A DNA stretch of 64,000 nucleotides from Amia ocellicauda (taxonomy: Eukaryota > Chordata > Actinopteri > Amiiformes > Amiidae), in contig NC_089863.1 in the NCBI RefSeq assembly GCF_036373705.1, positions 9,839,357 through 9,903,356 on the forward strand, given 5' to 3'. The position numbers and the translations under genes are program-made. Below are positions 1 through 64,000 of the stretch, in pieces. Under the pieces are notes generated by a model that did no database searches, was not told the DNA's origin, and saw only the letters and a program-made list of their open reading frames with translations. Position 1 is the stretch's first letter. Each line of letters starts with the position of its first letter.

Positions 1-298
1 GCATAACATTAATTTTAAGGTGGCACTAAAGTGACAGAAATGCGGTGAAGCCCAGCTAAATCTGCTATTTTGTACAGGCCTGCATTTTTAAACTACTTAA
101 TGGCTTTGTTTCCGTATGTGTGTACATCTGTGACACTCACTTTTTAAAATGAGTTTATTATGTATTCATTATTAGTGTGGTCATACCAGTTAACTGTTTT
201 TAAAGCTTTGTATTATTACTCTGCACTTAAAATATAAATTACTGCCCTCCTCTCCAAGCAAATAAACCAACAGATTCCATTTAAAACAGTAAGTCTGA

Positions 299-340
<42 letters not shown>

Positions 341-751
341 GATGTCAAAATAAGGTGTTTGAGTCTGGTGATGACGTGCGAGTTGATGCCCGATGACGAG
401 TCATGTTTGATGACGTCATCAGATGCCTGCTGATGTGCGGTGAAATTATTGATGACGTCATTAGCCACTCGTTTTCCAGTCTCTCAGACACGCAGTTATG
501 AGAACAAGTAAAGAGAAATATTGTATTAATTTATTGTACTATGAAGATTTCCCCACACAGGGCACTGTTGAATTGTCCTGATATTTACGAGACAGTAAAT
601 AATGACCAGATGCTAAGTGTACAGTGCACTGGATTCATTTCTCGTAATAAAATGAGCTAGTGACTAGTCTTTTGTGTAGCTAAAACCCTACTGTACATGC
701 ATACATAGGAAGGAACTAACGCTCTTATGTTTGTTTTTATTTTAATGTATT

Positions 752-807
<56 letters not shown>

Positions 808-860
808 TTAAAGTATTGTAGCCTTCACTATAGTTGCATCCGCTAATTAAATCGCTCGCA
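1..860. other. AT-rich intergenic DNA with two TTA microsatellites
   Basis: No gene is visible. Two TTA trinucleotide runs lie at about 299-340 and 756-807. A cluster of CRE-like sites at 372-460 is listed separately. Base composition shifts sharply to CpG-rich after about 860. Confidence 0.6.
372..460. promoter_or_regulatory. Cluster of CRE/ATF-type palindromes
   Basis: Two perfect TGACGTCA palindromes lie at 411-418 and 453-460, and a TGACGTG half-type site lies at 372-378. All three fall within 90 bp of otherwise AT-rich DNA. TGACGTCA is the established binding site of CREB/ATF bZIP factors. The cluster is about 450 bp upstream of the CpG-rich block that probably holds the CCNB1IP1 promoter, so an upstream regulatory element is plausible but inferred. 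Confidence 0.45.
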
Positions 861-1740
861 ATAAAGGCTAATCACCGCGCTGGCCGGGCAGGGTTTGTCA
901 TTGTGATTCATTGTGACGTCCAGCGACGGGGGGCGAGCGGGGTCCGTCGTCTGCAAACGCGATTCATATTTCTGTAATCGCGCCCGTATCTCTGGCATAA
1001 CCGGCTGTCACTCTCGGCTACTGTACGAGCCACCTGTTGCCCGCATCGCGATCCCGCTCACATCGGCTATGATTCATAAGTGCATTATGATTATTGTTAT
1101 GATGATGATGATGATGATGATTACTGTAAGCAACGCAGGTATGCTCGGTACTCACCCACACGGTCGTGCCGCTGTCGCCGTCGGTCCGAGTCCGTGATCC
1201 GCTTAGCAAGCCCGCACACTCACCCGGGCAGTGCAGACCGCTGCTCCACGGCCGGCATTTCCACACAGACAGGGAGGAGAAAACAACCCGATATTCGCAG
1301 TCGGCTGTAGGGTATCTCTGCTTCCGTCCGTCCGTCCGTCCGTCCGTCAGTCGGCGCCTTGTGTCGCTCTGAACGGGCTGCGAGTGTGTCTGTGTGGGGG
1401 GTGTCTTATCATACCCCCGCGTCCGTAATCATATCTGCCAGGCCATTGTTTACTGCAGACGGTTGTCTATGCGGTAGATGGGAGTACTGGATCCTGTCTC
1501 TCTCTCTGTCTGTCTGGTGCGGTCTGCAGGCGGCCTGTGTCAGTCGGACAATTCTCCTGATAGTCTGCGGCAGCGCTGTTCCTGTGATCAGTCTGCCCCC
1601 TCCTCCTCCTGCTCCTCCTGCTCCAGCATCCCACTGTCCGCCTGTCCGTCCGCCTCAGGTCAGCCTGTATGTCGCCCGGGAGATTATCCGTGTCTATTTC
1701 TGCTCGTCGTGTAGCTGAGAGTCACTGTCTATCTGAGAAA
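861..1740 (+). promoter_or_regulatory. CpG-rich putative promoter and 5' region of CCNB1IP1
   Basis: This stretch is GC- and CpG-rich compared with the flanks, which is typical of a vertebrate CpG-island promoter. It contains a TGACGT half CRE near 913 and a CCGT tetranucleotide run near 1323-1348. The CCNB1IP1 coding exon opens with an acceptor AG at 2150-2151 just before its ATG, so an upstream non-coding exon must exist and this is the best place for it. The open frames here are short, overlapping and low-complexity, and are not called as genes. Confidence 0.45.
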
Positions 1741-1777
1741 TGGAAATAGCCTGTAGCGGTGAAGTGCGGTCAATCGC

Positions 1778-1780
<3 letters not shown>

Positions 1781-1830
<50 letters not shown>

Positions 1831-2010
1831 GTTAGTGTACTGTAGTTTTCAGGAAACCAATCAATCAGTCAGTGTGTGTCTGACTGCATTACATTAATCA
1901 CCCCCACCTCTCTCTCCCAGTGCAGTCCATATTAACCCTCTCTCGGACTGTCTCAGTTTTGTAGTGTCCCATCAATCAGTCTGTATTCTCACCTGTATCT
2001 CTTCTCTCTC
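1781..2010 (+). repeat. CT run and diverged units of the ~60-bp minisatellite
   Basis: A 47-bp CT run (1781-1827) ends in CAG and is followed by GTGTTAGTGTACTGTAG, a diverged version of the dispersed ~60-bp repeat described at 6008 and 16067. A second degenerate unit with ATTAACCCTCTCT lies near 1931. The block falls in the presumed 5'-UTR intron of CCNB1IP1. Confidence 0.5.
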
Positions 2011-2158
2011 TCCAACTTCTCTGCACCTTTTCACCACCCTCCTCCTCCTCCTCCTCCTCTCCCTCCCTTCACTGTGCTTCTGTCCCCCCACCACCATTCC
2101 TCCCTAACCTTCGCCATCTCTCCACTTTCTCCCTCTTGCCCCCCACCCCAGCCCTGCC

Positions 2159-5100
2159 ATGTCTCTGTGTGAGGACACCCTGCTGTGTAACTTCCCCAAG
2201 TGCCGCGGGAAGCTGAGCGGCTTCGCCTGGGTGACGGCCTGCTCCCACGTGTTCTGCGACCAGCACGGAGCGGGGGAGTTCGGCCGCTCGCCCGCCGTGT
2301 GCCCGGCCTGCTCCAACACGCTGTCCGGCAAGCTGGACATCGTGCGCACCGAGCTCAGCCCCTCCGAGGAGTACAAGGCCATGGTGCTGGCCGGGCTGCG
2401 GCCCGAGACCGTGCTGGACATCAGCTCCCGGGCGCTGACCTTCTGGACTTACCAGGTACAGGTTGGGGAGAGATGCCCGCGCTGGTGGCACTGATCTCAC
2501 CACAGATCTTCAATGACATACAAAATGTAGCTAAATTATGCCTCCTTTCCACTGGCTTAAGCGTCCGTTACAGAGCTTTTTGTAAAACCTGGCCACTGTG
2601 AAGTCCATACCTGTTGTGGGAGGAGCAGAGCAATTGTGGGATACTGTTGTGTTTCGTTTTAAAAACAAGTACAGGAAAAAACACTATGAGCAATAGAACC
2701 TGACATGGAATTATTTTAAATTTACATATCAGACGTCCTTAACCAGGGCAAGTTACAGTTGAAACAAAATACACACGTTTCACAATTAATAATTCAGTAA
2801 CAGCAGCTACAATATAACAGGTTATAAATTAACTAAAGTTACACATTGCAGTTATGGTGTTTATGGACTTATGGGCGCATTTATTAAATCAGTCCTTAAT
2901 GATTTAGAGGGAAACCCAGATCTGCTGTATTTATTTATTCACTCATTTAACTTGTAAATGGGCACGTTAACTTAATCGTGTTCACCTTCACACTGACTCT
3001 CTGCGGATTGTCCTGCACACCATTCACACAACAAGCCTGAAACGCCCGCCAGCTGTTCATACAATATTAATAACATCGGCTGGTACAGTTCCGATTATTA
3101 TCCTTCAGTTTATTTTTATCTAGTCACAGCACTGCACCGGTCCTGTGAAATCTGTGTTCGGCAAGTTTTTAACACTCAGATATTAACTGAGCAGTTATTG
3201 TTTCTGTATGTGGATTTCACTCCATGTTGCTAATAAAACTATTTTTTTTGTGATCGCACACGGCACTTCATAATGTAGCTGATGTACACTCACCTAAAGG
3301 ATTATTAGGAACACCTGTTCAATTTCTCATTAATGCAATTATCTAACCAACCAATCACATGGCAGTTGCTTCAATGCATTTAGGGGTGTGGTCCTGGTCA
3401 AGACAATCTCCCGAACTCCAAACTGAATGTCTGAATGGGAAAGAGAGGTGATTTAAGCAATTTTGAGCGTGGCATGGTTGTTGGTGCCAGACGGGCCGGT
3501 CTGAGTATTTCACAATCTGCTCAGTTACTGGGATTTTCACGCACAACCATTTCTAGGGTTTACAAAGAATGGTGTGAAAAGGGAAAAACATCCAGTATGC
3601 GGCAGTCCTGTGGGCGAAAATGCCTTGTTGATGCTAGAGGTCAGAGGAGAATGGGCCGACTGATTCAAGCTGATAGAAGAGCAACTTTGACTGAAATAAC
3701 CACTCGTTACAACCGAGGTATGCAGCAAAGCATTTGTGAAGCCACAACACGTACAACCGTGAGGCGGATGGGCTACAACAGCAGAAGACCCCACCGGGTA
3801 CCACTTATCTCCACTACAAATAGGAAAAAGAGGCTACAATTTGCACAAGCTCACCAAAATTGGACAGTTGAAGACTGGAAAAATGTTGCCTGGTCTGATG
3901 AGTCTCGATTTCTGTTGAGACATTCAGATGGTAGAGTCAGAATTTGGCGTAAACAGAATGAGAACATGGATCCATCATGCCTTGTTACCACTGTGCAGGC
4001 TGGTGGTGGTGGTGTAATGGTGTGGGGGATGTTTTCTTGGCACACTTTAGGCCCCTTAGTGCCAATTGGGCATCGTTTAAATGCCACGGCCTACCTGAGC
4101 ATTGTTTCTGACCATGTCCATCCCTTTATGACCACCATGTACCCATCCTCTGATGGCTACTTCCAGCAGGATAATGCACCATGTCACAAAGGTCGAATCA
4201 TTTCAAATTGGTTTCTTGAACATGACAATGAGTTCACTGTACTAAACTGGCCCCCACAGTCACCAGATCTCAACCCAATAGAGCATCTGTGGGATGTGGT
4301 GGAACGGGAGCTTCGTGCCCTGGATGTGCATCCCACAAATCTCCATCAACTGCAAGATGCTATCCTATCAATATGGGCCAACATTTCTAAAGAATGCTTT
4401 CAGCACCTTGTTGAATCAATGCCACGTAGAATTAAGGCAGTTCTGAAGGCGAAAGGGGGTCAAACACAGTATTAGTATGGTGTTCCTAATAATCCTTTAG
4501 GTGAGTGTGTATCTGATGCGTCTCTCTTCCCTGTCTGTCTACAAGTCAAGGACACATCTCCGCTTCTTAAAGAGAAGTACTCCTGGGTGGGCGTGACGGA
4601 CGCTGATGGCCATGTCTGGCAGCAGATACTTAAGCGTCCAGAAAACCTGGACGTGTCCGGACACTTAAGCCGTTGGAAACACCCATTTAAGCATCCAGGG
4701 CCGGTGGAAACGGCGCAGTAGTCATCCGCACAACCAGGATGTAACCGTTAGACCGTTCCCCCCCACTGTCCCAGGTGCACCAGGAGCGGCTGTACCAGGA
4801 GTTCGCCATGTCCCGGGCCGAGGGCCACGTGCGGCAGGTGGAGAAGCTGCTCTCCCAGCAGAGCCAGAGCCGGGAGCTGGAGCTCAGCGCCATGCGGGAG
4901 GAGGTCAACTGTCTCAAGAAGGTCCGTTTCTCCCATTGATTGATACCATACTTCCCTGCCTTCTCTCTCTCTATGTGACTCTCTCACCCTCCCATTCTCT
5001 TTCCTCCCTGTATCCCTCCCCCTCTCTCTCTCCCTCTCTCTCTCCTCCCTGTATCCCTCCCCTTCTCTCTCTCCCTCTCTCATTCTATCTCCTCCCTGTA

Positions 5101-5547
5101 TCCCTCCCCCTGTCCCAGATGCTGGAGGAGTACAAGCGGAAGTACAGCGAGGTGTCCGAGCGGCTGATGGAGCGGAATCGGCAGTACCAGAAGCTGCAGG
5201 GCATGTACGACTCGCTGAGGCTGCGCAGCATGGTGGGCGAGAGGGAGGCCAGCCAGGGCACCGAGTACAGCGCAGGTCAGCACTCACTGACACACACAGA
5301 CACACACTGCGATACACTGTGGCACAGTGAGGGTAATGCTGCCACACCCATAGGCACAGTGCGGTACCACACCCCCAGACAGAGCCCAGGGCAGGCCGGG
5401 ATGGAGGGGGACAGCAGGGGGCACCACAGCTTCCTGTCCGCGCTGGAGAACGACTCGGGCAAGACGGGCTTCTTCCAGTTCATCTCCCCAGTGAGACACA
5501 GCCAGGCCTACAAGGGCCCACCCCGGGTCTTCACCAAGACGCACTGA
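2159..5547 (+). CDS. CCNB1IP1: Cyclin B1 interacting protein 1 (HEI10-type E3 ligase), 4 coding exons
   Basis: CCNB1IP1/HEI10 is a RING-type SUMO/ubiquitin ligase acting at meiotic crossover sites and on cyclin B1. The coding exons I place are 2159-2455, 4775-4921, 5119-5275 and 5360-5547, which join in frame to about 262 codons (human protein 277 aa). Exon 1 begins MSLCEDTLLCNFPKC and carries the atypical Cys/His RING with ACSHVFCDQH and CPAC. The junction residues FWTYQ/VHQERLYQE match the vertebrate protein. Exons 2-3 encode the coiled coil, ending in the conserved LMERNRQYQKLQG and YDSLRLR. The last exon is a poorly conserved tail ending VFTKTH. The start is the first ATG after the acceptor AG at 2150-2151. 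The first intron after the start codon carries an intact Tc1-type element. Two AGs 6 bp apart (5352-5353 and 5358-5359) make the final acceptor ambiguous by two codons. Confidence 0.93.
3287..4507 (+). mobile_element. Tc1/mariner DD36E element, copy 1, in CCNB1IP1 intron
   Basis: The element is 1221 bp between terminal inverted repeats that begin CACTCACCTAAAGGATTATT and end in the complement, with a TA target dinucleotide at 3285-3286. The right flank reads TGTA rather than a clean TA. It sits sense to CCNB1IP1 in the intron between coding exons 1 and 2. It has the same length and ends as three further copies at 24135, 30284 and 34692. Confidence 0.92.
3435..4475 (+). CDS. Tc1/mariner-type transposase, complete (346 aa)
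   Basis: This is a full-length transposase that would cut and paste the surrounding 1221-bp element at TA sites. The N-terminal ~120 residues form paired HTH DNA-binding domains (SISQSAQLLGFSRTTISRVY). The catalytic core shows WSDESRF (Asp155), QQDNAPCH (Asp246) and [12 protein letters not shown] (Glu283). I count 36 residues between the second Asp and the Glu, so the triad is DD36E rather than the usual Tc1 DD34E. There is no internal stop. It differs from the copy at 24283 at only six residues: 4, 53, 89, 109, 176 and 258. The frame looks capable of making active enzyme, but activity is not shown by sequence alone. Confidence 0.9.
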   Translation: MGKRGDLSNFERGMVVGARRAGLSISQSAQLLGFSRTTISRVYKEWCEKGKTSSMRQSCGRKCLVDARGQRRMGRLIQADRRATLTEITTRYNRGMQQSICEATTRTTVRRMGYNSRRPHRVPLISTTNRKKRLQFAQAHQNWTVEDWKNVAWSDESRFLLRHSDGRVRIWRKQNENMDPSCLVTTVQAGGGGVMVWGMFSWHTLGPLVPIGHRLNATAYLSIVSDHVHPFMTTMYPSSDGYFQQDNAPCHKGRIISNWFLEHDNEFTVLNWPPQSPDLNPIEHLWDVVERELRALDVHPTNLHQLQDAILSIWANISKECFQHLVESMPRRIKAVLKAKGGQTQY

Positions 5548-5835
5548 TACACGCTGTAACACACACATGACCACGTGCTGTCACTGACACACTGGAAGAC
5601 CCCAGCACTCACTGCTGCATCTCAGGCACTCAACACACAAGTTCATATTCATGTTCGCTGTACAGAGAATAGCTGAGCTTCTGGGTGCATTTATACATTT
5701 TGATGTTTGGTTTAAGACCTTTTGTATGTACTGAAGCACCCAACACACACAAGGTTAGTTTTAGTTCATTATTCTCTGAGTCAAGTTGTTCAGTTGCTGC
5801 TGGAGGTCATGTGTTCCTCCCTGAGTCTGAAAAAC

Positions 5836-5841
5836 AATAAA
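5836..5841 (+). terminator. Polyadenylation signal of CCNB1IP1
   Basis: A canonical AATAAA lies 289 bp after the CCNB1IP1 stop codon, and no other hexamer on this strand is closer. The intervening sequence is an ordinary 3' UTR. Confidence 0.6.
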
Positions 5842-6007
5842 AGTATTTTCCCTCAGTCTGCATGGTTCTCTTTCACTTTGTTCTGTCCATCTGCTGCCTC
5901 TGACCTTGCTGTGACCGGAGTAGAACGAACTCACCCTCCCTCTTTCTCCTTTTCTCCAGTCGTCTTTTCTCTACATCCTCAGATGGTGTGCAGTGTTAAT
6001 AGTGCAG

Positions 6008-6750
6008 TGCTGTAGTGTCCAGTCAGTGTGTCTGTATTAATCCTCTCTCTCAGTGCAGTGTTAATGTGCTGTAGTGTTCAGTCAGTGTGTCTGTATTAAC
6101 CCTCTCTCTCTCAGTGCAGTGTTAATGTGCTGTAGTGTTCAGTCAGTCAGTGTGTCTGTATTAACCCTCTCTCTCTCAGTGCAGTGTTAATGTGCTGTAG
6201 TGTTCAGTCAGTCAGTGTCTGTATTAACCCTCTCTCTCTCAGTGCAGTGTTAATGTGCTGTAGTGTTCAGTCAGTGTCTGTATTAACCCTCTCTCTCAGT
6301 GCAGTGTTAATGTGCTGTAGTGTTCAGTGTGTCTGTATTAACCCTCTCTCTCAGTGCAGTGTTAATGTGCTGTAGTGTTCAGTCAGTGTGTCTGTATTAA
6401 CCCTCTCTCTCTCAGTGCAGTGTTAATGTGCTGTAGTGTCCAGTCAGTCAGTGTGTCTGTACTGTATTAACCCTCTCTCTCTCAGTGCAGTGTTAATGTG
6501 CTGTAGTGTTCAGTCAGTCAGTGTGTCTGTATTAACCCTCTCTCTCAGTGCAGTGTTAATGTGCTGTAGTGTTCAGTGTGTCTGTATTAACCCTCTCTCT
6601 CTCAGTGCAGTGTTAATGTGCTGTAGTGTTCAGTGTGTCTGTATTAACCCTCTCTCTCAGTGCAGTGTTAATGTGCTGTAGTGTTCAGTGTGTCTGTATT
6701 AACCCTCTCTCTCTCAGTGCAGTGTTAATGTGCTGTAGTGTCCAGTCAGT
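6008..6750 (+). repeat. ~60-bp splice-acceptor-like minisatellite, array 1
   Basis: About 12 tandem copies of a 55-63 bp unit. Each contains CTGTATTAAC, a CCTCTCTCTCTCAG tract, then TGCAGTGTTAATGTGCTG and TAGTGTTCAGT with one or two CAGT extensions. Length variation comes mainly from the CT tract and the CAGT steps. This array lies between the 3' ends of CCNB1IP1 and TTC5. The same unit is repeated at 16067, 18938 (inverted) and 21608. Confidence 0.9.
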
Positions 6751-7119
6751 CATGTCCCTTTGTTGAGACAAGAAAACAAAAAATCATACACAGGCGGCTT
6801 CTGTTATTGCTTTATATTTTGAGTGACATAGTTGTCATATTTACGGGCAAGGTTTCAAAACGTAACAAAAAAAGCTTTATATACAAAAATGACAGCCTGT
6901 GTCGCCCCCCCCCCGCAAAAAATATGTATAATATATACAGCAAAGACACACAACCCCAAAAATACACAACTAATATTTACAGTCCACTCCACCTTGGCAA
7001 TATTCTCCCCGTGTCCCCTCCTCCTCCTCGTCTCCCCATGTTCTTATGTCTCTTGATCCTCCCTGATTCTTCTCTACCTCCTGGCTCTTCTCCTTCTCCT
7101 TCTCTCCTCCATCTCCCTC
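6751..7119 (-). other. Presumed TTC5 3' UTR and spacer
   Basis: The sequence between array 1 and the TTC5 stop codon is AT-rich near 6770-6960 and CT-rich near 7000-7115. No AATAAA was found on the TTC5 strand. Weak variants reading TATAAA lie near 6808 and 6875. No gene is visible here. Confidence 0.4.
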
Positions 7120-10100
7120 TCAGTCGCTCTGGGGCGTGTATGTGACGGAGGCGACGCTCTGGCTCGCTGCTCCCTGTTTCTTGCCATTAACAATGAGGAG
7201 GAGGGGGGAGTCCACCCGGATACTGCGGAACTCAAACGACTGTGGGACGGGGGGAGAGAGAGAGAGAGAGAGGTACAAACAGAGGGAGAGGGACACGGAG
7301 ATAGACAAGAGTTAGACTAGGAAACAACCATCTAAGTTTGTTCAGTGTACAGTCCAGAATGTGTGCGCAGTGTGTCGAGTGGACAGTCCCGAGTGTGTGC
7401 GCAGTGTGTCGAGTGTATAGTCCAGAATGTGTGCGCAGTGTGTCGAGTGTATAGTCCAGAGTGTGTGCGGTGTGTCGAGTGCACAGTCCCGAGTGTGTAT
7501 GCAGTGTGTCGAGTGTATAGTCCAGTTTGTGCGCAGTGTGTCGAGTGTATAGTCCCGAGTGTGTGCGCAGTGTGTCGAGTGTATAGTCCAGAATGTGTGC
7601 GCAGTGTGTCGAGTGTATAGTCCAGAGTGTGTGCGCAGTGTGTCGAGTGTATAGTCCAGAGTGTGTGCGGTGTGTCGAGTGCACAGTCCCGAGTGTGTAT
7701 GCAGTGTGTCGAGTGTATAGTCCAGTTTGTGCGCAGTGTGTCGAGTGTATAGTCCAGAGTGTGTGCGCAGTGTGTCGAGTGTATAGTCCAGAGTGTGTGC
7801 GCAGTGTGTCGAGTGTATAGTCCAGAGTGTGTGCGCAGTGTGTCGAGTGTATAGTCCAGAGTGTGTGCGCAGTGTGTCGAGTGGACAGTCCAGAATGTGT
7901 GCGCAGTGTGTCGAGTGCACAGTCCAGAGTGTGTGCGCAGTGTGTCGAGTGCACAGTCCAGAGTGTGTGCGCAGTGTGTCGAGTGTATAGTCCAGAGTGT
8001 GTGCGCAGTGTGTCGAGTGTATAGTCCAGAGTGTGTGCGCAGTGTGTCGAGTGTATAGTCCAGAGTGTGTGCGCAGTGTGTCGAGTGCACAGTCCCGAGT
8101 GTGTGCGCAGTGTGTCGAGTGCACAGTCCCGAGTGTGTGCGCAGTGTGTCGAGTGTATAGTCCAGAGTGTGTGCGCAGTGTGTCGAGTGTATAGTCCAGT
8201 GTGTGCGCAGTGTGTCGAGTGGACAGTCCAGAGTGTGTGCGCAGTGTGTCAAGTGTATAGTCCAGTGTGTGCGCAGTGTGTTGAGTGGACAGTCCCGAGT
8301 GTGTGCAGTGTGTCAAGTGTATAGTCCCGAGTGTGTGTGCAGTGTGTCAAGTGTATAGTCCAGTGTGTGCGCAGTGTGTTGAGTGGACAGTCCAGAGTGT
8401 GTGCGCAGTGTGTCGAGTGTATAGTCCAGAGTGTGTGCGCAGTGTGTCGAGTGCACAGTCCCGAGTGTGTGCGCAGTGTGTCGAGTGGACAGTCCAGAAT
8501 GTGTGCGCAGTGTGTCGAGTGCACAGTCCAGAGTGTGTGCGCAGTGTGTCGAGTGTATAGTCCAGAGTGTGTGCGCAGTGTGTCGAGTGCACAGTCCCGA
8601 GTGTGTGCGCAGTGTGTCGAGTGGACAGTCCAGAATGTGTGCGCAGTGTGTCGAGTGCACAGTCCAGAGTGTGTGCGCAGTGTGTCGAGTGTATAGTCCA
8701 GAGTGTGTGCGCAGTGTGTCGAGTGTATAGTCCCAAGTGTGTGTGCAGTGTGTCAAGTGTATAGTCCAGTGTGTGCGCAGTGTGTCGAGTGGACAGTCCA
8801 GAGTGTGTGCAGTGTGTCGAGTGCACAGTCCGGAGTGTGTGCAGTGTGTCGAGTGGACAGTCCAGAGTGTGTGCGCAGTGTGTCGAGTGCACAGTCCCGA
8901 GTGTGTGCGCAGTGTGTCGAGTGCACAGTCCCGAGTGTGTGCGCAGTGTGTCGAGTGTATAGTCCAGAGTGTGTGCGCAGTGTGTCGAGTGCACAGTCCC
9001 GAGTGTGTGTGCAGTGTGTCAAGTGTATAGTCCAGTGTGTGCGCAGTGTGTCGAGTGCACAGTCCCGAGTGTGTGTGCAGTGTGTCAAGTGTATAGTCCA
9101 GTGTGTGCGCAGTGTGTCGAGTGCACAGTCCCGAGTGTGTGCGCAGTGTGTCGAGTGCACAGTCCCGAGTGTGTGCGCAGTGTGTCGAGTGTATAGTCCA
9201 GAGTGTGTGCGCAGTGTGTCGAGTGCACAGTCCCGAGTGTGTGTGCAGTGTGTCGAGTGCACAGTCGAGTGTGTGCAGTGTGTCGAGTGTATAGTCCAGA
9301 GTGTGTGCGCAGTGTGTCGAGTGTATAGTCCAGAGTGTGTGCGCAGTGTGTCGAGTGCACAGTCCCGAGTGTGTGCGCAGTGTGTCGAGTGGACAGTCCA
9401 GAGTGTGTGCGCAGTGTGTCGAGTGCACAGTCCCGAGTGTGTGCGCAGTGTGTCGAGTGGACAGTCCAGAGTGTGTGCAGTGTGTCGAGTGTATAGTCCA
9501 GAGTGTGTGCGCAGTGTGTCGAGTGCACAGTCCCGAGTGTGTGCGCAGTGTGTCGAGTGCACAGTCCCGAGTGTGTGCAGTGTGTCGAGTGTATAGTCCA
9601 GAGTGTGTGCGCAGTGTGTCGAGTGCACAGTCCCGAGTGTGTGCGCAGTGTGTCGAGTGGACAGTCCAGAATGTGTGCGCAGTGTGTCGAGTGCACAGTC
9701 CCGAGTGTGTGCGCAGTGTGTCGAGTGTATAGTCCAGAGTGTGTGCGCAGTGTGTCGAGTGCACAGTCCCGAGTGTGTGCGCAGTGTGTCGAGTGTATAG
9801 TCCAGAGTGTGTGCGCAGTGTGTCGAGTGCACAGTCCCGAGTGTGTGCGCAGTGTGTCGAGTGTATAGTCCAGAGTGTGTGCGCAGTGTGTCGAGTGCAG
9901 TCCCGAGTGTGTGTGCAGTGTGTCAAGTGTATAGTCCAGTGTGTGCGCAGTGTGTTGAGTGCACAGTCCCGAGTGTGTGCGCAGTGTGTCGAGTACACAG
10001 TCCCGAGTGTGTGCGCAGTGTGTCGAGTGTATAGTCCAGAGTGTGTGTGCAGTGTGTCGAGTGCACAGTCCCGAGTGTGTGTGCAGTGTGTCAAGTGTAT

Positions 10101-13100
10101 ATTCCAGTGTGTGCGCAGTGTGTTGAGTGGACAGTCCAGAGTGTGTGCGCAGTGTGTCGAGTGCACAGTCCCGAGTGTGTGCAGTGTGTTGAGTGGACAG
10201 TCCAGAGTGTGTGCAGTGTGTCGAGTGCACAGTCCCGAGTGTGTGTGCACTGTGTCGAGTGCACAGTCCCGAGTGTGTGTGCACTGTGTCGAGTGTATAG
10301 TCCAGTGTGTGCGCAGTGTGTTGAGTGGACAGTCCAGTGTGTGTGCGCAGTGTGTCGAGTGTATAGTCCAGAGTGTGTGCGCAGTGTGTCGAGTGCACAG
10401 TCCCGAGTGTGTGCGCAGTGTGTCGAGTGGACAGTCCAGAGCTTGTGCAGTGTGTCGAGTGCACAGTCCCGAGTGCACAGTCCCGAGTGTGTGCGCAGTG
10501 TGTCGAGTGTACAGTCCAGAGTGTGTGCGCTGTGTGTTGAGTGGATAGTCCAGAGTGTGTGCAGTGTGTCGAGTGCACAGTCCCGAGTGTGTGTGCACTG
10601 TGTCGAGTGCACAGTCCCGAGTGTGTGTGCAGTGTGTCGAGTGTATAGTCCAGTGTGTGTGCGCAGTGTGTCGAGTGTATACTCCCGAGTGTGTGTGCAC
10701 TGTGTCGAGTGCACAGTCCCGAGTGTGTGTGCAGTGTGTCGAGTGTATAGTCCAGTGTGTGTGCGCAGTGTGTCGAGTGCACAGTCCCGAGTGTGTGCGC
10801 AGTGTGTCGAGTGGACAGTCCAGAGCTTGTGCAGTGTGTCGAGTGCACAGTCCCGAGTGTGTGTGCACTGTGTCGAGTGTATAGTCCAGAGTGTGTGTGC
10901 AGTGTGTCGAGTGTATAGTCCAGAGTGTGTGCGCAGTGTGTTGAGTGGACAGTCCAGTGTGTGTGCGCAGTGTGTCGAGTGTACAGTCCAGAGTGTGTGC
11001 GCTGTGTGTTGAGTGGATAGTCCAGAGTGTGTGCAGTGTGTTGACTGGAGTGATCAACGTTTGCCCCAAATGTATGTATGTGTGTGTGTGTGTGTGTGAG
11101 CGTGTGTGAGCGTGTGCTGACCTGGTCCTTGTGGCTGATGCTGTGCAGTCTGAGCTGGGGCTCAGGGATGGCCACGGCGTCTCCGATCAGCACCCCCCAG
11201 CTGTCCGCACTGTTGTACACCATCACTGCGCAGCACGAGCCTTCGCTGTCCACCAGCCCGAACGTGCTGCCACAGAGAGGGGGCGTTAATACAGACACGC
11301 AGCGGGGCATTACTAGAGGTCGACCGATTTATCAGGGCCGATAAGAGCTTTTTGAAACTACCGGCAATCGGCAGAAATGAATGCAGATAATGTCCGATAG
11401 TTCTTTGGGGCTGTACGCATTAATATCCTTTGTTATAGGGGACAAATACAGCCTCTCATGGTGAAGTGAAAACCAACAGCGACTCCCTCATGGAGTTAAA
11501 TGTCACGGGTGACAGACGCTGCTTAAAACTTTGTTTATGACTGGCAGTATTATAAATAGCTACTTAAAACTTATATCCCTGAAAACCTGCAGCTGCGGAC
11601 GTTAGATCTTTCAGACAGCAAGATTCCCCAGGGGATTATACAATTTATTTGATCAGGAAGTACAATAAATATTATTTATTATGTCCCCTACGTAGTTTAG
11701 TAGTGAAGAATTACAATTGCTGCTTTTAAAATAAGTTTTATGAAGTTACTGTACCCTCGCAGCTGCGTGGGCATTGAAATCAGGGCATTACATTTGGATC
11801 TTTTCTCGTTTCTACCGAGTTGTTCGCACAAGTCTTTTATTTGTAGATTCTTATTTCTGTTTATGAACCTGTTCGTTTATATTATTTTGAATCGTATTTA
11901 TTGGTGTAAATCAAGTTTGTAAATCCAGAATTATTTTCTAATGTTTCCTTGCTAATCCTGTTGTAAAACAACAGCAGCTGCCTTTATTACTTGTATTTTA
12001 CAAGCAATACAATGCGTGGTGCTGTCACGTGTTTATTTTATGTTTACATCTACATGCGTTTTTTGGTGAAATATGCTATTACTGGCATATTACCTAGTGA
12101 GGGTCCCAGGCAGCTCTGCCCTCAGGCCACAGCTGACCACAGCTCTGAGCCTCTCAGCGCCGCAGCTTAATTTACACGTCTACACATTCTACAGCTACAG
12201 TTACATCTGAAAAGAAGTACAGTACCCAAAGTTTGCTGTTACTGGAATTTCATTATTTGTCATTTATTTTCATCATCATCTAAAAAGGGTCATGTTGAAT
12301 TAATGCTGTCATATTTAATCCCTAATTATTCATCAAATTTTCAAAATGTTCTAGAATTTGGACTTATTATTTTGTATTGATCCGTTTATCTTATTTTATA
12401 CTATTTTATCGTTCATTCTGTTATTTTTTCATAATAAAATTCAAACTGTTGCAATTTTACATTGATTGCTATATATTTTATACAATATATTGATTTTATT
12501 GATACAATATTTAACAAAATTGGTCGATTAATTTGGAAATCCGCTTTTCCCCCCACCCTAATTATTGTTATTGGGATTATTATTACTGCACTGCCGATAC
12601 CACCCACCACCACTCACAAGCTCATGCGGTCGGCGGAGGCCAGGCTGAACACCACTCTGCCCAGCGCGGCCGCCCCGGGGTTGGGCCCCAGGCTCAGGCC
12701 AGAGATGCTGCGGGTCTCCAGGCTGCCAACCCGGCCCGAGGGGGAGCGGTACTGCGGGCCGGAGCACGGGCCCAGCGCCGCCGGGCCCAAGGACGCCAGC
12801 ATGGACTGCAGCTTCTTGCCACGAACCTTCCCCTGAGAGAGAGAGAGAGATTAGGGGAACTGGACACTACAGTACATTAACACTACACTGTATGTGAGGG
12901 CGAGAGTCTGGTCCTCCAGTATCCCAGCATACCTTGTTGCCCAGGAGTGTGGTGAGCCGCTCCAGGTACTCCAGCAGTTGTTTCTCCCTTTGTGCTGGTT
13001 CTGACCAGCCTGGGTCCAGAGCTCCGGCCCGGCAGAACCCAGCCAGCGCCGCCCCGAACATCTCCTCATACTGATAGAGCTGAGAGAGAGAGAGAGAGAG

Positions 13101-13285
13101 AGAGGGTTAATACAGACACACTAACACTGCACTGAGAGAGAGAGAGAGAGTGAGAGAGACAAAGGGAGGCAGACAGGTGTTACCGTGGCTCTGTTGAAGT
13201 GCAGGTCAGGGTTGGAGCTGGCTGTGCTGTCCACCTTCTCCTGTAACACACACAGCAGTCAGACTCAGTGGGGGTTTATGTCTCA

Positions 13286-13336
<51 letters not shown>

Positions 13337-14152
13337 TCACCGCCTGTGTGTAGGCGCTCAGGGCCTGCTGGGAGAGCTGTGGAGTCTGACCCGACGAGAA
13401 GAACAGAGAGATGTAGGCGTTCCCCAGGATATCTGCAACACACAGCGGTGTCAAAACATTACACACTGCACTGTGTCAACACACTGACAGTGCACACACG
13501 GGGCTCAGCCGGTCAGCGGGAGACTCACACCAGGACGTGCCGTCGGTGATGTCCAGCTGCAGGGCCTGCCGGGCGCAGTCCAGACTCTTCACCACGTGGG
13601 CCTCCCGCTCCTCGGGCCGCCCAGGCAGCTGCCGCAGCACCATGGACAGACTGCGCAGAGACTCCTTATTCTTACACTGCGGGACAGAGACAGCACTGTT
13701 ACCCCCGGCCCCTTCTCTACCTCCATCTCCCGCTCTCTCTCTCTCTCTCTTACGTGCTGCAGGGCTCCGGTGAAGCAGGTCTTGGCGCCGTTCAGGTCCC
13801 CCTTCCGCCAGTACTGCTCCCCGAGGCAGTTCCAGGCCGGCACCAGCTCCGGCTGCAGCTTGACGGCGCGCGACAGCAGGGCCTCAGCTGCCGCGCTGAA
13901 CCCCGGGGACACGCTGAGCGCCCGGCCTTTCAGCAGCAGGAACGCGGCGTCGTGGCGGTACCTGTCTGTGGGAGAGGGGCGGGGGAGAGAGAGGGGTTAA
14001 TACAGTACGGACACACACAGTGGCACACTACAGTACACTGTCGCTGAGAGAGAGAGAGACATTTAATGTGATTTGATGCGTCTGTCTCTCAGTGTCTGGG
14101 TAGTGTCTGTCTGTCTATCTTTGTGTATTAGAGCAGTCTGTCTATCTGTCAT

Positions 14153-14183
<31 letters not shown>

Positions 14184-14477
14184 CTGTGTTTTAGTGATGT
14201 GTGTCTGTCTGTGTTTTAGCGAACTGCGTGCGTCTGTCTCACCCTCCTCCTCCTCCAGCCTCTTCAGCGTTCTCTCCATTTCCTGCGCGACGTCGCCCTG
14301 CTTCCTGCCGGCGTCCTCCACGGCGTGCGTATCGAAGTAGTGGTCCCGGAAACGATAGAGCTCGTCCACCAGTGCCTACCCCGGAGCAGTCAACACAGAC
14401 AGAGAGAGAGAGAGGAAGAGAAGTAACACAGGGTGAAAGACAGAGACACAGATCAACCAAGACAGAGAGGAAGAGCA

Positions 14478-14512
<35 letters not shown>

Positions 14513-15040
14513 TCAGATGTGTGTGCAATGCAATGCAGCGAAGGGCAGCCTGGGGGACAGGCGGGGCCGCTCTGTGCAGCCGGGGCACCAAAAGACAGTT
14601 TAATTAACACACAATACACGCGTTTGCACACGAATCTGACGGAACACAGTGACGTCATCATACATCATCACTGCAAAGTCATCTGTAATTACACGTAATA
14701 TCTCACATCATAATACAAATATAAATCACACAAACCCTAATGTGCATGAGAATTAAAAACAAACGTAATCGAGATACAAAGCAGACTGACCGTTAAAGAA
14801 ATTATTAATATTATTATTAGCATAAGGTTGTTATAGTAACGAGCCCATCGCTGGGTGACGTCCCGGACCGAGCGGCTCAAAGCGCCGGGACAGACACGCC
14901 GACAGCGGGCTCTCCCTGCGGAGACACGACCGGACCGCCTTCCGCAGCGGGGCAGGGCTGCACTGCCGCTGTTTTACCTTGAGCGACTGCAAACCGTCTC
15001 TGTCGTTCGCTGCCGTCTCTCTGCCTTCACCGTCCGCCAT
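7120..15040 (-). CDS. TTC5: Tetratricopeptide repeat protein 5 (STRAP), 10 coding exons
   Basis: TTC5/Strap is a TPR and OB-fold cofactor of p300/JMY and p53, and also reads nascent tubulin during tubulin mRNA autoregulation. The exons I place, in transcript order, are 15040-14978, 14375-14243, 13965-13754, 13676-13529, 13432-13341, 13240-13184, 13079-12933, 12832-12618, 11266-11122 and 7239-7120. They sum to 1332 bp, or 443 residues (human 440), in frame across every junction. Diagnostic stretches include [69 protein letters not shown] and [20 protein letters not shown]. The TPRs occupy roughly residues 60-290 and the OB-fold the C-terminal third. The donor after exon 9 is GTCAGC, not GTRAGT. 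Intron 9 is almost filled by a 34-bp minisatellite. The start ATG lies inside an AAGATGGCG element. Confidence 0.94.
7341..11048 (-). repeat. 34-bp minisatellite, about 109 copies, in TTC5 intron 9
   Basis: About 3.7 kb of tandem 34-bp units built on GTGTGTGCGCAGTGTGTCGA followed by GTGTATAGTCCAGA. The main variants exchange GTATAG, GCACAG or GGACAG, and CCAGA, CCCGA or CCAGAA. Some units are shortened by loss of a GC or GT pair. Local blocks are themselves duplicated: the segment near 7461-7536, with GTGCGGTGTG and CCAGTTTGTG, recurs about 200 bp later near 7660-7735. The array starts about 100 bp upstream, in transcript sense, of the last TTC5 exon. Long open frames on both strands are a by-product of the stop-free unit. 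Confidence 0.95.
11267..12617 (-). other. TTC5 intron 8: AT-rich with a dispersed-repeat end
   Basis: This intron of about 1.35 kb begins, on the plus strand near 11313, with AGAGGTCGACCGATTTATC and further CCGAT-type motifs. That resembles the end of a dispersed DNA transposon family common in fish genomes. The remainder to 12600 is AT-rich with no open frame of note. Identification of the family is a guess. Confidence 0.3.
13288..13337. repeat. TG dinucleotide microsatellite in a TTC5 intron
   Basis: A near-pure TG run immediately next to the donor of the TTC5 exon at 13432-13341. A shorter TG run lies at about 14155-14182 in another TTC5 intron. Confidence 0.8.
14376..14977 (-). other. 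TTC5 intron 1
   Basis: The intron contains GA-rich runs (14397-14509) and a perfect TGACGTCA palindrome at 14650-14657. Nothing else is recognised. The CRE-type site about 380 bp downstream of the TTC5 start may belong to the shared promoter. Confidence 0.4.
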
Positions 15041-15788
15041 CTTTACGACAGAGGCGACAGACAACAAAACAAAGAGAGGCAGAGATGGGGGGCAGCGCCG
15101 CCTGCCGTCCGGGGGTGTCACTGCCGCTGCTGTATCAGCTCGGCCCGTCGTGGTCAAGTGTAGGGTGTTGTTGTAACGTGGTAGTAAAAACAGGGTACAT
15201 TAGTGTTGTGTGGTGTTCTGCTATACAAAGACTCATGCAATATCATGGACACTAACCTAGCTGATATTATAACCTACATGCTACTATTGCCTAGTCAACG
15301 TGCATATTATATCTGATGCACTACCCTAAATATATAACATATCGAATAATATATTGTGCACAATATACTGTCACATGTAGACAAATGATCTTGGGTTGGT
15401 TTCAATGGTCGTTCACGCTGCTGGCCCTCACCAAGATGGCGCTCAATGAAGACAACAGCGCTCACTTTCTGGCAACCCGGAAGTTGTTTTCGGAGAGAGA
15501 CCGGAAAGTGTCTCCGTTTTCAAAAACAGACCCGGCTTGAAACTTGAATTGGCGACTGAGGTTTATTATTTTCTTTATTCATTTAATTGATCATTTTCAA
15601 TCATTATTTCCTGTAATTGAAAACAAGTCTATTTGCTGGTTTGGCAGCACGGGTGCGCTGGTATCGCCGGGCTCTGCTCTCCCCGGCCCCGCTGCATCGG
15701 CGTGGGAACGCGGCCTCGACGGGCTCTCTGGGGGTGCCGGGCATTACCGGGTATTACCGGGCTGTAGCGGGCGGTGCAGGACACAGAT
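15041..15788. promoter_or_regulatory. Bidirectional TTC5/METTL3 promoter region
   Basis: The two start codons are divergent and 748 bp apart. An AAGATGGCG-type (YY1) element overlaps the TTC5 initiation codon (AAGATGGCGGAC read on the minus strand, ATG at 15040). A second AAGATGGC lies at 15433-15440 on the plus strand and an ETS-type CCGGAAGT at 15477-15484. These are typical of TATA-less housekeeping promoters. The second group probably marks the METTL3 start region. Factor binding is inferred from motifs only. Confidence 0.6.
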
Positions 15789-18700
15789 ATGTCGGACACA
15801 TGGAGCAATATTCAGGCGCACAAGAAGCAGCTGGACTCGCTGCGGGAGCGGCTGCAGAGGCGCCGCAAAGACCCGACACAGCTGGGGCTCGGTGAGTCTG
15901 ACCCGGGGGACAGAGCCGCCGGACTGGACAGTACAGGGACACACTGGCACTGAGGGAGAGAGTGAACAGTAGTGGTCTGGACTGGAGACAGTGACTGGGT
16001 GGACTGGGGTACAGGGTTACTGGACTGCAGTATGTACAACACTGAGCACTGGACTGTGCCCACTGTATTAACCCTCTCTCTCTCAGTGCAGTGTTAATGT
16101 GCTGTAGTGTTCAGTGTCTGTATTAACCCTCTCTCTCTCAGTGCAGTGTTAATGTGCTGTAGTGTCCAGTCAGTGTGTCTGTATTAACCCTCTCTCTCTC
16201 AGTGCAGTGTTAATGTGCTGTAGTGTTCAGTCAGTCAGTGTGTCTGTATTAACCCTCTCTCTCTCAGTGCAGTGTTAATGTGCTGTAGTGTTCAGTCAGT
16301 GTGTCTGTATTAACCCTCTCTCTCTCAGTGCAGTGTTAATGTGCTGTAGTGTTCAGTCAGTGTGTCTGTATTAACCCTCTCTCTCTCAGTGCAGTGTTAA
16401 TGTGCTGTAGTGTTCAGTCAGTGTGTCTGTATTAACCCTCTCTCTCTCAGTGCAGTGTTAATGTGCTGTAGTGTTCAGTCAGTGTGTCTGTATTAACCCT
16501 CTCTCTCTCAGTGCAGTGTTAATGTGCTGTAGTGTTCAGTCAGTCAGTGTGTCTGTATTAACCCTCTCTCTCTCAGTGCAGTGTTAATGTGCTGTAGTGT
16601 TCAGTGTGTCTGTATTAACCCTCTCTCTCTCAGTGCAGTGTTAATGTGCTGTAGTGTTCAGTCAGTGTGTCTGTATTAACCCTCTCTCTCTCAGTGCAGT
16701 GTTAATGTGCTGTAGTGTTCAGTGTGTCTGTATTAACCCTCTCTCTCTCAGTGCAGTGTTAATGTACTGTAGTGTTCAGTCAGTCAGTGTGTCTGTATTA
16801 ACCCTCTCTCTCTCAGTGCAGTGTTAATGTGCTGTAGTGTTCAGTCAGTCAGTGTGTCTGTATTACCCCTCTCTCTCTCAGTGCAGTGTTAATGTGCTGT
16901 AGTGTTCAGTGTGTCTGTATTAACCCTCTCTCTCAGTGCAGTGTTAATGTGCTGTAGTGTTCAGTCAGTCAGTGTGTCTGTATTAACCCTCTCTCTCTCA
17001 GTGCAGTGTTAATGTGCTGTAGTGTCCAGTGTGTCTGTATTACCCCTCTCTCTCTCAGTGCAGTGTTAATGTGCTGTAGTGTTCAGTGTGTCTGTATTAA
17101 CCCTCTCTCTCTCAGTGCAGTGTTAATGTGCTGTAGTGTTCAGTCAGTCAGTGTGTCTGTATTACCCCTCTCTCTCTCAGTGCAGTGTTAATGTGCTGTA
17201 GTGTCCAGTGTGTCTGTATTAACCCTCTCTCTCTCAGTGCAGTGTTAATGTGCTGTAGTGTTCAGTCAGTGTGTCTGTATTAACCCTCTCTCTCTCAGTG
17301 CAGTGTTAATGTGCTGTAGTGTTCAGTCAGTGTGTCTGTATTAACCCTCTCTCTCTCAGTGCAGTGTTAATGTGCTGTAGTGTCCAGTCAGTGTGTCTGT
17401 ATTAACCCTCTCTCTCAGTGCAGTGTTAATGTGCTGTAGTGTTCAGTCAGTCAGTGTCTGTATTAACCCTCTCTCTCTCAGTGCAGTGTTAATGTGCTGT
17501 AGTGTTCAGTCAGTCAGTGTCTGTATTAACCCTCTCTCTCTCAGTGCAGTGTTAATGTGCTGTAGTGTTCAGTCAGTCAGTGTCTGTATTAACCCTCTCT
17601 CTCAGTGCAGTGTTAATGTGCTGTAGTGTTCAGTCAGTCAGTGTCTGTATTAACCCTCTCTCTCTCAGTGCAGTGTTAATGTGCTGTAGTGTTCAGTGTG
17701 TCTGTATTAACCCTCTCTCTCAGTGTAGTGTTCAGTCAGTCAGTGTGTCTGTATTAACCCTCTCTCTCTCTCTCAGTGCAGTGTTAATGTGCTGTAGTGT
17801 TCAGTCAGTGTCTGTATTAACCCTCTCTCTCTCAGTGCAGTGTTAATGTGCTGTAGTGTTCAGTCAGTGTCTGTATTAACCCTCTCTATCTCTGTCTTTT
17901 TCTTTCTATAGAGGCGTGTAGTGGTGAAGGGGGTTCAGTGCGCAGTGACAGTCCAGGCCCAGCTCTCCAGAACCCCCCTAGGGCCGAGCCGCTACCCCCC
18001 GAGCTGACCCCCGACCCAGAGCTGGAGCGGAGGCTGCTGGGATACCTTTCAGAGCTCAGCCTGTCGCTGCCCACCGACTCTCTGACCATCACTGCGCAGC
18101 TCAGCACAGTAAGACACGGACCAGTGCACTGACCAGTACACTGACCATCACAGCACAGTGAGACTGACCACTACACTCTCTCTCTCTCTCTCTCTCAGCC
18201 CGAGGCCCCAGTCTCCCACGCCTGCATCCAGAGCCTGCTGCTCAAGTTCTCTGCACAGGAGCTGATAGAGGTCAGACAGCCCTCTGCAACCACAGCTGCC
18301 ACCCTGGTGACCTCAGTGGACCACCCCAAGCTGTGGGCCATGATCGGGGGTGGGGCCCTGGCACAGAGGGGTGGCGTGAAGCGGAAGGGTGAGGAGCTGA
18401 GTCGGCCGCACCAAAAGTCCGGCCCCGCCTCTGCCTCGCGGCAGGCCACTCCCCCCCCGCCGGTCCCCTCCTCCATCACCTTGGCCTTGCCCTCCTCCCA
18501 GCTGGCCGGGCCAGGTGATTGGAAGAGCTCGGGAGTGGGTGGCGCCGAGAAGAAGGGGAGAGCCAATAAGGGCCAGGCCTCGCACCTGGACATGGAGATT
18601 GAGAGCCTGCTGAGCCAACAGTCCACTAAGGAACAGCAGAACAAGAAGGTAGAGAGGGAAGGGGAGGGGAACAAAGGAAGGAATCTGAACGAAGGACGTA

Positions 18701-21700
18701 GTCTGCCGAGCACTGTGCATCTCTGACCTCTGACCCCCTCCACTGCACCTCCAGGTGAGCCGGGAGATCCTGGAGCTGCTGAACACCAGCTCGGCCAAGG
18801 AGCAGTCCATCGTGGAGAAGTTCCGGTCCCGTGGCCGGGCGCAGGTCCAGGAGTTCTGCGATCACGGCACCAAGGAGGAGTGCGTGAGGGCCAGGGAGAG
18901 CGGCCAGCACTGCACCAAACTGCACTTCAGGTACTGAGAGAGAGAGGGTTAATACAGACACACTGACTGACTGAACACTACAGCACATTAACACTGCACT
19001 GAGAGAGAGAGGGTTAATACAGACACACTGACTGACTGAACACTACAGCACATTAACACTGCACTGAGAGAGAGAGGGTTAATACAGACACACTGACTGA
19101 CTGAACACTACAGCACATTAACACTGCACTGAGAGAGAGAGGGTTAATACAGACACACTGACTGACTGAACACTACAGCACATTAACACTGCACTGAGAG
19201 AGAGAGGGTTAATACAGACACACTGACTGACTGAACACTACAGCACATTAACACTGCACTGAGAGAGAGAGGGTTAATACAGACACACTGAACACTACAG
19301 CACATTAACACTGCACTGAGAGAGAGAGGGTTAATAGAGACACACTGAACACTACAGCACATTAACACTGCACTGAGAGAGAGGGGGTTAATACAGACAC
19401 ACTGACTGAACACTACAGCACATTAACACTGCACTGAGAGAGAGGGTTAATACAGACACACTGACTGAACACTACAGCACATTAACACTGCACTGAGAGA
19501 GAGAGGGTTAATACAGACACTGACTGAACACTACAGCACATTAACACTGCACTGAGAGAGAGAGGGTTAATACAGACACACTGAACACTACAGCACATTA
19601 ACACTGCACTGAGAGAGAGAGGGTTAATACAGACACACTGACTGACTGAACACTACAGCACATTAACACTGCACTGAGAGAGAGAGGGTTAATACAGACA
19701 CTGACTGAACACTACAGCACATTAACACTGCACTGAGAGAGAGAGGGTTAATACAGACACACTGACTGAACACTACAGCACATTAACACTGCACTGAGAG
19801 AGAGAGGGTTAATACAGACACACTGACTGAACACTTCAGCACATTAACACTGCACTGAGAGACACATTAACCCCCTCCCGTCTGTCCAGGCGCATCATTA
19901 ACAAGCACACAGACGAGACTCTGGGCGACTGCTCCTTCCTCAACACCTGCTTCCACATGGACACCTGCAAGTACGTCCACTACGAGATCGACTGCCCCCC
20001 GGAGGCCGAGGTGGGCTTGGGGCCCGGGGGGGCAGTCCCGGGGGGCGTGGCCGAGCTGGGGCTGCACTCCGGCGACCCCGACAGCACCGTGGGGAAACTC
20101 TTTCCTTCGCAGGTAAATGTTAGGTGATGGAGGGAAGAGTACAGGGATGGGGAGGAGAGTGTGATTAGCATTGTAGGCCTAAAATGTTATAAAGCTGCTT
20201 TCCTGAAGGGGGCGCCATTTATTACTAGAACATTATTAATATAAATACCATCAGAACTGCTGTCCTGAACATCCTTCTTCCTCTCTCCTTCCCTCTTTCT
20301 GTCTTTCGTACTCTCCCTCCCTGTCTCTCTCAGTGGATCTGCTGTGATATCCGCTACCTGGACGTGTCCATCCTGGGGAAGTTCGCGGTGGTCATGGCCG
20401 ACCCGCCCTGGGACATCCACATGGAGCTGCCGTACGGCACGCTGACTGACGACGAGATGAGGAAGCTCAACATCCCTGTCCTGCAGGACGACGGCTTCCT
20501 GTTCCTGTGGGTCACCGGCAGGTAAAAGCACAATGCCCGGTCGGTCACCAATACCTGATCAGTGACGTCCCCATCCTCCGGGGCCACGGCCGCCTGATGA
20601 TCAGTCATCGGTGTCTGAAGATGGGAGAGATCTCGGACTGACTGACTCTCTCTCTCTCTCTCTCTCTCTGTAGGGCCATGGAGCTGGGCAGAGAGTGTCT
20701 TAGTCTGTGGGGGTGAGTGCCGTACCACACTGTATATTGCACTGTACTACACTGTATACTGTACCACACTAGTCTGTTCTGGACACTGTGGTGGTGTGCT
20801 GTAGTATCCAGTGTGTCTCTGTCTCTCTCTCTCAGTTATGAGCGCGTTGACGAGATTATCTGGGTGAAGACGAACCAGTTGCAGAGAATCATCCGCACTG
20901 GGAGGACTGGGCACTGGCTCAACCACGGCAAGGAGCACTGCCTGGTCAGTGTGTCTGTCTGTCTGTCTGTGTCTCTGCTGCTCCGCTATTGCACTGTGTT
21001 GTGTTGGTGGTGTTGGCATCACACTTGCGAATCTCTGCTCCACTTCTTCCACATTTGTTAAAAAGAAGAAAGAAAACAAACCCAAGATGGCCCAGTGTGT
21101 GATATTGGAGAAGAGTTTCATTGTAGTATGTTATATGGAGATACTGGAGTTCAGTACAGTAGTGCTGAGGGGGAGCAGAGTAGCGTGTCAGTCACACTGA
21201 GCCCCGCGCCGCCAGCCTGTCTGAGGTGGCTGTGCATTACAAAGTGCACTGTGTTCTGTTGAGTTGTAACTGTTGCGACGTTGTGTTGATTGACAGGTGG
21301 GCGTGAAGGGAAATCCCCAGGGCTTCAACAGAGGCCTGGACTGTGATGTCATCGTGGCAGAGGTCAGAGGGCACACCTGCTTTAATCTCTTTTATAAACA
21401 CATGTACAGTGTGCAGTCTTGATAGTGGCAGGGACAAGTTCATTAACATTGCAGCTCTCTCTCTCTCATCCCCCCTTTCAGGTGCGCTCCACCAGTCACA
21501 AGCCAGATGAGATCTACGGGATGATCGAACGCCTGTCTCCTGGTACCAGGAAGATCGAGCTGTTCGGCCGTCCACACAACGTCCAGCCCAACTGGTGAGA
21601 CAGTCAAACTCTGTGTGTCTGTATTAACCCTCTCTCTCTCAGTGCAGTGTTAATGTGCTGTAGTGTTCAGTCAGTCAGTGTGTCTGTATTAACCCTCTCT

Positions 21701-22635
21701 CTCAGTGCAGTGTTAATGTGCTGTAGTGTCCAGTCAGTGTGTCTGTATTAACCCTCTCTCTCTCAGTGCAGTGTTAATGTGCTGTAGTGTCCAGTCAGTC
21801 AGTGTGTCTGTATTAACCCTCTCTCTCAGTGCAGTGTTAATGTGCTGTAGTGTTCAGTGTGTCTGTATTAACCCTCTCTCTCAGTGCAGTGTTAATGTGC
21901 TGTAGTGTTCAGTCAGTCAGTGTGTCTGTATTAACCCTCTCTCTCTCTCAGTGCAGTGTTAATGTGCTGTAGTGTTCAGTCAGTGTCTGTATTAACCCTC
22001 TCTCTCTCAGTGCAGTGTTAATGTGCTGTAGTGTCCAGTCAGTGTGTCTGTATTAACCCTCGCTCTCTCAGTGCAGTGTTAATGTGCTGTAGTGTTCAGT
22101 GTGTCTGTATTAACCCTCTCTCTCTCAGTGCAGTGTTAATGTGCTGTAGTGTTCAGTCAGTCAGTGTGTCTGTATTAACCCTCGCTCTCTCAGTGCAGTG
22201 TTAATGTGCTGTAGTGTTCAGTCAGTGTGTCTGTATTAACCCTCTCTCTCTCAGTGCAGTGTTAATGTGCTGTAGTGTCCAGTCAGTGTGTCTGTATTAA
22301 CCCTCTCTCTCTCAGTGCAGTGTTAATGTGCTGTAGTGTTCAGTGTGTCTGTATTAACCCTCTCTCTCTCAGTGCAGTGTTAATGTGCTGTAGTGTCCAG
22401 TCAGTGTGTCTGTATTAACCCTCTCTCTCTCAGTGCAGTGTTAATGTGCTGTAGTGTTCAGTCAGTGTGTCTGTATTAACCCTCTCTCTCTCTGTCTCTC
22501 TCTCTCTATCTATCTCTCCTCAGGGTGACCCTGGGGAATCAGTTGGATGGGATCCACCTGCTGGACCCGGACGTTGTGTCTCGTTTCAAGAAGAGATACC
22601 CAGACGGAGTGATCTCCAAGCCCAAGAACATGTAG
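15789..22635 (+). CDS. METTL3: N6-adenosine-methyltransferase catalytic subunit, 11 coding exons
   Basis: METTL3 transfers methyl from SAM to N6 of adenosine in mRNA as the catalytic half of the nuclear METTL3-METTL14 writer. The exons I place are 15789-15891, 17912-18108, 18199-18648, 18755-18930, 19890-20112, 20334-20521, 20674-20712, 20836-20944, 21297-21362, 21482-21594 and 22524-22635. They total 1776 bp, or 591 residues (human 580). The N-terminus [20 protein letters not shown] is the WTAP-binding leader helix. A basic GVKRKGEE segment fits the nuclear signal. Tandem CCCH fingers span exons 4-5 ([13 protein letters not shown], then [17 protein letters not shown]). The catalytic DPPW is at 20400-20411, residues 406-409. 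[12 protein letters not shown] and SKPKNM end the MTase fold. Introns 1, 4 and 10 are filled with the ~60-bp minisatellite. The donor after exon 8 reads GTCAGT. All junctions keep frame and I see no damage. Confidence 0.96.
16067..17890 (+). repeat. ~60-bp splice-acceptor-like minisatellite, array 2 (METTL3 intron 1)
   Basis: About 30 tandem copies in the sense orientation fill nearly all of METTL3 intron 1. The last unit supplies TATTAAC at 17874-17880, 31 nt upstream of the real acceptor AG at 17910-17911, so the array runs directly into a working 3' splice site. Unit variants include TTAC in place of TTAAC and one shortened unit near 17721. Confidence 0.93.
18938..19863 (-). repeat. ~60-bp minisatellite, array 3, inverted (METTL3 intron 4)
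   Basis: About 15 copies of the same unit, but reverse-complemented relative to arrays 1, 2 and 4. It reads GAGAGAGAGGGTTAATACAG and then ACACTGACTGACTGAACACT. It begins 8 bp after the exon 4 donor at 18930 and stops about 26 bp before the exon 5 acceptor. It is therefore antisense to the arrays in introns 1 and 10 of the same transcript. Confidence 0.93.
21608..22490 (+). repeat. ~60-bp minisatellite, array 4 (METTL3 intron 10)
   Basis: About 15 sense-oriented copies run into the acceptor of the last METTL3 exon. The final unit's TATTAAC is at 22474-22480 and the acceptor AG at 22522-22523. Some units have CGCTCTCTCAG in place of CTCTCTCTCAG. Confidence 0.93.
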
Positions 22636-22985
22636 ACCAGGGGGGCAGATTTCAAAATGTGAAAATGTTCAATATGTCTGAACTGAGCGATTGTATCATT
22701 ACCGGAGTGACTGGGATCTCCTGTAGGAGCACAAACTAGCAGACACTGCGTCCCCCCGGACTGGAGGCTGACGGTCTTGATGACGAGGGAGAGACGAGTC
22801 TGGCTGAGACTGAGACGTGACTGAGTGGCCCTGACACACTGACTGACTGACACACACAGGAACACGGACTGAGACACACAGACTGACTGGCTGACACACT
22901 GCTGGCCATGCTGAGATGAGGACAGGACTCTGGACTGCAGAGATTCTCTGTTCCACTTTTTATACATGTTTGTTAAAAAAGCAAA

Positions 22986-22991
22986 AATAAA
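22986..22991 (+). terminator. Polyadenylation signal of METTL3
   Basis: A canonical AATAAA lies 351 bp after the METTL3 stop codon, and a second AATAAC-like A-rich stretch follows. It is the only obvious hexamer before the intergenic region. Confidence 0.65.
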
Positions 22992-24134
22992 TAGAAAAAT
23001 GAAAAAATAACATCCTAGTATGTGTGTGTTTTATTGTATTGCTCTATATTATTCTGTATGGAGATACTGGAGTTCAGTACAGTGCGTGTGATACGGGTGA
23101 GACTATACTGACTGATTCTGGTAAAAAATTCCCATAATGCCTCGCTGCTCGCAGATACAGCCGAGAGGCGAGAGCTTCCGAAGGTGACGTCACAACAAGA
23201 AGAGATTCGTACCGAGCCCAAGCAGTAACATGATAAAGCTAGTTTACTAAATATGAGTGCAGCAAGGTAAATTTGGAGAATATATTATTAACATCATGGG
23301 CGGACTTTGTGGGGGCAACTGTATACATTGATTAATTTATTTTCAGTAGTTTACAATTAAGATTAAACATGCATTACTACATTTTGTGCACCAGTGATTC
23401 CTAATGTGAGGAGCAAAGCAAACCAGAACCCAACTGTGCTTCTGCCACTTTTCATGTTGTAAAGCAACATTATGCGACAATCCTGTTTTGGATGTGATCT
23501 TTTTCAAGTACGATTGTAATACACGAGAGTGAGCGCTAATGTAAAAGTGAACAATTATATGGGCTCAAATTAGCGCCATAAGTACCGCATTCAACATAAA
23601 AAACCAAAAGAAGTTGAGAAAAAAATGATGTTGAGATAAAACGTATAGAATTATAAACTAAAACATTATATCGAAAGCAAAAAACAAACAAACTTGAAAG
23701 TAAATGTTAAATCGTTAGCAAAACTCGCCTGCAGCCCCTGTCTGCTGCGATGCGGCGATCTTCGGTTCGGTTCCTTTCGATTTTTTTTTTCGTTACGAGT
23801 TTTGGCGCGGTTTTGTCGTGAGGGCGGGATTTACAGGGAGGCGGGGATCCTGGGTCTCCATTGGTCCAGCAGGTTTGACTGACGGTTCTTCCTGACCCAA
23901 TCAGTGAGCAGGTGGGCTGGTCTGACAGTCACTGCAACACATCTGACTTCACCACTGACTGACCCACACTGAGAGGTGCAACTACATGGCTACGGAATTT
24001 ACGGAAGCAAAGCATGCCTTTAATACAAGTTATGGACAGTCGCTTTTCTACATATTATATGTGTTTATTTTATACAGTCTTTATTCTCATCTTTATCAAT
24101 GGAGCCATTACTTTTGTAGGTGACTGTGCATATA
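22992..24134. other. Intergenic spacer downstream of METTL3
   Basis: No gene is recognised. A 27-bp stretch reading TATGGAGATACTGGAGTTCA near 23056 repeats one in METTL3 intron 8 near 21133. The rest is AT-rich unique-looking sequence with a moderately GC-rich patch at 23720-23900. Confidence 0.4.
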
Positions 24135-25355
24135 CACTCACCTAAAGGATTATTAGGAACACCTGTTCAATTCCTCATTAATGCAATTATCTAACCAACC
24201 AATCACATGGCAGTTGCTTCAATGCATTTAGGGGTGTGGTCCTGGTCAAGACAATCTCCTGAACTCCAAACTGAATGTCTGAATGGGAAAGAAAGGTGAT
24301 TTAAGCAATTTTGAGCGTGGCATGGTTGTTGGTGCCAGACGGGCCGGTCTGAGTATTTCACAATCTGCTCAGTTACTGGGATTTTCACGCACAACCATTT
24401 CTAGGGTTTACAAAGAATGGTGTGAAAAGGGAAAATCATCCAGTATGCGGCAGTCCTGTGGGCGAAAATGCCTTGTTGATGCTAGAGGACAGAGGAGAAT
24501 GGGCCGACTGATTCAAGCTGATAGAAGAGCAACTTTGACTGAAATAAGCACTCGTTACAACCGAGGTATGCAGCAAAGCATTTGTGAAGCCACAACACGT
24601 ACAACCTTGAGGCGGATGGGCTACAACAGCAGAAGACCCCACCGGGTACCACTCATCTCCACTACAAATAGGAAAAAGAGGCTACAATTTGCACAAGCTC
24701 ACCAAAATTGGACAGTTGAAGACTGGAAAAATGTTGCCTGGTCTGATGAGTCTCGATTTCTGTTGAGACATTCAGATGGTAGAGTCAGAATTTGGCGAAA
24801 ACAGAATGGGAACATGGATCCATCATGCCTTGTTACCACTGTGCAGGCTGGTGGTGGTGGTGTAATGGTGTGGGGGATGTTTTCTTGGCACACTTTAGGC
24901 CCCTTAGTGCCAATTGGGCATCGTTTAAATGCCACGGCCTACCTGAGCATTGTTTCTGACCATGTCCATCCCTTTATGACCACCATGTACCCATCCTCTG
25001 ATGGCTACTTCCAGCAGGATAATGCACCATGTCACAAAGGTCGAATCATTTCACATTGGTTTCTTGAACATGACAATGAGTTCACTGTACTAAACTGGCC
25101 CCCACAGTCACCAGATCTCAACCCAATAGAGCATCTTTGGGATGTGGTGGAACGGGAGCTTCGTGCCCTGGATGTGCATCCCACAAATCTCCATCAACTG
25201 CAAGATGCTATCCTATCAATATGGGCCAACATTTCTAAAGAATGCTTTCAGCACCTTGTTGAATCAATGCCACGTAGAATTAAGGCAGTTCTGAAGGCGA
25301 AAGGGGGTCAAACACAGTATTAGTATGGTGTTCCTAATAATCCTTTAGGTGAGTG
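24135..25355 (+). mobile_element. Tc1/mariner DD36E element, copy 2
   Basis: The element is 1221 bp with the same CACTCACCTAAAGG terminal inverted repeats as copy 1. Clean TA target duplications flank both ends (24133-24134 and 25356-25357). It sits in intergenic DNA at the edge of a TA microsatellite. Confidence 0.94.
24283..25323 (+). CDS. Tc1/mariner-type transposase, complete (346 aa)
   Basis: A second intact copy of the DD36E transposase, with Asp155 (WSDESRF), Asp246 (QQDNAPCH) and Glu283 (NPIEHLWD). The open frame is the full family length with no stop or frameshift. It differs from the copy at 3435 at six residues, including T/S at 53, T/S at 89 and N/H at 258. The high identity, intact frame and clean TA duplications suggest recent insertion. 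Which copy, if any, is a source element cannot be told from this window. Confidence 0.92.
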   Translation: MGKKGDLSNFERGMVVGARRAGLSISQSAQLLGFSRTTISRVYKEWCEKGKSSSMRQSCGRKCLVDARGQRRMGRLIQADRRATLTEISTRYNRGMQQSICEATTRTTLRRMGYNSRRPHRVPLISTTNRKKRLQFAQAHQNWTVEDWKNVAWSDESRFLLRHSDGRVRIWRKQNGNMDPSCLVTTVQAGGGGVMVWGMFSWHTLGPLVPIGHRLNATAYLSIVSDHVHPFMTTMYPSSDGYFQQDNAPCHKGRIISHWFLEHDNEFTVLNWPPQSPDLNPIEHLWDVVERELRALDVHPTNLHQLQDAILSIWANISKECFQHLVESMPRRIKAVLKAKGGQTQY

Positions 25356-25461
25356 TATATATATATATGATATATTTGTGGCCTGAAACCGTCCTATGGT
25401 GTGACAACAACATTTTCTTAAAATAAATGGATATGATGATTGTTGTTGCAATAACAAGTTT

Positions 25462-25517
<56 letters not shown>

Positions 25518-26619
25518 CAATTTTTTGCATTGTTTTTAATGCAAGATAGGCCATTTAAAAAAATAAATATAAATTCCTATTCTATGCGTCACACCAAAGG
25601 ACACAAAAAATAACACGCCCTACAGGGAAGTATAGATGGTAATTTAAATTATATTTCTAAGAGATTGACTTATCTTCATGCATGTGCAGGGTGTCCTCCT
25701 AAGACATGCTGACTTCCTGTTGTCCAATATTAAGTGCATTTGTCTTCAAAAATGCTTTCAGATTAACCGTCACACCATAGGACATTGATTTTGGTGACAA
25801 TTTTTTTTTTTTTTTTTAAAGAGTGGAAATGTATATTTGTTTTAATGGTGTGATATACTAGCATAGTATAATCAGTTTAGGGGCCTTATATTGCATTTTC
25901 CATGCATGCAAGATGAGTTTATTCAGAGTTTTTATAACTGCACACCTCCGGGGACATTCACACCACAGGACATTTTGAGTATTTGGAGTGAAAAAAATCA
26001 AATATGAAATAATCCTTCTTTACTAAAAATCATTGTATAAATTAGTCCATAGTAAGTAGTTTTATCGAATATAAAATTAAATTTCAACATTTTATCGCGT
26101 CTTTTGCCCACTTACGATAACTGCCCCTGAAACACAGTGTACAGTACCATTGCCACCTACTGGCCTTTCTGGGTATTGCTGGTTGTAAATACAAATAGCT
26201 GCATACATACTGGACTGATAAGGAACACTGCTATAACTATTATTAGTATTAGTATTATAATGATTTAAACATTTGAACAAGTTGGGACGACCCTTCAGTT
26301 AACTGCCTATCAATTAGTAGTAATTATGGTTCCTCAATATACATTTAACATATTACAGCGTAGGCTGTGTTACAGCACTACTTGTGGTAGTATTCCTCAG
26401 GAATTGCTGTTGAGAAAATTGTAATTGGAAAATTGGAAAAATGTAATTGTCCCCTCCAACATTGACATTGACTACGATGCTATAAAGCAATTCAGTATGG
26501 TTAAGACACAAAAATAAGTTTGTATTGCTTTTCATTATGGCATGACAGATTCACAACATGCTCTAAAGAAAAATGCTGATAATGTTGTGATTTGAACATA
26601 TGTATTGTTTTTAATGTTG
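25356..26619. other. AT-rich spacer with TA microsatellite and a recurring CACACCA-AGGACA motif
   Basis: A TA run lies at about 25470-25513 and a poly-T tract at about 25800-25818. The motif TCACACCATAGGACA and close variants occur near 25588, 25765 and 25957, and once inverted near 25388. No coding sequence is seen. Confidence 0.4.
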
Positions 26620-26815
26620 GCACTAGACAACTTTTGTATTTGTAATTAATGTAGAAAAAAATGCAGATCATATTTTTCACTTTGACATTATGGACATTTT
26701 CTGTGTTGATCAGTGGCAAAAACTCCTGATTAAATCCATTCTGATTTCATGTTGTAACACAATGACATGTGGAAAAGACCAAGAGGGGTGAATACTTTTG
26801 AGAGCCACTGTAAAA
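26620..26815. mobile_element. Tc1-like terminal repeat fragment
   Basis: The segment containing GTGTTGATCAGTGGCAAAAA and the following CTCCTGATTAAATCC to TTTTGAGAGCCACTG matches one long terminal repeat of the DD34E element found at 31725-33035 (compare 32935-33025). Only this end is present. Confidence 0.6.
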
Positions 26816-27895
26816 TCAAGCCACACAGTAATCTCCTTAGACAAGCATTGGCAGTAGAATGAACTTTACTGAGAGCTCAATGACTTTAAATGTGGCACCG
26901 TCATAGGATGCTACCTTTCCAACATGGCAGTTTGTCAAATTTCTGCCCTGCTAGAGCTGCCCTGGTGAGCTGTAAGCCTATGTCTAGAAGCAACAACAGC
27001 TCAGCTATGAAGTGGTCGGGCACACAAGCTCACAGAACAGGACTGTTGAGTGCTGAAGTGCATAGCGCATAAAATACTCCTTTGTTGGTTGAAACAATGA
27101 CTTCTGAGTGCCAAACTGCCTCTGGAAGCAATGTCAGCAGAAGAACTGTTTGTCGGGAGCTTCATGAAATTGATTTCCATGGCCGAGCAGCCGCACAAGC
27201 CTAAGCTCTCTATGTGCAAGCTAAGAGTCAGCTGGAGTGGTGTTAAGCTCGCCACCATTTGTCCTGGAAGCAGTGGAAATGCGATCTCTGAAGTGATGAA
27301 TCGCACATCCCCATCTGGCAGTCCGACGGAGGAATTCTGGGTTTGGCAGATGCCAGGAGAACACTACCTGCACGAATGCATACACCAACTGTAAAGTTTG
27401 GAGGAGGAATAATGGTCTCAGGGCTCAGCCCTTTGTCCCACCGAAGGAAAACCTTAACGCTACAGCCTACAATGACATTCTAGATGATTTTGCACTTCCA
27501 CATTTGTGGTAACAGTTTGGGGAAGGCCCTTTCCTGTTTCAGCAGGACAACCCGTGCACAAAGTGAGGTCCATACAGAAATAGTTTGTCGAGATTTTGGT
27601 GTGGAAGAACTTGACTGGCCTGCACAGAACCCTGACCTCAACCCCATCCCACCTTTGGGATGAATGGAAAAGCTGACTGTGAGCCAGGCCTGATTGCCCA
27701 ACATCAGAGCCCGACCTCACTGATGCTGTGGCTGAAATCCCCTTAAAAATGTTCCAACATCTAGTGGAAAACCTCCCCAGAAGAGTGGAGGCTGTTATTG
27801 CATCAAAGTGCTGACCAACTCCATATTAATGCCCATGATTCTAGAATGAGATGTTTGTAAGCAGGTGTCCACATACTTATGGCCATGTAGTGTAT
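26816..27895 (+). pseudogene. Decayed Tc1-like transposase and element
   Basis: Translation across shifting frames gives recognisable Tc1 pieces. The first is SNRTVCRELHEIDFHGRAA, a DNA-binding linker part, near 27135. Then come SDESHI near 27296, TVKFGGGIMVSG near 27395 and PAQNPDLNPI near 27625. Multiple stops and frameshifts interrupt it. The right end reads CAGGTGTCCACATACTTATG then GCCATGTAGTG (27861-27892), the inverted repeat of a widespread fish Tc1 family. The left end is missing and is replaced by the fragment at 26620. Confidence 0.7.
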
Positions 27896-29390
27896 GTACT
27901 CTGACATCCTGTCCAGTATTTTTGGAAGATGTCCGGTTATTTTAAGTACTGTAATGTATTGAATATGTTGTTAAAAATCTTATCAGTGTACAATTTGGCC
28001 TCAACCCCTGCCCCACCGTCCTCTAATTGCCAGCACCCCCTCTAGGTTGACATTTCACAAACTCCCCCACCAGGGGTCCGGTATCGTATCTGAAAAGTGG
28101 CCAACAAGGTGCAGGGGGCATGACTCCAGCATGTGACTTTAACTCCGTGCAACCAACTTTTGAACAAATTAGTCAGGACATTTCAGGTCACAGATGGCTA
28201 TAAAATGAGGTTCATTTAGGCAGGTGAAGAATTTGGTTGGAATAAAATTATTTGGAAATACTTTAGAGTGAAAATGGACTTTACTTCTTTTGCAAGTGGT
28301 TTATGAGAGACATGCCCTGAGATTATAGAATCACTTCTTGAACCGAGTGAGAAAGTGAAGGCGTCACATAATTACAACTAATAAAAAATACTGTATTATG
28401 TTAATTGCTGGAGTGAGAACCGGTCTTATTTTATAACCTCCAACACACAACAATACCTAAATATTTTGTTAATTTAAGAAAACTGGACTCAATATCTGTT
28501 GTGTTCTCTTACAGTTGCAATGTAGAAGCATGTCTCTTGGTGGCAGAGAATACGAATTAGTATGGAGTGAATTCACTGTCAAAATTAATATACGCAGAGC
28601 TAAAAACATATCCATCGTTTATTCGTAGTAGGACGTGCCTAACTGTAAACGTACACACTTTGCAAAGTAATGGTTGTGTTTAAGCACATTAAGCCACGTT
28701 AAGCTTCTATTATGCTGTTCAGATTGTATTCGTTTTGAATAGTTAGGTTTATATGCACTTTGTTTAGATACATTAAAAAGTTATACTTTAAATGCAAATG
28801 TTTAATAGCATTCTTTTTCATAACACACCAATGCATTTTTTTTTTAATACATTGTGGTTTAGGTAGAGTATGATTTCATTTAATAATTTAATTAGAATTG
28901 TTTTAACACCAATCATAGTCAAACTATCGCAAACTGTTTGACTTCAAAAAATACAAAACATTTATTTTAAAGAGCCGTTCGGGAGCCAAAAGAGCCGCAA
29001 TGCCCATCACTAGCCTGATCTGAGCTGCGAGCGCGTAGAGGGAACTGCGCATGTGCACACGAAACTGCAAATGTGTAAACGATATTGAACGAGCGCAGAA
29101 TTGAATTGTAAGCGTAGAATAAAAACCGTACGTGTAGTTCTGCACGTACAAGTTGTATTTCTGTGCTCGCTAATTTTGACACGGAATTCACTCAATAAAC
29201 TAGATACAGGAAGTTATGTTTGAAGTTCAAAGTGCAGGGTGAAGAATGCGTTTCTTGTGTCTCTGTGTAATCGTATGGAAATTAAAATCGCAATTAACAT
29301 AGGCTCGTTTATGAGAAGATGAATTGTTAGAATAGGCACGGTTTAACCACAGATTTGCATAGAGTAAAATAAGTATGTTTAATCACTATA
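27896..29390. other. AT-rich intergenic spacer
   Basis: No gene is seen. The stretch at about 28973-29000, AGAGCCGTTCGGGAGCCAAA followed by AGAGCCG, resembles the end of a dispersed DNA element, but no complete element could be delimited. Confidence 0.35.
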
Positions 29391-30274
29391 CACACCGATC
29401 AGCCATAACATTATGACCAGCTGCCTAATATTGTGTAGGTCCCCCTTTTGCCGCCAAAACAGCCCTGACCCATCGAGGCATGGACTCCACTAGACCTCTG
29501 AAGGTGTGCTGTGGTATCTGACACCAAGACGTTAGCAGCAGATCCTTTAAGTCCTGTAAGTTGCGAGGATCGGACTTGTTTGTCCAGCACATCCCACAGA
29601 TGCTCGATTGGATTGAGATCTGGGGAATTTGGAGGCCAAGTCAACACCTTGAACTCGTGATTCATCAGACCAGGCCACCTTCTTCCATTGCTCCGTGGTC
29701 CAGTTCTGATCCTCACGTGCCCATTGTAGGCACTTTCGGCAGTGGACAGGGGTCAGCATGGGCACCCTGACTGGTCTGCGGCTACGCAGCCCCATACGCA
29801 ACAAACTGCGATGCACTGTGTGTTCTGACACCTTTCTATCAGAACCAGCATTCACTTTTTCAGCAATTTGAGCCACAGTAGCTCGTCTGTTGGATCGGAC
29901 CACACGGGCCAGCCTTCGCTCCCCACGTGCATCAATGAGCCTTGGCCTCCCATGACCCTGTCGCCGGTTCACCGCTTTTCCTTCCTTGGACCACTTTTGA
30001 TAAGTACTGACCACTGCAGACCGGGAACACCCCACAAGAGCTGCAGTTTTGGAGATGCTCTGACCCAGTCGTCTAGCCATCATTTGGCCCTTGTCAAAGT
30101 CGCTCAGATCCTTACACTTGCCCATTTGTCCTGCTTCTAACACATCAACTTTGAGGACAAAATGTTCACTTGCTGCCTAATATATCCCACCCACTGACAG
30201 GTGCCATGATAACGAGATTTTCAGTGTTATTCACTTCACCTGTCAGTGGTCATAATGTTATGGCTGATCGGTGT
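29391..30274 (-). mobile_element. Second Tc1-like family, internally deleted copy
   Basis: The inverted ends CACCGATCAGCCATAACATT (29393 onward) and its complement (to 30274) delimit an 884-bp element. The transposase frame starts at 30143 ([20 protein letters not shown] follows a short leader) and runs through WSDES. It then jumps out of frame to [18 protein letters not shown] on another frame near 29560-29650, so the segment with the second catalytic Asp is deleted. The copy is non-autonomous. A DD36E element inserted into the TA run beside its right end. Confidence 0.82.
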
Positions 30275-30283
30275 ATATATATA

Positions 30284-31501
30284 CACTCACCTAAAGGATT
30301 ATTAGGAACACCATACTAATACTGTGTTTGACCCCCTTTCGCCTTCAGAACTGCCTTCATTCTACGTGGCATTGATTCAACAAGGTGCTGAAAGCATTCT
30401 TTAGAAATGTTGGCCCATATTGATAGGATAGCATCTTGCAGTTGATGGAGATTTGTGGGATGCACATCCAGGGCACGAAGCTCCCGTTCCACCACATCCC
30501 AAAGATGCTCTATTGGGTTGAGATCTGGTGACTGTGGGGGTCAGTTTAGTACAGTGAACTCATTGTCATGTTCAAGAAACCAATTTGAAATGATTCGACC
30601 TTTGTGACATGGTGCATTATCCTGCTGGAAGTAGACATCAGAGGATGGGTACATGGTGGTCATAAAGGGATGGACATGGTCAGAAACAATGCTCAGGTAG
30701 GCCGTGGCATTTAAACGATGCCCAATTGGCACTAAGGGGCCTAAAGTGTGCCAAGAAAACATCCTCCACACCATTACACCACCACCACCAGCCTGCACAG
30801 TGGTAACAAGGCATGATGGATCCATGTTCTCATTCTGTTTACGCCAAATTCTGACTCTACCATCTGAATGTCTCAACAGAAATCGAGACTCATCAGACCA
30901 GGCAACATTTTTCCAGTCTTCAACTGTCCAATTTTGGTGAGCTTGTGCAAATTGTAGCCTCTTTTTCCTATTTGTAGTGGAGATGAGTGGTACCCGGTGG
31001 GGTCTTCTGCTGTTGTAGCCCATCCGCCTCAAGGTTGTACGTGTTGTGGCTTCACAAATGCTTTGCTGCATACCTCGGTTGTAACGAGTGGTTATTTCAG
31101 TCAAAGTTGCTCTTCTATCAGCTTGAATCAGTCGGCCCATTCTCCTCTGACCTCTAGCATCAACAAGGCATTTTCGCCCACAGGACTGCCGCATACTGGA
31201 TGTTTTTCCCTTTTCACACCATTCTTTGTAAATCCTAGAAATGGTTGTGCGTGAAAATCCCAGTAACTGAGCAGATTGTGAAATACTCAGACCGGCCCGT
31301 CCGGCACCAACAACCATGCCACGCTCAAAATTGCTTAAATCACCTTTCTTTCCCATTCAGACATTCAGTTTGGAGTTCAGGAGATTGTCTTGACCAGGAC
31401 CACACCCCTAAATGCATTGAAGCAACTGCCATGTGATTGGTTGGTTAGATAATTGCATTAATGAGAAATTGAACAGGTGTTCCTAATAATCCTTTAGGTG
31501 A

Positions 31502-31504
<3 letters not shown>
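30284..31504 (-). mobile_element. Tc1/mariner DD36E element, copy 3
   Basis: A 1221-bp copy of the same family as 3287 and 24135, inserted on the minus strand at a TA next to the terminal repeat of the second Tc1-like family. Both inverted repeats are intact. Confidence 0.93.
30316..31356 (-). pseudogene. DD36E transposase with one nonsense codon
   Basis: The frame begins MGKKGDLSNFERGMVVGAGR and is open for 271 codons. The Trp272 codon is TGA instead of TGG (30541-30543), just before the SPDLNPIE block holding the third catalytic acid. The remaining 74 codons downstream are intact in frame to the TAG at 30316-30318. The predicted product lacks Glu283 and should be inactive. The identical lesion in the copy at 34724-35764 shows it predates the tandem duplication. 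Confidence 0.9.

Positions 31505-31507
<3 letters not shown>

Positions 31508-31560
<53 letters not shown>
31508..31560. repeat. TA microsatellite, unit 1
   Basis: A pure TA run that starts a few bases after the right end of the copy 3 element. It is about 24 bp shorter than its counterpart at 35916, which accounts for the length difference between the two tandem units. Confidence 0.85.
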
Positions 31561-31566
<6 letters not shown>

Positions 31567-31724
31567 TGACTGTTTTAATCTGATTAATTTTTAAATAATG
31601 TTATTTCAGTTTTTCTCCCCACATCAGAAACTGACTGTTCAGTCAGTCTGATCTGACTCGGGAAACTAAATCCGCAGGTCAGAGAAACTTGTTTCTCTGC
31701 AGTCAGGCCTCAGGGCTCATGCAC

Positions 31725-33035
31725 AGTGGCTCTCAACTGTATTCACCCCCCTTGGACTTATCCACATATCATTGTGTTACAACATGAAATCAGAATGGAT
31801 TTAATCGGGAGTTTTTGTCCATAATGTCAAAGTGAAAAATATAACCTGCAAATTGTTCTAAATTAATTACAAATACAAAACAGTAAATAATTGAATGCAT
31901 CAGTAATCACCTCCTTCAATCAATATTTGGTAGAGGCACTTTTGGCAGCAATGACAGCCATGAGTCTATGTGAATAAGTCTTTGCACATCTGGACACAGA
32001 CATTTTTGCCCATTTCTTTGCAAAATTGCTCAAGCTCCATCAAGTTGGATGGGGACCTTTGGTGAACAGCAATTTTCAACTCTCTCCACATATTCTCAAT
32101 TGGATTGAGGTCCGAGCTTTGACTGGGCCACTCCAGGACATTGACCTTTTTGTTTTTATGCCACTCCAGTGTGGCTTTGGCTGTATGTTTGGGGTCATTG
32201 TCCTGCTGGAGGACAAATCTTCCCAGGTCTCTTGCAGACTTCAGCAGGTTTTCTTCAAGGATTTCTTTATACTTTGCTGCATCCATTTTGCCCTCTATCT
32301 TTACAAGGTTTCCAGGCCCTGACGCAGAGAAGCATCCCCATAGCATGATGTTGCCACCACCATGCTTCACGGTAGGGATGGTGTTTTCAGGATGATTTGC
32401 GGTGTTAAGCTTGCGCCAAATGTAGCGCTTAGCATTGAGGCCAAAAAGCTCTATTTTGGTCTCATCGGACCATAGAATCTTCCTCCACTTGGTCTCAGAG
32501 TCACTCACATGCCTTCTGGCAAACTCTAGCAGAGATTTGATGTGAGTTTTTTTTTTTTTTTAACAAAAGGCCACTTTTGTGAAGACCCAGGCTATTGTTT
32601 GCAGTTTGCAGTATGTCTCCCAGCTCAGCCGTGGAAGACTGTAACTCCTCTTGGTGGCCTCCCTGACTAGTGCCCTTCCCGCCCGGATACTCCGTTTTTG
32701 AGGACGGCCTGATCTAGGCAGATTCACAGTTGTGCCATTGTATTTAACTTGAAATCATGTGACACACCTTAATGGCACAGAGGTGGACTCCATTAAACTA
32801 ATTATGTTACTTCTAAAGACAGTTGGTTTCACCACAGCTCAATCAGGTGTGTCAAAGGGGGTGACTACTTATGCATTCAAGTTTCTGTAATTAATTTAGA
32901 ACAATTTGCAGATTATATTTTTCAGTTTGACATTATGGACATTTTCTGTGTTGATCAGTGGCAAAAACTCCTGATTAAATCCATTCTGATTTCATGTTGT
33001 AACACAATGAAATGTGAAAAAGTCCAACTGTGTAT
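31725..33035 (-). mobile_element. Tc1-like DD34E element remnant, unit 1
   Basis: Long inverted ends of about 120 bp or more, with ATGAAATCAGAATGGATTTA on one side and its complement on the other, enclose a damaged transposase. The C-terminal 180 residues are open (31966-32508). [19 protein letters not shown] and [11 protein letters not shown] give a DD34E spacing. SPDL is changed to SSDL, and the N-terminal part is broken and interrupted by a poly-T tract near 32551-32564. It is a non-functional relative of the Sleeping Beauty/Tc1 group. Confidence 0.8.
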
Positions 33036-34064
33036 ATTTTACTGTTTTTAAATGATGAATTGTAAAATAATGTTATTTGTTTCTCTCCCCATCACATCAG
33101 ACACACCCATTAGCTGTTCAGTCAGGCTGATTTGACTCAGGAAACTGAATCCACAGGTCAGAGAACCTCATTTGTCTGCAGTCAGGCCTCAGTTCTCGTC
33201 TTGTCAAAGGGGACATGTATGTGTCCTCTGCTTTTAGTTGAAGGGGAGAATGTTAAACTGTCCTGTCTCAAAGTGTGCCAATGAGTACGGAGCAATGTTA
33301 TCATCCTAGTTTGTGCAGGACACGTTGTGTAACACGCTGACTGTAGGATATTACAGTCCGTGTAACACACACTGACCTGTAAAGGACATTACAGTGTGAG
33401 AGATACACGGCACATGCTGACCTGTAGAGGCAATAAATAACAAGATAAATAACAAAGTATGTCAAATAGGAAGAGAGCAATCTAGTCTCAAGCTGACTTG
33501 AGTCCTTAGGAGTGTTTTCCAAATGGGGAAAAAAAAAAAAATGTTACAAGATGCCTCCAACTACACAAACATCTGTGAACATGGTCTTGCATTAATGATT
33601 TTAATGTTTAAACTAATAGTAAGAATGATATATCAGTGCACCCACAGTTGTAAAATTAAACCTATAAAATTAGTAAAAAAAAAAAAAAAGATTGTTTTAA
33701 CTCTGATATTCCACTATAAGTGACCCGGGATCCCATCTTTTCATAACGCACTTTTCATCACCAGCGAGTTCATTAACAATTTGCATCCTAAGATTCCAAA
33801 ACAGACTTTTATTAGTAGACTTTTTTAAATCTCTAATTTCACCCACCCCTTAGTTGTAATGTAATTTCTGTCCTCACTCTGCACAGAATCTGACCATTTA
33901 TTAAATGAAGGTTCAGACTGTCTGCAGTCAGTGTGAAGGAAAACACTGCCTTTACATGATCTAATATTCCAGTAATACATACTGGGAGAAATACTTACAT
34001 TACAAATAGTTGCAGTACACCAGGTGAATATTTGTTGTGGGAAGTCACTCAGTGTAAGTTTTTT
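33036..34064. other. Unique part of duplication unit 1
   Basis: AT-rich DNA with A tracts near 33531 and 33675. No gene is recognised. An almost identical stretch is present in unit 2 (37468-38496). Confidence 0.4.
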
Positions 34065-34691
34065 GTGATTCATCAGACCAGGCCACCTTCTTCCATTGCT
34101 CCGTGGTCCAGTTCTGATCCTCACGTGCCCATTGTAGGCACTTTCGGCAGTGGACAGGGGTCAGCATGGGCACCCTGACTGGTCTGCGGCTACGCAGCCC
34201 CATACGCAACAAACTGCGATGCACTGTGTGTTCTGACACCTTTCTATCAGAACCAGCATTCACTTTTTCAGCAATTTGAGCCACAGTAGCTCGTCTGTTG
34301 GATCGGACCACACGGGCCAGCCTTCGCTCCCCACGTGCATCAATGAGCCTTGGCCTCCCATGACCCTGTCGCCGGTTCACCGCTTTTCCTTCCTTGGACC
34401 ACTTTTGATAAGTACTGACCACTGCAGACCGGGAACACCCCACAAGAGCTGCAGTTTTGGAGATGCTCTGACCCAGTCGTCTAGCCATCATTTGGCCCTT
34501 GTCAAAGTCGCTCAGATCCTTACACTTGCCCATTTGTCCTGCTTCTAACACATCAACTTTGAGGACAAAATGTTCACTTGCTGCCTAATATATCCCACCC
34601 ACTGACAGGTGCCATGATAACGAGATTATCAGTGTTATTCACTTCACCTGTCAGTGGTCATAATGTTATGGCTGATCGGTGTATATATATA

Positions 34692-35909
34692 CACTCACCT
34701 AAAGGATTATTAGGAACACCATACTAATACTGTGTTTGACCCCCTTTCGCCTTCAGAACTGCCTTCATTCTACGTGGCATTGATTCAACAAGGTGCTGAA
34801 AGCATTCTTTAGAAATGTTGGCCCATATTGATAGGATAGCATCTTGCAGTTGATGGAGATTTGTGGGATGCACATCCAGGGCACGAAGCTCCCGTTCCAC
34901 CACATCCCAAAGATGCTCTATTGGGTTGAGATCTGGTGACTGTGGGGGTCAGTTTAGTACAGTGAACTCATTGTCATGTTCAAGAAACCAATTTGAAATG
35001 ATTCGACCTTTGTGACATGGTGCATTATCCTGCTGGAAGTAGACATCAGAGGATGGGTACATGGTGGTCATAAAGGGATGGACATGGTCAGAAACAATGC
35101 TCAGGTAGGCCGTGGCATTTAAACGATGCCCAATTGGCACTAAGGGGCCTAAAGTGTGCCAAGAAAACATCCTCCACACCATTACACCACCACCACCAGC
35201 CTGCACAGTGGTAACAAGGCATGATGGATCCATGTTCTCATTCTGTTTACGCCAAATTCTGACTCTACCATCTGAATGTCTCAACAGAAATCGAGACTCA
35301 TCAGACCAGGCAACATTTTTCCAGTCTTCAACTGTCCAATTTTGGTGAGCTTGTGCAAATTGTAGCCTCTTTTTCCTATTTGTAGTGGAGATGAGTGGTA
35401 CCCGGTGGGGTCTTCTGCTGTTGTAGCCCATCCGCCTCAAGGTTGTACGTGTTGTGGCTTCACAAATGCTTTGCTGCATACCTCGGTTGTAACGAGTGGT
35501 TATTTCAGTCAAAGTTGCTCTTCTATCAGCTTGAATCAGTCGGCCCATTCTCCTCTGACCTCTAGCATCAACAAGGCATTTTCGCCCACAGGACTGCCGC
35601 ATACTGGATGTTTTTCCCTTTTCACACCATTCTTTGTAAATCCTAGAAATGGTTGTGCGTGAAAATCCCAGTAACTGAGCAGATTGTGAAATACTCAGAC
35701 CGGCCCGTCCGGCACCAACAACCATGCCACGCTCAAAATTGCTTAAATCACCTTTCTTTCCCATTCAGACATTCAGTTTGGAGTTCAGGAGATTGTCTTG
35801 ACCAGGACCACACCCCTAAATGCATTGAAGCAACTGCCATGTGATTGGTTGGTTAGATAATTGCATTAATGAGAAATTGAACAGGTGTTCCTAATAATCC
35901 TTTAGGTGA

Positions 35910-35912
<3 letters not shown>
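34692..35912 (-). mobile_element. Tc1/mariner DD36E element, copy 4
   Basis: This is the duplicate of copy 3 at exactly +4408. It arose by segmental duplication, not by its own insertion. Terminal repeats are intact. Confidence 0.93.
34724..35764 (-). pseudogene. DD36E transposase with one nonsense codon (duplicate)
   Basis: The same 271-codon open part and the same TGA at codon 272 (34949-34951) as the copy at 30316. The open part encodes the same protein in both copies. Confidence 0.9.

Positions 35913-35915
<3 letters not shown>

Positions 35916-35992
<77 letters not shown>
35916..35992. repeat. TA microsatellite, unit 2
   Basis: A longer version of the TA run in unit 1. It is the only sizeable length change between the two tandem units. 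Confidence 0.85.
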
Positions 35993-35998
<6 letters not shown>

Positions 35999-36156
35999 TG
36001 ACTGTTTTAATCTGATTAATTTTTAAATAATGTTATTTCAGTTTTTCTCCCCACATCAGAAACTGACTGTTCAGTCAGTCTGATCTGACTCGGGAAACTA
36101 AATCCGCAGGTCAGAGAAACTTGTTTCTCTGCAGTCAGGCCTCAGGGCTCATGCAC

Positions 36157-37467
36157 AGTGGCTCTCAACTGTATTCACCCCCCTTGGACTTATCCACATA
36201 TCATTGTGTTACAACATGAAATCAGAATGGATTTAATCGGGAGTTTTTGTCCATAATGTCAAAGTGAAAAATATAACCTGCAAATTGTTCTAAATTAATT
36301 ACAAATACAAAACAGTAAATAATTGAATGCATCAGTAATCACCTCCTTCAATCAATATTTGGTAGAGGCACTTTTGGCAGCAATGACAGCCATGAGTCTA
36401 TGTGAATAAGTCTTTGCACATCTGGACACAGACATTTTTGCCCATTTCTTTGCAAAATTGCTCAAGCTCCATCAAGTTGGATGGGGACCTTTGGTGAACA
36501 GCAATTTTCAACTCTCTCCACATATTCTCAATTGGATTGAGGTCCGAGCTTTGACTGGGCCACTCCAGGACATTGACCTTTTTGTTTTTATGCCACTCCA
36601 GTGTGGCTTTGGCTGTATGTTTGGGGTCATTGTCCTGCTGGAGGACAAATCTTCCCAGGTCTCTTGCAGACTTCAGCAGGTTTTCTTCAAGGATTTCTTT
36701 ATACTTTGCTGCATCCATTTTGCCCTCTATCTTTACAAGGTTTCCAGGCCCTGACGCAGAGAAGCATCCCCATAGCATGATGTTGCCACCACCATGCTTC
36801 ACGGTAGGGATGGTGTTTTCAGGATGATTTGCGGTGTTAAGCTTGCGCCAAATGTAGCGCTTAGCATTGAGGCCAAAAAGCTCTATTTTGGTCTCATCGG
36901 ACCATAGAATCTTCCTCCACTTGGTCTCAGAGTCACTCACATGCCTTCTGGCAAACTCTAGCAGAGATTTGATGTGAGTTTTTTTTTTTTTTTAACAAAA
37001 GGCCACTTTTGTGAAGACCCAGGCTATTGTTTGCAGTTTGCAGTATGTCTCCCAGCTCAGCCGTGGAAGACTGTAACTCCTCTTGGTGGCCTCCCTGACT
37101 AGTGCCCTTCCCGCCCGGATACTCCGTTTTTGAGGACGGCCTGATCTAGGCAGATTCACAGTTGTGCCATTGTATTTAACTTGAAATCATGTGACACACC
37201 TTAATGGCACAGAGGTGGACTCCATTAAACTAATTATGTTACTTCTAAAGACAGTTGGTTTCACCACAGCTCAATCAGGTGTGTCAAAGGGGGTGACTAC
37301 TTATGCATTCAAGTTTCTGTAATTAATTTAGAACAATTTGCAGATTATATTTTTCAGTTTGACATTATGGACATTTTCTGTGTTGATCAGTGGCAAAAAC
37401 TCCTGATTAAATCCATTCTGATTTCATGTTGTAACACAATGAAATGTGAAAAAGTCCAACTGTGTAT
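36157..37467 (-). mobile_element. Tc1-like DD34E element remnant, unit 2
   Basis: Duplicate of 31725-33035 at +4432. The open C-terminal part is at 36398-36940 and encodes the same 180 residues with the [11 protein letters not shown] block. Confidence 0.8.
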
Positions 37468-38496
37468 ATTTTACTGTTTTTAAATGATGAATTGTAAAAT
37501 AATGTTATTTGTTTCTCTCCCCATCACATCAGACACACCCATTAGCTGTTCAGTCAGGCTGATTTGACTCAGGAAACTGAATCCACAGGTCAGAGAACCT
37601 CATTTGTCTGCAGTCAGGCCTCAGTTCTCGTCTTGTCAAAGGGGACATGTATGTGTCCTCTGCTTTTAGTTGAAGGGGAGAATGTTAAACTGTCCTGTCT
37701 CAAAGTGTGCCAATGAGTACGGAGCAATGTTATCATCCTAGTTTGTGCAGGACACGTTGTGTAACACGCTGACTGTAGGATATTACAGTCCGTGTAACAC
37801 ACACTGACCTGTAAAGGACATTACAGTGTGAGAGATACACGGCACATGCTGACCTGTAGAGGCAATAAATAACAAGATAAATAACAAAGTATGTCAAATA
37901 GGAAGAGAGCAATCTAGTCTCAAGCTGACTTGAGTCCTTAGGAGTGTTTTCCAAATGGGGAAAAAAAAAAAAATGTTACAAGATGCCTCCAACTACACAA
38001 ACATCTGTGAACATGGTCTTGCATTAATGATTTTAATGTTTAAACTAATAGTAAGAATGATATATCAGTGCACCCACAGTTGTAAAATTAAACCTATAAA
38101 ATTAGTAAAAAAAAAAAAAAAGATTGTTTTAACTCTGATATTCCACTATAAGTGACCCGGGATCCCATCTTTTCATAACGCACTTTTCATCACCAGCGAG
38201 TTCATTAACAATTTGCATCCTAAGATTCCAAAACAGACTTTTATTAGTAGACTTTTTTAAATCTCTAATTTCACCCACCCCTTAGTTGTAATGTAATTTC
38301 TGTCCTCACTCTGCACAGAATCTGACCATTTATTAAATGAAGGTTCAGACTGTCTGCAGTCACTGTGAAGGAAAACACTGCCTTTACATGATCTAATATT
38401 CCAGTAATACATACTGGGAGAAATACTTACATTACAAATAGTTGCAGTACACCAGGTGAATATTTGTTGTGGGAAGTCACTCAGTGTAAGTTTTTT

Positions 38497-40560
38497 GTTG
38501 TTGTACGTGTTTCATTTACTTTAACTAGTCGTGAGAGAGAGAGACGGGGAGGAGGATATGTGTTTAAAATAGGGCTATAGCACAATTATTGACTTGTTAT
38601 ATTTTACAACGTAAAACAGTTTATACATATTATTTTATGAAACTCAAAATTTGAAATACATCTTTTACTTCTTTATTTTATAAAAATAACAAGGCCTCTA
38701 AAAAAATTACAAACTTAGAAACACAAGGCTAATAAAACAACTAAACATTAATGTCCTGCGTTTTGTTTCACTTAAGTTTACATGCTATGATTTTCATTTG
38801 TTATTAGTTTGCTTGGTTTTGTTACTAAAAATAATCTTATTTCTATTTTTGTTTATTTTGTTGATTTTAGCTGATTGCTGCACACTGTGCAATTCCAAGA
38901 ACTTGCATAGTAACAAGGATGTTAGTCTGGTGATCGACAGAGTAGGCAAGTAGTTTTGATATCAACTGATATGATTCTTGCATCTGTAGTTGCCTTGTTG
39001 GATGTAAATTATGATGTATCCTACCAACCCAGTGTTTTTGTTAAACTGTTTTTAATGTTGTTGTCTGCTTGTTTTATTTGACCTATTTATTAATTGTATT
39101 CTATTGTGTGAATTAACTGCACTTTGGGGCATCTTTCTGAATTACACGTAAATTGTCTTCCTTTAACTGAAGGGGACCTGTGTGGGGTGGTTTCAGTATT
39201 TGTTAAATACTCTATTTCCCTTATATACAACATCGAATAAGGGTGGCGAAGTCTACTTATAATATAGGATATTAGATCAGATAACACAGTCTGGTACAGT
39301 TTGATGGAGCCTTGGCCCGGATTACATTTGGTTTTCTAGTCAGTGACTGGGTTTCATTTATGGAGGGTAATTTGTGCCAACATAAAAATAATTAAATGCT
39401 AAATAAATAAATAAATAAATAAATAAATATAGAAATAAATAAATACATAGATGCATAAAAAATGAAATAAATTGAAATATATATTTATTTATATATTTTG
39501 TTATTCATTATTTATTTATTTGTTTATTCATGTAGGCCTATGTATTTCATATTTTATTTATTTATTCAATTTTTATTTACTGAAGTGAATATGTACTTTG
39601 AAAAACCGACTGCAACTGCCATGGGTAACTGTAGGATTTAATAAAAGTCTGTTTGGAAGCACATTAAGTATGTATGTAATTTTTAAGTGAATATGCAAGT
39701 TGGTGATGAATATGGAAATTGGTGATCAATTGTCACTGGTGATTAAATGTACCCTGATGAAATGTCATAGACCCAAGTGACCCATGTTGTCAATAATTAG
39801 CTGATGGCTACATGATCAAGTGACGAGAGGAAATCCATATTTTGCAGTTTCTTAGATTTATAATGTGACATTTTATAAACTGCTTCCTGTTTTACAGATT
39901 TGTAAGTGGATGATCTGACTCATACAGACTGTAAAAGTGAATGAATAAACAAATGAAAGTGGGTTGAAGGTGTCTAGTCATAACAGGAGTGATGGAAGGG
40001 CCCGTCATGTTACACCCTGTCCTGTATAAACAGCACATCACCCCCATTGGCCCAGTTAATGGAGACTGCTGGAAAAACCTGGGCCTGGTTCAGGGTAACA
40101 GTCTGAGGTGTAGAATCAGGTGACAGGGCTGCTCCTAGTGTGTCTAGTATCTGGGTTAAAGGGATGGATATCTCCAGTAGTTAAACCTGGCAGTTTTTCA
40201 CATTCTCTGTGCTTACATGGCCACTAATATTCCACTGGTATTCAGCCATGTCAACACCATATTCCCAATAGGGAACAAAATATTCCAGCTCTGAATTGAA
40301 AATGTCCTGTGCGCCCCCATCGAGCACTTTGCAATTTCTAATTATTTTCAAATTCTCAACAAAATGCAAACAGAGCATTCTGAATTTACATTCCAACATC
40401 TCACATTCTGAACACTTAAGATTCCCAATACTTGTGCATGTAAATGTACTGATTGATACATTGTTACTGGTATAGATATTCTCAGTCATATGACCGCAGG
40501 TTTGTCTGTCCCTGGTGTCAAAAGTCTGACTTTTATAATAACTGGGTGATTTATTCTGAG
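38497..40560. other. AT-rich intergenic spacer with an AAAT microsatellite
   Basis: A run of AAATAAAT-type repeats lies at about 39395-39460, with further AT-rich low-complexity DNA to 39590. No gene is convincing. A 102-codon Cys-containing frame on the minus strand (40181-40489) has no recognisable family. Confidence 0.4.
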
Positions 40561-40619
40561 CTGGAGCTGTGGATCTTCAGTGCAGAATCATTATATCTCT
40601 GAGTCTGTGTCTCTCCTAG

Positions 40620-41158
40620 ATGGTGGCCCACTGATCCTGGATATGAACACAGCCAGCCGCTACCTGAAGATCTCAGAGGACCTGCTGTCAGCAGAGAGAG
40701 TTAAAGACAAGCAGCCCTACCCTGACCATCTAGACAGGTTTGATCACTGGAATCAGGTGCTGAGCTGCCAGAGCTTCTCCTCAGGGACTCACCACTGGGA
40801 GATGGAGGTGGAGGGAGTCTGGAGAGTTGGGATCAGCTATAAGAGCATCAAGAGGAGAGGGAAGGAACGGTCTGTAGTGCTCGGGAATAACAGTGTGTCG
40901 TGGAGTATTTTACAGAATTTGAAAATGGAGCTCTCAGTCAATCACAATGATAACTACACAGTCCTACCGGTCCCTGGGCCCCTCCGCAGGGTGGCCGTGT
41001 CCCTGGATTACAGCGCCGGCTCTGTGTCCTTCTATGAGGCAGGAGACACTCTGACACACCTGCACATCTTCAGCACCACATTCACCCAGCCTGTCTGTCT
41101 GGGGTTTGGAGTGTACAACACTGACCCACACAGCCGTGTAGCTATAGTGAAGAAGTGA
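40620..41158 (+). CDS. PRY/SPRY (B30.2) domain exon of a TRIM-like protein
   Basis: An exon-like segment opens after CTCTCCTAG (AG at 40618-40619) in phase 1 and runs without stops to TGA at 41156-41158. PRY motifs include LILDMNTASRYLKISEDLLS and YPDHLDRFDHW. SPRY motifs include SGTHHWEMEVEG, WRVGISYKSI, VAVSLDYSAGSVSFYEAGDT and THLHIFSTTFTQPV. This is the C-terminal ligand-recognition module of fish TRIM and NLR-associated proteins. No RING, B-box or coiled-coil exon lies in the 2 kb upstream, so it is either an orphan exon or the last exon of a gene with distant 5' parts. The domain itself looks undamaged. Confidence 0.75.
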
Positions 41159-41291
41159 AAACTATCTGGTATAGTGATAGAAATACTTTGATATTTTCTT
41201 GAACAAGAGCATTTTTAGCCCATTGCAACAGACTTAATTTAGAATATACTGATTGTTTTTGAATAATAGTTATATATAAATAAACATATGT

Positions 41292-41372
41292 ACAGTTAGG
41301 TCCATAAATAATTGGACAGCGACACAATTATCATCATTTTGGCTCTGTACACCACCACAATGGATTTGAAAG
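41292..41372 (+). mobile_element. Fragment of a Tc1/mariner-like terminal repeat
   Basis: ACAGTTAGGTCCATAAATAA followed by TTGGACAG and TTTTGGCTCTGTACACCACC resembles the end of a well-known fish DNA transposon family. Only one end is visible, followed directly by LINE sequence. Confidence 0.5.
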
Positions 41373-41377
41373 GAAAC

Positions 41378-42108
41378 AGCAAATGTCATACCAATCTACA
41401 AGAAAGGAGACAAAACTGAGCCAGGACATTTACAGACCAATAAGTCTCACCTGCATCACCTGTAAAATGAAAACCATATTCTTGGAGATGGGTTTAGACG
41501 AGGCAGATCATGTCTTAATAATTTATTGGAAAATTTTGAACGCGCAACTGCAGCTGTAGATCATGTGAAAGCATATGATGTGATATACTTAGATTTTCAA
41601 AAAGCTTTTGATAAGGTTCCACACCAAAGACTGATCCTCAAATTGGAAGCTGTAGGCATTCAGGGCAATGTAAGTAGATGGATTATGAACTGGTTGATGT
41701 AAAGGAAACAGGGTGTCGATTAGAGGAGTCGCTTCTAACTGGAGTGAGGTTGTTAGTGGAGATCCACAGAGACTTTTTCTAAAAGTACAATACAAAAGCA
41801 GATATAATCTCGACAGCACAGGCTATTCAAAGGGACATAGACAATATTCAGTTGTTGGCCGACACCTGGAAGATGAAATCCAATGTGGACAAGTGCAAGG
41901 TATTACATGCAGGTAGTAAAAATGTCCACTATAATTACACTATGGGAGGAACAGAACTAGATGAAGTAACGCATAAGAAAGACCTAGGAGTCTGTGTGGA
42001 CTCATCACTCTTCCCATCTAAACAATGTGGGGAAGAAATAAAAAAGGCAAACAAAATGCTAGAGTATATTGTCAAAAGTGTAGAATTTAAAACAAGGGAT
42101 ATAATGTA
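41378..42108 (+). pseudogene. Non-LTR retrotransposon reverse transcriptase fragment, 5' part
   Basis: Shifting frames encode reverse transcriptase pieces: IPIYKKGDKTE-like near 41408, YLDFQKAFDKVPHQRLILKL near 41588, and LADTWKMKSNVDKCKVLHAG then KKDLGVCVDSS to 42108. This is the layout of CR1/L2/jockey-type LINE ORF2. Frameshifts and a missing catalytic section make it inactive. It continues at 43206 after an inserted hAT element. Confidence 0.75.
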
Positions 42109-42109
42109 A

Positions 42110-43205
42110 AGCAGGGCTGGGCTATACGCTCACTACGCAAGTTGCGTAGGGCCCCGCAAATTACGCAAGGGCCCTGCCTTCCCCTCGTGTCAAAGCGGGT
42201 GTCAATGTTTACTTCGATGAGAAGGATGAAGGATGAAGGACTATCCTTCTGGTCATGAAAAGAGAAAAAAAAACACCATGAGAGTGTTGTGGAAACAGCA
42301 ATTAGGTAAACTTGTGTTCTCTCTTTAGCGTTCATATGCGTGTGCATGAGATGAAACTTGTGCTTTCTAGCAGCAACCTCTGTGGGGACCAGTCCAAACA
42401 ATATATGGGCGTGATGGCACTCCTCATAGGCACACATCTTGGACTGTACGCCTGACATCAGTCACAAGGAGCAAATGTCCATTATTCTGAGAAGCGTGGC
42501 CTTAAAGGGAAAGCCAGAGATCAAGGAGCACTTCCTCGGCTTTATGAATGTTGAGGTTACAACAGGCTTGAATCTGTCCACTGTCATCTTAGATAACCTG
42601 AACAAGCTGAAGATTCCATTTGAAGATTGCAGAGGGAAAACTTATGATAATGGGGCCAACATGAAGGGCAAGCACCAAGGAGTACAAGCCAGACTGCTAA
42701 AGAAAAATCCCAGAGCCGTGTTCATCCCAAGTGGAGCACATACTCTAAACCTTGTCATTTGCAGATGCTGCCAAATCTTCAAAAGATGCAGTTGAGGTTT
42801 TGGGCATGTGCAAAAGCTCTTCACCTTCTTTTCAGCTGGCACACAAAGATGGAGTGTTTTGACGAAACATGTGAACATAACCGCAAAGGGGTCCCTGTCA
42901 ATTCGTCCCGCGACAGTTCGTCCCCGCGACAATTTGTCCCTGCAATAATTGATCCCCGTGACAATTTGCTCCCCCACGTCAATTTGCCCCCTTCATTATA
43001 CATTCTCCACTTGAGCATTTGTAACCATGAGTGCATTCACTTATTGTAGAGCCATAGAACACACATATGTGTATATATAGTAGGCAGGATATATATAAAT
43101 ACACACACACACACAACTATTTTGTATTATTTATTATAATGCATGTTTTTAATTGATACATTAATTTGAGACTATAACCTCAATAATTCAGTTTTATACA
43201 ATTAG
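42110..43205 (+). mobile_element. hAT-type element fragment (ZMYM1-like transposase) nested in the LINE
   Basis: The block begins with CAGGGCTGGGC, a hAT-like terminus, and carries an open segment at 42439-42795 with MDCTPDISHKEQMSIILRSV, IKEHFLGFMNVE, CRGKTYDNGANMKGKHQG and SGAHTLNLV. These belong to the hAT transposase core also found in ZMYM1-like proteins. The frame is lost after LNLV and the rest of the core is absent. A degenerate short tandem repeat follows at 42888-43000. Confidence 0.75.
42888..43000 (+). repeat. Degenerate ~16-bp tandem repeat (GTCCC-GACAATT)
   Basis: Six or seven imperfect units of the form GTCCCCGCGACAATTT occur head to tail, with units between 14 and 18 bp. Confidence 0.6.
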
Positions 43206-43606
43206 TCATGACAGCTGGTAGTGATGGCTGAAGGCTGAAGGCAGTTCAGAGGAGAGCAACCAGACTTATTCCAGGTCTGAAGGGAATGTCCTACTGAGAG
43301 ACTGAGGACCTGAACCTTTTCACCCTGGAACAGAGGAGATTATGTGGGGACTTTATCCAAGTCTTCAAAATCATGAAAGGCATCGACCACATCAAACCAG
43401 AGGAGCTTTTCCAGATCAGCAGGGACACACGCACCCGGGACACAAATGGAAATTGGGATTCAAGGCATTCAAGACAGAAAACAGGAGACACTTCTTCACA
43501 CAGAGAGGCGTCACAATCTGGAACAAACTCCCCAGCGAAGCCGACAACTTGGGAACATTTAAAAATAGACTGGATAGGATCCTTGTATCCCTTAGTTATT
43601 AATAGA
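43206..43606 (+). pseudogene. Non-LTR retrotransposon reverse transcriptase fragment, 3' part
   Basis: RTDLNLFTLEQRR-type sequence (LNLFTLEQRRLCGDFIQVFK), then IMKGIDHIKPEELFQISRDT and IWNKLPSEADNLGTFKNRLD, is the C-terminal end of the same type of LINE ORF2 as 41378-42108. It is in the same orientation and in the expected order. One frameshift separates the two parts. About 25 codons are missing between the two flanks of the hAT insertion. Confidence 0.78.
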
Positions 43607-44848
43607 CACCAGTAAGATTTTAACTGACCGTACACATCCTGTTTTCTGACCTTTTACCTTCTGGTCACCAGCCGTCAATGCGGTCGATCTTTCACACTCC
43701 CTACTGTCCCCCTGTGAACCAGCCACCGCTCAGCGTACTGTACAGAAGTGCATTCTGGGCAATGTGCTGAGATGGGGCATCTTCCTTTGTCACCCAGGTG
43801 CCTGTGTTGTATCTGTGATGTTTGCTGTGTGGTCTACATTTCCCGATGTTAACTCATTTGTTTAAAACTGCTTCCTCCTTAATCTGGTCATTAAAATGTC
43901 TTTCAGGATAATAAAGTATTCTTGTTCATTGGTTATGGATATTCTTTATCCCCCAACATGTTTGTTTGAAATTTTACAGATTTTTTCTTTTTTTATAGAT
44001 TTTCAGTCGATTACACGAGTGAATTCGGATTGTACCAAAGCTCATTTTTTGGTTTGTGAGTGCAGTGTGAAACCTGGTTAAGATGTATAAGAATTGTATT
44101 ATTATTTGATCTATATCTCTGATGCTGGTAAAAGGGGTTCATCTCCCCACAATTAACAAATTACCAAATATTGGAATGCTTATAAATGTCAAAACCTTTC
44201 AATCGGTTGTACATTGTTGAAAAGTGAGATTTGCTTTCATCTTGAATTTATTACACCAGTAATCTGCTTTCTAAATAAAATGAATAAATAAAGCAATATG
44301 TCTGCAGTAGTATATCTTGATGTGCAACTATGATTTCTGTAAAGGTGTCTTTCTGGTCTTGGTTTGTTATAGTAGGCATTGTGGCAGGTGGCGGTGCTCC
44401 ACACACTGGTTATGTATTAAGAGGGATCCATTCATCGCATTGAGGGGAGGTGTCTATTTGTGTTCAACATGAATATGAATAGTTAGATATGGAGATTGAT
44501 ATAAATTATGTAATGTTTCCAAACTTCTTTTACAGTAAGACCTTAATGCACCGGGGCACTAGTGCAGGTCAGTGGAGCCTAGTGGCTGTTTGGGATAACT
44601 GCTTGCGGTCTTAACAAACTGCTGGAGCTTCTCCCTAGAGATTTGACAGGTTTTATATTTGTACATATTTTTGTCTTTGCTTTGTGGTTCGTTTTTTTAA
44701 GTGTGCCGGTTTTACTCCAGCTCACAATAAAGTGGAGAAGATTCAGCTGGTACCTCCATCATCCTAAATTGCCTTAATTTCCACCACCTTGCCCTCGGGG
44801 CTCACTGGCCTGCTATACAGGACCTCAGATACATGTGCCTGAAATAAC
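43607..44848. other. Intergenic spacer
   Basis: No gene is recognised. An AATAAAG-like signal occurs near 44727. The segment ends where the large inverted repeat begins. Confidence 0.4.
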
Positions 44849-44896
44849 GCAATAATAATAATAATGACAACAGTGTGAGCTGACTCAGAAAAGTGC

Positions 44897-44902
44897 TTTA
44901 TT
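44897..44902 (-). terminator. Polyadenylation signal of the left IL-17-like gene
   Basis: TTTATT on the plus strand (AATAAA on the gene strand) lies about 380 bp after the stop codon, at the position that mirrors 51525-51530 in the other arm. Confidence 0.6.
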
Positions 44903-45192
44903 CCACAGGAGAAATGTCACACAACACCGCTCACTGATTGAGCACTTTAACTATTCAACTTAATTATAAATGGTATAGAGTCCCAGTATAGACACCATTA
45001 ACACACTGGGCTGTAATATAGAGCCCCAGTATAGACACCATTAACACACTGGGCTGTAATATAGAGCCCCAGTATAGACACCATTAGCACACAGTATTCA
45101 CAAAATACAGACATTGTACATTGTACAATATTCACAGAATAAACTCAGAGAATTAACTATACTAGTGATACAGCAACATACACACACACACT

Positions 45193-45242
<50 letters not shown>

Positions 45243-45280
45243 CGCTGTATTAGGGAGCTGGAGACACAGGTCCTGCCCCC

Positions 45281-45551
45281 TCATTGTACTTCTCTACTCT
45301 GTGCGAAGACGCAGATGCAGCCCACAGGGACGGTCATACTGCCCCTGGTCACTCTGTAGTGATGGCTGTGGGGGCAGCGCCGGCGGTGCCACACTGGCAG
45401 AGTACAGGAGAGTGTCTTCACATTGATTAATTGATTCAGCTGCCCAGAGTTGTTGTTCTGGTTCAAGCATCTCTCATGCAAACACTTGGCCATGTACACT
45501 GTTCTGGGGTAGCGGTCATTTCTGGTGTCATTACTAGAGACAGGAAGAGAT

Positions 45552-45610
<59 letters not shown>

Positions 45611-46291
45611 CTGGATCTGTAAAGGCTTTGGCAACACTTATGTAAACTTGTCATGCCAATAAAATTCTTCTTGAATTTGGGGGGGAGAGGAGGGAAGGGA
45701 TAAAGGGGGAGAGGGGGGGGTAAGGAAAGAGAGATTGTCATTAAAAATGTTTCCACTCTTTCCTTCTGTTTCCCATCCCTCTCTCCCACTGATATACAGA
45801 CACACAGACAGACAGACACATAGACATGCACAGAGAGACCGACAGAGACACACAGACACAGTCAGTCACTCACGTGATGTTCCAGGGGGCCAGCGCATGT
45901 TTCTCAGGTTGCACCAGGTTGTGCAGGTTTCTGTACCAGCTGTTGAGTCTCCTCACTGTGCAGTTCTGCTCACAGGTGTCACACAACCCAGACACAGCGG
46001 GCACTGCCAATGCTGCCAGCACACACTGCCGACAGACACACACTGTTACACACTGTGGACACACACTCACATAGTGTTCCACACTGCAGACACACTGAAA
46101 AACACACACACAGACTGACATAGACAGTTACACAATGACACACACACACTGTTACACACACACAGTGTCCAGTACACTGTTACTGTACTGTAGTGACCAG
46201 CACACTCTTGCTATGCCATAGTGTCCAGTTGGTCAGTGTGTCTGAGGTGGTCAGTCACGCTGTCACTCACCATCAGGATGGTCTGCTGCAT
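45281..46291 (-). CDS. Interleukin-17 family cytokine, left copy (141 aa, 3 exons)
   Basis: IL-17 cytokines are secreted cystine-knot dimers that signal through IL-17 receptors. Exons in transcript order are 46291-46271, 46025-45874 and 45533-45281, in frame to a TGA and giving 141 codons. The first ~20 residues (MQQTILMCVLAALAVPAVSG) form a signal peptide. IL-17 hallmarks are an APWNIT segment (cf. SPWN), RYPRTVYMAKCLHERC, and the C-terminal VPVGCICV with Cys130 and Cys132. The other cysteines of the knot are at 75, 80, 101 and 111, with an extra Cys22/25/29 group. Sequons are at N28, N56 and N59. It is nearly identical to the gene at 49448 in exons 1 and 3 but not in exon 2. The subtype (A/F, C, N or E-like) cannot be settled from sequence recall. 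A CA microsatellite (45179-45240) lies in the 3' UTR. Confidence 0.85.
45558..45605. repeat. GA dinucleotide run in intron 2 of the left IL-17-like gene
   Basis: A GA run that equals the CT run at about 50125-50162 in the other arm. It lies just inside the acceptor and forms its polypyrimidine tract on the gene strand. Confidence 0.75.
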
Positions 46292-47019
46292 TCTGATTGG
46301 AGCTCTCAGAGGTCACTAGTGCTGTGGTCACTGCTCTCTCTCTCTCTTTCTCTCTCTCAGGATCGGTGCAGTCCTGCTGTAGTAGTGTAGTAGTATCCAG
46401 TCGGTCAGTATTGTCCTCTCACTGTCTCTGTGTCTCTCTGTCTCTCAGCCCCTTTCCCGTCTCCCTCTTATTCTACCTGAGCGCGACGTCACGGCAACAG
46501 CATCGCCCCCCACACCGCCTCCTCACCACACAGCACACATTTCCATACCATAGACAGCAACAGAGCCATGGAGAGAGAGATGGCGGGAGGGAGCGAGGGA
46601 GTCACCTGTGGTCAGATTTGTTTACCGCCGTGACAATAGTAAAATGAGAGAGAGCAGCCCAGCTCTCCATCTCAGGCTGGGGATTCCCTCTGGGAAGAGG
46701 ATCCCTGATGATGTCACTGGCACTCCAACACCCCGTGGGAATCCCTGATGCTGTCACTGGAGGATCTATTGGAATTGACTGGGATGGACTGCTGCAGATA
46801 TTATTGATTTAATATTAATATGATCACAATATTACAGTTTTTTAGAGTCAATGTGAATGAAACTGTTGTCCACATGACCAACACCATAACCTAGATGAGC
46901 AGAACAGTGTACAACAGTAATCACAACTCTCTACACAAGACACAAAAATCAGTTGGGTAACTCTTTGTCAAACAAAATGAGATAATTTGTTCACAGCCGA
47001 TTACACATTTTCCCACAAC

Positions 47020-47300
47020 TGTGAGTCCCTGTTGCATATGTGCAAATCTTTATTGCTCAGAGGGAGAGGGAGACCACAACCCGAGCTCATAGAGGCAGAG
47101 GGGTGCATCTACGCAGTGGCACAGCAGCTCAAAGGGGAGACACAGAACACGTTTCCAGCGACGTATGTGCCACTATCGTTGACCATGTGATAAACCATGG
47201 CCTTTCAATGTGATTTGCTGGGCAGAGGGTGCAGCCCAATCTAAGCAGCTCAAATGTTGCATCAATAATTACTGTATTCAGAAATGGGAATAGGTAAGTG
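47020..47300 (+). pseudogene. N-terminal remnant of an IS630/Tc1-like transposase
   Basis: Frame-shifted translation gives RGRGRPQPELIE, then VDHVINHGLSM, a stop, and AGQRVQPNLSSSNVASII. That is the helix-turn-helix region of a widespread fish IS630-like transposase. The catalytic part is not present. Confidence 0.5.
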
Positions 47301-47859
47301 ATTATCTGTTACTTCACTGTATTACAGTACTATACACGTACATGTAAGGAGTTTTCCCACCCTGCTCCTTGACCATTTCATGATATCTATTTATAGAACA
47401 GAAAGACAAACTGTTGTTCTTCTGGTGGCTGACTTTGTCATAAGTACTAGTATCTTCAATGGACTTGATTTATGTTCACTCTAAATTCCAGCTTTATTCA
47501 ATGTATCAGGAGCAGTACTGTAACTGAGTAAAGTAAAATATTTTGTCAAAGTATATTTTGCTGTTGTTTAACACTATATGAATACAGCTGTGCTGTGGTG
47601 AGATATTTACTAACCATTTACATTTATTTTACAAACAAGCAGCAGGAGTTTGGGGCTGTGTGTTCAGTGTTCATTATGTTTGGACAAATGTGCTCAAGCA
47701 ATTGAGAAAAAGTGTAACACTGAGACACTGCCACGCTGATTCACTGACTGACTGACAGACACACTGACTGACTGACTGACTGATTGAGACACTGTCAGAG
47801 GGACAGGCCTGAGGAGACGGGAGAAGTGAAAGAGTGGAAACTGAGGCAATTATGGGCAA

Positions 47860-48024
47860 TTATGGAGCTTGCCCATTTTTCCTGCTTCTAACACATCAAC
47901 TTTGAGGACAAAATCTTCACTTGCTGCCTAATATATCCCACCCACTGACAGGTGCCATGATAACGAGATTATCAGTGTTATTCCCTTCACCTGTCAGTGC
48001 TCATAATGTTATGGCTGATCGGTC
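47860..48024 (-). mobile_element. Terminal fragment of the second Tc1-like family
   Basis: About 160 bp, including CTTCTAACACATCAACTTTG and TAATGTTATGGCTGATCGGT, matches the right end of the element at 29391-30274 with scattered changes. It has no transposase core. Confidence 0.85.
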
Positions 48025-48626
48025 AGTTTGATTTGGGATTTAGTTTCCTTGTCCCAGTCTTCCAGAGAGGAGCTGTTGGTTTGCTATAATTTGCTTGAAT
48101 CTGATCTGTGGCCGGAGAGCAGTGCTAGTGTGAAGCTGCTCAGTGTTTTTAGGGGTCAGTGTCGTGAGCTTCAGGGCCAGCTGACAGAGGGGGCTGTTCT
48201 CTGGGCTGAGCTCTTGGCGTTTCAGGGCCTTGTGCTGTGACGAGTCCAGATGGCATCCAGAACTTAAGTGCTCTCTTCTGGGTGGGTACGAGCAGTGGGC
48301 TGTTACAGTAGGGGTCTGTGCTGTAGTAACAGTGTAGTAGAACAGTGCTGTTAGAGTAGGGGACTGTGCTGAAATAGCAGTGTAGTAGAGCAGTGCTGAT
48401 GAGTAAGTGTTAGGGAGAGGGGGCAGGGTAGAGTTAATGTTGAGGATCATAGTGAGGGAATCTCCTTCTCTCTTTCTCTCTCCCTAGTCTGTGGGAGGGA
48501 TCCCCATTCCATGTCGGAATCCCAGTGTGTCACCAGGGATTACCGTCCCGAAGGGGGGGGCAGTGACACAGCAGAGTTGGACTCAAATGCTGTTTGTTTA
48601 TTTTCCTAGATCTATCAGATAAGCAA

Positions 48627-48692
<66 letters not shown>

Positions 48693-49447
48693 GGATAGCT
48701 GTAGTGGTAAACAAATGAGACCGCAGTAGCTGCAGGGCCGCCCCCACCCACCATATCTCCCTTTTTTCTCCATAATTTCCTCACTTTCCACTTTCTCCTT
48801 TCACTTCTCCCATCTCCTCAGTCCTATCCTTTTGACCCCTTTCCCAGTGTGTCAGTCAATCAGTCAGTCAGTCAGTGTATCAGTCAGTGTGGCAATGTCT
48901 CAGTGTTAATATCGTGATCATATTGATGGTAAATTTGCAGATTTCACTCTGCAGCAGTCCATTCCAGTCAATTCCAATAGGTCCTCCAGTGACAGCATCA
49001 GGGATTCCCACGGGGTGTTGGAGTGCCAGTGATTTCGTCAGGGATCCCCTTCCCAGAGGGAATCCCCAGCCTGAGATGAAGAGCTGGGCTGCTCTCTCTC
49101 ATTTTACTATTGTCAAACAAATCTGACCACAGGTGACTCCCTCGCTCCCTCCCGCCATCTCTCTCTCCATGGCTCTGTTGCTGTCTATGGTATGGAAATG
49201 TGTGCTGTGTGGTGAGGAGGCGGTGTGGGGGGGCGATGCTGTTGCCGTGACGTCGCGCTCAGGTAGAATAAGAGGGAGACGGGAAAGGGGCTGAGAGACA
49301 GAGAGACACAGAGACAGTGAGAGGACAATACTGACCGACTGGATACTACTACACTACTACAGCAGGACTGCACCGATCCTGAGAGAGAGAAAGAGAGAGA
49401 GAGAGCAGTGACCACAGCACTAGTGACCTCTGAGAGCTCCAATCAGA

Positions 49448-50118
49448 ATGCAGCAGACCATCCTGATGGTGAGTGACAGCGTGACTGACCACCTCAGACA
49501 CACTGACCAACTGGACACTATGGCATAGCAAGAGTGTGCTGGTCACTACAGTACAGTAACAGTGTACTGGACACTGTGTGTGTGTAACAGTGTGTGTGTG
49601 TCATTGTGTAACTGTCTATGTCAGTCTGTGTGTGTGTTTTTCAGTGTGTCTGCAGTGTGGAACACTATGTGAGTGTGTGTCCACAGTGTGTAACAGTGTG
49701 TGTGTCTGTTGGCAGTGTGTGCTGGCAGCATTGGCAGTGCCCGCTGTGTCTGGGTTGTGTGGCACCTGTCAACAGAACTGCACAGAGGAGAGACTCAACA
49801 GCTCGTACGGAAATCTGCACATACATGTGCAACCTGAGAAACATGCGCTGGCCCCCTGGAAAATCATGTGAGTGACTGACTGTGTCTGTGTGTCTCTATC
49901 GGTCTCTCTGTGCATGTCTATGTGTCTGTGTCTGTGTGTCTGTATATCAGTGGGAGAGAGGGATGGGAAACTGAAGGAAAGAGTGCAAACATCTTTAATG
50001 ACAATCTCTCTTTCCTTCCCCCCTTCTCTCCTCTCTCTCAAATTCAAAATCAAATTAAAAAGAGCTCTATTGGCATGACAAGTTTACACAAGTGTTGCCA
50101 AAGCCTTTACAGATCCAG

Positions 50119-50167
<49 letters not shown>

Positions 50168-50438
50168 ATCTCTTTCTGTCTCTAGTAATGACACCAGAAA
50201 TGACCGCTACCCCAGAACAGTGTACATGGCCAAGTGTTTGCATGAGAGATGCTTGAACCAGAACAACAACTCTGGGCATCTGAATCAATTAATCAATGTG
50301 AAGACACTCTCCTGTACTCTGCCAGTGTGGCACCGCCGGCGCTGCCCCCACAGCCATCACTACAGAGTGACCAGGGGCAGTATGACCGTCCCTGTGGGCT
50401 GCATCTGCGTCTTCGCACAGAGTAGAGAAGTACAATGA
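49448..50438 (+). CDS. Interleukin-17 family cytokine, right copy (141 aa, 3 exons)
   Basis: Exons 49448-49468, 49716-49867 and 50186-50438 join in frame to 141 residues. The signal peptide and the IL-17 core (RYPRTVYMAKCLHERC at 65-80, VPVGCICV at 127-134) are the same as in the left copy. Exon 3 differs from the left copy by one residue (His89 versus Gln89). Exon 2 differs at residues 23, 26, 31, 32, 37, 39, 43, 44, 56 and 58. These changes swap charge (Glu31-Glu32 versus Val-Arg) and move glycosylation sequons (N35-S-S here; N56-I-T only in the left copy). Start and splice sites are fully conserved, so both copies look functional. The genes are divergently transcribed with start codons about 3.2 kb apart. 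Confidence 0.85.
50125..50162 (+). repeat. CT run in intron 2 of the right IL-17-like gene
   Basis: This CT dinucleotide tract lies directly before the exon 3 acceptor at 50184-50185. It is the counterpart of 45558-45605. Confidence 0.75.
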
Positions 50439-50475
50439 GGGGGCAGGACCTGTGTCTCCAGCTCCCTAATACAGC

Positions 50476-50496
50476 GAGTGTGTGTGTGTGTGTGAG

Positions 50497-50532
<36 letters not shown>

Positions 50533-51220
50533 AGTGTGTGTGTGTGTGTGTGAGAGAGAGTGTGTGTGAGAGTGTGTGTGAGTGTGTGTGTGTGAGAGTG
50601 TGTGTGTGTGTGTGTGTGTGAGAGAGTGTGTGTGTGTGTGTGTGAGAGAGAGTGTGTGTGAGAGTGTGTGTGAGTGTGTGTGTGTGAGAGTGTGTGTGTG
50701 TGTGTGTGTGTGAGAGAGTGTGTGTGTGTGTGTGTGAGAGAGAGTGTGTGTGAGAGTGTGTGTGAGTGTGTGTGTGTGAGAGTGTGTGTGTGTGTGTGTG
50801 TGTGAGAGAGTGTGTGTGTGTGTGTGAGAGAGTGTGTGTGTGTGTGTGTGAGAGAGAGTGTGTGTGAGAGTGTGTGTGAGTGTGTGTGTGTGAGAGTGTG
50901 TGTGTGTGTGTGTGTGTGAGAGTGTGTGTGTGTGTGTGTGTGTGAGAGTGTGTGTGTGTGAGTGTGTGTGAGAGTGTGTGTGTGTGTGTGTGTGTGAGAG
51001 TGTGTGTGTGTGTGTGTGTGTGAGAGTGTGTGTGTGTGAGTGTGTGTGAGAGTGTGTGTGAGTGTGTGTGTGTGAGAGTGTGTGTGTGTGTGTGTGTGTG
51101 AGAGTGTGTGTGAGTGTGTGTGTGTGAGTGTGTGTGTGTGTGAGAGTGTGTGTGAGTGTGTGAGAGAGTGTGTGTGAGAGTGTGTGTGAGTGTGTGTGTG
51201 TGAGAGTGTGAGTGTGTGTG
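50476..51220 (+). repeat. TG/GTGTGAGA array in the 3' UTR of the right IL-17-like gene
   Basis: About 745 bp of TG repeats interrupted by GAGAG blocks, with a higher-order period of roughly 90-115 bp. For example, GAGAGAGTGTGTGTGAGAGT recurs near 50553, 50645, 50745 and 50855. The left gene has only a short CA run in the same place. Confidence 0.85.
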
Positions 51221-51524
51221 TATGTTGCTGTATCACTATTATGTAGTTCATTCTCTGAGTTTATTCTGTGAATATTGTGACTCTATAGCGTCAAGTACAA
51301 TGTCTGTATTTTGTGAATACTCTGTGTGAATACTGTGTGCTAATGGTGTCTATACTGGGGCTCTATATTACAGCCCAGTGTGTTAATGGTGTCTGTATTG
51401 GGGCTCTATATTATAGACCAGTGTGTTATTGGTGTCTGTACTGGGGATCTATACTATTTATAATTAAGTTGTATAGTTAAAGTGCTAAACCAATGGGGTG
51501 TGTTGTGTAACATTTCTCCTGAGG

Positions 51525-51530
51525 AATAAA
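51525..51530 (+). terminator. Polyadenylation signal of the right IL-17-like gene
   Basis: AATAAA in a context conserved with the left arm, about 1.1 kb after the stop codon because of the expanded array between them. Confidence 0.6.
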
Positions 51531-51559
51531 GCACATTTCTAAGCCAACTCACACTGTTG

Positions 51560-51609
<50 letters not shown>

Positions 51610-51650
51610 GTAAGTATTATTACTGTAAGTATTATTATTATTATTATTAA
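51560..51650. repeat. TTA trinucleotide microsatellite
   Basis: An interrupted ATT/TTA run at the outer boundary of the right arm. The left arm ends in a short version of the same triplet. Confidence 0.8.
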
Positions 51651-52120
51651 AATTAGTTAATGCACAGTAAACTTTATTCAAGGTTCCTTACATGATTTAA
51701 AATCACTGATGCACAAAGCTCTACACACACAACACTACAGTACAGACACACTCACACACTATAGTACACACAGATATGGAGCATGAAAGGTAAAGCAGCG
51801 CAAAATGTATTTTGTGTATTTTTTCACAGATTTAATTTAAATCATGTGTTTTTGTCCAGATTTAGTAAAATATTAAGCCTTTTTCCCACATTATTAAATA
51901 TTTCAAATGTTAAAATAAATACTTAAATAAATGGCAAATCTTCATTTTGAAAAATAAATATTTACTGTTTTACTAAATGTTTAGTGAAATCTACACCCCA
52001 CACTTCCCCAGTTCGCCACCAGAGGTCGTCATCTCCCGCATTCTAACCCTGTCTCTGATATTCCATTACCAAGCGCCATGTGCATTTAGTTTAACTGACC
52101 CTCTTCTCCCATTCGTTCAG

Positions 52121-52122
52121 CA

Positions 52123-52162
<40 letters not shown>

Positions 52163-52169
52163 CAGTACA

Positions 52170-52212
<43 letters not shown>

Positions 52213-52339
52213 CAGTACAGACACACACACACACACACTACAGTACAGACACACACACACACACACACACTACAGTACAGACACACACACACACACACTA
52301 CAGTACAGACACACACACACACACACACACTACAGTACA

Positions 52340-52372
<33 letters not shown>

Positions 52373-52379
52373 CAGTACA

Positions 52380-52414
<35 letters not shown>

Positions 52415-52577
52415 CAGTACAGACACACACACACACACACTACAGTACAGACACACACACACACACACACACTACAGTACAGACACACACACACACACAC
52501 ACACACTACAGTACAGACACACACACACACACACACACACTACAGTACAGACACACACACACACACACTACAGTACA

Positions 52578-52616
<39 letters not shown>

Positions 52617-52651
52617 CAGTACAGACACACACACACACACACTACAGTACA

Positions 52652-52690
<39 letters not shown>

Positions 52691-52767
52691 CAGTACAGAC
52701 ACACACACACACACACACACTACAGTACAGACACACACACACACACACACACACACACTACAGTACA

Positions 52768-52804
<37 letters not shown>

Positions 52805-52983
52805 CAGTACAGACACACACACACACACACACACTACAGTACAGACACACAGTATACACACAGTTTACACACTGCAGTACAGATACACACACACACACAC
52901 ACACACACTACAGTACAGACACACAGTATACACACAGTTTACACACTGCAGTACAGACACACACACACACACACTACAGTACA

Positions 52984-53030
<47 letters not shown>

Positions 53031-53037
53031 CAGTACA

Positions 53038-53070
<33 letters not shown>

Positions 53071-53077
53071 CAGTACA

Positions 53078-53116
<39 letters not shown>

Positions 53117-53372
53117 CAGTACAGACACACACACACACACACACTACAGTACAGACACACAGTATACACACAGTTTACACACTGCAGTACAGATACACAC
53201 ACACACACACACACACACTACAGTACAGACACACAGTATACACACAGTTTACACACTGCAGTACAGATACACACACACACACACACACACACACTACAGT
53301 ACAGACACACAGTATACACACACTGCAGTACAGATACATATGATACACACACTACAATACAAACAAACACAC
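52121..53372. repeat. Compound CA/TACAGTACAGA minisatellite
   Basis: About 1.25 kb of CA runs of variable length punctuated every 30-60 bp by CACTACAGTACAGACACACA. A subset of units has an inserted AGTATACACACAGTTTACAC block (near 52850, 52925, 53160, 53230). The 470-codon frame across it (51977-53389) is a product of the repeat and is not called as a gene. Confidence 0.93.
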
Positions 53373-54519
53373 ACACACAGCTGATCTAGGGGCACAGAGG
53401 CCTCACACAGACTCAGCAGCAGTGTGCCTCCATCTGAAGCTCTATAGAGGAGAGCCAGGCACTGACACTGACACTGACACTGACAGCTGACCTGCTGGCA
53501 CTCTGGACTGAGAGTGGAGAGGAGAGACTGAAAACATAGTTTTCATACATCAGAGGAGATCAGCAGTGTGTCAGTAAAGCACACAGCACAAATAAATTAA
53601 AGAACAAAAATTATATTAACAGATGTACTGTAGATTAAGAGACACTTCCAAAAGTTGCAAACACGTACACACACACACATACAGAGAATCTACCACAAAT
53701 ACAGAGAATATTTCACACACAAACAAGGTACAGAGACGGTCACAGAGGTACAGACACAGTCTCCCAGTGCTGAACAGTCCCTAATCAGCAGATCACTGCA
53801 ATGCAGGATACACCGACACTGTCCTTCCTGTGAGTCAGTCAGAGCTCAACTGCAGAGAAGATCGTCCTCGAAACAGAGCTCTCCCTCAGCCACACCCCCC
53901 CTTCTGTCCACCAGCTGCAGACCAGCCACGCACTCACACCACCCACCCTCCTTGCCCCTTAGGGGACTCCCACTCCCACAGCACCCTCACGCACTCCTCC
54001 CACAGCACACTAGGGACACACTGTACCTGCAGGACCTCGCTGGGCCCTGAGCACAGCGGCTCCTCTCACTCTGCACTCGCTGGTCAGTGAGGGTCTCTGG
54101 CCTGGTGTCTACTGTAGAGACAGGGGTCGAGCTGCAGGGAAAGAGGCGGCTCCAACTCAGCCCTCGGCCTTCCTGAGCTCTGGTGCTCAAGCTGACACTG
54201 TAATTTAGCTTCCTGTTTCTCTGAGAATAATGGCTGTGTCAGAAGAGATTTCAGTTAATAATTTGCCTCAGAATTATACATCATGGGTCTGGACACTTCC
54301 AGATTTATAGTTGTTTTTCTATGAGTGTATGCTTGAGACTTAGACAGTACACTTATAATTATGTCAAATGATTATTACACTATGTATTTTACACATTACT
54401 TCTTTGTTGCAATACAATATTTATAGCAATAAGAATACACAAAATACACATGGCTTTAAATTTGAAGTAAACGCAGCTAAATATGTAGGTTCTCGTATAT
54501 ATGCTGTTAGTGCATGTTT
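53373..54519. other. Unassigned DNA with an inverted match to the TRIM upstream region
   Basis: The segment GGACTGAGAGTGGAGAGGAG then AGACTGAAAACA (53504-53535) is the reverse complement of sequence at about 57893-57928 upstream of the TRIM pseudogene. CAGAGGAGATC(A)GCAGTGTGTC near 53551 similarly mirrors 57960-57985. The rest, including a C-rich stretch at 53870-54030, has no recognised gene. Confidence 0.45.
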
Positions 54520-55650
54520 ATGTCCCTGGCTTTTCTAGTGATTGTCAAACTTCTCAATAGTTGTTTTCCAGCTTTTGAAACTAACAGTAATGAAGGAAGG
54601 ATCAACTTCACTTGCAATCTGTGACTTCTGGTCTTTAAATGCTCTACAACAATAGAAGCACAGCACTGTCCCATACGTAGAGCAGTAGTGAAGCCATTGA
54701 TATTTTTTAAACCATTTCTCCTGGAAATACAGGGATTTGGATTTAAGTTTCTGAGCTGGAATGGTCTCAACATCTGGCTGGTTTGGACTGTCTCCAAGCA
54801 CCTCTGTTGCTCTCATCTAAATGTCTGCTGCACTGCACTGTCTGAAATAAAAGTAAAGTTGATATTTTGTGATTATCTAAAGTTTGTGATACTCTCACTA
54901 TACTGTCATAAATTATGTCAATGTGTTGCATTGACATATTTTCATACCCTCTCATTAATTAAAGTATATCATAATTAATGCTAGTAATTTAAAAACTAAT
55001 TCCCTACAATCTACATACATGTTCAGAAATTATTTGAAACCTAAACCTTTATATTCAAATTAACTAATGATTATATTGTATAGTATTATATGCCACACAG
55101 GAGTTACCACTGGGAGTGAAACAATAACTTACAGATTGCTTCATGATGTCTAATATACAGTAAATTATATAATGAATTTGGTCAATTCAAAATAGACAGG
55201 GAGCACATAAGCTGAACAGCTTACTATGAGTTTTATGTTCCTTACTACCACTCGCCTCAGCTTCTGCCCTGTCCCTGATGTGAACATGCTCTGTCTCCTC
55301 CCTGACATCTAAATTCTCTGTCCCTGCCACACGCTCCAATGGATCAATCTGCTAAATGAGTAAAAACAAACAAACAAACAAAAAAAAACTGTCAGACATA
55401 GTAGCCTTTACCTTCTCAAAATGTACATATATGCCATCTTGCAGTACATTAGATGCAATGCTAAGAGGAATGATGCCTGCTTCTGTAACTTACTCTTCTT
55501 TTAGCAAAGAAATTGTGAATATCAGGACCCTTTCTTTTTTCAAGCCACCCTGTGCTCAGCTGACAGCAGGAGCCCCAGTGTGGCCCCAGGGCCCTGCAGC
55601 TTTTTGAGAGCCAGCAGGGTGTACAGGGTCCCTGCAGCTCCTTTAAGAGC
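54520..55650 (-). pseudogene. hAT-derived transposase N-terminal remnant (TTF-type zinc finger)
   Basis: On the minus strand the frame at 54535-54816 encodes GDSPNQPDVETIPAQKLKSK, then FQEKWFKKYQWLHY, TVLCFYCCRAFKDQKSQ and SFKSWKTTIEKFDNH. That is the TTF-type zinc finger and following segment of hAT-family transposases. About 0.7 kb upstream on the same strand, KRKGPDIHNFFAKRR (near 55500-55545) matches the usual extreme N-terminus. AT-rich DNA lies between, and the catalytic core is missing. Confidence 0.65.
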
Positions 55651-56383
55651 AGGGGTTGTAGCCGCTCACACAGCAGCACTGGGAGGGGCACTCAGATCCT
55701 ACAGCACTACACAGAAATGAAAGGAAACAGAGAGAGAGAGAGAGAGAGAGAGCTGCCCAGCTTTTGTGCTTCTTTCCCCACTGTTGTGCAGCTGTGAGAG
55801 ACGGAGGGGCGATGGAGTTGTCTCTGCTTTGTTGATCCACTGGCTCTAAACACACAGTAAGTACCAATACTGTCCAAATGCGAGGATTCACTGGATTCAC
55901 TGCTTCCACTTCAGGGGCCTCTGAAGACACACAACACAACACATATACTGCTGTGTGTCGAGTCTTCCCATTGACTTCACACTCACTCAGACACGGACAT
56001 GAACACAGAGAAATAGTTTTAAGCACAGCGTGTGTGTAGTGAGGGCACAGGTGGGGCTATGTATACATTTCTACAAAGGATTGCTTGTGTGTTAAAGATA
56101 ATTTGGCCAGTCTGTGTTCTGTTCATTCTAAGCAGGCTGTGTACACACTTTGCTTCTGCGTCACATGAATGGCTCCGCCTACCCATCGCCTTGACCACGG
56201 CCAATGCAGTGCTGATCTTGGCAGATCCCTGCAGGCTGGACGAGGTGCACCAACCGGAGCTCACCCGTGGAGTTTAAAAGTGCTGCTAAGAAGGGATAGG
56301 GAGAGGGGGAACTGACTGTGAGAGAGCTGGGCAGAGCTGGGAGCAAGCGAGTTGAGTTTGTCTTCATTTTAAATCTATTAGAA
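55651..56383. other. Spacer with a GA run
   Basis: A GA run lies at about 55729-55752. No conserved gene is visible. Short open frames on both strands here lack family features. Confidence 0.35.
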
Positions 56384-56562
56384 TAGTGGTTTTCAAACCG
56401 GTCCTGGAGTACCCCCTGCCCTGCTGGTTTCTGTTTCAACCGAGGTCTTAATTGCTTAATTGAATCCTAAGGCGATATACTGTTAAATTAGGCAATTAAG
56501 ACCTCGGTTGGAACAAAAACCATCAGGGCAGGGGGTACTCCAGGACCATTTGAAAGTCACTG
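56384..56562. mobile_element. Foldback MITE of hAT type with 8-bp target duplication
   Basis: A 179-bp palindrome-like element whose two halves pair over about 60 bp (GGTCCTGGAGTACCCCCTGC on the left and its complement on the right). The ends TAGTGGTTTTCAAA and TTTGAAAGTCACTG resemble hAT/Charlie termini. The direct repeats TATTAGAA at 56376-56383 and 56563-56570 are exactly 8 bp, as expected for hAT insertion. It has no coding capacity. Confidence 0.88.
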
Positions 56563-56570
56563 TATTAGAA

Positions 56571-58017
56571 GATAGTTACACTTACGAAGCCGGCAACTGA
56601 GCTGAGCAGCGTCTGGAGAGCTGTAATACTGCATGTGATTTCGTGCTGTGGGGTGGATGGTCATGGGAAGCCTGCCTTGTGAGATCTGGGTTTGTTTTGT
56701 TTATATAAAGTACAATAACGGCTGCTCTGTGGAGCGCTTATTGAGTTTTGCCATACACTATGATGCTGCCCTGTTTGAATGGTTTTAATTTGATTTTCTT
56801 TTAAAATGAAAAGCTCTTTCCCCCACTGTGTTTCTGGTTTTAGATTTCGTTTTAATGTACTGAGATATTGGAATCGTGATTTATAACTTTATAGCTAATT
56901 ACTGAAAGTGATTGTTAGATTTAATGCAACTCCTCACTTTAATCAGTTACAACTAAGTATCGCCTAAGGGTCTTTGAAAGACGTCACACCCTTAAAATAG
57001 GTCATGGTACAGGATTGAGAAACTATACATTTACGCGTTTGGGGATTTGCTATTTGGTTACTTGTTTTGAGAATGGTGTTAATTGGAGTTTATATGGTTG
57101 TTTTTTTTGGGGTGGGATTTCATTGTTTGAATTTATTTATCAATTTATCAATTGATATTTGCATTTAAACTTCCCTTTCCCTATGCAAATCTCCCAGATT
57201 AATTGAGGTTGATTGAATGCAGAGATACTCATTGAATATTGACAACTTGTTAATTGAATTACATGCTGTTCTGGGAGTATTGTAATTTATTTCTGGATGT
57301 TGCACAAGAACTAGCTGTATTTTGCACATCTGATCTCAGTATTTTTTGTTTATCTTTTTTTAACAAATTTTTTTTTTTAATATTTAAATTATGCCTCCTC
57401 CTTTCATGGTGCACTTTATAATTGCTCTCCCAATTAAAGAACCTGTGTGGGAAGTTAAAGGGGTTCTCTATATAAGAGGACCTTGCCCTCTATGGGTGGC
57501 GTAGTCGGTGTTAAATAACTTGAAACCTGTTTAAAAGCTGTGTAGTGACCCGCTGCAAGTGTTCTGAAAAGTTGTGCGTCTTGCATTACTTCAGGAAGTC
57601 TTTTAAACCAACAACACAACTGTCATACCCATACAGAAACCCACACAGTACATAAATACTGAGTCCTAATATATAACACATACAGTTTCTATGACATGAA
57701 TCGTATGACTGTTCATGAATCAGACTTAACACTTGGAGCTCTTCAGAATAAGCTGATGTCTCTCAGGAGAGCACAGGTATACAGGTGTTCATGACTTAGG
57801 ATTTCTGGGGCGAATTTCCTCTCTGCCTGTGAGCAGCGGGCCTGAGATGAGAGCAGACAGACAGGCTGCGCTTTGATTGCTCACTGTCTGTGTTTTCAGT
57901 CTCTCCTCTCCACTCTCAGTCCAGAGCGTCAGCTGTGTGTATGTGTGCATATGTGCGCTACTGACACACTGCAGATCTCCTCTGATCGTCTCTCGCGTCG
58001 CTCCTCTGTCCTCAGGA
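56571..58017. other. AT-rich spacer upstream of the TRIM pseudogene
   Basis: No gene is seen. A TATATAAG motif occurs at 57469-57476. The last ~130 bp before the TRIM start shares segments with 53500-53585 in inverted orientation and probably represents the former TRIM 5' region. Confidence 0.4.
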
Positions 58018-60384
58018 ATGTCTTAGCCCAGCAGTCTCCTGTCTGAGGAGCAGTTCCAGTACTCTATATGTCTGGATGTATTCACCAGCCCAGTCACCAC
58101 TCCCTATGGGCACAACTTCTGCATGGAGTGTATTGGAGGGTACTGGGACAGCTGTGCTCTGTGCCAGTGCCCACTGTGTAAGGAGGCTTTCTATAGGAGG
58201 CCAGATCTCCACATTAACACAACATTGAAGGAGATCAGTGAGCAGATCGAGCGCTCTGCTCAGCCTGGAGAAGTACCCTGTGATATCTGCACTGGGAGGA
58301 AGCTCAGGGCTGTGAAATCCTGCCTGGTGTGTCTGGCCTCTTACTGCCAGACTCACCTGGAGCCCCATCAGAGAGTCAAAACCCCCTAAAGACACAAACT
58401 GATTTAGCCTGTGAGTGATATTGAAGACAGGCTGTTGCCAGAAGCACCAGAGAGTCCTGGACCTGTTCTGAAGAGAAGACCAGGTCTGTGTTTGTCAGTT
58501 CTGCACAGACCACAGCAGACACACTACTGTCTCCTTAGAGGAGGAATGCAGAGAGAAGAAGGTGGGTTTTTAATTTCTTTGCATTTTACCTTTAAATTAC
58601 AGCTATTGTATATTATCAAACTTCTTGCACAGATTGAATACAAGATAAGGCATATACTCTACAGAGAAAATCATATTCCTTTAAAGTTCTGTCTTTGGAA
58701 AGTGCAGGACCCTGTTCAATAAGGCTCTGTGCTGACTGTCAGTGGGAGAGTCTGGAGCCCAGTGTCAGTGAGCTATCAGCAGTGACTGGAGTGCCTGTGT
58801 CCCCCTGTCTGTCCACAGGCTCAGCTGGGGGACACTGAGGCAGAAGTGCAACAGAAGATCCAGGACAGACTGAAGAAGGTGGAGGAGATCAGACAGGCGA
58901 AGGAGCTCAGCAGAGTTCTCCTGCTGTAGAGTCTCCCAGCCCTGTACCCCCCTCCACACACCAAGGACTGGTCTGACATCACTGTGACCTCTGACCTCTG
59001 TCAGGAGAGCAGTGTCTGAGCTGGAGGAGAGACTCAGGGAGGAACTGAAGGACCTGTATGGAATTGGTTTGTGTTGTAATTTAATTTTTACTGTGCAAGA
59101 AAGTTTTACCTACAGTGACTGAGGACAGAGATCTTGTCTTAACCTGTAAGGATGAATTAGAGTAACTCTTGAAGGAAGTTGTATTTACCCCTATGGAATT
59201 CAGTTCCTCTTAGTCATATAATTGTTTTGTTCATGACAACATTACAGCATTTTTTATGTTTACCAGTCCTATGTTTAATTTAGTCCAGCACAGTGTTTGT
59301 AATCTATGGTGCCTTAAACTGAGTGCTTTTCTTCCAGAGCTGAAGAGGATCTAAAAGTGTAGAGGTGTGTGATTTCTGTTGTTCTTCTCCTGCTCTCACT
59401 CACACACACAGTGCCAGGCAGTGCTGATGGTATAAACTCCTCACTCAGTGGGACCAGTAATATTCACTGACAGGGACTGACTGAGCTCCACAAACATAGT
59501 CTCTCATTGTGAGCTGCTTTCCATGGGGGTCAGTGGCTCTGAGGAATCCCAGCTGACCTGAGCCCAGTCCACAGCAGCACCATCAGCAATATTCACTCAG
59601 TCCAGCAGCACAGCTTCCTGTGAGCCCAGTGTCCCCACCTGGAGAGGAGCTCATACAACACAGACTGTGGCTCTTCTGTTAGGACAGCACTGTGATCTTC
59701 TAAAATAAGTTGTAAAATAGATCTGTCTCCAAGGGTTAAAAAATGTAATGAAAAATAAGAAACCATGTCAATTGTTCATTGTTCTCTTCTCTTCTCCTCA
59801 CAATTGCTGTGACTATTTTCTTCATGTTTCTCTCCTCTCTGTTCCACAGTGGATGTGACTCTGGACCCCAATACAGCTCATCCCTGTCTCATCCTGTCTG
59901 AGGATGGGAAACAAGTGAGAGATGGAGATGAACGACAGGCTCTCCCTGACAATCCAGAGAGATTTGATTGTCCCTGTGTCCTGGGAAAGGAGGGTTTCAG
60001 TACTGGGAGACACTACTGGGAGGTGGAGGTAGGGGAGAAGACTGGCTGGGAGTCACCAGAGAGTCTATCAACAAGAAGGGGGTGATTTCACTGAGCCCTG
60101 AGGATGGGTACTGGATTGTGATTCAGAGGAATGGGAATGAGTACTGGGCTCTTAATGACCCCTCTGTCCTCCTCCCTCTGAGCCCGAAGCCCTGGACGGT
60201 GGGGGTGTTTGTGGATTATGAGTGGGGGCAGGTCTCCTTTTACAATGTGGAGGCCAGGTCTCATATCTACACTTTCACTGAAACCTTCACTGAAAAATTC
60301 TATCCATACTTCAGCCCCGACCTCAATGATGGAGGTAAAAACGCAGCCCCACTGATCATCTCTCCTGTGCGTCCCACAGACTGA
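58018..60384 (+). pseudogene. TRIM39/bloodthirsty-like TRIM gene, decayed
   Basis: The remnant keeps the whole order of a fish TRIM E3 ligase. The RING/B-box part is at 58018-58563, coiled-coil pieces are at about 58819-59070, a short linker is near 59337-59355 and the PRY/SPRY exon is at 59850-60384. Damage is multiple. TAG is the third codon (58024-58026). Two zinc-ligand cysteines of the RING are Tyr (QYSICLD and TPYGHNFC). A TAA at 58387 is followed by a frameshift and another stop in the B-box, where CVCQFCTDHSRHTTVSLEEE is still readable. A stop also follows KELSRVLLL in the coiled coil. A small deletion near TGWES (60045-60055) shifts the PRY/SPRY frame, and SPRY then continues as [20 protein letters not shown] and VGVFVDYEWGQVSFYNVEAR to 60384. 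No functional protein can be made from this copy. Confidence 0.88.
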
Positions 60385-60681
60385 AGGAGGCAGATCCTCT
60401 GTGGGGGGGCAGCAGGAGCAGTAGCCAGTAAGAGTAATAACAGTGAGATTCAGATCAGTGCACTCCAGCCCCAGAGGGAGTCATTCAGGGTGTGAGGGCT
60501 GTCAGTCACAGATCAGGCGCTGCTGTCTGTGAGCCCCACACTGGTGTAGAGCAGCGAGGAGCTCAGAGCCGCACACACTGAAGGCTGTTCAGACCCTCAG
60601 ACTGACAGCTGCTTTTGTGAGGGGGCTTCTGTCGCTGAAGAGCCCTGGCTGTCCAGACACAGGCGGTTTATAACATGCTTG

Positions 60682-61019
60682 TGTTACAGCAGGGTAGTTC
60701 CGGGGTTAAGGGTTAGCCCCATGCGGGAGGCGCCATGATTGGAGAAGCCAGTCATAGGGCCAGAGGGCATAAATAGGGGTGACCGGTTCCCGTGAGGAGG
60801 AGTTGTGTGGGAGGTGTGTAAGAGTTCAGTGTTGGAGAGTGTCAGAGTGCTGAGCTTGAGAGGGTAGCATGTTCGAGAGAGGGTCCCTCCAGCCTGAGAT
60901 AAGCCTGTGCTCATAATAAAGTTCCTGTTGTTTGTGTTGAACCCTGTGTCCTCTCATTATTCCGGCCGTTAGTGACGAACTCCCACAACGATGGCGAATA
61001 AAAAGGCCATATTGTTACA
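60682..61019 (+). mobile_element. Possible solo LTR or other short insertion
   Basis: A GC-richer 338-bp block contains ATAAATAGG (TATA-like, near 60769), AATAAAG (near 60916) and a terminal CCATATTGTTACA. TGTTACA occurs at both ends in the same orientation (60682-60688 and 61013-61019), which could be a 7-bp target duplication. LTR identity is inferred from promoter and polyadenylation-like spacing only. Confidence 0.35.
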
Positions 61020-61649
61020 ATATATAATATAATATATACTGCATTATAAGTACATAATCCATGCACACATTCATAGATGAAGCTGTTCTGAATCCATAGA
61101 TAACACATACATAGTAATTACATATATTATAGCTGAATTATAAAAGTCTCTCTCTCTGGCTCTGGCCAGCTCTGCTCAGTGTCTGTAACCCGACTCCTCT
61201 TATCAGCTGATCTATTCCAGCTGCCTGAGACAGGGTTTCTTGGATTGGCTAGTAAAAGCAGATCTCCATGGCTCATGACACACACAGTAACATCCTCGCC
61301 ATTGATCAATTCCAGACTCATGTGCTGCTTTGCGCATTGAATTTTTAAAACCAGGAAGCATGTGATGTAAACAAATCGTTTCTCCGATAATTAATACTCT
61401 GTAATTGATGCCCCCATTTTGTGCTGATCTGCCTCATCCTCAGATTGGTTAACACTTTTGATTGTCAGGAACATTGACCTATCTATGCTCTTCATAATGT
61501 TCATAAGTACAAGGAAAGTTTGATGGCAGTCAGAAATTTAGCGATGAAGGAAGTAGTAGTAATGGGACATTTTTACGGACAGTCAAACTTTTTTACGGAT
61601 TTATAAACAAGGTGAAATTAAGATTTTTTTTATGGACTGTCCTTAAATT
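61020..61649. other. Spacer without recognised features
   Basis: TA-rich at its start, then unique-looking DNA. A 64-codon frame on the minus strand (61127-61321) has no recognisable family. Confidence 0.35.
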
Positions 61650-62100
61650 TATGGATGGTTGGCAACCCTGTAAACACCCCAGAAGCTTTCCAGAGGCATT
61701 GGAAGAAACATGTCTTGATGTCTTGGTTTTCAGTAATGGGTTTCAAGACCATGTCAATCATGTGAAGCAGGTATTACACAGAATAAGACAAAATGGTGTC
61801 AAACTCAAACCCACTAAATGTGAACTGATTAAATGAGAAATCCCATAGCTAGGTAGACTTGTATCAACTGAGGGCAGTAAGATGGACCCAAAAGACATGC
61901 AGCAGTCCAAGCGTTGAAAGGCATAACCCCTGCCACAGTGGGAGAGCTGTGCAGGCTGATGGGATTGTTTGGTTATTACCGTCAGTATGTTAAAGACTTC
62001 TCTAAAATGGCTAAACCCCTGTATGACCTCCTCACTGTCCAGGGGAATAATCCGAAAAAGGGTCCCAAGTCTACAAAAAGTGTTTGGTTCTAGGACATTC
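61650..62100 (+). pseudogene. Ty3/Gypsy reverse transcriptase fragment
   Basis: The segment encodes, over shifting frames, LDVLVFSNGFQDHVNHVKQV, then GVKLKPTKCELIK, YLGRLVSTEG, and finally VGELCRLMGLFGYYRQYVKD with MAKPLYDLL. These are the end of the reverse transcriptase and the connection to RNase H in Ty3/Gypsy elements. The catalytic YLDD region is degraded and there are in-frame stops. No LTRs or gag could be assigned to it. Confidence 0.72.
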
Positions 62101-62372
62101 ACTGCCCCAGAGAAAAATGATCACTGAGGTGATTAGAGTTTTTGGCACTTGAGCTATGACTGACAAATTCAGTGAATATCTCTATTATGCTTATATGGGT
62201 GATAAGAGTCCTTTGTGGATTATATGAACAAAAATGTAATTAACTCTTTTCTGAGGGGTCATACCATAGATGAGCTATGGGTTGTCTGCACACACAGAAA
62301 TATCCTGCACTGTAGCATTTCTTATGAGTCTGGTCCTGTCAGACTGCAGATGACCCTCCTCGTTTCCTCCTG

Positions 62373-62681
62373 GTGTGCGCAGCTCATCCTGAAGAACCGG
62401 TCTATCCAGATGCGAGTGAAGCAGAAGCAGTGTGTGTTGTGGCACAGGGCTCAGCAGCAAGTCCAGCACCAGTCACTCCACAGCAGGCCGAGACAGAGGG
62501 CCAGGGTGGTGCTGCTGCTGCTGTGAGCTGTGTGCTGAGGGCAGTGCTGCTGTCAGACCCCCAGACTCCACACTGCGCTCCAGCGGGCAGCAGGCGAGGG
62601 AGGGGGAGAGAGGCGGCTCCTGAGGGACGGGCAGAGGCCTCCAGGGCAGCGGCTGTGTCCTCTGAGAGGAAGAGCAGATGA
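62373..62681 (+). CDS. Hypothetical 102-codon open segment, possible 3' exon
   Basis: A GC-rich patch in AT-rich surroundings is open from 62373 to a TGA at 62679. A CT-rich stretch followed by GTGTGCGCAG near 62371-62381 could be an acceptor, which would give a segment starting AHPEEPVYPDASEAEAVCVV. The product would be Ala/Glu/Ser-rich and disordered. No family is recognised, and the opposite strand is also open over most of the patch, as GC-rich DNA often is. It may be the tail of a decayed gene or chance. Confidence 0.2.
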   Translation: MCAAHPEEPVYPDASEAEAVCVVAQGSAASPAPVTPQQAETEGQGGAAAAVSCVLRAVLLSDPQTPHCAPAGSRRGRGREAAPEGRAEASRAAAVSSERKSR

Positions 62682-62699
62682 GGAACTGAGGCCTCACAC

Positions 62700-63369
62700 A
62701 GCAGCCTCACTGTGGAGAGATGGGACAAGCTGGGCAGCACAGAAAGGCACTGACTCTGACACAGGACAACTGGTTTAGTCATGTGATGTCGAAGGAGAAA
62801 GGATGATGAACATTATAAAATATATTCCCTTTTCCTAAATACTTTTACTTTCTAAACAGTGGGATGTTGTCCACTTAACATAAACCTAATTAATGTTATA
62901 TTATTGTGACATTCTTCGTCCTTGAGTAGTAGGAATAAGGAGACACAGAGCAGTATGCTGGTTTAACACCGCTTTATTGCTCAAACCTGGCTGACACACA
63001 GTCACTTCTAAATACTGGTTATTAGGTTTAGTATTTTACATGTGCAAATTAAAAAACATGAACACATTTAATTCTTATGATTAATATTTCTTTTAATCAA
63101 TTCTAAAATTGTCTAAACATTAAAATTCTGTAATAAATCATAATCAGAACAATAAACAAAGCCAAAGAAAAACAAATACATAGTGCGTAAATTTAAATCT
63201 CATGCATTGTAAAGGAACTTTAAATACATTCGACATTCGACTCGTTTCAGCCTCTCCATGTCACTCCCCCAGACAAACCGAAATATGATTCTTGTGATCA
63301 ATTTACTAGTATGCCCGTCTGGGGGAAATAACATGCCTACATAGAGAAGGATAGGGAAAAGGATGGCCT
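62700..63369. other. AT-rich spacer
   Basis: No gene or repeat is recognised. Base composition falls sharply after the GC-rich patch that ends near 62790. Confidence 0.35.
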
Positions 63370-63705
63370 TAAGAAGAACATAAGAACATAACATTACTTA
63401 CATTACCCTGAATGCCTACAGCTTCCAATTTGTGGATCAGAGGAACCTTGTCAAAAGTTTTCTGAAAATCTAAGTATCTTTCATGTGATTTACAGCTGCA
63501 GTTGCATGTTAAAAAGACTCCAATAAATTAGTAAGACATGATCTGCCTCGTCTAAACCCATGGTGACTATCTCCAAGAATATGGTTTTCATTAAGATGCT
63601 CCTCTAGTTTCTGTCTAATATTTTGTTATATAAAAAAATAAGCAGGTGAGACTGATTGGGCTGTAATTCCTGGCTGAGTTTTGTGTCAATTGGAAAATTT
63701 TAGTT
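63370..63705 (-). mobile_element. LINE fragment, same family as 41378
   Basis: On the minus strand this matches 41440-41680. Shared stretches include AAAACCATATTCTTGGAGAT, GGTTTAGACGAGGCAGATCA and TTGGAAGCTGTAGGCATTCA. It is a decayed reverse transcriptase fragment ending in AAGAACATAAGAACATAAC. Confidence 0.75.
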
Positions 63706-64000
63706 AGTGACTTTGAATGGGTTTGATATCAAATTGAAATTATCTAAAAATAAATTATCTTGACCTGATTTTTACCATGTTACCAATGTATGTGTTTCTG
63801 TGGGCGTGGTGTCATGCTGATGCGGTGGATACAAAACCGGTGCAGTCCTGGTGTGTTGTGTTAAGAGTTCTGGCAGGGCTAACTGAGGCACAGTGTGTGT
63901 TCAGTAATGCAGTGCAGTAGGAGCGGCTCTGCATTACAAAATGTGTGGCTTGAAGTCAGGGACTCAGGACTGTCTCACGTCACTGGCACTCAGAATCAAA
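63706..64000. other. Terminal unassigned sequence
   Basis: No feature is recognised in the last ~300 bp. Confidence 0.3.

Follow-up and report, generated by a model that had tools for sequence, protein, structure and literature searches.

Two IL-17 genes that stand head to head on a large inverted repeat, and whose coding sequences part company mainly in a single exon, raise the question of whether that exon records accelerated change of the encoded protein or the uneven reach of recombination. Such a pair lies in a stretch of 64,000 nucleotides from Amia ocellicauda (hereafter the window, with positions counted from its first letter), for which the original prediction offered two readings: strong diversifying selection on exon 2, or gene conversion between the arms that homogenised everything else. 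Alignment of the pair with a third copy outside the window argues strongly for recombination: the exon 2 peak is very probably, in the main, the edge of a recombination tract together with retained older divergence, and not accelerated protein change.

Two intact genes and the distribution of their differences

The plus-strand copy (P) and the minus-strand copy (M) are both intact (Table 1), each encoding a protein of 141 residues, with GT at all four splice donors and AG at all four acceptors. Scored at the protein level, for P only, the Pfam IL17 profile (PF06083) gave an E-value of 3.8e-16 and 59.7 bits against a curated cut-off of 24, and the exon 3 sites of both copies exceed the profile cut-off in the genome search. 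The core cysteines C75, C80, C130 and C132 are present in M and P, no cysteine differs between them, and residues 1-20 form a putative signal peptide as judged by eye. A search of three window proteins against NCBIfam, a bacterial and archaeal library, assigned no family.

Table 1. Coordinates of the IL-17 pair, the repeat arms and the exchanged tracts (M, minus copy; P, plus copy; C3, third copy)
Feature	Position	Strand	Remarks
P exon 1	49448-49468	+	gene model
P exon 2	49716-49867	+	gene model; identical to C3 at 150/152 bases
P exon 3	50186-50438	+	253 bp; differs from M at 1/253 bases
M exon 1	46291-46271	-	21 bp coding from ATG
M exon 2	46025-45874	-	152 bp; codons 23-58 diverged from P and C3
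M exon 3	45533-45281	-	253 bp, coding to stop; IL17 profile match in genome search
P AATAAA, polyadenylation-like signal	51525-51530	+	3' of gene
M AATAAA, polyadenylation-like signal	44897-44902	-	3' of gene
Mosaic breakpoint interval	49683-49770	+	M-like to left, C3-like to right
Tract common to P and C3	49770-50135	+	starts at codon 26 of exon 2 and runs into intron 2; Ns follow in C3
Minus arm, outer part	44850-46831	-	arm alignment
Insertion in minus arm only	46832-47717		886 bp; TTACA-type ends; empty site in plus arm
Minus arm, inner continuation	47733-47855	-	about 76% identical to 48770-48906
Plus arm	48770-51598	+	arm alignment
Promoter, exon 1 and intron 1 tract	49115-49709	+	0 substitutions vs minus arm; indels of 1 and 2 nt
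GT/GA microsatellite, P 3'UTR	50478-51225	+	much shorter in minus arm

The counts originally given for the coding differences were borne out. All 15 differences in exon 2 fall in codons 23-58 (15/106 bases, 14%), where ten codons are replaced, W37S and R39G among the changes, and one is altered silently (Asn40); the only difference in exon 3 is a replacement, Q89H. The N-glycosylation sites said to have moved amount to one swapped sequon, at N56 in M and N35 in P, with N28, N59 and N85 common to both. Near-identity of the arms held for exon 1, exon 3 and intron 1 (1/245 differences) and failed in intron 2, at 13/307, 20/227 or 27/318 depending on how simple-sequence stretches are aligned or omitted, and in the outer arms, which have diverged at 9/161 sites upstream, 29/323 in the distal 3'UTR and 22/128 further inward, where the arms extend to 47,855 (minus) and 48,770 (plus). 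Intron 1 is thus clearly below the exon 2 level of divergence, and intron 2 stands at 8-9% in two of the three alignments against 14%.

The longest run without an M/P difference, with two intron 2 stretches masked, covers 627 of 1,471 compared sites, among which there are 34 differences; none of 20,000 shuffles reached it, and the second longest, of 198 sites, was reached in about 1.2% of shuffles; these shuffle tests, and those given below, assume that sites are exchangeable. Silent changes follow the same division, exon 3 having none in about 53 synonymous sites and codons 23-58 three in about 22 (p 0.023; p 0.063 if codons 8-58, with 3/36, are set against exon 3). As exon 3 lacks even silent change, constraint on the protein does not by itself account for its identity.

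A third copy and the mosaic plus-strand gene

The third copy, C3, lies outside the window, 37 kb beyond P on the same chromosome, and carries differences and flanks of its own; its readable sequence ends before exon 3 and the 3' flank, entering Ns at a CT repeat. At sites where M and C3 differ, P is a mosaic: it equals M at 35/35 of those to the left of a breakpoint and C3 at 34/35 of those to the right (maximum chi-square 66.1; 0/2,000 shuffles). Because P matches M on one side and C3 on the other, the exon 2 peak in the M/P comparison would be mainly the edge of a tract. A three-way alignment gives the same pattern by segment. C3 alone departs at 25 of 140 sites in the rest of intron 1 (P alone 1, M alone 0), and differs from the substitution-free tract over promoter, exon 1 and intron 1 in that tract's first and last parts; M alone departs at 14 of 106 sites in exon 2 codons 23-58 (P alone 1, C3 alone 1) and at 20 of 227 in the part of intron 2 before the CT run (P and C3 alone 0). 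Along these singleton columns neighbours are equal in 86/104 cases, a value reached in 0/20,000 shuffles, and in the leader, made up of the first 46 bases of exon 2, M, P and C3 do not differ.

A search with exon 2 DNA gave three matches (3/3 candidates scored) and no fourth donor copy. A 1,224-base arm query, for which 40 of 637 candidates were scored, yielded at least 81 matches; those near full length fall only at the places of M, P and C3, and the remaining 78 are short pieces, about 70-170 bases long, almost all of which align to two parts of the query. No third exon 3 was found among the nine IL17 profile matches in the genome (18/18 candidates scored), and a search of viral contigs for a relative of exon 3 gave two pattern matches, neither of them confirmed.

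These patterns show a small IL-17 cluster, with at least three members on a single chromosome, whose sequences have very probably been reshuffled through ectopic recombination, with gene conversion as its likeliest form. Recent tracts would have equalised M and P from the promoter through exon 1 and intron 1, where 606 aligned bases hold 1 substitution, and again in exon 3 and the proximal part of the 3'UTR; a separate exchange would have given P and C3 a common intron 2 and, from about codon 24 on, a common exon 2, with M probably retaining a different exon 2 type. Conversion instead of unequal crossing-over is what we infer from the sequence, and any direction or age given to it would be of the same kind. 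The kind of process first proposed therefore stands, and the claim that everything except exon 2 was homogenised does not, since the outer arms have diverged and P and C3 have exon 2 and intron 2 in common. The picture of a pair of cytokines with a shared core and different N-terminal faces describes the sequences well; expression of the copies, and any effect on receptor binding, may be supposed from them.

Selection, assembly and recombination as explanations

An excess of replacement change in exon 2 is not supported, by tests whose power is low. Between M and P, dN is 0.155 and dS 0.148, a ratio of 1.04 with a wide exact interval (0.28-5.7), and neutral simulations (5,000 for each of three transition weights) give P(>=10) of 0.44-0.58 for the ten replaced codons observed; between M and C3, over codons 23-57, pN is 0.119 and pS 0.189. 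How far the exon 2 core (15/106) rises above its surroundings depends on the comparison chosen. It is more divergent than the 150 bases that open intron 2 (4/150, p 0.001) and than the upstream flank alone (p 0.027); against the unhomogenised flanks together (38/484) p is 0.058, or 0.17 with the inner flank included (60/612), and against intron 2 it is 0.0012 in the 13/307 alignment and 0.095 in the 27/318 alignment. A two-state segmentation places the flanks and the exon 2 island in the same high state, from an alignment in which exon 2 was gapped (9 differences against 15), and no argument is built on it.

The alternative that survives best, itself rather unlikely and able to add to the recombination account, is that selection keeps two exon 2 types: conversion would be frequent, and events overwriting the mature N-terminus would be removed. 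The retained island spans the mature N-terminus but not the leader, which remains identical in all three copies whilst codons 23-58 differ, and selection against conversion predicts the same; analogous cases are described for red/green opsin exon 5 (PMC3924837) and CEACAM32 (PMC7042247). The M/P changes also sit in the N-terminal part, whose human IL-17A/F counterpart is variable and involved in dimer and receptor contacts (PMC5566378, PMC4869123). One must consider, however, that a replacement excess is absent, that the M/C3 difference continues through intron 2, so that the island is not confined to protein-changing sites, and that an exon 2 common to P and C3 must have been exchanged at least once.

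An assembly artefact, whether a spurious third copy or an inverted pair built from one locus or from two haplotypes, is very improbable: microsatellites are indeed abundant, and it is at such a repeat that C3 runs into Ns, but the arms differ by the 886-bp insertion with its empty site, by a 750-base microsatellite and by dozens of substitutions, the spacer between them falls outside the inverted repeat, and C3 is distinct in itself and in its flanks. Least probable, by a little, is strong diversifying selection acting on exon 2 after duplication, for which the tally of ten codons replaced and one silent might speak, but neutral change yields a mean of 9.2-9.8 replaced codons, dN/dS is about 1, and P, whose exon 2 is nearly that of C3, did not diverge there by itself.

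A possible relation to IL-25 and likeness to known systems

The cluster shares its block with METTL3, TTC5, DAD1, Homez and CAS-family genes, pieces of the first two lying inside the window, and this block resembles human 14q11.2. Four of the six marker families tested (DAD, CAS_C, Homez and Sas10_Utp3) have matches at 8.8-9.8 Mb on the same contig; the nearest MARVEL (CMTM5) match on C20 is 2.5 Mb distant, and none of the 70 myosin tail (MYH6/7) matches listed is on C20. Human IL17E is placed at 14q11.2 (PMC7683804), and the cluster thus occupies a site at which IL-25 might be expected.

With two very long-branched sequences, C23a and C23b, dropped from trees and placement tests alike, the pair and human IL-25 come together in the best tree with support of 89/90, both being long branches. 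Placement with IL-17C (p-AU 0.119) or with IL-17A/F (p-AU 0.171) is not rejected; removing human IL-25 leaves the C20 pair isolated on a long branch, removing the pair leaves IL-25 grouped with IL-17B, C and D without resolution, and pairwise scores of the pair are higher with IL-17A and IL-17C than with IL-17E. Orthology with IL-25 is thus plausible and unproven. The fuller reading, of a fish orthologue of mammalian IL-17E/IL-25 in three recombining copies, with a single cystine-knot core bearing two different mature N-terminal segments, is tentative, and we rate it at somewhat under even chances.

In the excerpts available from the literature on fish IL-25 (PMC7178287, PMC11942210, PMC4929537, PMC8276262, PMC7683804, PMC13105070), two papers describe IL-25 as absent from fish. 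If the cluster is IL-25, it would supply the ligand said to be missing and make the origin of the type-2 signal directly testable; type-2 signalling of a tuft cell/ILC2-like kind via IL-17RB could then predate mammals and have diversified locally. Whatever its orthology, this would be a cytokine cluster in which recombination between neighbouring copies swaps the N-terminal segment whilst the core stays uniform, and it carries a caution: a hidden third copy lets a pairwise exon comparison mimic selection. Searches on IL-17, gene conversion, concerted evolution and fish gave, among the matches listed, no paper joining IL-17 with gene conversion.

Amongst known systems, mammalian IL-17E/IL-25 is likened to the cluster by its 14q11.2-type surroundings and by the best tree, and unlike it in that no CMTM5-like match and, among those listed, no cardiac-myosin-like match was found near the bowfin genes. 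With IL-17A/IL-17F and fish IL-17A/F the pair shares the IL-17 domain and a three-exon structure whose first exon is very short, and fish IL-17A/F1 and F2 are likewise adjacent (PMC8276262). The pair's exon 2, however, measures 152 bp, below the range of 164-245 bp given there for fish genes, its neighbours differ, and the better A/F match in this genome is another pair, on C1. Teleost IL-17N, a fish IL-17 beyond the mammalian six, is reported to have two exons in snakehead (PMC11942210) against three in the pair, and is set apart by this description, not by sequence. Closest in pattern are red/green opsin exon 5 and CEACAM32, paralogues near-identical in leader and non-coding sequence with one coding segment diverged; in CEACAM32 the leader and introns are converted and the Ig exons spared (PMC7042247). 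In contrast to both, and with no selection signal, the third copy here reveals that the divergent segment has itself been exchanged.

An IL-17 gene pair and its surroundings

The window forms part of the 36-Mb contig C20 (NC_089863.1) in a genome of 988 Mb and holds two intact IL-17 genes, M on the minus strand and P on the plus strand, which lie head to head on the arms of an inverted repeat with 3,157 bases from ATG to ATG. Both have GT/AG splice sites, a 3' AATAAA and coding exons of 21, 152 and 253 bases; their proteins, of 141 residues each, are 92% identical, that of P scores 59.7 bits against the Pfam IL17 profile, and exon 3 of each gene is among the nine IL17 matches of a whole-genome profile search. 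With exon 2 of P as query, a whole-genome search returned three places (3/3 candidates scored): P, M and a third copy, C3, ~37 kb beyond P. C3 runs from the promoter through exon 1, intron 1 and exon 2 into the first part of intron 2 before turning to N, and no exon 3 of a third copy appears among the nine genome matches. Its residues 1-57 are those of P apart from residue 23, where it agrees with M. The predicted 3'UTR of P carries a GT/GA repeat far longer than that of M, which could affect mRNA stability.

TRIM-like gene pieces lie on both sides of the pair. Elsewhere, a 4.4-kb tandem direct duplication with transposase-like open frames inside shows 2 mismatches and 1 gap opening over 4,434 aligned columns, and 1.2-kb Tc1/mariner-like elements at separate places are 98.9-99.0% alike. 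One minisatellite recurs in four arrays surrounding the TTC5-METTL3 genes, and another is spanned over most of its length by a stop-free frame. The look of the repeats and genes suggests a fish, as do 21 matches in the genome to FISNA (27/27 candidates scored), a domain characteristic of NLR proteins in fish.

Features of the window and of related loci (bare coordinates are window positions)
Feature	Position	Strand	Remarks
M exons 1-3	46291-46271, 46025-45874, 45533-45281	-	
P exons 1-3	49448-49468, 49716-49867, 50186-50438	+	
C3 exon 2	C20:9,926,437-9,926,588	+	150/152 bases identical to P exon 2
P breakpoint	between 49,683 and 49,770		
Three-copy identity	49258-49573		316 bases
GT/GA repeat, P	50478-51225		~750 bases vs ~60 in M
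PRY-SPRY and RING/SPRY pieces	40550-41155, 58027-60381		
Tandem duplication	29657-34066, 34065-38498		99.4% identity
Four near-alike open frames	3435-4475, 24283-25323, 30541-31356, 34949-35764		Tc1/mariner transposase-like by eye
Minisatellite, unit ~57-65 bases	6007-6756, 16114-17892, 18933-19862, 21613-22492		one array inverted
Minisatellite, 34-base unit	7344-11041		3.7 kb, ~110 copies
Stop-free frame	8313-11186	minus	957 codons
METTL3	in window		phmmer 2.4e-41
TTC5 piece	in window		TTC5 the best natural match (4e-23), outscored by an engineered TPR protein; two pieces without Pfam family
RING gene	in window		zf-RING_5 only
DAD1	C20, 9.23 Mb		both genome matches of the DAD1 profile
Homez match	C20, 9.67 Mb		best of three
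CAS-family C-terminal domain	C20, 9.79 Mb		93 kb from M; third of four in genome
Sas10_Utp3 match	C20, 8.85 Mb		second of two; one internal stop
IL-17-like exon pair L009/L010	G000:C23:15750488-15754283	one strand	3.6 kb apart

Identity of the cluster

For orthology with IL-25 (IL-17E), the positional case is fairly good and the sequence case weak. The window's RING gene is presumably CCNB1IP1, and we take METTL3, TTC5, CCNB1IP1, DAD1, Homez, EFS and Sas10_Utp3 to be genes of human 14q11.2. The CAS-family gene has BCAR1 as its nearest solved relative, and we infer EFS from its position. Against orthology, the closest MARVEL (CMTM5-like) match on C20 lies 2.5 Mb away (21 matches, 54/54 candidates scored), and none of the 70 myosin-tail matches listed lies on C20 (43/724 candidates scored). 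PMC7683804 locates IL17E at human 14q11.2, whilst PMC7178287 and PMC11942210 describe IL-17E as absent from fish or teleosts.

Scored against six human IL-17 domains entered by hand, other matches in the genome are IL-17D-like (C6, 119 bits), IL-17B-like (C11, 93 bits), IL-17C-like (C9, 78 bits) and IL-17A/F-like (C1a and C1b, 41 and 45 bits with IL-17A), with C23a and C23b weak (best 17 and 8 bits). The close exon pair L009/L010 scores low with all six. M and P reach 26-28 bits with both IL-17A and IL-17C but 15-18 bits with IL-17E, so that IL-17E is not favoured by pairwise scores. Among PDB chains, P matches IL-17A at 33 bits, IL-25 at 25 and IL-17F at 18. A maximum-likelihood tree joins the pair to human IL-25 with support of 91/84 on all rows, 89/90 without C23 and 85/89 without C23 and C1, with a long-branch warning on this join in two of the three trees; placement with IL-17C (p-AU 0.119) or IL-17A/F (p-AU 0.171) is not rejected. 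The cluster might instead be called IL-17N.

A mosaic copy and the exon-2 divergence

Along the arms, M and P pass from diverged to identical, diverged, nearly identical and diverged again, the longest identical run taking 627 of 1,471 sites (34 differences; two intron 2 stretches masked), matched in 0/20,000 shuffles. The original prediction was right that divergence clusters in exon 2 and largely spares exon 3; one of its readings, in which everything but exon 2 was homogenised, is contradicted by the upstream, distal 3'UTR and inner segments.

Divergence by segment (M vs P, differences/aligned sites; three-way, columns with M alone/P alone/C3 alone)
Segment	M vs P	Three-way
Upstream	9/161	4/13/16 of 187, plus one column all-different
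Promoter to ATG	0/340	
Proximal promoter		0/0/10 of 141
5'UTR, exon 1, start of intron 1		0/0/0 of 316
Exon 1	0/21	
Intron 1	1/245	
Remainder of intron 1		0/1/25 of 140
Exon 2	15/152, all in last 106 bases (codons 23-58)	
Exon 2, leader portion		0/0/0 of 46
Codons 23-58		14/1/1 of 106
Intron 2	13/307 to 27/318, varying with alignment	
Intron 2 until CT run		20/0/0 of 227, polypyrimidine left out
Exon 3	1/253	
Proximal 3'UTR	1/86	
Distal 3'UTR	29/323	
Inner arm (47,733-47,855 with 48,770-48,906)	22/128	

M and C3 differ at 70 sites, of which P agrees with M at 35/35 left of the breakpoint and with C3 at 34/35 right of it (0/2,000 shuffles). P is therefore a patchwork, and the exon-2 peak is the meeting place of its patches. 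The stretch identical in M, P and C3 (5'UTR, exon 1 and the start of intron 1), on either side of which C3 differs, reflects either very recent three-way homogenisation or constraint.

In human IL-17A, according to PMC4869123, strand 0 (TVMVNLNI) has its hydrophobic side chains inward and its end belongs to receptor region I; PMC5566378 describes the N-terminal 'skirt' as variable and shaping dimers. If residues 40-43 of P (NLHI) are set by eye on NLNI, residues 37, 39 and 43, which are among those changed, would fall at inward positions; the best HMMER stretches with IL-17A, IL-17F and IL-25 start at residue 47 or later, beyond this register.

Origin of the patchwork

Conversion between close paralogues is the simplest cause of the patchwork, because its tracts span hundreds of bases and join M and P, which lie in opposite orientation. 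P and C3 share orientation, and unequal crossing-over between them could have supplied their common exon 2. It is unlikely that selection blocked conversion over the spared segment: this segment is the mature N-terminus without the leader, recalling cases of selection against conversion in PMC3924837 and PMC7042247, but M and C3, which carry the two exon-2 types, show no surplus of replacements over codons 23-57 (pN 0.119, pS 0.189).

Diversifying selection on exon 2 finds no support, there being no sign of positive selection, at low power, in codons 23-58, where M and P differ by 12 replacement changes over 85.7 sites and 3 silent over 22.3 (dN 0.155, dS 0.148; dN/dS 1.04, exact interval 0.28-5.7, a ratio of several still being compatible) and ten codons are replaced against a mean of 9.2-9.8 under simulated neutral change of equal size. 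Divergence of the exon-2 core is not significantly higher than that of the pooled unhomogenised flanks (38/484, p 0.058; 60/612, p 0.17) and exceeds that of the upstream flank taken singly (p 0.027).

Of the two readings first offered, conversion was right in kind and is made specific by C3, and selection finds no support. Conversion tracts of hundreds of bases are in line with the review PMC3924818, and as a mechanism this is of an already known kind.
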